From: Cafeteria roenbergensis
Lineage: Eukaryota; Sar; Bigyra; Bicosoecida; Cafeteriaceae
NCBI GenBank assembly: GCA_008330645.1
Contig: VLTN01000039.1
Span: forward strand, 1-64,000
Direction: 5' to 3'
Length of the DNA: 64,000 nt
Shown: positions 1 to 64,000 of the stretch, piece after piece
How positions within the stretch are numbered: the stretch's first letter is position 1
Layout of the letters: each line of letters opens with the position of its first letter
Program-made: the position numbers and the translations under genes
Notes under the pieces: generated by a model
Told to the model about the DNA's origin: nothing
Seen by the model: only the letters and a program-made list of their open reading frames with translations
Database searches by the model: none

Positions 1-2
1 GC

Positions 3-821
3 ATGGCTAGGTTTGCGCCAGGGCGAGAGTGCTCCAGTCGGCTGATGGAGCGGCTTGCCGCAACAGCCTCGACGGATAGCGCCGCTGCTGAACTGGTCAA
101 CCATCGCCATGTCGCCAAGGGTGGAGATTCGCTTCCTTCGCCGCCACCTCTGGAGCCAATCATGGTGTGGGGAGGCACAAGCAAGGATCCCAAAGTTGTG
201 GCGGCTGACAAGGACGATGAGCCGATCAAGCCGTGGCAGCTCCTCAAGCATCGGCATGATTGGGGCGGCGTGGACATCATGGTTGTGTTCGCGGTCAAGG
301 ACTGCGTTTACGTCCTTCTGCTCCAGTCCAAGGCATTTGAGCCTTCGCTGTCCAGTGCGCCGAAGGAGATGACTGCCGCGACAGCGGCGAACTTGCAGGC
401 TGGCATGTTCAACATGGCGACGGAGCTACGGACTGCCGTCGTTCCAAGTCCTGAGCCCCGCAAGGCCTGGAGCGACATCCCCGGCAAGCGGTCGCTGATA
501 GCCAGAATCATGGACAATGACATTGCCAAGGGATGCACCGAAATGGTCGTGTGCTCGTCCGTCATCACCACGAAGCTCATCAAGGAGGCCCGCCCAGGCT
601 GCGAAGCCGACCTGTTCCGGATTCCCGAGTCACCGGAGACCTTCGTTCTCGAAGAAGGCGAGCCAAGCGCCACTGGCAGCGCCGCAGACGCGCCACGAAG
701 CGTCCAGGTGTGGGACCTGCGGCTGCCGGCAGACAGCATGGTCCTGCGAAAGTTGATGACGAAGGATATGGAAGATGCGTTGAGTGTGTGTGGGATTGAG
801 CTGCCCAGCAGCGCCGAATGA
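3..821 (+). CDS. PD-(D/E)xK nuclease-like protein, Crinkler/RHS type suspected, possibly 5'-partial
   Basis: The ORF of 272 residues opens at an ATG two bases from the window edge, so it may be the end of a longer protein. I do not recognise a named family with certainty. The segment around residues 87-110 has an aspartate in a hydrophobic strand (GGVDIMVVFAV) followed by a second strand ending LLLQSK. That D...(Q)xK layout is the core of restriction-endonuclease-like folds, and it occurs in the C-terminal domains of Crinkler/RHS-type proteins of protists. A second hydrophobic strand (EMVVCSSVITTKLI) near residue 180 fits such a fold. The last about 50 bases are duplicated just downstream. 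It sits beside a LINE remnant and a DNA transposon. The nuclease reading is inference from fold-like motifs only; an unrelated hypothetical protein is possible. Confidence 0.45.
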   Translation: MARFAPGRECSSRLMERLAATASTDSAAAELVNHRHVAKGGDSLPSPPPLEPIMVWGGTSKDPKVVAADKDDEPIKPWQLLKHRHDWGGVDIMVVFAVKDCVYVLLLQSKAFEPSLSSAPKEMTAATAANLQAGMFNMATELRTAVVPSPEPRKAWSDIPGKRSLIARIMDNDIAKGCTEMVVCSSVITTKLIKEARPGCEADLFRIPESPETFVLEEGEPSATGSAADAPRSVQVWDLRLPADSMVLRKLMTKDMEDALSVCGIELPSSAE

Positions 822-889
822 ACAGGATATGCGAAGATGCGTTGCCACGCAGTGTGTGTGGGATCAGTGAGCTGTCCCGAGCCCAGCAG
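763..889 (+). repeat. Imperfect tandem duplication of the 3' end of the preceding gene
   Basis: A stretch at 763-811 (from aggatatg through gatgcgttg and gtgtgtgtggga to cccagcag) recurs at 823-889 with the same order of words and an insertion of about 18 bases. The first copy holds the stop-proximal codons of the upstream ORF; the second lies beyond the stop. It looks like a local duplication after slippage or break repair. Confidence 0.6.
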
Positions 890-904
890 CTGCCCGTTAA
901 TGGG

Positions 905-932
905 TGAACATCGTTGGATGAACATCGTTGGA
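905..932 (+). repeat. Two-copy 14-bp tandem repeat
   Basis: The 14-mer tgaacatcgttgga occurs at 905-918 and again, abutting, at 919-932. It lies downstream (on the minus strand) of the LINE stop codon, where short tandem copies could mark the 3' tail or junction of that element. The link is inference. Confidence 0.65.
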
Positions 933-1114
933 TGGGGGGCGAAAAACTCGCGTCGCCATGCCACGCACGCAATCCACAGACTCACCAAGAACCAATCCAG
1001 CAAGTCCATCGCCAATCAGTCACCAACCACGCCAAACCCGCAATCCAAAGTCCCGAGCCCAGTCCCAGATCCCTCCCATCACACTGCCACGAGTCGCCAC
1101 TCAGCCGTCCCTGC

Positions 1115-1936
1115 TCACCGCATACGCTCCACCTGCTGTCGCAGGTACTGCGTCTGCCCGATCAGCTGGGTCGCCAGTCCCTTGGCGATGACCTCGTTCA
1201 GCCTCGATAGCCAGCGAAAGGCCCAGCGCGCACGCTCCCTCGGCCTGTCAACGAAGGCCGTGTCCGCCACCTTCTTGAGGAAGGCGAAGGCCGCCGGCCC
1301 CATGCGTCCCGTGGTCGTGATGACGAAGGGCACAATGGAGCTCAAGTTGTCCTTTGTAGCTGAGCTCTTCTTGTACTCCCCCATCTTGTCCTTCTCACGG
1401 CGCTCGAGAAAGGCGTCCATGCTCTGCAGGCCCTGCGTCACGTAGGACTTGCTCACCGCCGAGGTGATCTGCACGTCGACGAGACGGGTGGTCTCGAAGT
1501 CGACGTGCACCCGCAGGTCCGGTCGCTTGCGCGCGGCCTCGCTGGACCCCGGCTGGGATCCGAAGCGCGTCTGCCCGTCCTGCCAGCTGGAGGGCTCCAC
1601 CACCGACTGCAGCCCCGCCGAGCGCACGGCCGCGTGCAGGACGTCGCGGACGTCGTTGTGCGCCCGGATGGTGGAGCCCTTGCCGCAGCGGCAGCGCGCC
1701 AGGTGGTGCGCCACACCGGAGACCCCGCCGATGTGGACGGTGCCTCTCGCGGTGGCGTCCAGAACCATCACACTCGGAGCGTTCAGCGCCGCGCCGTCGG
1801 GAGGGCCGAGCCCTGCGCCTCGGAGGCTCCGACGCGGTGGCGCCGCACACACCCCGTGCGTCAGCATCGATCCCTCAGCTGCATGTGGTGGCCCAAGCGC
1901 GCCTCGCTGCAAGGCCCTGCGTCTGCCGCCGGCCAA
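1115..1936 (-). mobile_element. 5'-truncated LINE: C-terminal restriction-like endonuclease domain
   Basis: The open frame (about 270 codons, no convincing ATG at its start) encodes only the C-terminal part of a non-LTR retrotransposon polyprotein. Visible in order are a Cys-rich knuckle (ARCRCGKG) followed by a conserved His/Asn-Asp helix (RAHNDVRDVLHAAVRSAG), then RPDL and about twelve residues later VDVQIT, and finally the family's closing block VPFVITTTGRMGPAAFAFL. This is the CCxC/PD-(D/E)xK endonuclease block that follows the reverse transcriptase in REL-type LINEs. No reverse transcriptase is present; upstream sequence ends near the left terminus of the DNA transposon at 2109. It is a dead-on-arrival copy. 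Opposite-strand ORFs here are shadows. Confidence 0.65.
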
Positions 1937-2108
1937 AGCTTTACCATCCGGTTGCAGTTTTTATTTGAAAGAGTACTGACCGAGTCCCTTGGCTCTCCAG
2001 TAAACGTCACCAAGTGGCGTCCCGTCACATCTCAGGCGCTTAGCCGCACGGGCTGTCGGATTGAGTGCGGTCCCCGCCAGCTACGACGGGAAATGCAAAA
2101 GGCCCTGG

Positions 2109-2150
2109 CAGAGCACGTGACCAAATGGTTACGGTTGCATTTCTCGCGCC
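2109..2150 (+). repeat. Candidate left terminal inverted repeat
   Basis: Reads inward CAGAGCACgtgacCAAATGGTTaCgGtTGCA; the capitals are shared with the right end in inverted orientation apart from a 4-5 base insertion. Found by eye, without a statistical test. Confidence 0.45.
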
Positions 2151-2470
2151 CAGCTCAAGGCCCCGGTCGGTTCTTTTGGCACCCACGGGTGCCCTTTGTA
2201 GTGTAGGTGGCGGCAAGGCTCGAGCGCACGGCCGGGGCAGCGTCCAACGGATGCGGCAATCCGTTTCCGACGCGCTACTCCGAGGCAGGTTGAAAAGTCT
2301 CCCGCCGCTGCGCGTGAGACCCTCCCCTTGGTCCAGCTAGGCAGCGGACTTTTGGAGCGAGTATAATTTGCGTGGGATTGCGGTGCCAGCCGGGCCGTCA
2401 AGCCTTTGGCTGGCGAGTACCGGCCACGAACAACAGCACTATTGTCAAGCACAAAACCCTCAACAACATG

Positions 2471-5363
2471 TCAGAGACGCATTCGTGCGGCCAGTGCCCG
2501 TGCTGACGGGCTTCTGGCTCGCTTACTCGCCCTAACAGTGAGCGGGGGGGAAGGAGATGGCACGCTGGTGGCTTGTGGGTTTTGCGCGCGCATTTCCGCC
2601 GGTGCAGGCGCCCCACCTGGTGAAGGAGGGGCAGGAGCGGGCGCTCCTGACACGGAGGCAACCTGAAGACCCACGAACACCAGCTGCTTGACGAAACGGA
2701 GTTTGTCCATCACCAGGCTCGCCGCTGGAGAGTCGAGAACCAAGTCTCGCTTGAACGCCGCCTTGGTCGGCGTGGCCTGGTTGTGAAGCACCGAATCGAT
2801 CGTCGCCAGGGACGTGGATCCATGCTGGGCCACATCCGTGCCAGAAATCGTCTTCAAAGTGGTTTGAGCCTTCGCGTTGGCCCGCCTGGCCTGCTCCAGC
2901 AACCCCCTGAGCGACCTCAGGACATGGTCAGCACGGGCATGGGCCTCGATCTGATTGAGATGCGCGTCGGTGACGTCAAGCTGTCTTTGGTGGCGCTCGT
3001 AGCGCTCGTTGCCCGTCAAAAGGCTGTCTGTCGTCCGGACGACTAATTGGCGATTATCAAGGTCTAAAGCCATGCGTTTCGCTCGATTTGGCCCGTCGAC
3101 GTCGTCGGCGAAACCGTAGTTCGTCGCCACCCGAATGATGTCCAGCTCCTTCCTCATGCGACTGGTGAACTCGGGCGCCAAGACAAACTCGTCCGAGATC
3201 GACTGCATAGCCCGCTCTACCACCGCAGCTGCGATGGCTTCGCGGTCATGGCCGCCACAGTGGGCCCCCATGCGTTCGAGGATCTTTTCAGGGTCGCAGG
3301 TGGGCTGTGAGTCGGGCGTGAAGCCCTTGGCGAAAGTGCCAGTTCGAACGAAGCCGCCAGCACGCACGGCTGGAGGTGCCGCCGCGACCCAGGCGTGGTG
3401 CCCTGCACACAGCGTGTCAGGGGGGTGCACTTTCGTCTTGCGAGCGTCCTTGAGTCGGACAAAAGTGCCGCTAGCTTTGCCCTCGCCCGAATCGATCTCC
3501 AGCTCGGCGAACACTTTGGGGCTGGCAACGCCCTTGCGGAGCCCAGTAATGGTCGCAGGGCAAGGCACAGCACCCGTAAGAGTAGCAGCCGCGGCCCCCA
3601 AGCGGATTCGCGCGAACTCCTTGCGAAAGGCGCCGATCGGCCCGTTGTCCAAAACTTGTCGCATGTGCGAGGAGGCGCCAGGAGGCACGGCACATCGCAT
3701 GCCAGCGTCCTGAAGATGCTTGATAGACGCAACGTCGGTGTGTGCCGCGTGGCCGTCCATCAGCAAGAGTTTGGGCCGTTTCTCCCAGTCCGGGTCCTGA
3801 ATCTGCTCCCACGCCGTCCAGCGATGCATGGCCTCCCTGAAGATGGACCGAGTCACCCGGCCGTTGCCGGAGGCGAAGAACAGGTGTAGGGTGCCATCCG
3901 TGTGCAGTTGGGAGACGGTAGCCAGACTGGGCATGTGCTTCACCGACATGGCGGCGGCTCTGCGCTGCGGCTCGACCGATTTCCGGCACCTCGTTCCTGT
4001 CGAGCGACGCGAGCACCGCGCCGGAGTCGCCCCTGCCACAGCGGCAGATGCTGCTGCTGCTGCCATGGCGGGCGGGGGAGGCGCTCCGTCGCCGTTGTCA
4101 CCATCAATCGTGTCGTCAGCGGCGCTGGAGGCAGCGTCACAGTCGTCGTCGTCACCGTCGTCAACATGATCAGCCGGCTCTTCAATGACCTCGGCATGGT
4201 CTTCAGCTGTGAGATGAATCTCTGACGTCTGTCCACAAGTGCCCGGGGGACCTGAGGGGCTGCCTGTCGGGGGTACGGGCGAGTCCGTGCAGGCAGTGAG
4301 CACGCGAACGGAGCCCTTCGATGCTCTGCTGAGGCCCTCCGCTGCTTGGACCGTCGGTGCCAGCAGTGTCCCAGCAGCTAGTTGCCTGCGTGCGTCGTCC
4401 GCAGCCTTGGTGCTCTTGGCAACCCAAATGACGCAGCGGGTGGACTCGCAGTTCATGATCGGAAGCATGGTAATCGACTCGCGCGTGCCGCCCAGCTTGA
4501 CCTTGTCCATGCGACGACGAGTCTCTGCGAGTGACAAGAGCCTCTCGTCCATGAGAAGCCACTGCAGGCACACTTCGTCCAGTTGGTACACATCTCGGCA
4601 CCTCCCGACACGAGCAAGCTCAGAACTCAACACCTCAGTGTAGGATTTCGCTGCTGAAAGCTGCTCCGCGTCGCTGCGCGACCCGGCATTTGCCGTTGTG
4701 TGCAAAAGCTGCAAGCGGGAGAACTCTCCATGCCGTGACATGCGCCGCCACAGCCTTTTGCCAAAAGGGTCGGTCGTCTCTTCCTCGGTGTAGCGCCTGA
4801 CCAGGGCGTCCAGCGCCGGTGGGCTGAGGCCCGCTTTGACTGGCTGATCATCTCCTTCCGTCAGGAGCAGCTGCAAGCAGTTGCTGCGCGCGCAGGCGCA
4901 TGCAGTGCGAGTGACGGCCAAGCTGTCTCCAGGCATCGCGCTCCGCAGCAGAGTGATATCGCCGTACAACGACGACTGCAAGGTAAACACACACACAAAG
5001 AATACACAATGCCCATGGGCGGCGTCTCATGGGCAGGTCTGCAAGGCGGGTAGCGAGGGGACTCACTACAACCAACTCGTGGTCCACCGTCGAGTCAGGT
5101 CTGTACGACAGCTCGGCCGCCCGCGCCCGCAGTCCAGGCGCCGTCCAGTTCCGCATGCTGCCATATTTCGACCGGATGGTGGACTCGGGAACCCCTGTGG
5201 CCTCGCATTTGGACGGCCAAGAGAAATGTGCTGAACTTTCGACCAACTTTGCGAGGTATTCCCCGACTGCTTGGAGCTGCTTTCTCCCGCGCCTAACGTG
5301 AGCAATGTGCTTCTTGGTTCTGGGCAAGGACCGTCGCCGATCCGCTGCCTTGGTGGCGAGCAT
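2471..5363 (-). CDS. DDE_1 (pogo/Tigger/jerky-like) transposase, two exons
   Basis: Exons are 5363-5067 and 4975-2471, joined in phase 0 by a 91-nt GTGAGT...TTGCAG intron; the product is about 933 residues. The chosen ATG is the nearest one before the DNA-binding region. Exon 1 holds a Psq/CENP-B-like helix-turn-helix (KCEATGVPESTIRSKYGSM). Exon 2 carries the catalytic fold: first Asp in VYQLDEVC, second in LLLMDGHAAHTD, third in QVLDNGPIGAFRKEF. An acidic, alanine-rich insert of about 120 residues separates the first two blocks, which makes the protein longer than typical pogo transposases. The C-terminus is Pro/Ala-rich with a basic KRAR patch that could serve in nuclear import. Expected role: cut-and-paste transposition at the terminal repeats. 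Confidence 0.8.
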
Positions 5364-5377
5364 GGGCCCGTCAGAGT

Positions 5378-5412
5378 GGCGATTTGCATTCTGCAACCAT
5401 TTTGGTGCTCTG
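5378..5412 (-). repeat. Candidate right terminal inverted repeat
   Basis: On the minus strand it reads inward CAGAGCACCAAAATGGTT then GCAGAATGCAAATCG, matching the left end at CAGAGCAC and C(A)AAATGGTT. Just outside it, a further copy of the tgcaacc word is repeated, which blurs the exact terminus. Confidence 0.45.
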
Positions 5413-5493
5413 CAACCGGTTGGTTCGCCTCTGGCTAGAAAACGGCGGAGCAGCGCCACCCTGCGCCGGTGCGCGGGCGATCGGAGCGCGGCT

Positions 5494-8400
5494 ATGGCGG
5501 CCGCGACGAGCTTGGTGGAGATGCGAACTCGAGCTGCGACGAGCGGTGGTGCTTGGCGATTCCACCTCCTCGATGGGGGCGCCCCGGCCGATTCGAAATG
5601 GTGAGGGCCGAAATCGGCAGCTTGCATGCGAGCCGCAGCAACACAACAAGGGCGCGTGCGTTTGAGGGCCCGCGTCTGTGCCGCGGCTGGCGTGCCAGGG
5701 GCCTGCCCGCACCCCGGGGTCCTCGCGGCGGAAAGCGGCGACGCCCAAAGCCGCACCGTTGCTCGCTGTCACGCGTCCATTGCCGAGGCCGCCGCTGTCT
5801 GCCCGTCGCAGCATTCAATACGGGAATGCTCTTGCTCGATGGGATGAGATCGCAGCCTTTGTCAACGGCACGCTCCGCAAGAGCGCGCCCCGGCCGGCCC
5901 CGCAGCGGCAGAGCACATCGGTACCTGCTTCCAGCTCAGCGCGCCTTCCACCGCCCCCCGCGCACACGGGCGCGTGCTTCGCGGAGGGGCCGCCGGGGTT
6001 CGACTACGGCGACTCTGACCCGGCGCCCGCGCCGACTGGTGGCAGTCCGGGCCGTGCCGCGCCAGCACGCACTCTCGGCGACTCGCCGCCCAGCCGCCAG
6101 CCCCGCAGCGCGCAGCAACCAGTCAGCAGGCAGCCTGCCGAGTCGGCGGCCGCAGCCCGCAACATTTCGGGCAAGCTTCGGCGCGCGCTCTCGCTGCAGT
6201 GCGTGTCTGTGTGCGCTGCGCTGCGGAGGTGTCTGGAGGCCGGCGGGGCGGGCGGCTCCCCCGGCGTGGGCGCGGACGGCCCCAGCGCTGCCGCTCTTGA
6301 GGAGGGCGACGCGCTCCTTGCTCGGCTCAACGCGACCTGGGCGCGGCTAAAGGGCTCGTCCCGGCCGCATGCAGCGGCACCGCCCGCTTGCGGGGCTGCT
6401 GCGCGGGGGGGCGGGAGCCACCCCGCAGGGGCACGGCTCTGCACGGGGCCGCCCACCCCCGGCAGCGTGGTCTCACTTGGGTCGTCGGTGTCGTCGCCAG
6501 CGAAAGCCGTGCGGGGGCGAGACGCCACGGGCGGCGGCGCTGTTGGTGCGGGAGCCTCAGCGCGTCAGCCGGGGCCGCCCTCCGCCGCCCCGCGGCCTGT
6601 CGGGCGGACTGCCGCGGCCCCTCGCCGGCCCAACGACGTCGACGACGAAGAAGATTGGGAGGAGGCTGAGTGGCTGCAGCTGGCCGCGGAGGCGGACGAC
6701 GAGGATGACGTGTGGGACGGGCCCCCTCCCCCGGCTGCCATGCTCAGAGGGGGCGCGCACCAGCCCCACCACCACCAGCCCCATCACCACCAGCGACAGG
6801 CTGTTGCGCCGTCCACGCCGGCCGGGCCGCACGCTGGGCCGCCTCCCGCTCCCCCGTCCTCGTCGTCCGCGGCGCCGCCCCTGGGTGCCGCTGCTGCCCA
6901 ACGTCCTGCAGGACCGGCAGCTCGCCCCGCGGCGGCCGGAGCGTCATCGGCAGGCTCGTCGCCAGCCCCCGCTTCGACAGCGGCCTCGACATCCCTGTCC
7001 TCCCTCCCGGCAGAGCTTGCTGCAGAGCCAGCGATGATGGAGGCACTTCGCGTGAGCGCCGACACCTTCGGCCACCGCGGGTTCCGCGACCCGCAGGCCG
7101 CCATCGTGGGCGCGGCGCTGCTGGGCCTAGACGTGTTCGTGCTGATGCCCACCGGGGGCGGCAAGAGCCTTTGCTACCAGCTCCCCGCCGTGATGGCCCC
7201 GCCGGGCACGGTGTCGGTCGTCATCTCGCCGCTCATCTCGCTGATCCACGACCAGGTGCAGCAGATGCGGGCCATTGGCGTGGAGGCCGGCTGCATCACG
7301 GGCGGCATGCCGGACGAGCAGTGCGCCGCCGTCATGCAGGCCATGCTCGCGCCCCCGGGGGGCGCCACTGTGGGGCCCTGCATGGTGTACGTGACCCCCG
7401 AGCGAGTCGTCAAGAGCGGCCGCTTCCGCTCCGTGCTGTCGAGGCTGCACGCCGACGGCCGCCTCGGCCACTTCGTCATCGACGAGTCGCACTGCGTGTC
7501 GCTCATGGGCCACGACTACCGCCACGACTACGCCAACCTGGGCTGTCTCCGAGACGAGTACCCGGGCGTGCCCATCATGGCCCTCACCGCCACGGCCACG
7601 GAGGAGGTGGTGGCGGACGTGACGAAACTCCTCCGCATGCGCTTCGACGCGCAGAGCCGCAGCCCGATGGCCCTCATTCGAGCGGCGCGGCTCGCCGGGG
7701 GCGCGCCGAGCCCCACGGCGCAGCCGTGCTGCCTGTTCCGCAAGAGCTTCAACCGCCCCAACCTGCGTTACTCCGTGGTGGAGAAGCCCCGGGGGCGCGT
7801 GGCGGACGTGGTGCTCGACCTGATGAAGAAGTACCCGGGGGAGAGCGGCATCGTGTACACGCTCTCGCGGCAGCAGGCGGAGGACATGGCCTCGGCCGTT
7901 TGCAAGCGCACGGGGCGCGAGGACGCGGCCGTCTTCTACCACGCAGGGGCCGACGACGCCGTGAAGCAGGCCAACCAGCAGGCGTGGCAGGCGGGCAAGG
8001 CCACTGTGATGGCCGCCACCATCGCCTTCGGCATGGGGATCAACAAGCCTGACACCAGGTGGGTGGTCCACGCCTCGCTGCCCAAGTCGCTGGCCAACTA
8101 CTACCAGGAGAGCGGCCGCGCTGGCCGCGACGGCGAGCCTGCCGACTGCGTGCTGGTGTGGCGCCACGCGGACTTCAAGTCGCAGGAGCGCATGATCCTG
8201 GACCCCGACTCGGGCAGGGGGGGCGCCGAGGCGAGGGCGGCGGGCGCGCCGCGGCGCGCCCCGATGCGCCCGAACCAGCTGGACCACCACGCCCGCGGCC
8301 GCCTGGCGTCGCTCGGCACCATGCTCGATTACGCGCGAGACATGGTCAAGTGCAGGCGCGAGCACGTGCTCGCGCACTTCGGCGAGCGGTTCAGCCCGGA

Positions 8401-9559
8401 CCAGTGCGGCGGCACGTGCGACAACTGCGAGCGCCGCCGCAAATCGACCAAGATCGACGTGGCACCGGCCGCCATGGCGATGCTGGGCATCGTCAGGACG
8501 TGCCCGCGCACGCTGACCACGACGCAGCTCGTAGGCGCCTTCCGCGGCGCTCTGAAGCCGACGGCCAAGGGGAGGGCCAAGGGCGGCGGGCAGGACAGAA
8601 TGGCGGCGGTGATGAGCCACCCGAGCTACGGCGCCGGAGCGGCAGCCACCTTCACCAAGGACGAGCTGTCGGCCATCGTGCAGCAGCTGCTGGCTGAGGG
8701 GTGCCTGTTCAAGGAGGACGAGATGAACAAGGCCGGGTACAACACCCCTCGTCTCGTGCTGGGGCCCAGGGCGTCGGCGTTCCTCGCCTCGCCCGGCAGG
8801 AAATGGCTTCTGCCGGTGCGGCAGACGGGCCGCGTGCAGGCAACGGGCGCCGCCGAGTCCAAGATGGCGCTCCGCGTGCCGCAGCGCCACGCCCAGGCCC
8901 TGGAGCGAGAGCTTCGCGCCGCGGTTGCGGAGCACCTCAAGGCGGAGCCTGGCGGCTGGACCACCACCGTCTCCCGCCAGGCCGTGGAGAACTGCAGCAG
9001 GGATGTGCCCACCTCCGAGGTGGAGCTCGCCGCGTGTGAGGGGTGGGGGCGGTCGCGCGCCCGCAGGCTCAAGGAGCTTGTTCTGCCCATCGTGCGCGCA
9101 TACCTCCGCGGAAACAAGCTCGCCCCGTCGCGGCGCGTTCAGGCGGGGGGCGGCGCAGCAGCAGCGGCGGCGGCAGCGGCCGGAGGAGGAGCGGCGGGCA
9201 GGGTCACGGCTGGAGCGGCGGCCGGGCGGCCGGGCGGCCCCGCTCCCGCGCGCGCCAGCGCCTGGATCCACGCTGGGCAAGCCTCCCGGGCGCCCAAGCG
9301 AGGGCCAACCGGCGGCACTGGGGCGGGGCCGGGGGCGGGGGGCAACGCCGCAAAGCGCCCAGCCGCCGCAGCGGCGGCGCTTGGGGGCGGCGCCCCAATG
9401 GCTGGCGTGTCGGCCATGCCGCTCGGAGGCTTTGGCGGGTCGTCGACTGCGGCACAGTCGCCGTACTTCAGCAAGACTCCCGCCGCCGGCCGGGGCTCGC
9501 TCGAGTCGTTTGCCACGGCGGCGCGGGGCGCCCCGCCGCCGCTGAGCCAGACGGAGTAG
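5494..9559 (+). CDS. RecQ-family 3'-5' DNA helicase, two exons
   Basis: Exon 1 (5494-5600) encodes an ATG-started leader; a 211-nt intron (GTGAGG...GTCGCAG) joins it in phase 2 to exon 2 (5812-9559), giving 1284 residues. Without this exon no ATG precedes the helicase core. Residues about 45-440 are low complexity. The core shows motif I (MPTGGGKSLCYQLPA, near 480), motif II as VIDESHCVSLMGHDYRHDY and motifs V-VI with FGMGINKPDTR and YYQESGRAGRDG. The RQC zinc site follows near residue 880 (CRREHV...CGGTCDNC). A divergent HRDC-like segment (about 1065-1135) contains the PTSEVELAACEGWG stretch. The box is DESH rather than DEAH, and the usual SQW is SLM. The family unwinds recombination and fork intermediates. 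The tail is Ala/Gly-rich and ends QSPYFSKTP, which recalls PIP-box-like peptides. Confidence 0.92.
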
Positions 9560-9849
9560 CGCCGGGTGCGCGCGCGCGCCTGTGTTTCAACGTTTGCGTG
9601 GGTGTGCGTGTCATTGGGCTTCTCCCTGCAACCGAGCCAGCTAAGGCGCACGCGTCGACAGTCCGACGGGCAGCCGCGGAGCGAGGGCAGGAGCATGCAG
9701 CCCGTACCTCTCGCCACGCACGCATGTTCAGAGACAAATAGAGACACAACGACCGAGGCCCCCGCCGCGTCGGCCAAACCAAATAGACGGGCCGCCGGAA
9801 GCCCCGACCACCTCCGGGGCAGCTTGGAGCTGCTGCGTTGCCGCACGAC

Positions 9850-12800
9850 TCAGCCGCGACTTGGCCGCTTTGCAGGTGGCGCCGCAGACGCTGCGTCAGC
9901 GGAGCCACTGCTGTGCCCGGAGCGGGAGTTGGCCGCCGTCGACCCGAGGTTGCTTCCCGGCCACGCCGGCGGCAGTGGCGTCACTGCGGGGGCGTTCCCA
10001 GTGCTCGCCGGTCCGGGAGAGCGGGCCCTCTTGCCGTCCCGAGGGGCCTGTGCCAGGAGCGGGTTGGGCATGATGGTGGTGGGCGGGCGCGAGGCATGCA
10101 CGCCGTGGGCAATGGCCTGCTCCACTGTGAGGGCCCCGCTGCTGCTGAGGCCGAAGCCCCTGTTGACGGCGCTGACGAGCTGCATGCGGGCCACGTCGTT
10201 GATGGGCGTGCGGGACGCAACCCCCTCCAGCATGGTGCCCACTGTTGCAACGGAGGCGTCGCCTGAGCGGCCGTTGGAGAGCTCAAGATCGATTTGCTGC
10301 TTCAGGCGCTGCCACAGGCCCTCGTCGGACGGAACGTCTGTGGCGTCCTGCAGCATGAGGGCGCCGCTGTCCCGGGAGTGAGTGGACCCCACCGGGCTGG
10401 AGTGCGCTGAGCTGCCCGCAGCGGACTTGGCACCGTCGCCGGCCCGGCCGCGGCCTGAGCTGTTTCCGCCGGCGGTGCTTCCCCCCAGGCTGGAGCCGGC
10501 GAGGTACGACGGCACCTCCATCACGAGGTGGGGGGGGCACACGTCTGGCGGGATGAGGAACCACCTGTGGATGTGGGTGCGCCAGAAGAGGAGGACGTAC
10601 TCCATGGCGGCCTCCGTTGGCATGTTGAATGTGTAGGTCACCTCGGGCAGGTCCTCGGCCGCAGCTGAAGAGGAGGAGGAGAGGGCGGGGCCCGCAGCCC
10701 CTGCGGCCCTGCCGAGCACCATGGCGGAGGACTGCGAGGACGATGCGGCCAGGGCTGCGGCCAGGGAGCTGGCCCGGAGGGGCGCCGCGCCGTTGGTGGA
10801 GATGAACGAGGACACGCCAGCCGCCGCTGCGGGGCGCGCCGGGCCCGATGCCGAGGACTCGGAGGAGGCACGTGATGCGGCCCTGGCAGGCACTGCAGGC
10901 GACCCAGCCCTGGACGACGCGCCTGCCTTGGGGCGCGCTGGCGGCTCCGGCCTGTCAGCGGAGGGTTCGCGCTTCCTGGGCGTTCTGGACAGCGCTCGCG
11001 GGGTGGCGCTCATGCCGTCGCCGGTCGGCTCTCGCTCGTCGTCGCTGTTGTCCCCCCCTGACACAGTGGCTGTGGCAGAAGTGGGGCTGCAGGGCCGCTG
11101 CCCCGGGCGCCAGGGTGCGCCCGCCTCGAGGGGAATGTTCACCCGGACGGCCACGGCCCGCACGCCGTCTGTCTGGAACGCGCAGACGCCCCAGCGAACC
11201 GTGGGGGCACGGCTGCCGCTCCACCACCACCCGGGCGCCAGCGTGGACGGAGGCACGCCGCCCACAGTCGCCATGGCCACGTTGGCGGCATTGGGCGGTG
11301 TGACGGGGATGCGAGGCTCGCTGAAGGCCGCGCCGCCAGCCCGCCCCGCGCTGACGCTGGGCCTGGCAGCGCCGCCTCTGTTGCTGGCCTCGCCACCGCA
11401 CCCGTCGCTCAAGGTCGCGAGCCTGGGGAGCACAACGCAAGGCCGGGAGGTGGCTCCAGCGCGGTGCGAGGGCACGCGTGGCTTCGAAGGATGCAGCCCG
11501 ACTGGCGGGGCTGCTGCCGCTGCACCCCCGCGGCCGGCAGAGCCTCCAGCCGAGCCAGTGGGCACAGCGACGCTGCTCGGCGCGCTGTTGCTCGGCGCTG
11601 AAGCGGCGCTGGCCTCTCCGCTGGCGGCCGCCGCTGCAGCGGCCGCGAGCTGGTCCAGAAGGCCCGACGAGGACTTGCGGATTGCCCGACCCGACGGGCC
11701 CGGAGGAGGCGCCTGGCGGGCAGAGCAGGGCGGAGCCGATGCGACTGGGGAGCCTGCAGGCAGGGCACGATGGCCGTCACGCGCCGCGCTCGCCCCTGGC
11801 AACCGTGCGCGGGCTGACTCTTGTGGTGGGTCGGCTGGCGACTTGGCGGCCTCCTGCGGCTGCTTGACGCCGCAGCTGAGGCGGCCCCCCACTGCAATGT
11901 CGGAGAGGATGTTGACTGCGGCCGTCTGCGCCATTTGCTTGGCAAAGTGGCCGGTCTTGGGGTGCAGGGGGGTGCTCCCGTCGGGCGAGCTGCAGCGAAG
12001 GCGCACGTCGGTGACGTCGCCGGCGGCGAAGATTCGTGGGTACTGGGTGGCCTGCGACACGCGGCAGGCGGGCAGGAACCTTGAGCTGCCGTGCTCGGGC
12101 GTGGTGGGAAAGCTCGACCGGACGAAGGACGGGGCGATGAGGGGGCTCGTTGATACGAAAATGTCAGTTGCGGCCAGCACGACCAAGGGCGCGGCCGCTC
12201 CATTCAGAGGGGGGTCTGGCGCCGGGAGGGGGGTCGCTGCCGCCACGGCATCGGCGAGGGCGGCGGGGTTGGCCGTCTGGAGGGCGTCTGGCGCGGGCAC
12301 GGACGGCCACAGCCCCGCCTCCAGGCACCCGGCCTTGACAAAGGGCGGCGTGCCGTTGAGGCGGACGCGCAGGGCCTTGGCGCTGCTGAGGCGCACACCG
12401 TGCTGCGCCTCGAGCTCCCTGGCGTCGTGCACGCCGACGAGAGAGCAGCCGCACTGCACGCAGATGCCCCTGCGCCGCAGAACCTCGGACATGAAGAGAT
12501 TGCCAACAGCGCCGCCCATGGGGACGAGCTGCGTCTCTGGTGAAATGTAGAGGATGTCCACGTGCTCGCGCACGCCGTAGGCGCGAAGGCGGGCGTCGAT
12601 GAGCATGGCCCACTCGAGAGGCGCCATCGGGCAGCGGTACGGCAGGCGCGACACGCCCACCACGACGCTCTTGCGCCGCCCCGGGCCCGCCAGGCGAGCC
12701 AGGGACTCGAGCGAGTGGCTGAGCATCTCGTTGTCCTCGGGGGAGCAGATGTCGAGCGAATGGTGGGCAAGCCCGGGGATTCCCCACCTCGAGCACACCG

Positions 12801-13173
12801 CCCCGCTCGCGACGACGAGGTAGTCGTAGGCAAGCGGCCCCGCTCCGCTGCGCAGGCACACAGTCTGCCGGCGCCAGTCCACGAACGAGACCGCGTCCCG
12901 GACGCGAGTCACCTCGTGCATGGCGTGCGGACCACCCTGGTCACTTGGCAGGAAACACTTGGCCGAATCGATCGGGATCGCCACGTCCATCTTCTCCAGC
13001 GCCCCCAGCATGAGGAACGCCTGCGAAAGCCCCACCAGGAAGTGGGTGCTGGGACTGACCACCGTGATGTCCATGGGAAAGGCGTGCTGCTCCGTCAGCT
13101 CTCTGACCGCCTCCAGCCCGCCAAAGCCGGTGCCAATCACGACCACGCGCGGCCTTCGCGGCAGCCCCGTCAT
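9850..13173 (-). CDS. FAD-dependent NAD(P)H/sulfide:quinone oxidoreductase-like protein with long C-terminal extension
   Basis: The start is the ATG of MTGLPRRPRVVVIGTGFGG, immediately before the dinucleotide-binding GxGxxG; the product is 1107 residues. Residues 1-420 follow the two-dinucleotide-binding flavoprotein plan: a Rossmann strand, an SQR/NDH-2-like segment (VVSPSTHFLVGLSQAFL), YDYLVVASGA, a second segment with RLPYRCPMAPLEWAM, and the FAD phosphate motif RIFAAGDVTDVR near 386 followed by HFAKQMA. The resolving cysteines of classic SQRs are not obvious, so the substrate is uncertain; electron transfer to quinone is the likeliest role. Residues 420-1107 are mostly Ser/Ala/Pro-rich but contain two conserved-looking blocks, one aromatic (MEYVLLFWRTHIHRWFLIP) and a helical C-terminus. 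The frame is uninterrupted, so this is probably one protein rather than two genes. It shares a divergent 365-bp promoter region with the EF-hand gene. Confidence 0.75.
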   Translation of the reverse strand: MTGLPRRPRVVVIGTGFGGLEAVRELTEQHAFPMDITVVSPSTHFLVGLSQAFLMLGALEKMDVAIPIDSAKCFLPSDQGGPHAMHEVTRVRDAVSFVDWRRQTVCLRSGAGPLAYDYLVVASGAVCSRWGIPGLAHHSLDICSPEDNEMLSHSLESLARLAGPGRRKSVVVGVSRLPYRCPMAPLEWAMLIDARLRAYGVREHVDILYISPETQLVPMGGAVGNLFMSEVLRRRGICVQCGCSLVGVHDARELEAQHGVRLSSAKALRVRLNGTPPFVKAGCLEAGLWPSVPAPDALQTANPAALADAVAAATPLPAPDPPLNGAAAPLVVLAATDIFVSTSPLIAPSFVRSSFPTTPEHGSSRFLPACRVSQATQYPRIFAAGDVTDVRLRCSSPDGSTPLHPKTGHFAKQMAQTAAVNILSDIAVGGRLSCGVKQPQEAAKSPADPPQESARARLPGASAARDGHRALPAGSPVASAPPCSARQAPPPGPSGRAIRKSSSGLLDQLAAAAAAAASGEASAASAPSNSAPSSVAVPTGSAGGSAGRGGAAAAAPPVGLHPSKPRVPSHRAGATSRPCVVLPRLATLSDGCGGEASNRGGAARPSVSAGRAGGAAFSEPRIPVTPPNAANVAMATVGGVPPSTLAPGWWWSGSRAPTVRWGVCAFQTDGVRAVAVRVNIPLEAGAPWRPGQRPCSPTSATATVSGGDNSDDEREPTGDGMSATPRALSRTPRKREPSADRPEPPARPKAGASSRAGSPAVPARAASRASSESSASGPARPAAAAGVSSFISTNGAAPLRASSLAAALAASSSQSSAMVLGRAAGAAGPALSSSSSAAAEDLPEVTYTFNMPTEAAMEYVLLFWRTHIHRWFLIPPDVCPPHLVMEVPSYLAGSSLGGSTAGGNSSGRGRAGDGAKSAAGSSAHSSPVGSTHSRDSGALMLQDATDVPSDEGLWQRLKQQIDLELSNGRSGDASVATVGTMLEGVASRTPINDVARMQLVSAVNRGFGLSSSGALTVEQAIAHGVHASRPPTTIMPNPLLAQAPRDGKRARSPGPASTGNAPAVTPLPPAWPGSNLGSTAANSRSGHSSGSADAASAAPPAKRPSRG

Positions 13174-13538
13174 TCTGTCCAGCCGAACAGAGACGCCAGA
13201 ACGGTGCCGGCGTGCTGGATGACAGCGGCTTGCGGACGCACGCACGCACGCGAGTCCCTCGTGGAAGGGACGACGCGCTTGTGACCGAGGGGGCGTGCGG
13301 CGAGGCACGGCGGTCCCGTTTCCGACTCTGCCAGCCCACGCGGCAGGCTGCGGTTGCCTTGCTCGCTGACGGCGCGGCGGCCACCGCGCCACTGCTCAGG
13401 CCCCTGCGGTCGCCCCGGGACTGCGCGCCAGACCCCGCCCGCATCCTTGGGCGAGCAGCCGGCTGCTCAGGGACCTCAAGCGCAGGCCCTGGGCGGTGAC
13501 GACACAACTGAAGCAGCGAGGACCCCGCCAAGACTGCC
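13174..13538. promoter_or_regulatory. Divergent intergenic region between flavoprotein and EF-hand genes
   Basis: A 365-bp head-to-head spacer. It must hold both 5' UTRs and promoters. I see no TATA box or recognisable operator. Confidence 0.4.
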
Positions 13539-13994
13539 ATGGACCAGCTGCGCCCGGACCAGGTGGCCGGGCTCCGCGAAATCTACGGGCTGTTTGATTT
13601 TTCAGGGGCGGGTCGGATGGACAGCAGGGCTCTGGGCGCAGTGCTGCGGACGGTGGGCGTTGACGTTAGCGAGTCCGAGCTGTCGGCGCTCATCGCCCAG
13701 CTTTCCGTCGGCTCCAGCGCTGGCGATGCATCCATCGACCAGGAGGAGTTCATCCACCTCATGGCGTCCGTGATGGCCGATGCCGACCCCGAGGAGGAGG
13801 CGGACAGCTCTTTTCAGGCGTTCGACGTTGACGCGGACGGGAGGGTGGGCGCTGAGGACCTGCGCGTGGCAGCCGCAAGCCTCGGCATCGAGCTGGATGC
13901 GGCAGCATGCGCTGAGATGCTGGAGGAGGTGGCCGCCAAGCCGGAGCGCGGCGCCTCCCGCGAGGAGTTCTGCGCCGCGGCCTTGCAAGGCTGA
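13539..13994 (+). CDS. Calmodulin/centrin-like EF-hand protein
   Basis: A single-exon protein of 151 residues with the size and helix-loop-helix spacing of calmodulin. Loop 1 (DFSGAGRMDSRA, near residue 25) keeps Asp at position 1 but lacks the Glu at position 12 and is probably weak. Loop 2 (about 60-72) is degenerate. Loop 3 (DVDADGRVGAED, near 98) has the best Asp-x-Asp-x-Asp pattern, though position 12 is Asp. Loop 4 is degenerate. It is therefore probably a divergent calcium sensor binding one or two ions, with an acidic linker (DADPEEEAD). It could equally be a myosin light chain or a centrin; the low lysine content and missing centrin N-terminus leave the subfamily open. Confidence 0.85.
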   Translation: MDQLRPDQVAGLREIYGLFDFSGAGRMDSRALGAVLRTVGVDVSESELSALIAQLSVGSSAGDASIDQEEFIHLMASVMADADPEEEADSSFQAFDVDADGRVGAEDLRVAAASLGIELDAAACAEMLEEVAAKPERGASREEFCAAALQG

Positions 13995-14321
13995 GTGCAG
14001 GCACGCGCATCGCTGCCCCGCCGCCGCCGCCGCCGCCGCCGCGCCAGGCTGGCACTGTGCGCGTTTGTGAATCCGTGGCTGCGTGGTGCGTGCCCTTGGG
14101 CCCATTTCTTTGCGTGGGGGACTGCTGCGTGAGTGCCGCGCTCTCGGCCGCTCTCTGAAGCACGAATCGTTGCAACTCGGGGCCGACAGCCGCAAGCAAA
14201 GAACACCACGCAGTGCAAGGACGGAGACGCAACGCACAGAGCACATTAAAGCTCGCCACGGTCCCGTGCCGAGGCCTCGCCGTGCGGGCTGGCAAACCCG
14301 CCTCGCGAGGGGGCAGCTCAC
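13995..14321. other. Convergent spacer with a CCG-repeat run
   Basis: This 327-bp spacer between two convergent stop codons has a (CCG)n run at about 14017-14043. No ORF here looks coding. Confidence 0.5.
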
Positions 14322-14980
14322 TCAGCTCTCCAAGATGGCGAGAGCCATTTCCCGGAGGCTGAGCGTGCCGCCTGCGGCAACCGTGTTCCACAATGCCTGC
14401 TTGGCCGGGCTGGGGGTGCTGGTGTTGCGCCGGTGCGTCCTGGCCACAGGCATCGTCCGGATGAGGTGCCCACGCTCTGCGAGGCCCGTGACAAACTTGA
14501 GCACTGCCTCGTCGTCCCTGTCGAGCGCGGCCTTCAGCATGGTGTCGGTAACGGCACCGTCCACCGACTGCGGAGACGCCGAGCACGGGGACGGGGCGGG
14601 GCACGCGTGGAAGGGCGGCTTTGGCGGGCAGCGCACGCTGGAAACGAGGGAAATGCGCGTGCCAACAGCAACCGCCGGCGGGCGCGTGCGAGCCAACGTC
14701 ACGAGAACGCTGTCCATTCGAGAACAGTCGCCCGAGGCTTCCGCGGCGCCCCAGTGGCCCTGGCTGCAGCCGCGAGGCTCACCCGGAAGGCCAGCTTGAC
14801 GGCATCGAGGGTGCCTGTGGCGACGGTTGCCTCGATTTCGCGGAAGCTGGGACCGCAAGAGTCCAAGTCCGGGCTGCCCGCGGAATCCCTGCTTCCGTGG
14901 TCCACGTCTCCAGCGGGCGACATCGAGTCGGCGGCCCCGAACTGGGCAAAGACGTCAGGGGCTTGAGCGGACGAGGCCAT
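14322..14980 (-). CDS. Small hypothetical protein, two exons
   Basis: Exons 14980-14783 and 14567-14322 join in phase 0 across a 215-nt GTGAGC...CCGCAG intron; the summed coding length is in frame and gives 147 residues. I do not recognise a family. The N-terminal 45 residues are polar and disordered (Ser/Asp/Gly-rich). The rest is helical with short repeats of the type FREIEATVATGTLDAVKLAF and MLKAALDRDDEAVLKFVTGL, spaced like ankyrin or similar helical-hairpin repeats, ending in ALWNTVAAGGTLSLREMALAILE. The splice model supports a real gene: the two halves occupy different open frames and only make sense joined. It is convergent with the EF-hand gene. Confidence 0.6.
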
Positions 14981-15390
14981 ATCTGGTGATCAGAGGGTGG
15001 AGCTGGACGCTGGGTCAGCGGGCGGAGAGGCGGGGAGTGACAGCTCCGAGAGGCGCGCCAATGATCCGAGGCAGCTCTGCGCCCCGTCGAGGTCTGATTT
15101 CGAAGCTCGGCCCTGCGCCAGCCTGCAGCCCTGAGGCACGCTTCGCGTCCGGGGGTGGGGGCCGAAGGAGCGCTGCCGAGTCCGCATGCGGCTGGTGGCG
15201 CTGGGCATTGCGGCGAGGACCGCGTTCGGCACGTACAGCGCTGAGAGTGCGGTCACGTGTGAACCTTCAAGTGTTCTGCGGCGCTGACGAATGGGCTGGC
15301 CACGACCCGTCGCTGTTCTGACCCGGGCCAAGCGCGGCACGAAAAGGACAAAAGAGGCTTTCGGCGGCGCGCGTCGCGTTGGCACCCCAC
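14981..15390. other. Intergenic region
   Basis: 410 bp between the small minus-strand gene's start and the sestrin stop. It must hold the promoter of the former and the 3' UTR of the latter. No repeat or coding signal is seen. Confidence 0.4.
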
Positions 15391-17874
15391 TCACTGGAAG
15401 TGCTCGCGGATGGCGAGGCAGGCGTGGAGCAACACCGCCTGCTTGCGAGCCTCCATGGCAAGCATGGCTACGTGGACCTTCTCGTCCTGGTCAACCTCGT
15501 CCATGGACGCGAAGAGGGCCCTGGTGACCGACTCCGGGTAGCAGACGGCCATCTTGACAAACGTCTTGACCTTGACCGTGACGAAGTGGTTGATTAACCT
15601 GTAGTCGAACCGGTCCGTGCGCACGCCCAACAACAGCGTGACGTAGGCCCAAACGCCGTGGCGGAAGGGCGCCGTGTTCACGCCCTTCTCGCCCCGCAGG
15701 CTGCGGTAGGTAAGGCCGAACGCGACGGCCAGCTCGTCTTCGAGGGGAGAGGCCACTTCCGGGAAGAACCTCGACAGAACGGGGTACGCGCCGTCGCCGA
15801 AGGAAAAGTCGTGTGTGTGAAGGGGGGCCCCGCCGTCGACAAAAAAGTCCTGGTACCGGTCCTCCAGCACGCGCGGGCCGCAAAAGCGACGAAACACGGG
15901 GTCCCATACTGCGCCGTGCGCAGTCGTGGGGTCCGCGACGCCGGGCCGCGGCCGCATCCGAATGCGCTCCTTTTCCACGAACTTGGCCAGCTTCGAGGAC
16001 CGCTGCTTGGAGTAGCCCGCGACCTTGAGATCCCCTTCGCGCACCAGACACCTCGCCAGGTGCCGAAACGTTTCCACGTCGGGGTCTGGCCCCACCTTGC
16101 CCGTGGCTGCGAAGCACTCCTTGGCGGCCTTGAGGGCTCGCTCCTTCTGCGCCGGGGTGCGCTTGTCCTCTGAGGCCGACGAGGATTTGCCGCGGCGCTT
16201 GGGAGCTCTGGCCGGCGGAGCATCGGCGGCAGCCTCCTTGGCCGCGCCGGCGGCCCGGGGGTCGGGGCTGGGTCCCGCCACGCCCAGCTGCCCCTCGGTC
16301 GCACCCCTCGCCTGGGTCTTGTCGCTGGGCGGAGCTCCTGCGGCAGCGTCGGCAGCCTCGCCCTGTTTCCTGCCGCCATCGCCGTCGCCGTCACCGTCGT
16401 CATCGCCGGCGCCGGCGCCAGCAGCGCCATCGCCCAGACCCGGACCCGCGTCTGCGTCTGCGTCTGCATCTGCGTCTGCGTCTGCGTCTGCATCTGCATC
16501 TGCGTCGACGCCGCCTCGCTTCACAGCACCGTGCTCCCCGTCCGACCCCCCGCTCGCGATCGCCGTCAGACCCGAGCAGAGGCGAATTCGAAGCTCCTCC
16601 TGCCCGTCAAAGCCGCCCGAAGGCCCGAATTCGTCGTCCCCGTCGACATCGTCGTCGACGGGGTCCGTGGCCCCCTCAGTTGCCGACGCGCTGCCCTCAT
16701 CCGGCCTCGGCTCGCGCCCGCGAGCGCCAGCATCGTCGCCTCCGGCGTCGCTGCTGCTTCCTGCCCCTGCCTCGTCGTGGGCTGCCGTCTCGCCCGCAGC
16801 CCCGCCGGCTGGGAGCTCGCGCGGCCGTCCCGGGATGGTGAGGAGCGTGTCTGCGCCTGGAATGGCTGCCCTCGCCGCCACGGCCTCGAGTTCCAGCTCT
16901 TGCACCTCGATCGGGTCGAGCCCGAGCGCGGTGATGGCTACTTCCGAGTCCGGCTCGGGGAGGAGGCCAAGGCTGAGGGACAGCGTGCAGAGAGAGTGGG
17001 TGGTGGTGAGCACGACGATTGCCTGCATGAGCTGGTTGACGGTGAGGCCGGCGCCGCCGTCGCCGTGGTCCGCGGCGGCTGCGGCGACCAAGTCCGGGGA
17101 CATCTCCCACGGGGCGTGGGCAAGGCACCAGTTGAGGTCGCCGAGGGCCCGGAGCGAGGCCGGCACCGCGGGGGCCGACACGCCGTCGAGCCACTCAGGG
17201 TCGCCCCCGAGCGCCAGGAACTGCGCAGTCATGCTGAGGAGGACTGCCTTGGCGCGGTGCCGGGACGCGGCCATCACGCCCAGGTACGCACGCCACGTCG
17301 CTGGGAGGGGGCCTTCGGAGACCATGACGACCCTGAGGGTGTTGGCCAGGCGGGCGGCGAAGGCGGGGTGCGGGCAGAGCGCCACGACGGGCGTGAAGAC
17401 CTCGCCGAAGCTTGCGAAGCATTGCTGCATGAGCGGCGCCAGCGGCGGGTGGAGGTCCAGCGTGGTCTGCATCGGGAGGGCTGATGGTGGAGGGGCGGCG
17501 CGCGAGGCGGCGTCGGCGGCTGCCTCGTCTGCGGCGGCCGCGGCGCGACGGGCCTGTGCCGCTGCGGAGTAGTCCGCCGCCTCGGCCTCCCGCCGCGCAG
17601 CGCGGGCCGCGTCCGCTTCGGGCGCGCCAGTGATGATCTGGGCCTTTGCCAGCTCAAAAAACTTCGATGCGGACACGGTTGGCGCGGCAGGGTCCACTGC
17701 CGCGCCCTCGATGCCGTACCGGCTTTGGCACAGCGCCAAGAACTCCTGCATCGGCAGACGTACGTCCGGAAACGGACTGCGAGGCTTGCAGGGAAAAGTC
17801 GGCAGCCGCGGGCGGACGGGCGCGGCTGGATCTGATGCACACGAGATGGAGGCGACGAGAGAGCCGCGTGTCAT
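15391..17874 (-). CDS. Sestrin (PA26) family protein
   Basis: The start is the first ATG (MTRGSLVAS); the product is 827 residues, against about 480-550 in animals. The excess is one acidic, low-complexity insert at about 270-600, which includes an Asp-Ala run coded by a hexanucleotide repeat. The N-terminal domain (about 130-270) has the helical AhpD-like fold signature: GPLPATWRAYLGVMAASRHRAK, FLALGGDPEWLDGV, LGDLNWCLAHAPWEM and LMQAIVVLTTTHSL. The C-terminal domain (about 680-827) matches sestrin through HDFSFGDGAYPVLSRFFP, AFGLTYRSLRGEKGVNT, YRLINHFVTVKVKTFVKMAV and DQDEKVHVAMLAMEARKQA. In animals sestrins inhibit TORC1 through GATOR2, bind leucine (SESN2) and have been credited with peroxidase activity. 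Here the cysteine of the AARHQC motif is replaced by alanine, while most leucine-pocket positions are kept. Confidence 0.93.
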   Translation of the reverse strand: MTRGSLVASISCASDPAAPVRPRLPTFPCKPRSPFPDVRLPMQEFLALCQSRYGIEGAAVDPAAPTVSASKFFELAKAQIITGAPEADAARAARREAEAADYSAAAQARRAAAAADEAAADAASRAAPPPSALPMQTTLDLHPPLAPLMQQCFASFGEVFTPVVALCPHPAFAARLANTLRVVMVSEGPLPATWRAYLGVMAASRHRAKAVLLSMTAQFLALGGDPEWLDGVSAPAVPASLRALGDLNWCLAHAPWEMSPDLVAAAAADHGDGGAGLTVNQLMQAIVVLTTTHSLCTLSLSLGLLPEPDSEVAITALGLDPIEVQELELEAVAARAAIPGADTLLTIPGRPRELPAGGAAGETAAHDEAGAGSSSDAGGDDAGARGREPRPDEGSASATEGATDPVDDDVDGDDEFGPSGGFDGQEELRIRLCSGLTAIASGGSDGEHGAVKRGGVDADADADADADADADADADAGPGLGDGAAGAGAGDDDGDGDGDGGRKQGEAADAAAGAPPSDKTQARGATEGQLGVAGPSPDPRAAGAAKEAAADAPPARAPKRRGKSSSASEDKRTPAQKERALKAAKECFAATGKVGPDPDVETFRHLARCLVREGDLKVAGYSKQRSSKLAKFVEKERIRMRPRPGVADPTTAHGAVWDPVFRRFCGPRVLEDRYQDFFVDGGAPLHTHDFSFGDGAYPVLSRFFPEVASPLEDELAVAFGLTYRSLRGEKGVNTAPFRHGVWAYVTLLLGVRTDRFDYRLINHFVTVKVKTFVKMAVCYPESVTRALFASMDEVDQDEKVHVAMLAMEARKQAVLLHACLAIREHFQ
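16448..16506 (-). repeat. Hexanucleotide repeat coding Asp-Ala
   Basis: About ten copies of gcgtct/gcatct on the plus strand code, on the minus strand, for alternating Asp and Ala within the sestrin insert. It is likely length-variable. Confidence 0.8.
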
Positions 17875-18106
17875 GAAGGCTCCGCGCCAAGGGAGAGGAG
17901 TCAGACGTGACAAGCGCGGCCCGCGGCCAGACCGGGTCCGTCAGGCAGCTGCAAGCACGGGACCCCGCCAGCCGCAAGCGGGGGCTCGTGGGCGCTGCTG
18001 GGCGCTGGACCCTGACGCGCACGCAGCGAGCGGATGCCATGGCTGGCCCGTGTGGCGCAGGGGGCGGAAAGCGGCGGGAATACTTGCGAGCCGGGGGCTA
18101 GATGTC

Positions 18107-18292
18107 TCACCACTCCAGTGCGATCCTCTTTGCCACCGGGAGGATGTCCAGGAAGACCTCGGGCGCAGAGGAAACGATGTCGGTCAGCTCGTCCAGCACT
18201 CGGTCAACGCTGACAGTCCGCAGCTCGGGGTCCAGGTGACGGAGCGGGCGGAACACAGTCGAGGGCTGCTCGACCTCCACGGCGAAGGCCAT
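18107..18292 (-). CDS. Small hypothetical ORF, possible last exon
   Basis: The frame runs from an ATG (MAFAVEVEQPSTVF) to a stop after RIALEW, 61 residues. Its composition (balanced Asp/Glu/Arg, amphipathic helices such as VDRVLDELTDIVSSAPEVFL) is unlike the Ala/Arg/Pro-rich shadows around it, which suggests real coding sequence. It may be a tiny gene or the 3' exon of one starting further up the minus strand: a GTGAGT donor follows an open stretch ending near 18329, but no convincing join was found. I recognise no family. Confidence 0.35.
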   Translation of the reverse strand: MAFAVEVEQPSTVFRPLRHLDPELRTVSVDRVLDELTDIVSSAPEVFLDILPVAKRIALEW

Positions 18293-18572
18293 GGCCAGCA
18301 AGGAGGCGACTCACGGCCGCGCCGGGACCTGCACTCGCGCCAAGAAGCTGGGCGGGCTCTCAGTCCCAGGCTTGCTGCTGAAGCAAGGCCAACGGGCGAT
18401 GCGGGCGGCGCCCTGGCACGGCGACAGGTGCGGTGAGAACGCCACGACCGCTTGGCCAACCGTGAGCTCTGCCCAGACTGCGCACGTGGCAAGCGCCCCG
18501 TTGGACCGAGGGGAGCCGGGAGCGTGCCTGGGAACAGTGTGCACCTCGCCCTTCTCCGGGCGTGCTGGGCCC

Positions 18573-19110
18573 ATGGCGGCGGAACCGGTCGACAGGCTCA
18601 AGGTGGGGCTCCGCGGGAGGCGATTGACGTGGGCACATCGCGCTGGTCGGGCCTTCGCGGCGCGCCGGCTGCGCCGCAAGTGTGCCCGGCTCCCCCAGCC
18701 GAGTGCGTGGGCCCTCCTGTACTCACGTTTCGCGTCCGCAGGTGACGCCGACGCTTCTGCGCACGTTCGTGTGGGCGGGGGCGGCCGACCTCACGACATC
18801 ACGGTACGACCGCGCCCCGAGCCGTCTGCCTGAAGGCGAGGTGCATCTGCACGTGTGGAGCGACGCCACGCTCCGTGAGCTTGCGGAGCTCGTCAAGGCG
18901 GTGTGCTCGTCGGCAAGGCAGCGCGCAGCCGTTCTGCACATGAGTCTGGCCTACCCAGACCGCACCGGGCGTTTCAAGCTGCGGGCCATCGGGAGCCCGG
19001 CCGCGGCGTCAGCCGAAGAGGCGGACTCTGCAACGCTTGCCAGTGTGGGCTACGAGGCGGGCGACATGTTGGACGTCCGCGTGGAGTTGGTGTCGGGCAC
19101 GCCGGCATAG
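18573..19110 (+). CDS. SAP18: SAP18 (Sin3-associated polypeptide p18), two exons
   Basis: Exon 1 (18573-18602) codes only ten residues, MAAEPVDRLK. A 139-nt intron (GTGGGG...GTCCGCAG) leads in phase 0 to exon 2 (18742-19110); the product is 132 residues, a normal length. The fold signature is clear: TLLRTFVW at the first strand, LPEGEVHLHVWSDATLREL and LVKAV for the ubiquitin-like helix, then ATLASVGYEAGDMLDVRVEL near the C-terminus, corresponding to the family's QKFQIGDYLDIAI block. The human loop with a basic patch is shorter here. SAP18 acts in the nucleus in the Sin3-HDAC co-repressor and in the ASAP/PSAP exon-junction-associated complexes with RNPS1 and acinus or pinin. Confidence 0.93.
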
Positions 19111-19436
19111 ACCTCGCGAAGGTCAGGGTGCCTCTCCCGCCGCTGCCGCCGCTCTCCTCGCCGCTGCTGGCTGCCGCTGCTGGCTGCCGCTGCTGGCTGC
19201 CGCTGCTGAATGCCGCTGCTGCTTGCGGGCGGCCGAACAGCCGAGCGGGCGCGCCCGCGCGGGAGACTTCCCCACACCACTACCTGGTGCGTAAGCAACG
19301 CTGTCTGTGTCTGCGTGCGTCTTCGTGTGCGTGCTTTTTGCGTGCTGGGGCATCGCCAGCCAGGAGAGGCTCGAATCGCGTGCACAATTGTCAATCACCA
19401 GCCGACGCAGAATGGCCTCGCTGCCGCGCGCTCTGG
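19111..19436. other. Convergent spacer between SAP18 and ABC ATPase genes
   Basis: 326 bp. It contains the 13-bp tandem repeat at 19161-19222 and a GTGTGTCTGCGTGCG-type low-complexity stretch near 19310. Nothing coding was seen. Confidence 0.45.
19161..19222. repeat. 13-bp minisatellite
   Basis: Units of ccgctgctggctg begin at 19161, 19174 and 19187, with a diverged fourth and fifth copy after 19200. It lies in the 3' flank of SAP18. Confidence 0.75.
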
Positions 19437-20693
19437 CTAGCCGCGCACAGCCACTGCCACCTGGCCGGCGGTCGAAGGACGCTCAGCCTCCCGGCTGCTC
19501 GATGCTGCGGCGGGCTCTTCGCCGGCGCCTTGCGAGCCCGCCGCACCGGCGGTTGCTGCGCTGCCGGCTGATGCCCCAGCCTCAGTAGGCGCCCCGTGCT
19601 CTGCCTGGAACCTCCTCACGGCAAATTGGTGGGTGGGGTAGTCGCCTGGGCGCCGCATCATCACGCGGCGTCGCCGAGCACGGGCGGCGCCCTCTGGGGC
19701 CGCAGACGATCCCCCAGCCCCCGCGCCCGCGCCCGCGCCCGCTCCCGAGGCCGGTTTGGCCGAGTCTGCGTGAGAGGCGTCCCCGGCCACCAGGCGAGGG
19801 CCGTCGACGCCCTCCGGCCCTGCAACGGCCTCTCGAACGGCCTTGTCGGCAGCCTCCCGAACATGAGGGGGCACCACCTCCACGCGGGATATGCGGCCGT
19901 CAAGCATGTGAATGACGCGGTGGGCGTGGGACTTGAGGGCCACTTCGTGTGTGACCATGACCACCGTGACTCCGTGCGCCCTGTTGAGATCCAGAAGGAT
20001 CGACATGACGACGTCGGTGGTGGCGGGATCCAGGTCGCCCGTGATCTCGTCGCCAACGAGGATGTCCGGGCGGTTCGCAAGGGCCCTGGCGATGGCCACG
20101 CGCTGCGCCTCGCCCCCGGACAGCTGCGATGGCACGTACGCGAGACGGTGGCCCATGCCCACGCGCCCAAGCAGCTGCTCCGCCCGCTCGCGCCGCTTGC
20201 CCGCGGTGGCCCAGCCCGCGAGAACCATGGGCAGCTCCACGTTCTCCACCGCTGTCATGCTCCCCACAAGGTTGAAGCTCTGGAACACGAAGCCAAGGCG
20301 GCGCAGCCGCAGCTCCGCAAGGACTGCGTCCGGAGTCGACTCCCTCACCCGGGTGCCGCACAACCACACATCCCCGCGGGACGGCTTGTCGATTGTTGTC
20401 ATCAGGTTCAGCATCGTGGACTTGCCGCCGCCCGACTTGCCAAGAATCACGATGAACTCGCCGCGCCGCACCGTCAGGTCCACGCCGCGAATGGCAGGCA
20501 CCCCCTCAACGCCCAGGAGGTACGTCTTGTGGACGTTTCGGAGCTTGATGAGCTCGTCCGCGGTTGGGGGCGCGTCCAGCTTCCGCTCCTCGGCCTCGCG
20601 GAGCTCGGCGGCACGCTGCATCGCCGCCAGCGTGGCCTCCGCGTGAGAGAGGTCATCGCCCCGAGGGGACTGCGGCCCCGAGTGGTCAGCCAT
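19437..20693 (-). CDS. Soluble ABC ATPase of the LolD/MacB type
   Basis: The start is ATG of MADHSGPQSPRGDD; the product is 418 residues with no membrane span. Residues 50-290 form one nucleotide-binding domain: Walker A GKSGGGKST (near 88), Q-loop in FVFQSFNLVGSMTAVEN, signature LSGGEAQRVAIARAL (near 190), Walker B ILVGDEITGDLD and the H-loop VMVTHEVAL. The layout is that of bacterial lipoprotein/macrolide exporters (LolD, MacB), which use separate permeases; no permease gene lies in the window. Walker B reads DEITG where bacterial relatives have DEPTG. The C-terminal 120 residues are Ala/Gly-rich with one basic block (RRRRVMMRRPGDY). Such soluble ATPases occur sporadically in protists; the partner and substrate are unknown. 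It is head-to-head with the thioredoxin gene. Confidence 0.88.
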   Translation of the reverse strand: MADHSGPQSPRGDDLSHAEATLAAMQRAAELREAEERKLDAPPTADELIKLRNVHKTYLLGVEGVPAIRGVDLTVRRGEFIVILGKSGGGKSTMLNLMTTIDKPSRGDVWLCGTRVRESTPDAVLAELRLRRLGFVFQSFNLVGSMTAVENVELPMVLAGWATAGKRRERAEQLLGRVGMGHRLAYVPSQLSGGEAQRVAIARALANRPDILVGDEITGDLDPATTDVVMSILLDLNRAHGVTVVMVTHEVALKSHAHRVIHMLDGRISRVEVVPPHVREAADKAVREAVAGPEGVDGPRLVAGDASHADSAKPASGAGAGAGAGAGGSSAAPEGAARARRRRVMMRRPGDYPTHQFAVRRFQAEHGAPTEAGASAGSAATAGAAGSQGAGEEPAAASSSREAERPSTAGQVAVAVRG

Positions 20694-21046
20694 CCGGCAC
20701 GGCCCCCTGGCACCGCTGCCCTGAGCGCGAGCCCGAGTCCCGGCTCGAGTGTTGCAGGGAACGCGATTTTTTTCCGCGCCGAGCGCGCCTCTGCAGACGG
20801 CCAGGCGCCCAGCAGCGCGGCTCGCGTGGCCGCTGCTCCGCGCTGCAGCCCCCCTCGACTCGCAGCGCTGTTCGGAAACGGAGCGCGAAGGGCCATCCGC
20901 CCGTCGGTTGGTTTTTGCGCCGTGCTCCGTCCGCCAGCAGCCCAAATCACAACACAGCATTTCTGGCAGGGCTGACGGATGGCGCCCAGTTCCCGTGGCC
21001 TCGCACCCAGCACCCCCGCCCTCACCTGCTGCGCAAGGATCGGGCC
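20694..21046. promoter_or_regulatory. Divergent intergenic region, ABC ATPase / thioredoxin
   Basis: 353 bp separate the two start codons, so the region must include both promoters. A T-run (gattttttt) near 20764 stands out in the GC-rich background. No known motif was identified. Confidence 0.4.
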
Positions 21047-21830
21047 ATGGCCATCGCAGCCGCTCTTGGACGTGCTCGGCCCCTGGCGCTGGCCCGCCGC
21101 TCGATGGCGGCCGGCCTCGCCGCGCAGCTGAGCCCCGTCGCGCGGGCGGCAAGTGCCCTTCGCTGGTCCCCTGCCGGCCTCGGCCCTGCCCCTGCCCAGC
21201 CGCGCAGCTGGCTCTCGGACGACGCGGCCGCCGGTATGGAGGATGAGTCGCTTGTGCAGGTCATCTCCAGCAGCCGCGAATTTCACGCGTGCCTGGAGGA
21301 CAACAAGCGCTGCATTGTCTATTTCACCGCGTCGTGAGCCCTCCGGCCGCGACCCAGCCTTTGCGCGCCCCTGCGATGTGCGGTGGGAGCCGCGTCGCGC
21401 TGAATTGTTGCTTCGCGTGCGTGTGCGTGTGCGTCTGTCCGCAGGTGGTGTGGCCCGTGCCGCTTCATTGCCCCGGAGTTCGAGAAGCTGGCCAAGGAGT
21501 TCGGTCACGCTGTAGCGTTCCTCAAGGTGGACATCGACGAGATGTCGCGCCTTGCTTCCAAGCACAACATCAGTGTGAGTGCGGGGCGTCCCGCGCTGCG
21601 TGGCCTGCCTTGACCAGCCCATCTGAGGCTGGCACAGAGCATCTCCGCTCGCGCCTCTGCCACTGCCCCAGCCGCGCGCTGCTCGGCACCCGCAGGCGGT
21701 TCCCACGTTCCTTTGCTTCATTGGGGGTGAGCAGCTCCCAGGCGAGCTGGTTGGCGCGGACATGGCGGGCCTGCGTGCTGCGGCTGAGCAGCTGGCCGCA
21801 AGTGCCGACAGCGAGTCTGACTCGGACTAG
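21047..21830 (+). CDS. Mitochondrial-type thioredoxin, three exons
   Basis: Exons 21047-21333, 21445-21574 and 21696-21830 join with consistent phases (2, 0) to 183 residues. The first intron splits the active site: exon 1 ends in the YFTAS strand and exon 2 opens with [15 protein letters not shown], the redox motif. Exon 2 continues with [19 protein letters not shown]. Exon 3 supplies the cis-proline loop [11 protein letters not shown]. The N-terminal 65 residues are Arg/Ala/Ser-rich without acidic residues ([15 protein letters not shown]), typical of a mitochondrial presequence. The protein should reduce disulfides in the matrix with a thioredoxin reductase. The acidic tail (SADSESDSD) is an extra. 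All introns are GT-AG with GTGAG donors. Confidence 0.93.
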
Positions 21831-22144
21831 CCGCGCCCCCAACGCCGTGGAGCCCAGCCTCCCACGCCCTATTTTGCGCTCGCCGGCTGTTTCGGCAGCT
21901 GAGTTGGGCTGTGGCGCTGCGCTTTGCCTCGACCTCTGGGGTGTGCAACCGAATCGCTGTGCAAGTCATTGGAAATGCTGGGCCAACTGCCTGCCCGTGT
22001 TGGGCGAGCACAGCGGCCCAGCGTGCGGACGCCCCCGTGCGCGCCGCCCCACACCAACCACGGTATTGACGATCCTGCTGCTCGCCCCTTCCCCGTCACG
22101 CAAACAGCTGCACGCGTCCACGCGTCCCCAACCCACCCGAGCTG
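21831..22144. other. Convergent spacer
   Basis: 314 bp between the thioredoxin stop and the RNase H2C stop; no feature seen. Confidence 0.4.
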
Positions 22145-22942
22145 TCACGCCTGAGCGTGCACAGCGCCCATCAACCCTGTAAGCCTTGCCAGACGCTGGT
22201 GCAGCTCCCCGCTTGAGGGGACGCGGTCGTGCCTCCTGCGAGAGAGCGGTGACGGAGGCAAAGCCAGACTGGAGCGTGGGCGAGTGGCCCGCTGTGAACT
22301 CTGGCGGCTTGGCCCGAGAGCGACAAGCCGATGGGACGAAGTCTGGCGGGAGGTGGAGGCACGGCCACCTAACTGCGCACCATGCCACCGCATTGGGGTG
22401 CCGCCTTGCGGTCCAACGCCCATCCGCGCCCCCTGTTTGGCAACACTCTGCCCAGCTGCAACACACTCACCAAACCGATAGCGAAGAGAACGTTGCGTCC
22501 ACTTGCAACGCAGCGTCCCACGGCCCGTCGTCGTCGATCCCACCACCACCTCCCCGCAGTCATGCGCCTCGTCATCGGAGCTGTCCGAGTCCTCTGCCGC
22601 TGCGCGGGAAGACGACAAATCCGCAAAAATGCGCTTCCGAGACCACCACACCCACCATTCCTTTCGGCAAGCGCGCAACCACTCCATCCAGGGCTCGGCC
22701 GCGGAGAAACGCAGTCTTCTCGGCCCCACCAGCGTTGGCCGCGCCAGATGGACGGGCGTAGGACTTCCCGTCGTGGCGCTCTTGCCTGCGGCCGGCTTGT
22801 CGTCTGTTTCCGCAGCAGCCGGGAGGAAGTACGTTGACACGGGTGCCGGCCCGTCTAAAGATATTTTGGCAGGGACGTGATGGACCTCTGCGTCCTTCAT
22901 CACCCGCCCAGACGCCGGGAGGCGGACCAGGGTTGATGCCAT
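22145..22942 (-). CDS. RNASEH2C: RNase H2 subunit C-like gene with discontinuous reading frame
   Basis: The ATG at 22942 opens a frame with the subunit's first signature, VHHVPAKISLDGPAPVSTYF. The second signature, TAFLRGRALDGVVARLPKG (FRGR.L.G....P.G), follows in another frame. An acidic stretch (AEDSDSSDDEAHD) is back in the first frame, and the next strand (VDATFSSLSVW) is again in the second. A clean 235-nt intron (22470-22236, GTGAGT...TCGCAG) then joins in phase 2 to the last exon, RHDRVPSSGELHQRLARL...AVHAQA, the family C-terminus. The order and spacing of blocks match RNase H2C, a non-catalytic subunit of the enzyme that removes ribonucleotides from DNA. No GT-AG intron explains the internal shifts; each lies near a short homopolymer (GGGG, TTTTT, GGGG). 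Consensus error or a decayed copy are both possible. Confidence 0.7.
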   Translation of the reverse strand: MASTLVRLPASGRVMKDAEVHHVPAKISLDGPAPVSTYFLPAAAETDDKPAAGKSATTGSPTPVHLARPTLVGPRRLRFSAAEPWMEWLRACRKEWWVWWSRKRIFADLSSSRAAAEDSDSSDDEAHDCGEVVVGSTTTGRGTLRCKWTQRSLRYRFGECVAAGQSVAKQGARMGVGPQGGTPMRWHGAQLGGRASTSRQTSSHRLVALGPSRQSSQRATRPRSSLALPPSPLSRRRHDRVPSSGELHQRLARLTGLMGAVHAQA

Positions 22943-23617
22943 TGGAATTCAAACAGCCAGTTGGCCAGCGATCGCGGCGCGGACAAGCTGACGCGGCCAG
23001 AACACGCGGTCGCGACCAGAGCAGACGCTCGCTGCCGCCCGTGCGCCCCGGGGCGGGGATGGGCGCAGGCGAAGGTGCGCAGCGGCGGGGGCGGGCGCAT
23101 GCAACCACCGCCTTGGCAGAGCACACATCGCGGCAAGCATTGAATCAGCATCGAGTCGGAAAGCCGCACATGTCTGTGTGGCCACTGGATGGACGCATGC
23201 CGGTGGCAGTGGCATTGAACAGTGCGGTGAGGCAAAGAGGCAAACTCACGGAGCGACAGGCGCTGGCGCTGTCCGCGGCCTCGCCCCGATCGCCGCAAAG
23301 GCGCACGGCTCTGCCAGCAGCAGCCGTTTGCTGTCGTGCTCTCCGCCTCGCAAGGCTTTGCGTCCCGCAACCCTGAAACGCCACCCCTGCCAGCTGCACG
23401 AGAACAAGCTCGAGAGGGCTCGGCCCAGTCTCGCTTGCCTCGCTGCTGCTGTGGCCAGGGGCCGGGGAGCATCAGGGCATTCGAGCCACGGAGCACGCCG
23501 AAGCGCGGTGCTTGCTAGCCAGGCAACTCAACCTGCAGCTGCTGCGGACCCGGCCAGGACCCGCTTCGCTGGGACTGCCCCCTGCGGAAACGCACCCAGC
23601 GTCCATTCTCCCGCGTC
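22943..23617. other. Divergent intergenic region, RNase H2C / C2 protein
   Basis: 675 bp between the two start codons. It should contain both promoters and perhaps a 5' UTR exon. Several ORFs cross it, but all have shadow-like composition. No repeats seen. Confidence 0.4.
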
Positions 23618-25860
23618 ATGTCCGTGCTCCGCTTCGTGGTTCAGGGCGTCGGCCTGGTTGCCACGGCCGAGACTCAAGGAGCCTACATTATCCTCGGGCC
23701 GGACCCAGGCTCGCCGCTGTACACGTCCGTGCTTTGCGAGAACGCCATCGACCCCACGTGGGATGAAGTTGTGCTGGAGGGGTCCCCGGGGGAGTACGAC
23801 GAGGACACGTGAGCCCCGGCCGCCGCAGTTGGGCGCCGGATGACGCGCGCTGACTTGGCAAGCCCGCCCCCCGAGCGCGCCACTGCCCGGCAACGCCCCC
23901 ACGCGCTGGCGGGCGGGGAAGTCGTCTTGGACGCGCTGCAGCGGTTCGCAGCGCTGCGGGAGCGCTGCCTGCGGGGCTCCTTTTGGAGCGGGAGGCAACT
24001 TGCACGACCCGCAGTTGGTGTTTCTCCGGCCGGTCGCCTTGCCGCCCTCAGCCGCGCTTCGCTCCCCGCAACCCGGGCTCCTCACTCTCCCTTGCTCCCT
24101 CCCTCTCTCTCTCTATCTCTCTCTATCTGAACCGTGTGCTCTCGCTCCTGCCCAAGCGCAGCGACGTGATGGTCAGCATCTTCGAGGTGGACGGGGACGG
24201 CGTTTCCGTGCTCATAGGCACGACGCAGGTTTCCGTCGCGGAGATGCAGCGCGGCGCACGCGACACCCCCCCGCGCCGGTTCGCCCTGGTGAACCACGAG
24301 GGGGCCGAAACGGGGCACGTTGCCTTCCTCGGGGCATCGGCGGGCCCGCGGCCAGCCGTCCCGAGTGCGATCAGCATTCCGGGGCGCCCGGGAGACGCAG
24401 GGCAGTCCGACAGCTCCGCCCCCGTTGTGATTGGGGCCGAATCGCCCATGGCGGGTCCCCTCACGCCCGCCACGGCTGCCACCTACCCCGGCAGGGCCGC
24501 CTTCGCCCCCGCAGCCCCCCCCCTCCCTCCGGGGAGGCAGGCGAGGCGGCGGACAGCGGATCGGCCTCCGACGCGTCGGGCTTTGCCGCTTCTGGTGGCG
24601 ATGGCAAGGCAGCGGGTGGCGCGAGGGCGGAGGACGTTGCCGCCGCCGCCGCAGCGCGCCGCCTGGAGCTCCTGCGGCGGCGCGTGGACGAGATGAACGA
24701 GCTCTGCCGAACGGCCGAGGACGCCAACGCACGGGCTGCCCGCGAGACGAAGTGGAGGCAGGAGCTGCAAGAAGACAAGCGAGCGCTCCAGGAGCGCGTG
24801 CAGTCCGTGCTCTCAGACTTGCGCCGCGAGGAGACGGCTCGCCTCGACGCCGAGCGGCGCGCGACGGAAGCCGCTCGCCGGGCCGAGGCGGCCGTGGCCG
24901 ATGCGGAGCGGGCCAGAGCAGAGGCAGAGGTGCCTCGCGGCCCGTCGCCGCGCGCTGCGGCAGCCGATGCGCAGCGGCTTCGTGCGGCGCTGGACGAAGC
25001 CAAGGGCCACAAGCAGGCAGCGGCCATGGCCGAGGCTAGGGCCACAGGCCTTGAAGCCTCTCTCAAGAAGGCGGAAGCGGCCGCCGCGGCCGCGGCGCGG
25101 GACCTTGCCAGGGCGAGGGCGGAGGCTGCTGCGACGGAGAAGGCGCTGCGGGCTCGGGCCCGCGCCGCGGAGGAGGCGGCCTCGGAGGCCAAGGCGGCCA
25201 CGGAAGAGGCGGAGGCGAGGGCCTCGGCCACCAGCCGAGTCGTCGCTGACGGCTTCGCGGCGGCCGCCCGCTCGCTGGGCCTCAGCCTCTCGGCCGACGG
25301 CGGCGACGCCGACAGCGCAGCCGCTCCGCCCAGGCTAGCCGCCACGCGGGGGAGCCCTCTGGGCCCCACGCTGGCGTGCCTCGCGCCGTGCTGGATGCGG
25401 ACTGGGAGGCGTGGGACTCCTCGCTCATCGCCGCTGCCGTGGAGGCCGTGGCCAGCGCGGCAACGGGCCTCGCAACCGCGCCATTCCGTCTCTCAGTCGA
25501 GCCCCGCATCCCCGGCCGCGAGGGCCTCCTTCGGCACCGCTCTCGGACGCCGGCTCCGAGTCGCCGCCGTGGCCGCCGCCGCCGCCGCGTCCCGCAGAGC
25601 TGCGCCGCCAGATGGCCCAGCAAGGCGCGACCACGCGCGGCGGTGGAGGACAAGAACAAGCTCATCCGGGAGTGGGAGCACTACGCGAACCACTGGGAGC
25701 GCCGCGCAGGGACGCCGAGCGACCCTCAAGCGGCTCGAGCAGAGGCCGAGAGCTGCGCGACGCCGCGCCGAGAAGGCCGAGCGCGAGCGGGACGGGGCCC
25801 TGGCGGAGCTGGCCAAGCCGCACGACGCACAGGCTACGCGAGGCCGCGCCGCCGTTTCCG
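23618..25860 (+). CDS. C2 domain-coiled-coil protein, frame interrupted
   Basis: Exon 1 (23618-23808) and exon 2 (from 24162) join in phase 2 over a 353-nt intron. Together they form a C2 domain (residues 1-95): LRFVVQGVGLVATAE, AYIILGPDPGS, ENAIDPTWDEVVLEG, then DVMVSIFEVDGDGVSVLIGTT. Such domains bind phospholipid, often with calcium; several of the loop aspartates are present. After about 110 disordered residues the frame changes at a run of nine Cs (24515-24523). An Ala/Glu/Arg-rich coiled coil follows (24640-25310). Beyond 25330 sensible coding segments appear in successive frames (VLDADWEAWDSSLIAAAVEA; ELRRQMAQQG; EDKNKLIREWEHYANHWERR; EKAERERDGALAELAK), so the true end is not resolved. 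Either the assembly has several small indels here or the gene is decaying. Confidence 0.6.
24091..24129 (+). repeat. CT-rich simple repeat in an intron
   Basis: A run of ctctctatct units sits in the first intron of the C2 gene, about 35 bases before its 3' splice site, and may act as a polypyrimidine tract. Confidence 0.7.
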
Positions 25861-26179
25861 CCGGCACGGGACTCGGCCGCGGTCGGGCTCGCCGCTCCCG
25901 GCCAACGCCCGCCCTCGCCGCCCTGGCCCCCGGCGGGGGGCACTCCGCGGGCCTTGCAGCCGAGTCGCGGGCAGCGTTGGTGGATGCCGGCGCGGGTCAC
26001 CTCTCGCGCCGCCCAGCACATTCTCGCAGCGCTGCTGGCGCGCAGCGTTCGCCGGCGCCTCGCCTCCCTCCGCTCTGCGCAGCAGTTTCCGGCCGGCTTG
26101 CCGGGCAGTGCCGTCAAAGCCTGTCGCCCCGCACTCTGGCCTTCAGCAGGGTGCTTGCGCTCGAGGGGCAGACCATGCT

Positions 26180-27555
26180 ATGGAGGTGAACGCGGACGCG
26201 AAAGCCGCCGTGCTTGCTTGCCTCTCTGGCAGCCTCGCTCGCCTGCCTCCCGAGTGGACCCGTGAGGTGATCTCGGCGCCCGTGCCCGTGGACACAGACA
26301 TGCTTGAGGCTTGCTCCCGCTTGTGTATAGAGCAGAGCGGTAGCACCCTCGACGTGGTTTCGGCAATGCACGCTGCGAAGCCGCCTGGACTTGAGTGCCG
26401 AGGCGCGGAGGCGGCTAAAGGCGCCTCTGTCCCGAGACGACCGCGACTCGGACCTCCTCGAAGCGCGGCCTGCGGATTCCAGGGGCAACAATCTGTCGAT
26501 CCCTCTTGCGCATGCTGGTGCCGGCGGCCCGGGTGGGAGGCTTGGGGCGAGAGCGGCCGAGGCGCCAGAGCCCGAGGAGCACATCCCAACTTGCAGCCAC
26601 GATGCTGGGGCATGTGCCGCCGTCGACTGCGCCCACCGCATTCGCCACTGGACACCTTCTTGGCTGCGCCCAGCGGGGCGCGGCCGCAGCGCAAGCTTCG
26701 GCTGCTGCGCAGTGCTGCTCCTGCTGGGCCACGGTGACGATGATGAATCCGCTGCTGCTGTCGATGGAGCGGTGTGGGCCGTCGCGTCTGCTCTGAGCGC
26801 AGCGCGGCTGTCTGCCTGCCGGGGAGCGTGCCGGTCGACGGCGCTTGCGCGCCGAGGCAAGATTGCGGCGGCCACGCCGAGCGACACGGCGCCGTTACGG
26901 CTGGCCCCACAGCTGCCCGCTTCGTCATCCACAGACGGGGGCGCGATCCCTGAGCTGCACGGCACGCTGAGGCCCCTTTGCAAGCCCGGGGGGGCCTGGG
27001 ATGGGGAGGCAGCCTGGCCGATCTCAGAGCGGGCAGTTGCCCGCCATACGCAGGGAAGCCAGGCTGGCGAGGCACCGCTTCAGCATTGCCAGGGCGTCGC
27101 CATCGGGGTCGATGTTCGAGCAGCCGGTGCCCTCGCTGGCTGCTGCCGCTGCGTCTCTGCGCGCGCGGCCGGGCGTGTTGCTGGTGCTCAACGCCGACTG
27201 CCTCGACGCCGGCGCGGCGAGGCAGCTCGCACGCAGCGTCAGGGGAGAGGCAGATGCGCGCCTGCCTGACCTCAGCGCCAGTGCGGTGGTGCTTGTCCCA
27301 CGTGGGCTGGCCGCGCCGCCGAGTAATGGCGCAGCGTCACCGGTCTGCCAGTGGCACGAGGCTGCGTACACGCGGCTGCCAGCGCACCTGCCTGCGCGCG
27401 CAGCGCGGCAGCTCCAGCGGGAGCGAGCAGTCGCGGCGCTGAGACGGTGGGAGCCGCCGGCGCGGTCCGGCGACGGGACGCACGGCGGGGCAGTTGGCCG
27501 GTTGCTCGCTCTGTGTGTGACCGATGTGATCGTTTTGCCAGCTGCCCCGGCTTGA
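26180..27555 (+). CDS. Hypothetical coding region, frame interrupted
   Basis: A non-shadow amino-acid composition appears from an ATG at 26180 (MEVNADAKAAVLACL, PPEWTREVISAPVPVDTDML, IEQSGSTLDVVSAMHAA) and resumes in other frames, including TSQLAATMLGHVPPSTAP at about 26600. It ends in a coherent stretch from 27100 to the stop at 27555 that contains PGVLLVLNADCLDAGAARQL and a basic helical tail. No family is recognised. At least three frame changes separate the parts and no introns were convincing. It could be one gene with sequence errors or fragments of two. Confidence 0.3.
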
Positions 27556-27819
27556 GTGCGCGTGTGGACCGGCCCAGACAACCCCTTTCGGAGTGTACGC
27601 GCCCTTGTGGGCGGCCGCTCACGCGGCATGCGCACAAAGTTGTGAGCCAAGCCCTCAACTCTGGCGGTTGCGGCACAGAGCTGGTCGGAGTGGCTGTCCG
27701 CGAGTTCCGCGCCGCCCAGCGCCACTCCTTGCCGGCGATGCAGGCCGCAGCTGCGGCAGCCGCCGGCTTCGCGGCGGCTGCCGATACCAGAAAGGGCCTG
27801 GGCGGCGGCAGCTCCAAGC

Positions 27820-28480
27820 ATGGAGGCCGTCAGTGCCTCCTCTGCGAGCGGGGCACGCTACGACAGGTGCGACAGCGCCAGCCGCATGGCCGTGGCCGAG
27901 CTCCTGCCCCACGGCTCCACCAAGGCCACAAGCGCTGCTTCGGTGCGATGCGACGTGCACTGGGCAGCCGAGGGAGCGCTGCGAATCGGCACGCGCGAGT
28001 GCAGCGGGCCCCACGCGCGAATTTCTGCTCTCTTGCTGCTCGCAGCACGGACGCCCAGTTCCGAGACTGGACGACGCGGCACCGCCACGAGTGCTCGTTC
28101 GGCCTTTCGCCCCAAGGTGCGGCTGCGACGTCGTTCTCTGCGGCCCCTGCCGCGCCGAGTCGGCGTGCGTTCTGCTGGTCATCGAGCTCGCCGTTGGCTC
28201 GACCGCGCTTGCCCCTGCGCCGCTCCCACGACTGGCCTGTCGCAGACCAAGCACATGCATCACAGCTCGCCCCTGCAGCACTCAGGCATGAGGCCCAACT
28301 CGCGCTGAACGACCAGCAGCCCCGGCGAGCGCTGGCGCTGGCAATGTTGAGTCTGCACAAGTCTGCGCCTTCCGGAGCGGCCTCGCTGGACCCCAGCGCG
28401 CTCGAACTCCAAGGTGGGCCACCCTGCTGGGGTCGCCGTCGCGCCAGGCCCGTCGTTGTGCGCAATGGGGCCTGAAGTCT
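27820..28480 (+). CDS. Possible MYND-type zinc-finger segment
   Basis: Around 28046-28100 the frame reads DAQFRDWTTRHRHECSF, resembling the second half of a MYND finger (...C..xDW..H...C) as in SMYD-type and other MYND proteins. It follows a pyrimidine-rich cgcag splice acceptor at 28045; a candidate GTGCAG donor at 27999 would make a 47-nt intron joining the frame beginning MEAVSASSASGARYD. Downstream helical text (ALRHEAQLALNDQQPRRALALAML) is TPR-like. The first zinc ligands are not clear. It may be the 5' part of the formin gene or a separate gene. Confidence 0.3.
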
Positions 28481-28481
28481 C

Positions 28482-31017
28482 TTGGCCAAACTCGACCGCC
28501 CGCTTCGCACGCCCCGCACCGCAGACGTGATCTTGGTCGGGACCATTCTGGCATCCCCCGTGCGACAGCCAGGAGAGGCGCCGACCGCTGCGCATCCCCG
28601 CTTTGACCCGGCCGGGGCGGCGTGGTTTCTCAAGACCGCGGCCGGAATCGTGCGCGCTCGCCCGTTCGCCGGCTTCGGGCGGAGCAAAGCAGTTTTGCGG
28701 TTCGTGGCGCGCATGCTGGAGGAGATCGGGGCCGTTCGGGCCGCGATTGAGGTGCAACGTTCCCTCATTGCCGAGATCGGTGCCCGCTTCGGTCCCGGAC
28801 AGGAGGATGCAGGCGACGCATGGGCAGAAATCGTTCGGCTCGAGCTGAGAAGGCAGAACCTTGCGGGGGCGCTGGACGCGTCAGAGGAGGCACTGGCCGT
28901 TGCCAAGCACTCCTTTCGCCGCGGCGACGAGCGCCTCACGGTCCGTACGCACACACTAGCGATGCTCCACGACAAGTGCCGAAACCTCGGCAGAGCAGCA
29001 GAGCTCTATGGGCGAGGCGAGAGAGAGCGCGCAGGCGTCGGGCGCCAGCGCAGTGCAGGTGCTGGCCCGTCTGGACCTCAAGGCTGGCGAGGCGCTTCGC
29101 AGGGCGGGCAGCCTGTCCGAGGCTGCCGAGGCGTATCGCTCCGCGCTGCGCATCCTCACCCAGTACCTGGGGGCGGGGCACCGGGCCACCCGCATGACTG
29201 CTGCTCGCCTGAGGCTCGTGCTGCGGCTGCTGGAGGCGCAGCAAGACTCGCAGTCTGAATCAGATTCTGGCGACGACAGGAGCGACGCCAGCGGAAGCCT
29301 GACTGGCAGCAGCATCAGTGACAGAGGCTCCTCCCAGTCGAGCGATTTCTCCTCTCAGTCGGGGCGCGGCTCCTCGCGCAGCGCGGGCGGGTCGGAGTCC
29401 AGCCGCAGCTCGTCAGCCAGCGACGCCGGGACCGCGTCCACGGCGCGATCCGGGTCGGGCGAAAGCCAGCCGGCCGGCCGTGGCGTGCCGCGGTCCTCGT
29501 CCGGATCGCGATCGCGGGGCTCGGGGCGGTCCTCCGCATCCGCCGACGGGTCCTTCGACAGTCTTGGATCCGCGTTCAGTGGGGACGACGAGGACACCGA
29601 CGACGGCCGACGCGCCGGGGCCGCATCTGGCAGAGCCGGCGCCGGGCGGCAGCGGGAGAGCCTAGACGCCGCATTCGTGCGGTCGCTCCAGTCGCCCGAA
29701 CGGACCCCAGGCTTGGCGGCTTCGGCGACTGCCGAACCTGGGAGCGCCAAGGCCAGCGCCGCGGGCGGGGGGCCGTCCGGCGCGCCTGGTGTCGGCCCTG
29801 CGGGCAGCAGGCTCTCTCCTGCGGCGTTCCACTACCGCGGTGGGAGCGAGGCCCTGGACCTGCTGGCTGGGGCAGAGGGCGAGAGCAAGGCGAGCGCGGA
29901 CGGCGAGGCTGGGCTCTGGGGGGGGGTCGCAGCGCCCTCGATGGCGAAGGGGGGGGTTGCCGGAATCGCCGCTGCCTTCGAGGCGAGGGCGGCAAGTGCG
30001 CGTTTGGCGGGCCCTGGGACGGCGGGCGGGCCGGGAGGCGGCACGGGGCGAGGAAGAGTTCGGTTTGGGGGCGTGGCGGCCGAGCTTGGCGACGGAGAGG
30101 CTGACGACGAGGACGATGAGGAGGAGGAGGAGGAGGACAGCGACTTGAGCGATGTCGACGACATGATGGAGCTCGGGGGAGGTGGGGGGGGTGGTGCCTC
30201 TGGCATGGGCGGGGGCGGCGGGGCATGGGCGGGGGCAGTGGGCGGGGGCATGGGCGGGGCAGTGGCGGCGGGGGCATGGGCGCAGTGGCGGCGGGGGCAT
30301 GGGCGGGGGCGGGTTTGACGACTTCGGGTCAAGCGCCGGAGATGGGTTGGCCGGTGCTGGGCCCGGCCAATTGGACGGGTTTGGCGCCGGACCTGGTGGC
30401 TACTCTGGCGATTCGATTGGCGGCGCTGTTGGCGACGCGACAACCTTCGACGACTACGGCGGGGGTCCGGGCGGCGGTGGTCTGGCGGATTCGTTCGCTG
30501 GCTACGGGGGTGGTTTGGGTTCGGTCGACGGAGCTGGAGGGTTCGACGGCTACGACGACGACGAAGCCGGCCCGCTCAACGGGTTCGAAGACGAGGTCTC
30601 CGGGCCTGCTGCTGCTGGGTGGGGCGGGCGGGCTGGAGGAGGCGGCCCGGCTGGTGGCAGGCCCGACGCCGGCGGAGGCATTGGCGGGCAGGGTCCAGGC
30701 ACGGGCGGTGGCGGCTTTGGTGGCGGTGGCGGCCCGAGCGGACCCAGCGACCCCGCAGGGCTCAGCAGCGGAGGAGCGCTCGGGGACATGGGATCAGCCG
30801 CGCTGGGGGACTTCGGCGCTGGGCCAGCGGGCGCGGGCGACGGCGCGGACGGTGGCTTTGACGGTGGCATGGGCGGCGGCGGCATGGGCGGTGGCATGGG
30901 CGGCATGGGCGGCATGGGCGGCGGCGGCTTTGACGGTGGCATGGGCGGCATGGGCGGCGGCGGCATGGGCGGTGGCATGGGCGGCGGCGGCGGCGGCTTT
31001 GACGGTGGCATGGGTGG

Positions 31018-31051
<34 letters not shown>

Positions 31052-31090
31052 GGCTTTGACGGTGGCATGGGCGGCGGTGGCATGGGCGGT

Positions 31091-31129
<39 letters not shown>

Positions 31130-34100
31130 GGCGGCTTTGACGGTGGCATGGGCGGCGGTGGCATGGGCGGCATGGGCGGCGGCTTTGACGGTGGCATGGG
31201 CGGCGGCGGCGGCTTTGACGGTGGCATGGGCGGCGGCGGCTTTGATGGAGGCTTGGGCGGCGGCCCCAGCGACGGGCTGCCAGCCGGGCTGTCCGTCTCC
31301 ACTGACAACGCCAGCCCTGCTGCTGGCAGCGCGGCGGCACCTGCCCGTCCACGCTCAGCTGCCGCGGCTGCCCGCCTGGTCGCCAGCCTGCGGATAATGG
31401 CATCGAGCTCGCCCCAGGGCCGCCGAGCCGTGGCCGCCGCCTCGGCAGCCGCCAGCCCCGGCCTGGGCTGGGGCCAAGGCTTCTCGGAAGAGGTGATGAC
31501 GCTTGACGCCGACATTGTGGCTGCTGCCTCCGCGGCTATGCAAGCATACGGCGACATGTCCCCCTGGCCCGACACGCCTGTGGCGGGCGAATCGGGCGCC
31601 GCCCCGCCAGCCTCGCAGGCCAGTCCGTGGCCGGGCAGAATGGGCGAGTCGAGCGGCGCTGCTGCTGGCGCTGACAGCAGCGGCTGGGGTGCTGCCGGAG
31701 GGGACGATTTCCAGCCTGCAGCTGGCAGCCTCAGCGGTCCCGACCCCGCGGCCGTCGGACCGGCGACGGAAGGCGGCGCGGGCGGCTTCCCGGCCAGTGC
31801 TCTACCGGGCGAGGCCGAAGGGGCGCCGGTCGCAGGCGCGTTTGGCGCCGCCGCGGTGGGTGCCGGGGGCGGCCATGAGGCGCAGGAGGGGGGCTTCGCG
31901 AGCCCGCCGCAGGAGGGGGCAGGGGAACAGACCGGGTACTGGGAAGGCGAGGCGTACGCCGGCGGCGAGCAGGTCGACTACGGCAGCCCAGCTCAGGCCG
32001 AGGGGTGGATCGCTGGCGGCCACCCGGCTGGCGGGAGCGCGGCCTACGTGGAGGGCGTGACTCCGGGATATATGGGGACACCGCTGACGGCCGCAGAAGC
32101 CGCCGCATCAGGCACGGCAGGCGGCGCAACGGGGCTTGGCATGGCAGAGATGCAGAGCGACGGGCGAGCCCGCTTCCCCAACCTGGCCCTCGTGGACGAA
32201 GACGATGTGCTTGGCTGGTCACTGCGCTTCGATGACGCAGAGCAGGCGCTGGGGGCGCTCAAGCACGTGTCCGAGGAGCTAGTGGAGAGCGTCGCGTCTC
32301 TCACGCGGCTGGCCGACAAGCGGGCGGCCAGGGGCGGCGGGTCGGCTGACGAGTCTGAGCCATGGGCAGAGGACGGCGCGGCCCTGGACGCCGCGCCGAG
32401 CATCGCAGCGCGCGTGGAGGCCGCGCTGGGAGCCAGCATCCAGGCGCTTGCAGCAACTGACGGCGAGAGCGCCGCCTCCAACCCCGACGTCGTCCGGATG
32501 CGGAACGTGCTGTTTCAAATCGTCAGCCGCGTGCGTGGCGACGTCAGGCGGGCCCTGGAGGACGCGGAGATCTCCGAGGAAGACCTGGCCGCGGTGGAGG
32601 CGCTGGAGGAGCAGCAGGAGGCAGCTGCAGCCGCAGCTGCGGCCTCGGCCGCATCCTCACCGCTGCCCAGCGGCAGGTCTTCGGCTCGCAACAGCATCGC
32701 GGCTGGAAGCAGAAGGCGCCTTGGCTCCGGAGAGGCCTCCCCCACTGTGGGCTTGAGTGCCATGCGAAGGCGCGCCTCCTCCATTCGGGAGCTGCTCGCC
32801 AACCCCCTGCTCACAGGCGCTTCGCCTGACGCAGGCACGCTGGGGACCAGCGGCCCCACGTCGCCCGCGCTGGGCGCGGAATCCGGCGACGGAGACGCGC
32901 GCGCCTCCGGCTCGACGCCCGGCGCACACGGGACCCCGCCTACGCTGTCGCCTGGCGGCGGCGTGTGGCAGCCCGGGCTGGTGAAGATGTTTGAAAACCC
33001 CTCCGGGCGCCGCATGAAGGCAGTAGCGCTCGGCCCCGAGGACCTGTTCGGGCTGGTGCGCGCCCGCACGTTCGCTCTTGGCCTCTTCAGCCGCTTGGGC
33101 TCGGGACGCCTCCGGGCGAAAATGGCAGCCAAGCTGCTCTTCGTCGGCTGCCTGGCCAAGTTCGGCAAGCAGCGCTACGAGCGCAGGCGCGCTGCCAGGC
33201 TCATGGCGCTGGGCGTGCTCGGCAGGGCGATGCGGCTTCGCGAGCTGCGCAAGCGCGCGAAGAAATCGTTCCTCATCGGCGTCTTCGCGGCCTACAGCCG
33301 CTGGCGCGCTGAGGCCCAACGGAAGGCGCGCGTCATGGCCATCGGCAGCCTTGCGCTGGCCGTCCGCGAGCGCAACCAGCTGCGCCACAGGACACTTCTC
33401 TTTGCGCTGGGCTGCGGCCCGACGGACCTGCGGACGCAGGGCAACCCCACCGGGTACGTTCCCGAGAAGAAGAAGAAGAAGAAGAAGCTGCCGGCCTCCA
33501 ACGGCATGTCGCAGATCCACTGGGAGCCGCTGGAAGACATCAAGGGCACGATTTGGGAGGACACGCGACGGCTTCGGAACGACAGGCAGGTGCTGAAGGA
33601 GCTCTTCCCGGACCTGCGCGAGGTGTTCACCCCGGTCAAGAAGAAGCCCGCGGCCGCAAGCGCAGCAGCAGCCAAGCCCAAGGTCACGAAGATCTCGTTC
33701 ATTGGCGACTCGAAGGAGAAGCAGGCCGTCGGCATCGCGATCAACTCGTTCAAGGCGCTGGGCTTTGAGCAGCTCAGCCGCGAGCTGACCGACATGAACC
33801 TCGACAACATCCCGGGCGGGCTGGAAGGAGTTGAGAAGATGCTGATGGCGCTGCCGAGCCCCGCCTCGCTGGCTGCAGCAGCGTCCCAGCCGGTGGACAA
33901 GATCCCGCAGATGGACATGCCGGAGCAGTACATCATGGCGATGCGCCACGTGCCCCTCATGAGCGAGCGGCTCGGCTGCATGAAGCTCCGTGCCTCCCTC
34001 AGCGAGTCCATGGAGGAGACGGCAGAGGACATCGAGCTGTTCATCGACGCGTGCAACGAGATCCTTGAGAACTCGATGCTCAAGGAGCTGCTCGTCGGCA

Positions 34101-34768
34101 TCTTCCTGCCGTTCGGGGAGCTGCTGCATAAGGGCACGCGGAAGCAGGGCACCAAGGGCGTCAAGATGGCGCACATCATCAAGCTGGCAGAGTCCAAAAC
34201 GGCCAAGGATATGAAGAAAACGGCTCTTTACTACATCATCCAAGCGTTGGCCGACAAGAGGCCGCACCTGCTGGACATCGTCAACCAATTTTCCGCCTCG
34301 CAGGCTGCAGCTAAGAGCTCCATGGACAAGCCCATGCTTCGCATGAAGGAGATCAAGACTTCCGTGGCAACGCTGACGTCATCGGTGGAAAAGGCCAAGA
34401 AGGCCAACGACGAAGTCTTCGTGCGGGAGATCGGAAGCACGGCGGAAAAGTCGCAAGAAGCCTTTGCAGGCCTGGAGGCCAAGTTCAACGACCTTCAGGA
34501 GCGGTTCAAGGCCTGCGTTCACTACATGGGCGAGGACGCCGGAATCAAGTTTGAGACGTTTTTCCAGAACTGGGTCAAGTTCATCGCGGTCTTCGAAGAC
34601 ACCATCGCGAAGTTCCGTGCCGACGTCGCCAAGGCAGAGAAGGAGAGGCAGAAGAAGGAGGAGGCTGCCGCGAAGGAAGCTGCCAAGAAGGCCAAGCTGG
34701 CAGAGAAGCGAGCCAAGCAGGCAGGCGGAAGCAACGCCAGCGCGGCCTCGGCAGCCGGGCGAGCCTGA
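28482..34768 (+). CDS. Formin (FH2) with TPR-like N-terminus and Gly/Met-rich linker
   Basis: The 5' boundary is uncertain; coherent coding begins near 28600. The N-terminus is TPR-like helical hairpins (AVRAAIEVQRSLIAEIGARF, GDAWAEIVRLELRRQNLAGAL, AGSLSEAAEAYRSALRIL), with one frame change near 29010. Ser-rich, then acidic (about 30100-30165) regions follow. A run of eight Gs at 30184 coincides with another frame change, after which a 1500-codon frame runs to the stop. It contains a Gly/Met/Phe-rich tract, acidic linkers, basic helices with IQ-like spacing (33080-33400) and the FH2 domain (about 33500-34640). FH2 landmarks are QIHWEPLEDIKGTIWED (lasso Trp), FIGDSKEKQAVGIAI (knob), MPEQYIMAMRHVPLMSERL and MLKELLVGIFLPFGELLHKG. 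The usual GNYMN is diverged. There is no polyproline FH1. Formins nucleate and elongate actin. Confidence 0.85.
30845..31262 (+). repeat. Coding minisatellite, Gly-Gly-Met-Gly units
   Basis: Tandem ggcatgggcggc units interspersed with ggctttgacggt give GGMGG and GGFDGGMGG peptides inside the formin. The arrangement of short and long units looks like repeated slippage and unequal exchange. Confidence 0.85.
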
Positions 34769-35003
34769 CGTGGCTGCGAAACCGCTGCTTTGCTTTTGCG
34801 GGAGTCCAGGCCATGAGCATTGCTTGCCTGGGGCAAGTTCATGTGAGTTGTGTGAAACACGCGGCGCGAGCAGGCTGGCTTGCAAGGAATCGTTCCAACG
34901 CAAGCCCTGGCTGTGCACGTGGGAGGGGGGAACGGGTCACACGTGCACATGCTCAATCTCCGCATGGCCACGCCGCGCAGCAAGCGAAGGCGCGTCGCTG
35001 CGC

Positions 35004-37040
35004 TCACTCGCCGCCGCCAGACGCGTCGCCGATGCCGTCGAGCCAGCCGCCAGTTTCCCACATACTGGCGCCCTCCAAGTCGCTGTCAGTTTTGCGCGCG
35101 GCCGCGGTCCTCGCGGCCTTGGTTCTCCGGTGCGCCGCTCGGGCGTCGCGAATCGCGTTGCGCCCCAACGCGGAGGCAAGCGCCTCCCGAATGTCCCGCA
35201 CTCGCACAATGGTCAGGCGTCCGCCGTCCGGGCGCTGCATCCACTTTCGGGGCTTCTTCCCGGCCCTTGCCCCCCCAACGCGCGACCCCGGGGCCGATGC
35301 AGCGTCGCCCGAGCTGTCCAGCGGCAGGATGACCCTTCGGAAGCCAAGGGCCGCGAGGGCGCGAAGCCGCTCGTCCTCCCCCGCCACCGCGCGGAGCTCT
35401 CCGCTGAGCGCCACCTCCCCCAGGATCGCAGTGTCTGCTGGCATTGCGATGTCCAGCGCGGAGCTCGCAAGCGAGGCGGCCACCGCAGCCTCCGCGGCCG
35501 GGTCGCGAAGCCGAATGCCACCCGCAACGGACAGGTAGACGTCGCTGCGGCCCACGCGGACGCCGGCATGCTTGGCCAGCACTGCGAGGAGCATGTGCAC
35601 GCGGTCGACGGACACGCCGGAAGCGCGGTGGCGCGGCCACTCTGCTGCCGAGGAGTTGCACAGAGCCTCAATTTCCACGCAGAGAGCGCGCCTGCCCTCC
35701 AGCGTGGCCGTCACCGCCGACCCTGCCGGCACAAGCGCGCTCGCTGCGTCCTCTGCGTCGTGGGCGTCGGCGTGGCGGAGGCAGCGCAGCGCCTCTGCCC
35801 GCGCTGGGGAGAGGAACATGCCTGCGGGGTCCTCGACCTCGACCAGGCCAGCGTCGCTCATCACCAGGAGGGCCACCTCCGAGGTGGCGCCGAACCTGTT
35901 CTTGGCCGAGCGCAACACGCGAACGGGCGCGGTGCCTGCGCCCTCGCCTTCAAGCAGCACCACCGCGTCGACAAGGTGCTCGAGCACGCGAGGCCCCGCG
36001 ACCTCGCCTGCCTTGGTCATATGCCCCACCAGGACGACTGGCACGGAGGAGGCCTTGGCCAGCTGGAGCAGCCGCAGCGCGCACTCCCTGACCTGCGACA
36101 CGGTGCCGGCCGCGGAGGCCACGCCGTCCAGATACATGGTCTGAATGCTGTCCACGATGACGGCGTCGAAGGGCAGGTCGATGCTTGCGTCCGAACCAGC
36201 GGGCGAGGCGGAGGGCGGGCCTGCCCCATCGGGCGCCGCGGACCTCTCCACCGCGGGGCGAATCGCCTCGTCAAGCAACACCTGCAGCGCCCCGTCAAGG
36301 CTCGTCTCGTTCAGCACCTCGATGCCGGCCAGCCCTCCGGCGAGGTCCGGGTCCTCCTGCTCCGCCTCAGCCTCCACGAGGCGCACCGCCCGCCTTGCGA
36401 TCTGGGCAGGGGATTCCTCGCCCGCGATGTAAGCCACTCTCCCGCGCGCGCCCGGCGCTTTTGCGATCGAGCGCGCGAGCTGAAGGACGAGCGTGCTCTT
36501 GCCGATGCCGGGAGAACCCGCCAAGAGGACGACAGACCCACGAACCAAGCCGCCGCCGAGGACGCGGTCGACTTCGGACGCCCCCGTCGACACCCTGCCG
36601 TGCTCGCCCCCCGGTGCGGCGCCGGCAGCAAGGCCGGCGCTGTTTGCGTAGGCCGTGATCGGCACAAGCCGGCCGCCCCCGGCCCCTCCGCCGCCTGTGA
36701 ACCCAGAGCCAGTCACGTCCCATCCGCGAGAGGCCGATTTGGGCTGCGAGAGCCTGGCGCCCATGCCTGCCGGGCTCGCCAGCGACGGTTGCGGCTTGAA
36801 CTCCTTGAGCGTGTTCCAGCCCTTGCACGACGGGCACTGTCCCTGCCACTTTGCAGTCTCGTTCCCGCAGTCTGTGCAAAGGAATACCGTCTTTCCTGCC
36901 CCGGCCTTCGCAGTCGCGGCGCGCCGCGCTTGGGCGGCCTGAAGCACTGGCCGCGCGCTTCGCGACCTGAGCGGGCCCGAAGCGCGCAGCGCCATGCCAC
37001 GCGCGAGCACTGAAGCGGCATGGGCTATGCGAGTTGCCAT
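35004..37040 (-). CDS. radA: RadA/Sms-type DNA repair ATPase, organelle-targeted
   Basis: The start chosen is MATRIAHAASVLARGMALR, 678 residues in all; an upstream in-frame ATG would add about 24 residues. The first 45 residues are Arg/Ala/Ser-rich and lack acids, consistent with a mitochondrial presequence. The bacterial RadA plan is complete: C4 zinc finger (CTDCGNETAKWQGQCPSCKGW, residues about 53-72), RecA-like ATPase with Walker A AGSPGIGKST (about 175), Walker B in DAVIVDSIQTM, the RadA-specific KNRFG motif (about 378) and the Lon-protease-like domain (about 450-610). RadA promotes branch migration in recombination. Eukaryotic copies are known in plants and some protists and act in organelles. 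The C-terminal 70 residues are basic and extra. It is convergent with the formin. Confidence 0.95.
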   Translation of the reverse strand: MATRIAHAASVLARGMALRASGPLRSRSARPVLQAAQARRAATAKAGAGKTVFLCTDCGNETAKWQGQCPSCKGWNTLKEFKPQPSLASPAGMGARLSQPKSASRGWDVTGSGFTGGGGAGGGRLVPITAYANSAGLAAGAAPGGEHGRVSTGASEVDRVLGGGLVRGSVVLLAGSPGIGKSTLVLQLARSIAKAPGARGRVAYIAGEESPAQIARRAVRLVEAEAEQEDPDLAGGLAGIEVLNETSLDGALQVLLDEAIRPAVERSAAPDGAGPPSASPAGSDASIDLPFDAVIVDSIQTMYLDGVASAAGTVSQVRECALRLLQLAKASSVPVVLVGHMTKAGEVAGPRVLEHLVDAVVLLEGEGAGTAPVRVLRSAKNRFGATSEVALLVMSDAGLVEVEDPAGMFLSPARAEALRCLRHADAHDAEDAASALVPAGSAVTATLEGRRALCVEIEALCNSSAAEWPRHRASGVSVDRVHMLLAVLAKHAGVRVGRSDVYLSVAGGIRLRDPAAEAAVAASLASSALDIAMPADTAILGEVALSGELRAVAGEDERLRALAALGFRRVILPLDSSGDAASAPGSRVGGARAGKKPRKWMQRPDGGRLTIVRVRDIREALASALGRNAIRDARAAHRRTKAARTAAARKTDSDLEGASMWETGGWLDGIGDASGGGE

Positions 37041-37168
37041 GGGCGTGGGCGCAGCGGCGGGAGCGGCGGGGCTGCGCGAGTGGTGAGGCTGGGCCCGTCG
37101 GCTGCGCATTTGCTTGGGCAGAGTTCGGCCGCGACAACGCAACCTCGCGCTCCGGCGCACAGCGAACC

Positions 37169-38659
37169 TCAAGCTTCGCGGGCCCGATGAGCCAAGCACT
37201 CATCCTGAATCTGGCCGACAGTGCGCTTCTCGATCTTCTCCGTCATTTTCACGGTCTCGGCGCCGCGTGCGAGGCTCTCAATCTGGGCCTGTCGCCTCTG
37301 GGCCGCCGTCAGTGGCCTGGCTGAGGCAGCGCCGCCAGCGTGGCCGGCCGCGGCCTCTCGGAGGCGTGCGGTTTCCTTGGCAGCGGCTGCGAGCACCTCT
37401 TCGCGCCGGCGCATGTCGTCTTCGGCTGCCGCCTTGGCCTCCTCAGCCTCGCGCTCCATCTCCACCAGCTCGGGTGGCGGAGGGCAATCCGACTTGTACA
37501 CAACCACGTACCGGTCATCCCCTTCGCCGGCGCTGAGACTCATCAGCCCGGCGTCCTCAGCCTCCTCTTTTCTGCGAGCAAGCGAGAAGAAAGTCGCCGG
37601 AGCGTCGCGGGCCGTCGGCCTTTCTGGCTGGGGGCGCCCTCCGCGCGAATGGACTGTCTCGCCCATGCCCGCCCACACACCGACGAAGCCAACCATTTGT
37701 GCTGTGGCACCTCCGCACTCGGCGCGCAATGCAACGCGTGGCCGCTCAAAAGCACCCCCCACCCCCTCTCGCGCCGGGAACTGCCTGGTTCACCGCTGCA
37801 TCGGGACGACACAACCCGAGGCTCCCCTGTTTCGCGCCCCTGCACACTCACTGCAAGTACCTCCAGAACTTGGGCGCAGGCTTGAACCTGTGGCAGCTGG
37901 CGCTGGCATCCGACACGAGCTTCTTGCACTCTGCAGCTGCGGCGGAGCGCACTTGCGCAGCGACAGCAGACACCCGCCTGCGCTCCTCCTCCTCTCTGCG
38001 CTCCTCTGCGGGGCCACGCAGCAGCGACAGCCAGCGCGCGGTTTCGCGAGCGCGCCACAGAACAAGCCCGGAAGGCAAGCAGAAGCAGCGCGGCGCAGCT
38101 GGTGCGACCACCCCCGAATAAGCGCGATGCCTGGAGCGCTCGGCCAGCCAAGCCCTGCCGGCCGCGCCCGGCCTTGTCGGCGCGACGCTGCCCACTCACG
38201 AATCTGCACCATGGTCAGCTCCCGCCGCGGAGCCTTGGACGCAGGTCCCACCGCACTCAACAGCGAGTCAAGCAGCCCTCCGCCTCCACTGCTGGGCTTG
38301 CTGGCTGGCTTGCAGGCTGCAGCGGGAACTTCCGGCACCGACGACACAGAGACGGAGCGGGGCCGCTTGGCCTGGCGGGCGCCGCCTGCCGCAGCTGCTG
38401 CGGATGCTGGGGGCGCCCCATGCGCGCTGCGGGGGCCTTGCGCCCGGGGCTGGCCCGCCGAGCCCTCGCGGCGCGCGCTTGCGGACGAGCTTGCGCCGCC
38501 GGACGCTGCACCCGGCGCAGACGGCGGCAGTTCGAGGGGACATCCCGGCGGTCGCTCATAGGACGACTCGCCAGTGGCAGTATTGAAAAAGTAGCACCTC
38601 CCAGTGCTCTTTGACTTCTGAACGGTCCATGTGGTTGAGGCGGGAGGGCCCGTGTTCAT
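37169..38659 (-). CDS. WW-domain protein with coiled coil, three exons
   Basis: Exons 38659-38200, 38005-37852 and 37571-37169 join in phases 1 and 2; the total is in frame and codes 338 residues. Both introns have GTGAGT donors and cgcag acceptors. Exon 1 carries one WW domain (residues 8-39): TTWTVQKSKSTGRCYFFN, then TGESSYERP, with the first Trp, the aromatic pair and the final Pro. The usual second Trp is Tyr, as in many spliceosomal and transcription-linked WW domains. A disordered Ser/Ala/Pro linker follows, then LLDSLLSAVGP and an acidic-basic coiled coil (QERREEEERRRVSAVAAQV). Exon 2 ends with CHRFKPAPKFWRYLQ and exon 3 opens KEEAEDAGLMSLSAGEGDDRYVVVY, followed by a second coiled coil. 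The family is not identified. WW domains bind proline-rich peptides; nuclear function is only a guess. Confidence 0.75.
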
Positions 38660-39006
38660 CTTGAGCGCCCAGCTCGCGATCGAGGAGACAGCCCTCGGGA
38701 CTCTTCGAGCCCGGTAGCAGGCCCAGCGACGAGTTCCGCGTCCAGAATCCGTGCCGTGGGGTCGGCCTTGTCTGGCCACTCCCCCGCGGAGTGCGCAGGC
38801 TGGGCTGGAAAGCCTCGGAATGGTGCTGGCAGAGCCGGGCTTGGCGCACGACTGTTGGCATGCGGCACGTAGGGACGACTGCGCTGCGTGCTTGCGTGCC
38901 CGCGTGTGCTCGCGACTGCTTGGCGACGGGGCCGGAGGCTCGCGGCGAGGGGCTTGGGAAATTCGATAGAGCTGGGAGGACGCAGGCCGCATGCACAGCG
39001 AGCACG
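38660..39006. other. Intergenic region between peroxidase fusion and WW gene
   Basis: 347 bp, both flanking genes on the minus strand. It holds the 3' end of the fusion transcript and the WW gene promoter; nothing else was seen. Confidence 0.4.
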
Positions 39007-42000
39007 TCACACCACAGACACAAGTCCCCGGGGCAAGCCCATGGCGATGAATTTGTCTTGCACGGTCCGGTTGAAGGAGGTTGTGCCGCAAATACTGACG
39101 AAGAGAAGGTCCTTCTGCGGCAGAAGCGAGGCCAGCTTCTCGTCCGTCAGGTAGCCCGTGCTCGGGTTCTGGAAGTTTCGCAGCACAGCACCGCTGCGGT
39201 TTGCAGTCTTGACGTTGATGAAGAGCTCGAAGTCGGGAATCTCGCGCGCGCACTTGTTCAACCACTCGCCCTCGAGCACGTTGTCTTCGTTGGCGAAGCA
39301 GGCAATAAGCACGAGCTTGATGCGGTTGAGTTTCGGGCTCTTTTGCCGCGAGGGGTCGTCCCCCATGCCGTCGGCAAAACGGGAAGCAGCACCGTAGGGG
39401 GCCTTCTTGGAGACCATCGTGGCCTTGGACCCGCCCCCAGCGCGCTGCTGGGCATACGTCGGGCTCGCGTACGCGGCCTCTGGGTCGAGTGTCTTGGCCT
39501 GCAGGAGGGGTGGCGGGCTCCGCCCTCCCTCCACGAGCTTGCCGACACCGCCCACCATGCCCTCTGGAGCAGCCTTGCCATCCACCCATGCCGTGGACTT
39601 GCGGCCAGAGCCGGTGCTACTGCTCGAAGCGTCCGCCGTGCGGGGACGCGAGCCAGTGCCAGCCGAGCCGTTCTGCATTCCTCGGCCAGACCCGGGGCCG
39701 GATCCGCCGCCGTCTTGGCGCATTGCCCCTTCGGGGATGATGAGAGCAGCGTCGTCGTCGCTGCTGTGGCCGAGCTCCCGCTCGCTTGCCCGCTCTTCGA
39801 CCGCAGGCAGCGCAACGCCGCCACCCTCCGAATGGTACGGCATCGGTTCGACTGCGACCCTCGAGGAGCCCGCGGACGACGACCGGTCATCCCCCTTCCC
39901 CGCCAACCCCCAGCTTTCTTCCCTGTGCTTCTGGTACGCCGGTGCAGTTGCTTCCCCTGCCGCCGAGCCCCTCCATGCGGGGCGCCTCCAGGACTGCGTG
40001 TGGGTCAAGCCCTTGTGCAGGGCCTCGCGGCGCTTTGCCAGCAGGTACGTGATGACGTCGAAGAACGTGAAGACGCCCGTTCCTTGCGCCACCGCGACCA
40101 CAACACCGTGGGAGTTGTCGTCCAGGTGGATTCCGACGCCCTTGGGACCCAGCATCGTGGCTTCATCTCCCACGGCGAGCTTGTGCACGAGCGGGGAGAC
40201 CTCGCCGAGGGGGTATCGGCGAACATACAAGTCAAAGCCATCCCGGTTGTCGCGGCGAACGATGGTGTACGGCCGCTCCACATACTCGGACGGAGATGCG
40301 GCGCCCAAAAAGGTGGCGAGCGATCCCCTGCGCTTTGATGCCCGGACGCTGGAGGATGTTGGGACGATGTCTCCAGCTCCATCGGCATTCTCCACCGGAA
40401 AGCGCACCAGCATGTACCTCCCGAACGTGGACGGGCGCCAAGAAGCAGCCGGGGTGCCGACGCTGTCCGAGTTGCGAAACTCGAGTCGCACAACTTCTCG
40501 GTCTGCGCCGGGGTTGATGATGGTCCGCTTGGCCACCGTCCAAGTGACGGCGTCTTCTGCCCGGTCGCCGCTGGTGCGGTCTGCCCAGTTGGACGATGCC
40601 TGCCCCGTTGCTGTAGACTTGAGCACGCCCACGCACATGCCGCGGAGCAATGTGTGCGCGCGCTGGGAGTGAACGTGCTTGCCCACACGCTCGGAAAAGG
40701 CGTCCCTCCCGAAGAAGAACTGGCCCACATCGGTTCCGATGCTGCCTTCGATGAGGAAAGCTCCTCCAGGATGGGTGTACAAGAAGTTGGACACGTCGAA
40801 CACCCACCCGTCGAGCAAGACCCACTTGTTCCCGGCGCGAATCGCCATCTTGACGTCGTGCATCGTGAGGGACTGGTGCGACTCGGCGATGAACGAGCGA
40901 TCGAGCTTGCCATCAGTTGTCGTCTTGAGCTTCGAGGGAGAGCTCAGCTTGTCCTTTTGCATGTCTTCGAAGACGGCCAAAATGACAAACGCAAACGTGA
41001 TGACGACGAAGAACCCGAGCACGTAGTACTTGATCTCGGGCAGAAGCTCCGCAACACCCAGATAGCAGTTCACCATGCCCGAGATGGTGAGCAGCCAGCC
41101 GAAGCCGCGGTGGAACCACTTGGTCCAAAAGAAGCTGGTCGGCGGGACCTTGGATCCCCTCATGAATTGCCGCATGATTGTGCCGGCGACGATTTCGATG
41201 ATCAGCGTGACGGCCACGGTCACGCCAATGTACTGATGCGCGATGGCGGTGCCTCCCGCAGCCGACGCCAGCGCGGCCCCGGCCGCTGGGACGGTGATGG
41301 AGGCTGCCAGCATCATGGACCACCTGTGAAACGCCTGCCAGCTCTTCAGGTGCTTGGCGAAGCGCACGGTGAAGACGCCGGCCGGCACGAGGCAGCCCCA
41401 CGTCGCGAACATAGAAATGCCATGGAAGCCGTACGCTGCCAGCTTGGCGTTGCGAATTTGCTCGTCAAAGTCGATGGTAGGGAACGCGGAGCTTCCTCCG
41501 GTGCCATTGCCCGTGCCGCCGCCACCGCCAGAGCTGCCCCCGCTGAGGAAGTCCACGCTCAGGCCGGCAACGCGATTGGCGCCGTGAATGGCAAACGTGT
41601 CGGACGACGGGTCCCAGGCGCAGATCACGTTGTTTGCTCCGGCGGTGATCGGCTTGTCGCCGGCAGCGTCGCCTGTGTCGAGCTTGCGACGGAACGTCAC
41701 AGTGCTCACGCCACCGCTCTCGCTCCCAGACACCAGCTTCGTGTCCTGGCTGCTGTCCGGCGCCGGCAGCATGTACCCACCGGCCTTGGCATCGATGACC
41801 TCGGGCGTGCCGCCCTGGACTCGCATCATGATGACGTCGGCGTCTCGCATGCCCTGCCCCAGCCCGATTGCGAACCAGCCGGTTCCCTTGAGGGTGGCTG
41901 TGATTTCAATCTCCTCAGCGCCCGCCGCGGGTGGCACCCACTCGATCGAGACTGCCGGACTGAGCTGCTGAGAACGTTTGCTCGCGCCCGTCCCGCCAGA

Positions 42001-44173
42001 GGAGCCGGAGCCGCTCCCGCCAGAGCTGCCGCCATCCGTGGCACCGGCCTGCACCCACTCTTTGGGCACCCGCATGACAGAGTCCGGGATGCTCTTCGCG
42101 TCCGTGTTGCGCCGGATGATGTCGGCCATCGTGGTGCCCCGGATCTCGTCCCGCTCCTCCTCGCTCAGGTAGGGCACGAACTTGCCGCCCTCGTAGTGGC
42201 CCAGCTGGTCGTTCTCGAACCAGAAGCGGTCGCCGTCCCGCGTGCGGATGAACTGCTCGCGGATGATGGCCTTGAAGGTCGGGCCGACGAAGGCGCCAGA
42301 CGTCGCCTGCTCTGCAAGGCCGCCCACCCACAGGTCCACCTTGGTCACGTCGCCGCCGTACAGCTGGCTGAGAATTGCAGCAATCTGAGTGTTGGATGTG
42401 ATGTCGGCAAACGTGCTGGGCGGCTGCAGGCCGTACACCTGGCGCGCGCGAGAGAAGGAGGGGATCCCAGCGTCGCGACCCCTCAGGACATCCACCGCGG
42501 CGAGGTCGTTGCGAATGCCCTCGAGGAAGTTGCGCACATCGTCCACCATGACCGTGTCGATGGCGGACTCGGGCTGCAGGATGGACCCGCGAAGGTAGTG
42601 CGCGATGGTCGTGTACTCGAGGTAGCGCGGGTTGAAGTACACGTCGCGGAGGAGCAGGTTGCCCGACGCGCAAGTGGTGCCGTCCTCCTCCGCGCACCAG
42701 TACATGGAGTTGATGCCCGAGTGGCCGTAGCGGTACGCGGCGACGGCGAAGGCGATGTCCACGGACGCGTCCACGGTCGGGTCGTACCCTGCGTACTCTG
42801 GCAGTCCCTCGCCGAGGAGGAGCGGCACGTACTCCTTGTACACGACATTCTGCAGGAGGGCCATGACGCGCTTGCGCGCCTCCTGAAACAGGCGCTCGTC
42901 GTCCCACGCGGAGTTGGCCTCGGCGAGCTTGCGTGCCTGGTAGTTGTGCTCGAGGACGAAGACGGCGTGCAGGCACAGCAGGCCCGGGTTCACGTTGGCG
43001 CGCGGGTCGCCCGCGAAGCGCTGGGCGGCCGAGTTGCGCAGCGGCCCGCCCATGGGCACGGCATCGCCCGTGTTGCGCGGCAGGCCATTGACGGGGTCGG
43101 CGATGAGGAGGCCGCCGTTGAATGTTCGGAGCAGCCGCACGCGGTCGTCGCTCGAGCCGTAGATGGCGCTGGCGTCGAGGAAGTGCGTCTGGCCGTTGAC
43201 GGGAGCTCGCGGGTTTCCCTGCGAGGTCCCGCTCGTGGGGTCGTACTGGAGGCGCTTGAAGCTGATGCGCTGCGTGCCGGTTCCCGCAGGGTCCATGTCC
43301 TTGTCACCGCGAGGCACAGTGATGTTCAGCACCTCGCCGGGCCGGTCGTCCCCCATCGTCATGATCACTGCGAGCAGGGCGGGGCGGTTGTTGGCTCGGG
43401 AGTGAGGTTGGGGAGGGGGGGTTCGCGGCCGAGGCGGAAACCACCCTGCTCCCTGGGGACTGCGGTTCCGTCTTCTGGCCGCCAGGCATTTCTTGGTGCC
43501 TTGAACGCAGCAGGGCACGCGCAAGTTCCCGCAAGAGGTGCTGGGCGCAGGGATGGCTCAGGGTAGCAGAGATTAGCGAGGGCACGGGAGAGGCCCGGGC
43601 CGGATGGCGACCAAGCCCGCGGAACCGCTTCCCCTCCCGCCAACGTCTGCGCGGACCTGTGCGCAAGGCAACTGCTTCAAGGCGGCGTTGCTCACTGTCA
43701 TGCGCCACGAACTGCCCCATGAAGGCCGCGATGAAGCTGACCTCGTGCCTGCGAGCGGTGCGGGCGGCGAGGCGGTTCCGGGAGAGCTCGGAGGCGCCCT
43801 GTTGAGAAAGAACTCGCGTGAGCAAGCCTTGCCGCGGAACGTTGGCAGCAAGGACAGTGGCGTCAGGCGTTCCGAGACTGGGCCCATGCACGCCCGGCGA
43901 GCCTCTCAGTGCCCGCCAGACTCACTTGTTGTAGCGGAACGGGGGCTGCCCGAACAGGACGTTCGAGACCACTCGCGGCGCAGGCAGCGTCTCGTCGATG
44001 GACGACTTGCCGTCCGCGTAGAAGGCGAGTCCCAGGCGTCGGGAAAACCTGGAGCCCACCGTCCCCTTCGCGGCGTCCAGGAGGTTGTTCTGGCTGCCGT
44101 CGATCGGGGCGAAGAGAGGGGCGGCCGCTATTCCAGCAGCCCCCAGGGCCAGCGCGGCAAGGGCGGCTCGCAT
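39007..44173 (-). CDS. Heme peroxidase-DOMON-cytochrome b561-cytochrome b5-FAD/NAD reductase fusion
   Basis: Exons are 44173-43926, 43798-43696 and 43367-39007, about 1570 residues. Exon 1 opens with a signal peptide (MRAALAALALGAAGIAAAP). Residues 30-550 are an animal-type heme peroxidase: distal His in GQFVAHD, LNITVPRGD, HFLDASAIYGSSDDRVRLLR and proximal His in AVAAYRYGHS (about 333). The catalytic Arg site reads LEHNY, not REHNR. A DOMON domain (about 585-725) follows, then cytochrome b561 (about 755-920) with His in HGISMF, HRWSMM, HQYIGV and HRGFGW. Cytochrome b5 (about 945-1030) has HPGG. The FAD domain has RPYTIV; the NAD domain has AVAQGTGVFTFFD and ends ICGTTSFNRTV. Electrons could pass from cytosolic NAD(P)H through FAD and hemes to the extracellular peroxidase. 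The exon 1/2 join is off by one base beside a GGG run. Confidence 0.88.
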
Positions 44174-44695
44174 GGCCCGAGATGCTGAGTGTCAGAAGCG
44201 GCTGTCTCCCCGTGGGTTGTTTGTTGGCAGCTTGACACTGGGACGGGCCAAGCTCTACCGCGCTGACACACAGTGCCGACACGCCAGGCTTGCATTGTGC
44301 TGCGGCGCAAAGCGCTCCATGCAAGCGCATTGCGCTTGGGCAGGGCATGCGTGACTTGCTGTGCCGCTCGCGCAAGCCCTGCGCTTGGGGCGCAAGCGAC
44401 AAGACACTGCAGCGCCGGTGGCTGCAGCCGCGGGGCTTGCTCGAGCCCTGCAAGTTTTGTTGCCTCGTCGATTGGCTGTTTGCAAAACAGGTGGTTGGTG
44501 ATTCAGCGCTGCGCAAGAACAGGGCGGAGGCGCCCTCTCGCTCGCGGTGTTGCAAGGGCGGCAGTGCCGATTGCTCACACACACCTTCACTCGATAGCAG
44601 CAACCCCCAAACCCGCAGCCCCGGCTGGCGAAAGCAAGCACTTGCGATTTGGGGGTGGTGGGGGGGGGCGCTGGCACGAGGGCGCAAGTGCGAGC
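44174..44695. other. Intergenic region upstream of the peroxidase fusion
   Basis: 522 bp between the armadillo gene stop and the peroxidase start, both on the minus strand. A G-run (gggtggtgggggggg) lies near 44650. Promoter elements are not recognisable. Confidence 0.4.
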
Positions 44696-47600
44696 TCAGC
44701 CCAGCGCGGTGGGGTCCGTCTTGAAGACGTGCAGGAGCTTGCTGAAGGCGGTGACCCACTCCGCGGCCTGAGCCTTGTTCGTGGCCTCGAGGCACAGCGT
44801 GGTGCGCTCACCAACGACGCAAAGGCACTTCTGTGGCTCTGCCGCGCGGCCAAGCAGCCGCTTCTTGTGGTCGGGGCCGGTGCCGGCGTTGACCTCGATC
44901 ACGGAGCGGAGGTCGAGGGCGCCGAACTTGTCCTTGGTCCTGGCGTCCTGCCACACAATGGACCGGAAGTCCGGGGCAACGAGCACGTGCGCGGCCTTGG
45001 GGGTGCCCTTGGTCCAGACGCTCATCACGCGGCCGGCAGCGAGCTTGCTCCGGACGGAAGCGAGCGGGTCGGTGCGCACCTCGGCCTGCGTCTTGCGGCT
45101 GGCGCGGGCGGCCTTGTGGCCGAGCTTCTCGCTCCGCTTGAGCTGGTCAAGCGCGGACATGGAGAGGATGGCGCTCTTGCTGGCGCGCTGGATCTCCTCG
45201 TCGGTCGGGTACGAGGCGAGCACGTCCTCGAGCAGGTCCTGGCCTCCCTCCTCGATGGTGAGGGCAGCGTTCTCCTTCGAGGACATGGCCAGGGCGTCGA
45301 TGCCGCGGACGGCGCGGAGAACCAGCTCGCGCTCGTCCGGGTGGTCCACCACGGCGTTGATGAGGATGTTCAGGCCGCCGGACTGGATGATCGCCTTGAG
45401 GTTCGCCTCCACGAAGGAGAGGTGGGTGATGAGGCGCATGCAAGCGGTCAGCAGCTCGGCGTCGTCGCGCTGGTCCTCCGCCACTCCGAGGATCACGTGC
45501 AGGCCGTCCTGCGCGATGCTCACGGACAGCTCGTCCTTGGCGCACATGCGGGTCAGCGTCTGGAGCGCCTCCGTGATGTACGCGCGGACGCCAACGTCGG
45601 CCGCGTTGGGGGCGTTGTCGCGGATCATGGCGATGAGCGACTCCACCGCGTTGGAGTTGGCAAAGGCGTCGCGCGCGGACTCGTGCACCGCGAGGGACGA
45701 GAGGGCGAGCTGGCCGGCGAAGAGCAGCTCCGTGTTCTCCATGCCGTGCTGCTCCATGGCGGAGATGATCACGGGGATGCCGTCCAGGCTGACCACCGCG
45801 GCGGCGGCGTCGGGCGACTCCGCCAGCGTGGCGAGCAGGGGCATGAGGTGCTCGAGCAGGTCGGCGTCCCAGTCGAACTGCCGGCCCAGGTCGATGAGCG
45901 TGGGCACGACGGCCAGTTCCGCCACCAGCTCGCTGGACACCTCCAGGTCCGAGCAGATGTTGTGGAGGGCGTCGAAGCCCGCCTTGACGACCGCGGAGTT
46001 GGCCTGCATGCGCTGGATGGCGTTGAGCACCTCCTTGGCGCCCTCCTCGTCGTACACGACGCGCTGGACCGACATCCACTCGGCCTGCTCCTCCTCCGGG
46101 GCGTCCTCCGGCGGGCCCTCCTCCTCCAGGGAGGCGAAGTTGGCCAGGACCTCGCAGGCGATCTGGAGCAGCTCCGCGTCGCCCTTGAAGTGGCGCATGC
46201 TGGAGACGATGGCGGCAGTGGCGTGGTTCTCCACGGCCACGTAGCGAACGTTCTCCTCGCTGTAGGTGCAGTTGCCCAGGGCGCGCATGGCCATCTTGAC
46301 CAGGGCCGCGTCCTTGGTGGCGAAGTCGTCCACGAGCAGGGTGAGCTCGTCCCCGACCGACTGGCCGACCTTGAGCTTGATTTCGTCGTCGGAGAACATG
46401 ATGTTGGACAGGGCGCACACCGCGGCCTCGAGCGTGCGGGGCTTGGTGCGGTGGGCCTGCATGCAGCGCTCCACGGCGTCGATGCCGCCGGCGCTCACGA
46501 TGGCGTTGGTGTTCTCGTCCGAGTTGAACGCCAGGTTGGCGAGCGTGGCGAGGCCGCGCGTGGCGAGGTCATCGTCGCGGTAGTGGCGCCCGACGGCGAT
46601 CGTGATGACCACCTCGATGCCGCCCTCCTCGGCGACCATGCCCTTGTACGCGTCGTTGCGCGAGATGCGCTCCAGCAGCACGAGGAGCAGCTTGATGAGG
46701 GCGATCTTGTCGGGCTGGGCGCGGACGGCCGCGATGATGGCCCGGATGCCGCCGTTCTCGGCGATGGTGGCGGTGTTGCGGGCGTTGAGCGACAGGGACG
46801 AGAGCGTCTCGGCGGCCGCCGAGGCGATCTCCTCGGAGTGGGCAAAGGCCTCCATGGCGGCGCACATGTTCTTGATGGCCGTGGTGTCGGCGGTGACCAC
46901 CTCGTCGTCGGACTGGCCGCGGGACAGCTCCGCCGCGGCCATGACGGACTCGGTCAGCGCCACGAGCTCCTTGGGCGCCTCGTGCAGGGTCTCGCCCGTG
47001 GCCGTGTTGACGAAGTACACCTTGCCCGCGTCGTCCACGTGCTGCTTGATGGTGAGAGCGGCGCCGATGGTGTCGCTGGCGGTGGCCAAGGCGCGGTTCA
47101 TGATCTTGGCCGGCTCGTCGCTGAAGACCGAAGCCATCTTGTCCATCACGGCGGCGGAGGCGGCCCGCACGCGGTCGCTGGCCGCGTGGTCCGTCTGGGC
47201 GTCGGCGATGAGGCGAAGCGCCTCGCGGTCGAGGCCGCTGGCCTCCGGGCCCACGACCTGGGCCACAAAGTACGCCGTCTCGATGGCGTCGGCGCAGACG
47301 GCCTCATCCGCGGCGTGGGCCTTGATGGCGGCCATGATGGTCCCCATCGTGTCGGACTGCGCGAGGGCCTCGTTGGCCTCCTTGGACCCCGCCTGCGCGA
47401 TGCTGCGCACGATGGACAGCAGCGTGGAGGTGGTCTCGGGGTCGGCGATGTTTGCCTCGAGGAGCCCCATGAGGCTCTTGAGGCCCTGCCCGTTGGCGAA
47501 GGCCGCGGCGCCGAGGGCGTCGGGCGAGGCGGCGGACAGCAGGCCGAGGGTGTCCTCGGCGAGGCGCAGCGCAAGCACGCGCGAGCGCTGGTCCGACGTC

Positions 47601-50600
47601 TCCGTCAGGGCCCCCTGGAGCTCGACGGCCTTGGCCAGGGCCGTGGAGAGGCCGGCCATGCAGCGGGCGGAGCCGGCAAAGGTGACCCCCTCCCCGGAGG
47701 TCTCCGCCTCCTCAGCGAAGGAGTGCACAAGCGCGCGCACGCCCTCGGAGACGACGTCGACCATGGTGCCCGCGGAGACGGTGGAGGTGCCGTTGGCGGT
47801 GTGCACGGCCGCGGCCTGCAGGACGCACCAGAGGGCGTCGCGGCCCTCTTCGGACGCCACCATGCGCTCCACGCACGAGGCGAGGGCGGTGGGGTCGGAG
47901 GAGTTGGCGGCCACGATGCTGAAGAGGGTCTCGCTGCCGCCCGCGCGGCCCACGAGCGCCGCCGAGGACGCGATGACCGTGTCGGTGATGGACACCATGG
48001 CGGCGGTGGTGAGCGACTGGAGGTTGGCGTCGGCTGCGTGGGCGCGGCGCATCTCGGCGATGGCCTCCACGGCGCCGAGGTCTGTCATGAGCGTCACGAC
48101 GTCGAGGCCGCCCGACTGCGCGAGCTGGGCCAGGGTGTGGATGGAGCTGTTGCGCACCACGGCCGACTTGTCCGCCATGGACATCACGTCCAGCACCTGC
48201 TCCACGATGCTCTCGTCGATGCGGGAGGCCAGGCCCATGGCCGCGAGGCGCCCGATGCTCTGCACGCCGGCCGCCATCACCTCGGGGCTGGCCACCTCGG
48301 ACTCAGCCATGAGCGCCACGGCGTGGGACAGGGTGTCCATCACGGCCGCGGCGTTCTCGCTCGTGACCACGCCCTCGAGGAGCGCCATGTTGCCGAGCTT
48401 CTGCACGGACAGGCCGAGCGAGGCCACGTCATCCACGGTGACCACGTCGCTGCCCCCCACGCTGGCCGACAGGGCCTGCACCTCCTCCACGGCGATGCGG
48501 CCGGCGTCGGCGCCGGTGCCGAGCACGCTGAGAGTCTTTGCGCCGGCGGACACCAGCTCGGCGTCCGTGCCGTTCTTGTTCATGCCTGCGATGACCAGCT
48601 CGTTGCCGCCCGCGGCCACGATCTCCTCCACCACGGAGGCGTCGGCGGTGGCGCACTCGCCGAAGAAGGCGATGGTGGCGGCCATGGACCCGCCGGAGCT
48701 CACGTAGTCGCCGTGCGACTCCACCGCGCGCACCACCTTCTTGATGGCGCCGGACACGCGGACGGTCTCGAGGGCCTCGGCGCCCCCGTGCTGCACCATG
48801 CTCTGGAGCACCTCCACGGCGCCAGCGAGCGCCGCGCCGTTGCCGGCCTTGGAGTCGATCGCCTGGGCGGTCAGCACGTGCTTCATCAGGTCGACTCCGC
48901 CGCCGGAGAGCACCTTGCGGGCGTGCTCGGGGCTGTTGCGGACGATTGCGCGGAGCAGGCCGAGGGCGTTGGACACCGATTGGGCGTCCGTCGTGGCGTC
49001 GACGTCCTCCAGGAACTCGCGCACGATGCCGAGCACGTCGGAGCTGCCGATGCGCGCGGCCACGTCAGCGTGCTGCGCTGCCGCAGCAAGCGCGGCGAAG
49101 GTGGCGCCAGCGATCTCGGCGTTGCGCATGTTGGCCCGCAGGAGGGAGCTGGTGAGCTCGATGATGCGGGCGCCAGTCTCGCCCTCGCCGGCGAGCTGGG
49201 TGGCCACGGTGTGGTCCTTGGACAGCGCCATCACGCACTGGAGGGCCTCGGGGATGGCCACGCCGGCGTCGAGCGCCTTGATCACCATGGCGCTCACGTT
49301 GAGGCCCTCGGGGATAGCGGCGCCGCGGGAGACGTTGGCCAGGGCCGTGAAGGCCGTGGGGAGGATCGCGTGCACGGACTCCTGGCTGGCGCTCTCGCTC
49401 ATGGTCACGGCGGTCAGCACGGTCGCGAGGTGGGCGATTCCCTCGCGCTCGGCGATGGTCTCCGTGAAGGTCGACACGGTGGTGATGTGGCCGAGCTTGG
49501 CCAGCACGGGGCGAACGTCCTCGAACGACGGGACGCCTCCGCTGGCGGCGGTGCGGGCCAGCTCCTCGAACTCGTCGAGCGTGGTGTGGACGTCGTCCTC
49601 GGTGAGGAGGCGGGAGAGCATGCGGGTGGTGAGGTCGGAGGTGGCCACGCCGGCGGGGGCGGAGGCGAGGCCGGCAGCGCTGGCGCCCCCGGCACTCGCG
49701 GCGGAGGCGGAGGTGGCGGCGGAGGCGGTCTGGGCCGCATGCGCAGCGGCGCCGGAGCTCTCAGCAGCTGCCAGAACAGCGTCAACGGCCCCCTGCTTGG
49801 AGAGGGTCTCGGCGCCGACAGCGGTCATGCTCACGCGCTGGAGGAGAGACACGCAGGAGGACATGGTCGGGGCGAAGCCTGGGGTGTTGGTGTTGGCGTG
49901 GATGGTTGCGATGAGCTGGCGGGTGCCGCCGTGGCGGGCCACAGCGACGGCGCCCTCGTCGGTGGAGGAGATGCGGAGCATGATGTCCACGGCCGCGCCG
50001 ATGATCTCGGGGTCGGAGGGGTTGGCGCGGAGCACGGCCGCGCACGCCTCGATGCCGTGCTCGTCCGTAATGGTCTTGGCGCAGGCCTCGATGGTGGAGA
50101 AGGACTTGAGGAACTTGATGCCGGACCCGACGCTCTGGGTGAGCTTCGGGTTCTTGGAGATGGCCGTGATGACCGCCTCCACGGCGCCCGACTCGCCCAG
50201 GGAGGAGCGCAGGCTGGGGTTCTTCTCCACGCAGTCGCTGATGCCAAAGAGGGCGTTGGAGGCCGCGGACAGGAGGACGTCCTGCTTGGGGACCCCGGAG
50301 GTGGTGGCCACGGTGCGGATGGCCCTGACGAGGATGCCGAGGCCGGACGAGTCCTCCTCGCCGTCCTCGCGCTTGCGCGCCGACTCCTTCACCACCGCCT
50401 CGGCGTTGGCGGGGCGCAGCGTGAGGGCGGCGCACTTGAGGATGGCGCTCTCCACGGCCCGGGCGGCGGCCTTGGACTTGGTCTCCGCAAGCTCAGCCAT
50501 GGCCACGTCGAGGGTGGACCAGGTCTCGGCGACCAGATCGGCGTCCGACACCATGTCGAGGAGGTCACGGGCGGCGTCGCGCACCGCGGGCTTGGCCGCG

Positions 50601-52734
50601 AAGCGGGCCACGGCGCGGAGGAGGACGTCCACGTGCTCCGTGTTGTTGGTGAGCGCGATGCGGTGGCCGTTGACCACGCACAGGGAGCCGATGACGTAGA
50701 GGGCGGTGGAGGCCAGCTGGGAAAAGTACGCGTCGTCGTCCTCGGACAGCTTGGGCTCGCCGGATTTGCGGGGGCTGATGGCCGTTGCGGCGCGAGCGAC
50801 GGCGGCAACTGCAGCGTCGAGGCCGTCGGCGCCGACGATGTCGTCCACCATGGCCTCGCTGCTGGCCACCATGGCCAGCACGCGCAGGCCGCTGAGCTGC
50901 ACGGAGCGGTCCTCGGGGTGGGCGGCGATGCAGCGGGCGGCGGTCTCGCCGACGTCGGTGAGGCCTGCGACGTCGAAGTCCATCATGCCGAGGTTCTCGA
51001 TGAACTCGAGCCCCGAGGATGCGGTCTCCGCGGACTCCGTGTGGGAGGCAAGGTTGGCGAGGACCACCTCGACGCCCCCCGCCTTGGACACCGCGCGGGC
51101 GTTTTCGGGAGAGGAGGCGAGCTTGATGAGGGTGGGGGTCACGGAGCCGGCGAGAGACGGGTCGTCCTTGTGGGACTTCATGGCGTCGACGATGGCCTTG
51201 ACGGCGCCGCCTTCCACGAGCTCTGCAATGTGCGCCGGGTCGGAGGCGATGCGGCCGATGGCGCGGGCGGACGACGCGATGACGCCGGCCGAGGAGGCCC
51301 CGAGGGTCCCGAGGAGCACGGACACGCCGCCGGACTCGACGATGCGCTCCGCAGTCTCCTCCTCAAGGGCGAGGTTGGCGAGGAGGGCCGAGAGCGACGC
51401 GCGCTGCTTGGGGTCCTCGCAAGTCTTCATCTGACGCACCAGGTCGGGCACGTTGCCGGCGGCGAGCTTGGTCAGCAGGCGGCCGCCAAGGTTGCAGAGG
51501 CGGTCGTTCTTGCTGTGCACCTCCAGGGCGGCGGAGAGGGAGCCCATGCCGTCGCACGACTCGCGGATGAACTCAGCGTGCTCCTTGGAGCGAGTCATCC
51601 GATCCAGGAGGCGGAACGACGCCTCCACCATGAGCGACTGCACCTCCTCCGAGCCGGAGGTGGACGAGGTGTCGGCGATGGGCTCCTTGATCGCCTCGAG
51701 GAGGTCCGGCACGATGCCGGAGTCGCGGAGCGCGGCGCCGCCGTCGGGGCACTTGTTCATGTTCTCGAGCGCTGCGACGCAAGACTTGGTGATGCTGGGG
51801 TGGCTCTTGCCCGACTTGCGCATGAGGCGCACGACGGCATCGCAGCCGCCCACGTCCAGGAGGGCCTGCGGGTTGAAGGTTGCCACGGTCTCGAGGAGCT
51901 CGAGCGTCTCCTGCACGCCCTCCTTGGCGTCGGGCTGCTCCTCAACGGCGTTCAGCATGCCCACGAGCGCGCCGGAGCGCGCCAGGTCGCCAGCGTACTT
52001 GGGCTCGGAGGCAATCGACTTGAGGCAGGCAGTCGAGGACGACAGCACCACGAGGTCGGACTTGTGCTTGGTCAGAACAGCCGTGATGGCGTCGAGCGCG
52101 CCCGCCTCGTAGGCCTCCTTGCGGGCCTCCTCCCACCCCACGGTGGGCGGCGTGATGGCCTTCTGGAGGCACTGCACGCTGTAGCTGGCAAGCTGCGCGG
52201 GAGGGTGCGGGGCGAGCGCGGCGCGGGGAGGGGAGCAGAAGGGCGTTGCGGCCGCTGCAACCGAGCACAAACGCGAGCGAGCGCTGGGCGCGCTGCTGGG
52301 GCCTTGCTAACCTGGCGGAAGTTCCTGCAAGGAGCGGACAAAGGGAGCGCAGACGAAGCGCAAAGAGGAGGCTGGCCGCGTGCGTGCACGCGCCGCACCG
52401 GCAAGGGCGGGGGTTCGAGCGGCCAGACGCCAGCGGGACCAGTTCGGATCCGGCTGCTGTCGCTCTCCTTCGCGGAGCGAGCGCCGCGGGGGGTAGGGGC
52501 TGCCGGGCTCACTTATGCTTGTTGACCGACTTGACAAGCTCATGGATACCTGCGGAAGCAAGGTGCCGGGGCGGCGGCGGCGCGCGCGGCGGGAGAGGGT
52601 CGGGACGGGGACAAGCGCTCGTGCGGTTGGGCGGTGGGCGCGGAGTCGCGGCTTTCCGGCCCGACGCTCGCGCTGCCGCGCCTCCCGGCCTCACCGGAGC
52701 GGTCCCGGGCCGACCCGCGGCCCTTGGAGGACAT
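44696..52734 (-). CDS. Giant armadillo-repeat protein with WW-like segment and C-terminal PH domain, three exons
   Basis: Exon 1 (52734-52695, 40 nt) and exon 2 (52549-52513, 37 nt) precede a 7.5-kb exon 3 (52184-44696); phases 1 and 2 fit and the sum is in frame, giving 2521 residues. The N-terminus is MSSKGRGSARDRS joined to GIHELVKSVNKHNYSVQCLQ. Residues 30-2390 are tandem armadillo-like three-helix repeats of about 42 residues, with recurring GGIDAVVxxM, ALxNLAxNxEN and GALDAITAVL patterns. Near residue 1740 a WW-like insert (GKVYFVNTATGETLHEAP) interrupts the array. The last 120 residues resemble a PH domain (RVMSVWTKG... to EWVTAFSKLL, with the closing Trp helix). It is probably a cytoplasmic or membrane-edge scaffold; similar giant ARM proteins occur in other flagellates, often unstudied. 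It is head-to-head with the PDZ gene. Confidence 0.88.
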
Positions 52735-53329
52735 GGATGGCGGCTGCTGTCTCAAGCAGCGGGCGGAACCGTCGGCTCTTGCGAGGCTCGACGGAGTGGC
52801 GACGCCTGGATTCCGGGGGGCGTCGCTCAATCCGCTCTGCCAGGGTGTGCTGCGCTCCAGCTCCGTGTTTCCGGAGGCTGGAGCGAGCGGTGGCAGACCG
52901 AGCAGCCTGGACCCTGCTGTGTCGGCCCGAGCCCCGTTGCCCGCGTCCTGGTCGAGTGCCCCGCCCTGGCCGCGCCGCGCGTGCGCCACGACGCCGCGTG
53001 GAGCCTGCGCGCCGTCTCGCAGCCCAGCCGGGACCCCGAGTCCCGCGCCTCGTGGCACAGCAACGTCACAATTCAGGACACACGCACGGGCCACACCCGT
53101 GGCATGGAGTTGGGCCGGCCCCCGCCGGCGCAAACGCGCAGCGCGCTCCTGGCGCACACGAGCGGCTCTGCAGAGCTCGGACCGGCATCGCGTGCGCTCC
53201 GGGCAAGGCTCCGGGCTCGCACGCGGCCCAGCAGGCCCAGGAGGGCGCATCGCGCGCGCTCCGTGCCCGAAGCCGAGCCCGCCTCGTGCCCACCAGGGTC
53301 CGGACCGGCCGCCCTTCTCACTAGCGAGA
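52735..53329. promoter_or_regulatory. Divergent intergenic region, armadillo / PDZ genes
   Basis: 595 bp separate the start codons. Open frames cross it on both strands but have shadow-like Arg/Pro composition. It presumably holds both promoters and 5' UTRs. Confidence 0.4.
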
Positions 53330-54997
53330 ATGGCGGACCCGGCGCAGGCTGGCGGCCGAGTTGAAGCCGCGGCACCTGCCCACCGCGGCGCCGCGGCGGA
53401 CGAGAGCCTCACGGCCCAGTTCGGGCCTGGGAGCCTGGGACTCCGCCTTGGGCCAGGACGCATCGTCCTGGAGGTGACGGCCGGCAGCCCGTCCGAGGCG
53501 CGAGGGGTCAAGGCGGGCATGTGTCTGATCGGGGCCGCGGGCCGCAGCATGGCCGACCTGTCGACGGACGACGCGCTGGACGCCATCCGGGCGGCCGGTC
53601 GCCCCGTCACGCTTCAGTTCTCGCGTCGGGCGGGGGCCTCGCAGTCGCCTTCGCTGGCCGACGCGGCGGGCGGCCGGGCGGACATCGGCCGCAAGCAGCC
53701 GGAGCCGTCCCCGAGCCCCGCCAGCCCAGGGCCCCGCGCGAGTGTCTTTGGCGGCTTCGGGCGCGCCCTCATGGGCAGCCTCAGCACGGTTACGTCGGCG
53801 GCGGCCACTGGCGTCTCCTCGCTCGGCGGCAGGATCAGCACCGGCCTGACCGCTCCAGTGGGAGGGATCGGCCTCCCCTTCGTGGTCGGGTCCGGCATCG
53901 ACGCCGACGCTTCTGCCGCCTCCGGTCCAGACGTGGCCCACTCCGAGCTGCACGCCACGAAGCTCCGCGTCAGCTCCCGCCTGGCGGCCGCGAGGGAGCG
54001 CGACGCGTCTCTCGGCTTGCTGGCTCGAGAGCTGGACGGACGGGCGGCGGAGTTGCTGGAGCAGGTCCAGGGGGAGCGCCGGTCGTGGGAGAGGCTGGAC
54101 GCTGCGCTGGGCAGCGCCATCCCCGCGCTTGCGAGGGACGCGGCGGCGATGCGGTCTGCCACGCATGAGCTAGGGGAGCGCGTGGCCGCGCTGGCGCTGC
54201 AGTTCAGGGACGTCGTGGTTGCGGGGGAGCGCAGGCGAGCCGCGAGGGCGGCGGCTGACGCCGGGGCGGCGCTGGAGGGGCGGGCGTCTGAGCGGCGGGC
54301 GGCGGTTGCTGCCTGGCACGCGCAAGCCGCCCAGCAGGCTGAGGCGGCAGGCGCGCGCACGCTGTGGGACCTGGTCACGGAAAAGGGTGATGATACGGCC
54401 GACGGGGCCGCGGAGGACGCCGTGCCCGGCGGCGGCAGGAGCGCCTCCGGCTCCGCGGATCCCGGCACGGCGGAGGCGGGCCGCTGCGGCGGCACGGCTG
54501 ACGCGCCAGTCGGCGGGGGTGACCAAGGCGGGCCAGAGCACCCTCCCGAGGTCGAGGACAATGCATACACGGGGGAGGCCGTGAGCCACGCGGCCGATGC
54601 GCAGCGAAGCGCTGTTGAAGCTGCTGTCACTGGCAACGACAGTCAGGAGACGGGCGAGGCCGGCAGCGAATGCGCAGCCTCAGAGGCAGCGGGCCAGGAT
54701 GGCGCAAGTGCCCCGGCCCCTGCCACGGCGCGCCCTGGCGCTCTGCGCGCGCCGAAGCAAGAAGCGTCGCCGTCGTTCCGCGAAATCCGGGAGCGGTTCG
54801 CCAAGGGCGGCAGCGCAGGGTCGTCGGCTCCGCCCGGCAGCAGCCCCGCGCCAGCTGCCAAGAGCCCGTCGAGCAGGGGCCACGTGAAGAGCCTCGTGGC
54901 CAAGTTCGGCAAGGGCGCCACGGCGCGGCGCCGCAGACATGCCGCAAGCGAGGCGTCGCCAGCAGCGGCCGGCTCGCCGGAGGACGGAAGCGCCTGA
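53330..54997 (+). CDS. PDZ-domain protein with coiled coil
   Basis: The start is the ATG of MADPAQAGGRVEAAA, the closest before the domain; a longer open frame upstream has no supporting composition. The product is 555 residues. A PDZ domain spans about 25-105: SLGLRLGPGRIVLEVTAGSP (the carboxylate-loop region reads LGLRL), GVKAGMCLIGAAGRSM, and TLQF at the last strand. Residues 195-340 form a long Arg/Glu/Ala coiled coil starting SELHATKLRVSSRLAAARER. A disordered acidic segment follows. The basic C-terminus repeats a short helix (EIRERFAKG and SLVAKFGKG). PDZ domains tether C-terminal peptides. The shared promoter with the armadillo gene might mean co-expression, but that is inference. Confidence 0.8.
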   Translation: MADPAQAGGRVEAAAPAHRGAAADESLTAQFGPGSLGLRLGPGRIVLEVTAGSPSEARGVKAGMCLIGAAGRSMADLSTDDALDAIRAAGRPVTLQFSRRAGASQSPSLADAAGGRADIGRKQPEPSPSPASPGPRASVFGGFGRALMGSLSTVTSAAATGVSSLGGRISTGLTAPVGGIGLPFVVGSGIDADASAASGPDVAHSELHATKLRVSSRLAAARERDASLGLLARELDGRAAELLEQVQGERRSWERLDAALGSAIPALARDAAAMRSATHELGERVAALALQFRDVVVAGERRRAARAAADAGAALEGRASERRAAVAAWHAQAAQQAEAAGARTLWDLVTEKGDDTADGAAEDAVPGGGRSASGSADPGTAEAGRCGGTADAPVGGGDQGGPEHPPEVEDNAYTGEAVSHAADAQRSAVEAAVTGNDSQETGEAGSECAASEAAGQDGASAPAPATARPGALRAPKQEASPSFREIRERFAKGGSAGSSAPPGSSPAPAAKSPSSRGHVKSLVAKFGKGATARRRRHAASEASPAAAGSPEDGSA

Positions 54998-55238
54998 TTC
55001 GTGCCCGCGTCCTCTTGCCGGCGCGTCGTGGATATTCGTTTGGCGGGATTGCGCGCGGGAACCAGTGGGCGCGCGGGGCAGGAGGGAAGGGGGGGAGCGG
55101 GACCAACGCCGCGGTTGCGTTTCGCGTGGACCGAACACTGCCTTGCCGCTGTCAGTTGCGTTTGCGCCGCGCAGAACACACAGCCCGCACCCAAAAATAC
55201 TACGCAAGGCCGCATGCCGGCCGTCGACTTGGGGGCGC

Positions 55239-55913
55239 TCACGCGGCGGCCACGCCGAGGGTTCGGCACACGGCCTGCCAAACCTGGGCAATTGTCCCAG
55301 TCGAGTGCGAGTCTGACGCTGCGATCTCCGTGGCAGTGGTGCCGCGCTGCGGCGACGAGAGGAGGGCGGGGCTTGGGGGATCGCCGGCCGCAGCAGCACC
55401 ACGCGTGCGTCTGCGCGCATCTGCATCGCGGGGAGGGGCCGACTGGGCGCGCGTCCAGCCACCTGGCGCAGAGGCCCGGGTTCTCCAGGCCGCTCGCCGA
55501 GCGCACAGCCACCGTCTTGCCGCATCGCAGTGGTCCGCCTGCTCGTCCGTGGTGGAGAACGCTGCGCGAGCGGGCATCTCGTACGCGGGGGCGGTGGCTG
55601 GGGCCGACTCCGCGCGGGGCCGGGCTGGCTGTTCCCGTTCAACTGTTGCCTGCATGGTTGAAGGAGGTACCGCCGCACGCGGCTTGGGCTCGCGCCGTGC
55701 GTGGTCCAGCAGCCACTGGTGAGCTCGGCGGCCCTCGAACGCGCGAAGGCGCGCGTCGTCCGGCACGGGGCGGGCGGCAGCGCGCCGCAAGGCAGCCCGC
55801 TCCGGGCCGAGCGCCCGGGCACATGCCCTCGGGTTGTCGTCTCCCCAGGCCTTGAAGCGCAGGGCCTTGAGCTTGAGCACCGCGGCGCGCGGCTTCATGG
55901 CGATGGTGGCCAT
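55239..55913 (-). CDS. Hypothetical protein, 224 residues
   Basis: The frame starts at an ATG (MATIAMKPRAAVLKLKALRF). The first 75 residues look like a basic helical domain (WGDDNPRACARAL, DDARLRAFEGRRAHQWLLDHARRE). The remainder is Ala/Pro/Ser-rich with one coherent stretch (YEMPARAAFSTTDEQADHCD). I recognise no family. Competing plus-strand frames cover the same DNA but are richer in Gly/Arg/Pro. A small mitochondrial or ribosome-associated protein would fit the composition, but that is a guess. Confidence 0.35.
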   Translation of the reverse strand: MATIAMKPRAAVLKLKALRFKAWGDDNPRACARALGPERAALRRAAARPVPDDARLRAFEGRRAHQWLLDHARREPKPRAAVPPSTMQATVEREQPARPRAESAPATAPAYEMPARAAFSTTDEQADHCDAARRWLCARRAAWRTRASAPGGWTRAQSAPPRDADARRRTRGAAAAGDPPSPALLSSPQRGTTATEIAASDSHSTGTIAQVWQAVCRTLGVAAA

Positions 55914-56505
55914 TCTGGGGGCTTTCGGGACTGGGTCCGGGGCGTACCGGGGGACCTGGGCTTGCGAGATGGATGCCGGGGAGTGCAGCGTTTTCCCTGT
56001 TTTCGAGCGTGGAGTGTTCTCCCGGGCAGAGCCATCGGGGCTGCGGGCCTCGTGGGCAATGGTGGTTGCTCGCCCCAGGCGAGCGCAGCCCCGCCGGCGG
56101 CTGTGGGGGCAGGCGCCGCCGCAACTGTCCTGCACCCGACGACATGCAAGCCGGAGGCGAGATGGAACGCGCCTCCAACACGCTACCCTAGGGCTGGGCG
56201 AACCAAACAGGCGTCAATTGCGCTCAGTGTGCGTCCCGGCAGGTGCTCCAGGCCGGAAGCGTCGCCAAAACGACTCTGTGCGGCACCAGCGGCGCACCAG
56301 CGCAGCAGATCCCCCCTCGGGGCGGGGGGGTTGGGGGGCTGACTCAAGCTCCCGCACTCACTGCACGCAACTGTCCACGGAACTGAGGATGGCCGTCGTC
56401 GACGCCGCGGCCAGGTGGCTCTGCCGGCTGGCCCGACAAATCCCGGCGCCCTGCTCAAGGTCTCTGCGCCTTTCGCACCTGAGGTCTCGGCCGGGAGCTC
56501 GCCAG
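55914..56505. promoter_or_regulatory. Intergenic region upstream of Rae1
   Basis: 592 bp before the Rae1 start. It ends with a G-rich stretch (gcggggcggggggg type) near 56320. No convincing coding exon was found. Confidence 0.4.
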
Positions 56506-59123
56506 ATGGCCTTTGGCGCTGCGTTCGGTGGAGCGCCTGCGGTGAGCCCGCCGCCTGGCCGGTGGTGGGCGAGGGGCGCTGGTCTCCTCCGCCTCGGCCG
56601 GCTCGCCGCTTTTGCTGCATCGGCCCGCTGTGCCCTTCCCCTGCTCCTTGGCTTCGGTCGTGGGCTCGAGCCCGCCGTCGCTTGTGCGAAGCAGCTGCCA
56701 CGGCATGCGCGCGCGGCGACTGCTTGGCCTGTCGCGTGTGTCCCCGCCTGCCGACCGCAGTACGGCGCGCCCGCCGCGAACCCCTTTGCCAAGGCTGCTG
56801 CGCCCCCAGCTGCCAACCCGTTCGCTGCCCCAGCAGCTGCTGCTCCGGCCCCGTTTGGAGCGCCCCCTGCCGTGGCGGTGAGTAGTTGAGAGGGTGTGGC
56901 CCGACGGCATCGCGGCTGGCCGGGCCGCCGCAGCCGTGCATCGACGCACACTCTCGGTTCAAGCGCCGTGTGGACTCTGCCACCGGCGGGGTGCCGCTGG
57001 CGCGTCCCGTCCCTCCCAGCCACACGCCGTGCGATCGCTTCCGTGCGAATGCGCCTCCCCGCAGACGGGCGGCTTCGGCGGCTTCGGCGCTCCAGCAGCC
57101 ACTGCCGGCTATGGCGCACCCGCCGCGAACCCCTTTGGCGCCCCCGCTGCGCCCGCTGCGCCGGCGTCCAACCCGTTTGGCGCCCCGGCCGCGACTGCAG
57201 GTTATGGCGCTGCGGCAGCCCCGTTTGGCGCCCCGGCCGCGACTGCAGGTTATGGCGCTGCGGCAGCCCCGTTTGGCGCACCAGCTGCAACCGCGGGCTT
57301 CGGCGCCCCTGCCGCTCCGTTCGGGGCCCCAGCAGCCGCTGCTGCAAGTCCCCTGGGCGGCCCCGCACCCCACGCCCCCGAGACGGCGTGCGCAGGCAGC
57401 AGCTTTGGCGACCGGCCGGTGCAGCTGGAGCAGGCCGGGCAGTCAATCGACACAATCAGCAGCATCAGTTGGGCGCCGTCCGGGAGGTTCCTCTGCACAG
57501 CTGGATGGGACGCCAAGGTGCGTCGTACGGCTCCTGCTTGCTCCCCAGTGCGCGCTGCATCGGGCCCGCGGCGGCGCAATCCGCACCCTGTGCGAGCATC
57601 GCTCTGCTCCGGCCGCCGCCCCCGTGCCCCCCCCTCCCCCCCCGCCTGACGGATGCGCTTGCCAGCATCCCATCGCGCCCCCTCGCCATCTTCCTCCCTG
57701 CGCCGCTCGACCCGCCCGCCAAGTCGCAGGTTCGTGTGTTCCAGCTGAACGCCATGCCCCCCGCCGCCAACGCTGGCGCAACCTACAAGGGCGCGCAGAA
57801 CTCCATCGGCGCGCCCGTGCTCGACGCCAAGTGGCTTGCAGAGGACCAGCTGGTGTTCTGTGGCCTCAACAGGCAGGTGCAGATCTGGAACGTGACAGCC
57901 AACTCGCTCACAGCTGTGGGCATCGTGAGTTCCCGCAGCATCGTCCCCTCGCCCCGGCCCGCTGGCAGCTGCCTGCATGGGAGCCCGCCTCCGGCAGCGC
58001 CCTGCATGCTGTGGCTGGCCAGTTCCAGCAAGCGCTCTCTGCAGCCTGTCCGGCCCGCGCCCCTGCGCCCGCGCGCTCGCTCCCACCCTGCCCTCGCCGC
58101 GCGCCGCCTCGCGTCCGGTCTTCCCACCTCTGCACCCCCCCCCCCCTCCCCCCGCCCCCTGAACACTGCATCACTGCAGCACGACGCTGGCGTGCGCAAC
58201 GTGGTCCCCATCCCCGAGATGGGCGCGGTGGTGTCGGCGGGCTTCGACAAGGCGCTGCGCGTGTTCGACGTGCGCACGCCCCGCTGCGTGCATGTCGTGC
58301 CCCTCGCCTCCACCGTGATGAGCATGGACGCCGCCCTCGACCTGGTCGTCGTGGCAGGCGGCCAGATCGAGGCATCCTCCAATAAGGCATACAACCGCAG
58401 GGCGGGCGCCATCGAGCTGTTCAACATGCGCATGCTGCCTCGGCCCGAGCGGCAGTTCGAGTCTCCCCTCAAGTTCCAGTCCCGCGTCGTCAAGGTCTTC
58501 CCCGACGCCTCTAGCTTCGTCCTGGGATCCGTTGAGGGCCGCTGCACCTTCCGCTTGCGCGACGGTGAGCCTCCAGGGGCCACGTGCAACATGCCCCCCT
58601 CGGCTGCGTGCTTGAGAGTGTCGCCGCGGCTCGTCGGATGGATGCGCGCCACTGTTCTTGCCCGTTCGTGGCTCCGATCCTGCCGCACCTCTCCTCCCTC
58701 GCAGCTGCACGTGATGGCGTCAAGGACGCCGGCGGGTTCAACTTCCGCTGCCACCGGGACACGCACAACAACGCGTACTGCGTGAACGCCATTGACACGC
58801 AGCCCAACACTGGTGGCGCGCCCGGTCCGGGCCGCTCGCGGCCCTTCAGCGACGTCTTCATCACCGGTGGGTCCAACGGCTCCATCACTCTGTGGGACCG
58901 CGGCCTGCGCAAGCGCGTGTCTGAGCAGTGGCCGGGCCGCCCCCAGACCCCAATCTCAGCGCTCAAGTTCGACCCCACGGGCTACTACCTCGCGTACGCC
59001 CACGGCTACGACTGGTCCAAGGGCAGTTTGGGGCGCAAGGAGCACATGGCGGAGTGGGGGCCGCAGGCGACGTCGCTCCACATTCACAACGTGACAGAAG
59101 ATGACATGACCCCCCGCCGCTGA
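56506..59123 (+). CDS. RAE1: Rae1/Gle2 mRNA export factor with expanded N-terminal FG-type repeats, six exons
   Basis: Exons 56506-56541, 56761-56877, 57065-57517, 57730-57924, 58180-58564 and 58705-59123 sum in frame to 534 residues; all introns are GT-AG. Residues 1-170 are Ala/Pro-rich with NPFGAP, YGAP and GFGAP repeats. From about 175 the seven-bladed Rae1 propeller follows: ISSISWAPSGRFLCTAGWDAKVRVFQL, VLDAKWLAEDQLVFCGLN, HDAGVRNVVPIPE, VVSAGFDKALRVFDVR, ESPLKFQSRVVKVF, FVLGSVEGRCTFRL, FNFRCHRD, and the diagnostic C-terminal block ISALKFDPTGYYLAYAHGYD with WSKG. Rae1 binds the GLEBS motif of Nup98 at nuclear pores and acts in mRNA export and mitosis. Human Rae1 has only a few FG-like residues at its N-terminus; here the segment is about 170 long. 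Confidence 0.94.
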
Positions 59124-59462
59124 GCACGGCGCCCTGGCGTGTCAATGCGTGCGTCGTTCCAAAGCAGCTGTGTCATGCGTGCTCCCGGGGCCAGCAACCG
59201 GATGTGAGTGTCGGGCAGCGGGATTTTCGAAACTGCGAGGCCCAAATTCTTGCGCTGGCGCTTGCCACGCCGCGCAGGCCTCTCCGCCGACGGCCGCACA
59301 CAGAGAGAAGACTGAAATACAAAGGCAAAACACGAAACAGGGCAAACAAATACAGCCGTCCAGGTAGCCAACCCACGGCAGCTGAGCGCGCGAGACAATA
59401 ACGCCTTGCCACGCCAGCACGGCCGGCAACTCGACGGCAAGGGGTGGCCTCCCCTGCTCTGT
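59124..59462. other. Convergent spacer Rae1 / glycosyltransferase fusion
   Basis: 339 bp of two 3' flanks. An A-rich stretch (gaaatacaaaggcaaaacacgaaacagggcaaac) at 59311-59344 stands out and may lie near polyadenylation sites. No gene. Confidence 0.45.
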
Positions 59463-62400
59463 TCAGGGCTTGGCCTCCGCGGCCTTGTGCTGCTCGGCCA
59501 GGACCTGGACGACCGTTTGGGGCCACTCGTGCCACGACGACATGCGCGGCGTGTCGGAGATGTGGCGGTTCCACGGCTGGGAGAAGAGGACGTGCTGCCA
59601 CTTTGGCTCCTGCGAGCCGGTGACGGAGGGCTTGTCGTCGATGAGGATGGCGCCTTGGATGTGCGTCTTGTCCCTGGCGATGATGAGGCGCGAGCACCAG
59701 TCGATTCCCATGTGCTCCTGCACCCACGCGAACTTCTCGGCCGCGCAGGCCGCGTAGCAGGAGGGGTGGGGGGCGGTCAGGATGCGCACGTCGAAACCGG
59801 CCTCCAGCATGGCGCGCATGGACTCCACGGCGCCTTCGATGGGCGGCATGGCCAGGAACAGGCCTGGCTCCGCGATGGCCTCGAGCACGGATTCGCGCAT
59901 CTCGACCGGGAAATTGGCCTCGAGCTCGTAAAGGGCGCGAGAACGAATCATCGCCGAGTCGAGCTCGGCGCGGTCCGGGTGCTTTCGCACCCAGCGCTCG
60001 ATGAAGGCGGCGTCAAAGTCCACAAGCGTCGAGTCCATGTCCACGAGCACAACGCCCGCAGAGGGCCGCGAGCTGCCCATGGACGTGTCGCCGGAGGCCC
60101 CAGCGACCGAGCCCATTGCGTGGGAGCGAGGGACGGCGGCGGCGGCAGCAGTAGCAGCCGCCGCAGGCACGGGCGTCGTCGGCATGAATCCTGAAGAGGT
60201 GCTCGAAGCGGACCCCGCCCTTGCGGCGGGCGAGGAGGCGGCCGCCGACACGGGCCGTGCGGGGGGGGCGGAGCCACCGGACGCCGAGTGCGCGGCCCAG
60301 GACGGCGTGGCCATGCTGGCGGGAGCGGCGGGGCCGGCAGCTGGCGCAGGGCGGTGGGCCTCAGCGATGGGAGCCATCGCCTGTGTTCCCATCGGTGGCG
60401 TGGGCATCGGGCCCGAGACTGGGCTAGGGATGGCGGCAGAGGCGCCAGAATTGGCGGGGCTGGCGACGGGACGGCTGGCCGCGGGAGGCACGGACGTCCC
60501 CTTGGGGGCGAGGCCTGCAGCGATTGCGGCGTCCAGCGGCACCGCGATGGAGTTGCCGGACCTTGACAGGGCCAAGAGGGCATCGGGCGGGATCACCAGA
60601 ACCGGCGCACCCTGGACCAGCGTTGCGAACGGCTGGCTCATGAGCGACGGCGGGTCGGGCGAGGACAGGCCCGCGGCAGCGCGACGGCTCTGCCGGCGTG
60701 CGGCAGAGCCCGAGGCCCAGGACCCTTGTCGCACGGACGTCATGCGGTTGCGCGCCGACGCGGAGAGCGCCGTGCCGCCCGCGCTGAAGTCCGACGCTGC
60801 GTCGGAGTCCTCCCCCCGCGCGGCGGCGGCAGCTGCATGCAGCGCCTCCTCGTCCTCGGAGTCGCCGCCGGCGCGGAGGGAGGAGAGGGACCCAAAGGAG
60901 GCCGCTGAGCGCACGGAGCCCGCAAAGGAGGGCGTGAACAGCGGGGAGGGGGAGGTGCCGTCCCACACGGAGAGGGCCGGGGTTCCGGGGCCCCGGGCGT
61001 CGAGCTCGGGCGTGGAGCCGTACACGGAGCGCAGGCCGGGGGCAGGGTCGGCAGCCGACGCCTCCGTGGCGGCCGCGCTCCCAGTGGCGGCGGCCGCCAC
61101 GGAGGAGGCCTTGTCCATGGCAACGGCCTTGCTGATGGGGCCCGTGCGCTCGTCCTTGGCCGGGGCCACGGCGAGGGCGTCGATGATTCCGCGATACTCG
61201 CTGGTCATGGCGCTGAAGCTGAACTGGCGGAGCACCCGCTCGCGGCCGCGGCGACCCATCGCCGCGCGCAGGGCTGGGTCGCGGTAGAGCTTCGCCACAG
61301 CGTCGGCGATTGCGGTGGCGCTGCCGGGGCGGATGAGCAGGCCTTCCTCGCCGTCAGAGAGGGCTTCCGGGATGCCGTCGATCTTGGATGCCACAACCGG
61401 GCGGCGCATGGCCATCGACTCGCAGATGACCAGCGGAAGGACCTCGTTGAGCGACGGGACCACGATGACGTCCGCGGCTAGGTAGAAGCGACGGACGTCC
61501 TTCTGGATGTCGAGGATGACAACGCGGTCAGCGAGCCCGGCGTCTGCGAGCACCTTCTTGATCTCCTCAATGTAGTCGATCTCGTGCTGGCGAATGTAGC
61601 GCGCCCCGACGAGGACGAGCTTGGCGTTGGTGAGGCCGTCTCGCTTCACGAGGCGGGTGAAGGCGCGCGCGGTGTTGATTTGCGCCTTGCGCTTGCAGAT
61701 GGTGCCGAGGTGGAGGATGAGGAAGTCGTCCTTGGACACCCCAAGCTTGGCCCGCTCGGCGTCGCGGTCCATGGCTTCCACAGCGGCGTCCAGCTTGCCG
61801 AGGGGGATGCCGTTGTACACGACGGACGCCCGGGCATCGTCGAAGAGGCCGTCGTACAGCTGACGCTGCACGTGAGCGGGGAAGACGATTTTCGAGGCCT
61901 TGGTGAAGGCCTCGCCGATGACGTCGGGGGTGATGTGAGAAGTGAGGAAGGTTTTCTCAGCGTACTCCTTCATCTGGTCGCGAGGCCAGGCCTCGTGGAT
62001 GACCCAGAGACTCGGCACGGCGACCTCCTTGGCGAGGCACACGACCTCTGCCCGCATCATGGTGTTGGCCAGCACGAGACCGCACTCGCGGATGACGTCT
62101 CGCATCTTGGCCTCGTAGCCGGCCACCTCGGTGGGGAGGTGGATCACGTCGCAGCCGAGGGCCTCGAAGTCCTCGCGCATGGGGCCGTCCTTGGGAGTGA
62201 TGATGAGCACTCTTTGGTCCTCGGCGAGCCGGGTAGCCAGAAAGAGGACGCAGTTGTTCGCGCCGTTGCGCTCCAGGGAATGCGAGCACAGAGCGACCGG
62301 CTTGCGCGCCATTGGTGGCAGGCCGGCGGGGTTTCCGCTGGTGTCGGGCGAGGGGATAGCCTCGGGGTCGAGCGTAGCCAGGCTCCAGTCGGAGCCGGTA

Positions 62401-63191
62401 CGAGTTGGCGCGAGGCTGCCGCCGGAGCCCTTGGTGGGGGGGATGGGCCGCCTGCGGTGGGGTCACGCGGGGCACGGGGGGCGGGCGCAGTGGGCGGCGA
62501 AGGCGCGATGCCGCAAGGCAGGATCGGGGGAATGTCGTGCAAAACAGAGGCCCACGGCAGTGATTCCGTGGGTCACACGGGCCATCGCGCGGGGCTGCAA
62601 GAGCCCCCGGAATCGGCCCCGGGCCGGCGGCTCGCACTTTGGGCTCGCCGGGAAGGGCTTGGCGGGGGGCGAGGCGCGATCAGGGTGTGCAAGCGACGGC
62701 TGGTCGCGGGAGGAACAGTGACATTCCACGCGCCAGGTTGACGATCGCACGCGCTGACATCGCAATCAGCAGGTGTGACCCGTCGCGAGAACAGCCGGTG
62801 CGGCCGCGGCCCCTGCCCCAACCTGGCCCGGGTTGACCACCTGCGGCCGGCAACCAGCGAGCCTGGCATGTCGTCCCGCAGGAGGGCAGGGCGGGTGAGG
62901 CCCTGCTGGCGGGGCAGTGCGGGGGGCGGATCGAGGACCCAAGCGGCGGCTGACTGACCCAGCCAGCGCATTTGTGTTCCGAACGCGTGGCAGGCTTGGC
63001 GAATCGCTTGCACGCGGCCCCGGCCGCGGTGGGGCGCGCAACACGCGTGGCCCCGGTACCGGCAACCTTGCCGCGGAACGCCGCGGCCGTGCACGCCGGT
63101 GTGGTGCAGCGGCCGGGCTGCGAGGGGCGGGCGGCGGACGGAGGCTGGCTCACTTGGAAGCAGCAAGAACGGGGGCGGCCGTTGACGCCAT
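59463..63191 (-). CDS. GT4 glycosyltransferase fused to 5'(3')-deoxyribonucleotidase, two exons
   Basis: Exon 1 (63191-63154, 38 nt) codes MASTAAPVLAAS; a 702-nt intron (GTGAGC...ACCGCAG) joins in phase 2 to exon 2 (62451-59463). The sum is in frame, 1008 residues. Residues about 59-445 are a GT-B retaining glycosyltransferase of the GT4 type: SHSLERNGANNCVLFLA, SVVYNGIPLGKLD, LILHLGTICKRKAQ, and the catalytic E-x7-E in NEVLPLVICESMAM, then RPVVASKIDGIPE. A Ser/Ala/Pro linker runs to about 805. Residues 810-1008 are a HAD-fold nucleotidase of the NT5C/NT5M group: VVLVDMDSTLVDFD (motif I), VRILTAPHP (motif II), ARDKTHIQG and ILIDDKP (motifs III-IV). It would dephosphorylate (d)NMPs. No signal or membrane segment is evident, suggesting a cytosolic protein. 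Confidence 0.92.
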
Positions 63192-64000
63192 GGAAGGCCT
63201 AGTGCTGGGTCGGAGGGGACGGGTTCCGCGGGGGGGGAAAGGGGCGTGTGCTGACGAAGTTCTCGCCTCGACGCTCGCAATGTGTGCCGAACACGCGTCA
63301 GGCGAGGCCGGGCATTTCGCAGAAATATTGTGCGGCTCTGCATGCCCGCCGGAACTGCAATCGCCGAGTCCATGCAAGGGCGATGGGCAGGCAGCGCAGG
63401 CCATGTGCAGCTGCCCACGGAAAGGGCCCGCCCCGCATGCCTACGCTTGCGTACAAGCTTGGCGCGCCGGCAACGATGGGTTCCAGCTCGAAAATGGCGC
63501 AGGCGCGCGCGCTCGTGCGAGCTCCGCGAACGTGCACTGCGTCAGGGTCCCAAGGGTGACTAGAAGCGCTGCCGGCCTGGTGCGGCCGCGGCTGCTCTGT
63601 GCTGCATCGTTTGCTGCGCCGAATGGCTGTTGCGAGCCGCGCAGCAGCCCGCTCTGCCGGCGTGCGGCCGCGGCAACGCTCGGCTGAGGCGGCGACGACA
63701 AACGAGAGGCGGGCTGGCCCCGCCACGAATGGGCAGGTGCTATCGCCCCAACCCTCTTAGCCACGCGAGCACCCAAGTGGGAGGCGCGTGGGGCGCGCCT
63801 GCGCGCGGCAGCGGCCCGATGCTGAAGGCGCTCGACGCGCCGATCTGCGCATGCTGGGAGCGCAAGGCACGTGCAGCCGCCGACAGCTGCGCCCCCCGGG
63901 GTGCCCAAGGTGGGGCCGGGGCGACTTGGAGCGCGGTGGGAGCCTGGCTCGCGGCAGGTCGGCGGCCTGCTCGTGCATCGGCTGGGCGGCAGAGCCGCAA
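63192..64000. other. No convincing gene at right edge
   Basis: 809 bp upstream of the glycosyltransferase fusion. ORFs on both strands have shadow composition or non-ATG starts. The part next to 63191 must contain the fusion's promoter. Confidence 0.4.

What the first reader, a model, noticed from the sequence alone, without database searches (positions are those of the whole stretch)
39007..44173. Self-contained transmembrane electron chain feeding a secreted peroxidase
One frame encodes signal peptide, animal-type heme peroxidase, DOMON, cytochrome b561, cytochrome b5 and a complete FAD/NAD reductase (RPYTIV, GxGxG-like and ICG motifs). Animal dual oxidases combine a peroxidase-homology domain with a NOX b-type core; here the membrane part is b561 plus b5, so this could be a convergent DUOX-like machine. 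The distal and proximal His are present, but the usual REHNR reads LEHNY and the ester-linking Asp before the distal His is Ala, so the peroxidase domain may work unusually or only bind heme. I do not know of this exact architecture.
Basis: partly seen in the sequence, partly recalled or inferred. Interest (0 to 1): 0.88.

Follow-up and report, generated by a model that had tools for sequence, protein, structure and literature searches.

The report
Membrane-wired peroxidase with built-in reductase
A marine bacteria-eating flagellate carries two related genes for one long protein that looks able to pass electrons from the cell's own fuel, through a membrane, to a peroxidase domain on the far side; no description of this layout turned up in the papers searched.

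Summary
The gene is real. It has three exons (window minus strand 44173-39007, 1553 aa) in an assembly that matches Cafeteria roenbergensis strain BVI. It encodes a signal-like N-terminus, animal-type heme peroxidase, DOMON, a b561-like membrane part (four clear helices and one borderline, four spaced histidines), cytochrome b5, and an FAD/NAD(P)H reductase whose NAD part holds a 232-aa non-conserved insert. A second gene on contig C54 has the same exons and domains. The reductase halves of the two copies are saturated at silent sites (dS over 2) but protein-constrained (dN/dS 0.12-0.19), so the fusion is old and kept. Pfam does not recognise the b561 part; that assignment rests on histidine layout and similarity to the genome's own DOMON-b561 protein. 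Both heme-ester carboxylates are lost (Ala98, Val226) and the proximal Asn is Asp393. DUOX1 lacks both histidines. Best reading: a one-protein electron conduit from cytosolic NAD(P)H to an extracytosolic peroxidase heme, analogous to DUOX but not a member (no NOX core). Whether it reduces peroxides, O2 or metals is inferred. New variant of a known kind.

The parts
43926..44173 (-). exon 1: start codon, hydrophobic signal-like N-terminus (residues 1-26), start of peroxidase domain
   Evidence: hydropathy, GT donor; An_peroxidase profile match 43940-44104; same exon in C54 paralog
43696..43748 (-). exon 2: G-Q-F-V-A-H-D, distal histidine H99, Ala98 in place of the ester-linking Asp
   Evidence: splice sites shared with the C54 paralog
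39007..43367 (-). exon 3: rest of the protein to the stop codon
   Evidence: open frame
42061..43367 (-). main part of peroxidase domain: T-H-F-L-D-A-S loop (calcium site by recall), catalytic Arg R223, Val226 (ester Glu lost), proximal H316, Asp393 for Asn
   Evidence: Pfam E 3.7e-111; PDB 8s6c E 9.3e-95 with spliced query; residues
41617..41913 (-). DOMON domain; candidate heme ligands M607 and H695 (H695 lies just past the profile match or at its end)
   Evidence: Pfam E 3e-20; ligands by analogy to HYP1 (PMC10784544, passages); numbering
40954..41433 (-). b561-like membrane domain: four clear helices and one borderline, His 749/781/811/853
   Evidence: not recognised by Pfam
40621..40857 (-). 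cytochrome b5 domain, H-P-G-G (H966) and a second His (H1000, assigned by motif; H998 is an alternative)
   Evidence: Pfam E 3.3e-9; PDB cytochrome b2/b5 hits
40099..40548 (-). FAD-binding domain with R-P-Y-T (R1132)
   Evidence: Pfam FAD_binding_6 E 2.1e-5; numbering
40024..40116 (-). NAD-binding domain, first half (Q-G-T-G at 1195-1198; Q-G-T-A in C54)
   Evidence: profile match to 7rom/2eix; no Pfam match
39328..40023 (-). 232-aa low-complexity insert inside the NAD-binding domain, open in both paralogs, 26% identical
39010..39327 (-). NAD-binding domain, second half with the C-G motif (C1527)
   Evidence: dN/dS 0.125 against the paralog

Best explanation
One membrane protein carries electrons from cytosolic NAD(P)H through FAD, cytochrome b5 heme, the inner and outer b561 hemes and a DOMON heme to an extracytosolic (cell surface or food vacuole) peroxidase domain. 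Shown: domains, exon structure, kept heme and catalytic residues, and conservation of the whole layout in two old paralogs. Likely but partly by inference: a five-helix topology that puts DOMON/peroxidase outside and b5/reductase inside (one helix is borderline; with four helices the two ends would be on the same side). Inferred: that every heme is bound, that electrons flow outward, and the end use. The end use I favour is that the peroxidase takes electrons from the DOMON heme to reduce H2O2 or organic peroxides, working like cytochrome c peroxidase (a peroxidase fed by a heme protein) rather than like halide-oxidising myeloperoxidase.
For: Domain matches. Spliced gene with GT...AG introns, same exon structure in the paralog. 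Reductase parts of the paralogs: dS above 2 with dN/dS 0.12-0.19; b5 0.158; DOMON 0.158. b561: block-shuffle test reached by 1 of 2000 (C39 local and semi-global, C54 local) and 0 of 2000 (C54 semi-global); two other membrane proteins of this genome score 37-46 against 94-100. The four histidines stand at the starts of successive helices and so alternate sides if all helices are real, as in HYP1's pairs H211-H278 and H245-H314 (PMC10784544, passages). Distal His, Arg and proximal His kept in both copies. Loss of both ester carboxylates and proximal Asn to Asp moves the site away from the MPO/LPO pattern of PMC4420034; a proximal His-Asp pair is part of the peroxidase-catalase superfamily pattern in the same paper (passages); that cytochrome c peroxidase belongs there and is fed by cytochrome c is recalled.
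Against: No structure of the assembled chain: AlphaFold on the DOMON-b561-b5 part alone gave pLDDT 42, unusable. No Pfam hit for b561 or the NAD half. The fourth helix is borderline. In the alignment to the C19 protein only the first two histidines fall in the same column; the third and fourth are two and one columns off. dN/dS of the b561 part is the highest of the named domains (0.389). The proximal Asn is Asp in 1 of 15 bacterial relatives too (L042), so it need not mean a new function. The electron acceptor is not identified. b561 proteins are usually ascorbate-fed and several are ferric reductases (PMC10784544, PMC10691727, passages). RGRDHG reads RGRDAG, and DUOX1, reported inactive as a peroxidase (PMC4420034, passage), also lost that His (RGRDLG). 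C54 lacks the last Gly of the G-T-G motif.
Confidence: 0.43

Rival explanations
1. DUOX-like oxidant producer: the outer b561 or DOMON heme reduces O2 to superoxide/H2O2, and the attached peroxidase uses it to oxidise substrates, for example against ingested bacteria in the food vacuole.
For: Same order of parts as DUOX (outside peroxidase, membrane hemes, inside flavin reductase); the organism eats bacteria and viruses by phagocytosis (PMC6972860 section 4); peroxidase active-site His/Arg/His kept; the peroxidase domain scores 240 bits against human DUOX1 (the best MPO row scores 156, but that alignment covers only residues 151-487, so the two are not like for like).
Against: No NOX/FRD core in this protein. 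The b561 proteins in the passages read pass electrons to iron or ascorbate radical, not O2 (PMC10784544, PMC10691727, PMC9524095). No EF-hand was reported by Pfam. Loss of ester links should lower oxidising power for halides (general knowledge).
Confidence: 0.27
2. Surface ferric/cupric reductase (NAD(P)H-fed version of SDR2/HYP1), with the peroxidase domain protecting against Fenton chemistry or serving as a structural part.
For: DOMON-b561 is the CYBDOM core, known as a ferric reductase (PMC10784544, PMC10691727, passages); the same genome has long proteins on C19 read as Reeler-DOMON-b561.
Against: Does not need an active-site-intact peroxidase domain, yet His/Arg/His are kept; but silent sites of the peroxidase region are erased by gene conversion, so constraint there is known only from the kept motifs.
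Confidence: 0.19
3. Fatty-acid or lipid dioxygenase-like use: the non-covalent heme domain oxygenates a lipid and the reductase chain reduces the hydroperoxide.
For: Alpha-dioxygenases and cyclooxygenases match too, more weakly (fatty acid alpha-oxidase E 6.2e-16, prostaglandin synthase 1.8e-11).
Against: Far closer to bacterial peroxidase 8s6c, PoxA and DUOX1 than to dioxygenases; no test for a radical tyrosine or lipid channel was made.
Confidence: 0.06
4. Annotation artefact: two neighbouring genes or a chimeric assembly read as one.
For: The 232-aa insert and the lack of Pfam b561/NAD hits could hide a gene border; no transcript data were available here.
Against: Continuous open frame through exon 3, and the same fusion in a second locus whose reductase half is saturated at silent sites.
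Confidence: 0.05

Closest known systems
Dual oxidases (DUOX1/2), peroxidase-NOX fusions of animals
   Same: N-terminal extracytosolic animal-type peroxidase domain, membrane heme core, cytosolic FAD/NAD(P)H reductase; peroxidase domain 4.3e-70 to human DUOX1
   Different: Membrane core is b561-like with DOMON and b5 in place of NOX; no EF-hands reported by Pfam; distal and proximal His kept here but Ser in human and mouse DUOX1
CYBDOM proteins (SDR2/FRRS1, HYP1, CRR)
   Same: DOMON followed by a four-histidine b561 membrane core, signal-like N-terminus
   Different: HYP1 is described as ascorbate-fed with DOMON and b561 only, SDR2-type with reeler, DOMON and b561 (PMC10784544, PMC10691727, passages); here b5 and an FAD/NAD reductase follow and a peroxidase precedes
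DOMON-bearing ferric reductases (eFRE subfamily of Naegleria, Albugo, Phytophthora)
   Same: Extracellular DOMON joined to a transmembrane heme reductase, some in stramenopiles (PMC3591440, passages)
   Different: They carry the FRD core, not b561; no peroxidase domain is mentioned for them in the passages seen
Demosponge DspNOX
   Same: Reductase protein with an added b561-type membrane region (PMC9524095, passages)
   Different: A calcium-regulated NOX with a PAS domain in which b561 is an extra part; no peroxidase or DOMON mentioned in the passages seen
Cytochrome b5 / b5-reductase fusions (NCB5OR, nitrate reductase; recalled)
   Same: b5 next to an FAD/NAD reductase; profile match to NADH-cytochrome b5 reductase E 4.4e-11
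   Different: Those named are soluble (recalled); here the unit is tethered to a b561-like core and the NAD domain is split by a long insert
Bacterial and cyanobacterial animal-type peroxidases (e.g. 8s6c, TDX16)
   Same: Closest solved relative of the peroxidase domain (E 9.3e-95); 15 bacterial loci at 33-42% identity
   Different: None of the 10 of 15 bacterial frames that I scanned shows an electron-transfer domain; both ester residues are kept in 14 of 15 (L048 lacks Asp-His)

Membership tests
Peroxidase-cyclooxygenase superfamily (animal heme peroxidase) | Fold-wide sequence match | tested here: met
   Pfam 3.7e-111; PDB 8s6c 9.3e-95 over residues 23-536; AlphaFold model (pLDDT 57) matches 8s6c, E 7.7e-21 but rmsd about 17
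Peroxidase-cyclooxygenase superfamily (animal heme peroxidase) | Distal His, catalytic Arg, proximal His | tested here: met
   H99, R223, H316 in both paralogs
Peroxidase-cyclooxygenase superfamily (animal heme peroxidase) | Ester-forming Asp and Glu; proximal Asn | tested here: not met
   Ala98, Val226, Asp393. PMC4420034 (passages) excepts families 4 and 7 from the Asp and Asn features, so the superfamily is not excluded; the MPO/LPO kind is
DUOX / NOX family | FRD (NOX) heme core with FAD_binding_8 and NAD_binding_6 | tested here: not met
   No Ferric_reduct match at the locus; the genome search lists two, on C25 and C1; FAD_binding_8 listed on C25 and C40
DUOX / NOX family | EF-hand region between peroxidase and NOX | tested here: not met
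   No EF-hand model listed in the Pfam scans (E up to 0.1, E up to 0.01 for C54)
CYBDOM | DOMON domain with Met/His heme ligands | tested here: met
   Pfam 3e-20; M607 and H695 kept in both copies; heme binding itself not tested
CYBDOM | b561 core with two histidine pairs on alternate membrane sides | tested here: inconclusive
   His 749/781/811/853 at the starts of successive helices, but the fourth helix is borderline; similarity to the own DOMON-b561 protein
CYBDOM | Recognised by the Pfam Cytochrom_B561 model | tested here: not met
CYBDOM | Ascorbate as cytosolic donor | not testable with these tools
   the attached reductase suggests NAD(P)H instead
FAD/NAD reductase (cytochrome b5 reductase type) | R-x-Y-S/T flavin motif, G-rich NAD motif, C-G motif (motifs recalled) | tested here: met
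   R1132-P-Y-T, Q-G-T-G at 1195-1198, C1527-G; profile match to 7rom; C54 reads Q-G-T-A
FAD/NAD reductase (cytochrome b5 reductase type) | Uninterrupted NAD domain | tested here: not met
   232-aa insert (255 aa in C54) between the first and second half

The most novel reading that the evidence does not exclude
A transmembrane NAD(P)H peroxidase: a single protein in which cytosolic reductant directly re-reduces the high-valent heme of a peroxidase on the other side of a membrane through a chain of six cofactors (FAD and five hemes). It would be a membrane-crossing counterpart of cytochrome c peroxidase, built from a DUOX-like peroxidase and a CYBDOM-like membrane module, with the peroxidase site retuned by loss of both heme-ester bonds and an Asp at the proximal His.
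Probability: 0.32. Interest if true: 0.82.

Novelty: new variant of a known kind. Interest (0 to 1): 0.64.

Why it matters
If right, eukaryotes joined an animal-type peroxidase to a flavin-fed membrane electron chain in at least two ways: the NOX way (DUOX) and the b561 way (here). The function of the DUOX peroxidase domain is called obscure in PMC4420034 (passage); a DUOX-shaped protein with an intact peroxidase site gives a direct comparison. It would also show a b561 core fed by NAD(P)H instead of ascorbate, in a free-living bacterivore that is kept in culture.

Tried and rejected
Tried, led nowhere: AlphaFold on DOMON-b561-b5 from the window alone (pLDDT 42). Search of solved structures with a two-row b561 profile (0 hits). 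Whole-genome protein search with the b561 part listed only itself and C54. The b561 segment against Pfam and NCBIfam gave only insignificant hits to unrelated membrane families (best E 0.46 and 0.37). DOMON against solved structures: only weak hits (best E 0.027). Tree placement of the peroxidase domain: not resolved; with DUOX 64/49, together with own C26 not rejected (p-AU 0.362), together with PoxA not rejected (p-AU 0.144). hhalign of the b561 part with two other own b561 proteins (C24, C93) was not significant (single-comparison E 0.086 and 0.18); the C19 protein gave E 2.1e-6 over 34 columns (local) and 5.2e-6 over 135 columns (global run), each a single comparison. The second hydropathy scale was typed from recall and is not used.

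Considered and rejected: a NOX/DUOX member (no FRD core); the two copies as alleles of one locus (saturated silent divergence in the 3' half, flanks at shuffle level); the insert as an unspliced intron (open in frame over 232 and 255 codons while the other two forward frames hold 1 and 2 stops in C39 and 3 and 10 in C54; open frames are common at this GC, so not excluded without RNA); photosynthetic origin (no LHC match). The C26 peroxidase was not assembled into a gene model; I read its matching frame by eye and saw no DOMON, b5 or reductase there, and one search listed no DOMON on C26; it was not scanned with Pfam.

Limits of the novelty claim: no eukaryotic protein database was available. 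Paper searches in the held PMC library: searches returned zero papers; one paper, an unrelated rice expression table (passages); some searches listed 15 of 71, 15 of 61, 12 of 1,639 and 8 of 45 papers, and I saw no peroxidase-DOMON-b561 fusion in those listings or in the passages opened. One search was uninformative. Papers seen: PMC6972860 outline, passages and the first of two parts of section 4; PMC3591440, PMC4884027, PMC9524095, PMC10784544, PMC11934334, PMC4420034, PMC10691727 passages only; PMC6411640 searched, no passage found. Subscription papers, UniProt and InterPro were not seen. The predicted protein may already lie in GenBank under VLTN01 without comment; not checked. The Iyer et al. 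2007 DOMON paper was not held.

Mended on re-checking: helix count (four clear plus one borderline instead of five; one search added), the histidine columns, and the coverage of the MPO comparison; confidence lowered from 0.45 to 0.43 and two rivals raised by 0.01 for that reason.


Full report
What the window is. The held genome has 36,303,456 bases in 167 contigs, and its contig C26 is 460,467 bases long. The published C. roenbergensis BVI assembly has 170 contigs, 36,327,047 bases, contig N50 460,467 and 70.1% GC (PMC6972860, section 4 part 1). The window is 63-74% GC in 4-kb steps. No light-harvesting family matched, in line with a flagellate that lacks plastids. I take it as that strain; that the species is now called C. 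burkhardae is recalled and fits titles in the listing.

Gene structure. On the minus strand, exon 1 44173-43926, exon 2 43748-43696 and exon 3 43367-39007 give 1553 aa with GT...AG introns. A second locus on C54 (starting at 233534 and running down) has the same three exons and 1583 aa. The published average is 1.67-1.89 introns per gene, so two introns is ordinary.

Domains. Exon 3 alone matches An_peroxidase (3.7e-111), DOMON (3e-20), Cyt-b5 (3.3e-9) and FAD_binding_6 (2.1e-5); the C54 frame gives the same four. The reductase, queried as a two-row profile with the insert left out, matches NADH-cytochrome b5 reductase 7rom over positions 100-285 of 291 (4.4e-11), so the NAD half is covered although Pfam misses it. 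The b5 part matches cytochrome b2/b5 structures (best 4e-6).

The b561 part is the weakest assignment: no significant Pfam, NCBIfam or PDB hit. Three things support it. First, hydrophobic helices between DOMON and b5: four pass a 19-residue hydropathy mean of 1.4 and one, about 853-876, is borderline (1.40 here, 1.15 in C54); 0 of 571 windows in the peroxidase and FAD parts reach 1.4 and 4 of 571 reach 1.1. Five helices would give an outside N-terminus and inside C-terminus. Second, histidines 749, 781, 811 and 853 (a fifth, 773, also occurs) lie at the starts of successive helices and so would alternate sides, pairing 749-811 outside and 781-853 inside. The Arabidopsis CYBDOM HYP1 has H211-H278 apical and H245-H314 cytosolic (PMC10784544, passages); spacings are 32/30/42 here and 34/33/36 there. 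Third, the segment aligns to the genome's own long protein on C19, which passes the Pfam b561 cut-off. Local score is 94 for C39 and 100 for C54, reached by 1 of 2000 block shuffles for each; semi-global by 1 of 2000 (C39) and 0 of 2000 (C54). The reversed C19 sequence scores 33 and 35 locally, and two other polytopic proteins of this genome 37-46. Against: in that alignment only the first two histidines share a column; the third and fourth are two and one columns off. The 'Reeler' and DOMON labels for C19 are my reading of the sequence; one search did not list a DOMON there.

Constraint. Between the two copies the peroxidase region is nearly identical (dS 0.034), DOMON has dS 0.27, b561 0.20 and b5 0.58, while FAD and both NAD parts are saturated (dS 2.2 to 3.2) with dN/dS 0.19, 0.12 and 0.125. 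So the duplication is old, the reductase end has been under protein-level constraint in both copies, and the N-terminal half was probably homogenised later by gene conversion. Because of that, constraint on the peroxidase domain cannot be measured from this pair. dN/dS of the b561 part is higher (0.389) and the N-terminal segment is 0.906. The insert is 26% identical and open in both.

Peroxidase active site. PMC4420034 (passages) gives G-Q-x-x-D-H-D for the distal side, R-x-x-E for the catalytic Arg and second ester Glu, and a proximal His bonded to Asn. Here these read G-Q-F-V-A-H-D, R-A-N-V, and His316 with Asp393. In 15 bacterial relatives (fetched by patterns that include this protein's own FVLEHNYQ), Asp-His is kept in 14 of 15, R-x-x-E in 15 of 15, proximal G-H in 15 of 15 and Asn in 14 of 15. 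The genome's third peroxidase, C26, also shows A-H-D and R-A-N-V but keeps Asn. Human and mouse DUOX1 have Ser at both the distal and proximal His positions. One bacterial relative (L050) shows the same LEHNY reading, so that motif is not decisive.

Mechanism. The order of cofactors follows from domain order, likely topology and motif conservation; binding and electron flow are inferred. I prefer peroxide reduction because the site is complete, would be wired to a heme donor, and its changes point away from halide oxidation. O2 reduction (DUOX-like) and metal reduction remain open, at 0.27 and 0.19.

Relation to known systems. It works like DUOX in layout but is not a member: no FRD core, and the peroxidase loci listed (C39, C54, C26) are on other contigs than the FRD loci listed (C25, C1). 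It contains a CYBDOM-like core but adds a reductase and a peroxidase. DOMON-FRD proteins in Phytophthora, Albugo and Naegleria are known (PMC3591440, passages), and demosponge NOX proteins with an added b561-type region (PMC9524095, passages), so such modules have been joined before in other orders. Paper searches found no peroxidase-DOMON-b561 fusion, within the limits told under Tried and rejected.

Structure. With 15 bacterial rows the exon-3 peroxidase model reaches pLDDT 57 only and finds TDX16 peroxidase 8s6c first (7.7e-21), then PoxA, then DUOX1; rmsd is about 17 Angstrom, so it confirms the fold family and nothing finer. It lacks the distal His, which lies in exon 2.

Noticed in passing
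window 44173-42068 against contig C54 (L009): Gene conversion that looks mostly confined to exons: the first 1300 nt of exon 3 are 99.4% identical while intron 2 is at shuffle level and intron 1 is 69% identical over 163 bases (above shuffles); exon 2 is 92.5% identical. A cDNA-templated conversion would fit; not tested further.
   Followed up: partly
L021 (C19:166000-175999): Tandem pair of nearly identical long open frames (1001 and 992 aa) with a low-complexity linker and a b561 core over the Pfam cut-off, read by eye as Reeler-DOMON-b561 (SDR2/FRRS1 type).
   Followed up: partly
L010 (C26:351500-361499): Third animal-type peroxidase, with A-H-D and R-A-N-V like the fused ones but Asn kept; the match is in several pieces of one frame.
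   Followed up: partly
L020 (around C1:1306853-1307218): Temptin_C domain in the same open frame as a Ferric_reduct/NAD_binding_6 protein, another extracellular-module plus membrane-reductase fusion in the same genome.
   Followed up: no
window 35004-37109, minus strand: RadA/Sms-like protein by my reading (rubredoxin-type zinc ribbon, AAA, Lon_C) in a plastid-less eukaryote.
   Followed up: no
window 59463-62312, minus strand: One open frame matches glycosyltransferase group 1 and a cytosolic 5'-nucleotidase (NT5C) domain.
   Followed up: no
window 2471-4936, minus strand: DDE_1 transposase-like match (E 3.4e-5).
   Followed up: no
window 44696-51958, minus strand: Very long armadillo-repeat protein (2420 aa frame), the next gene on the same strand upstream of the peroxidase gene.
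   Followed up: no
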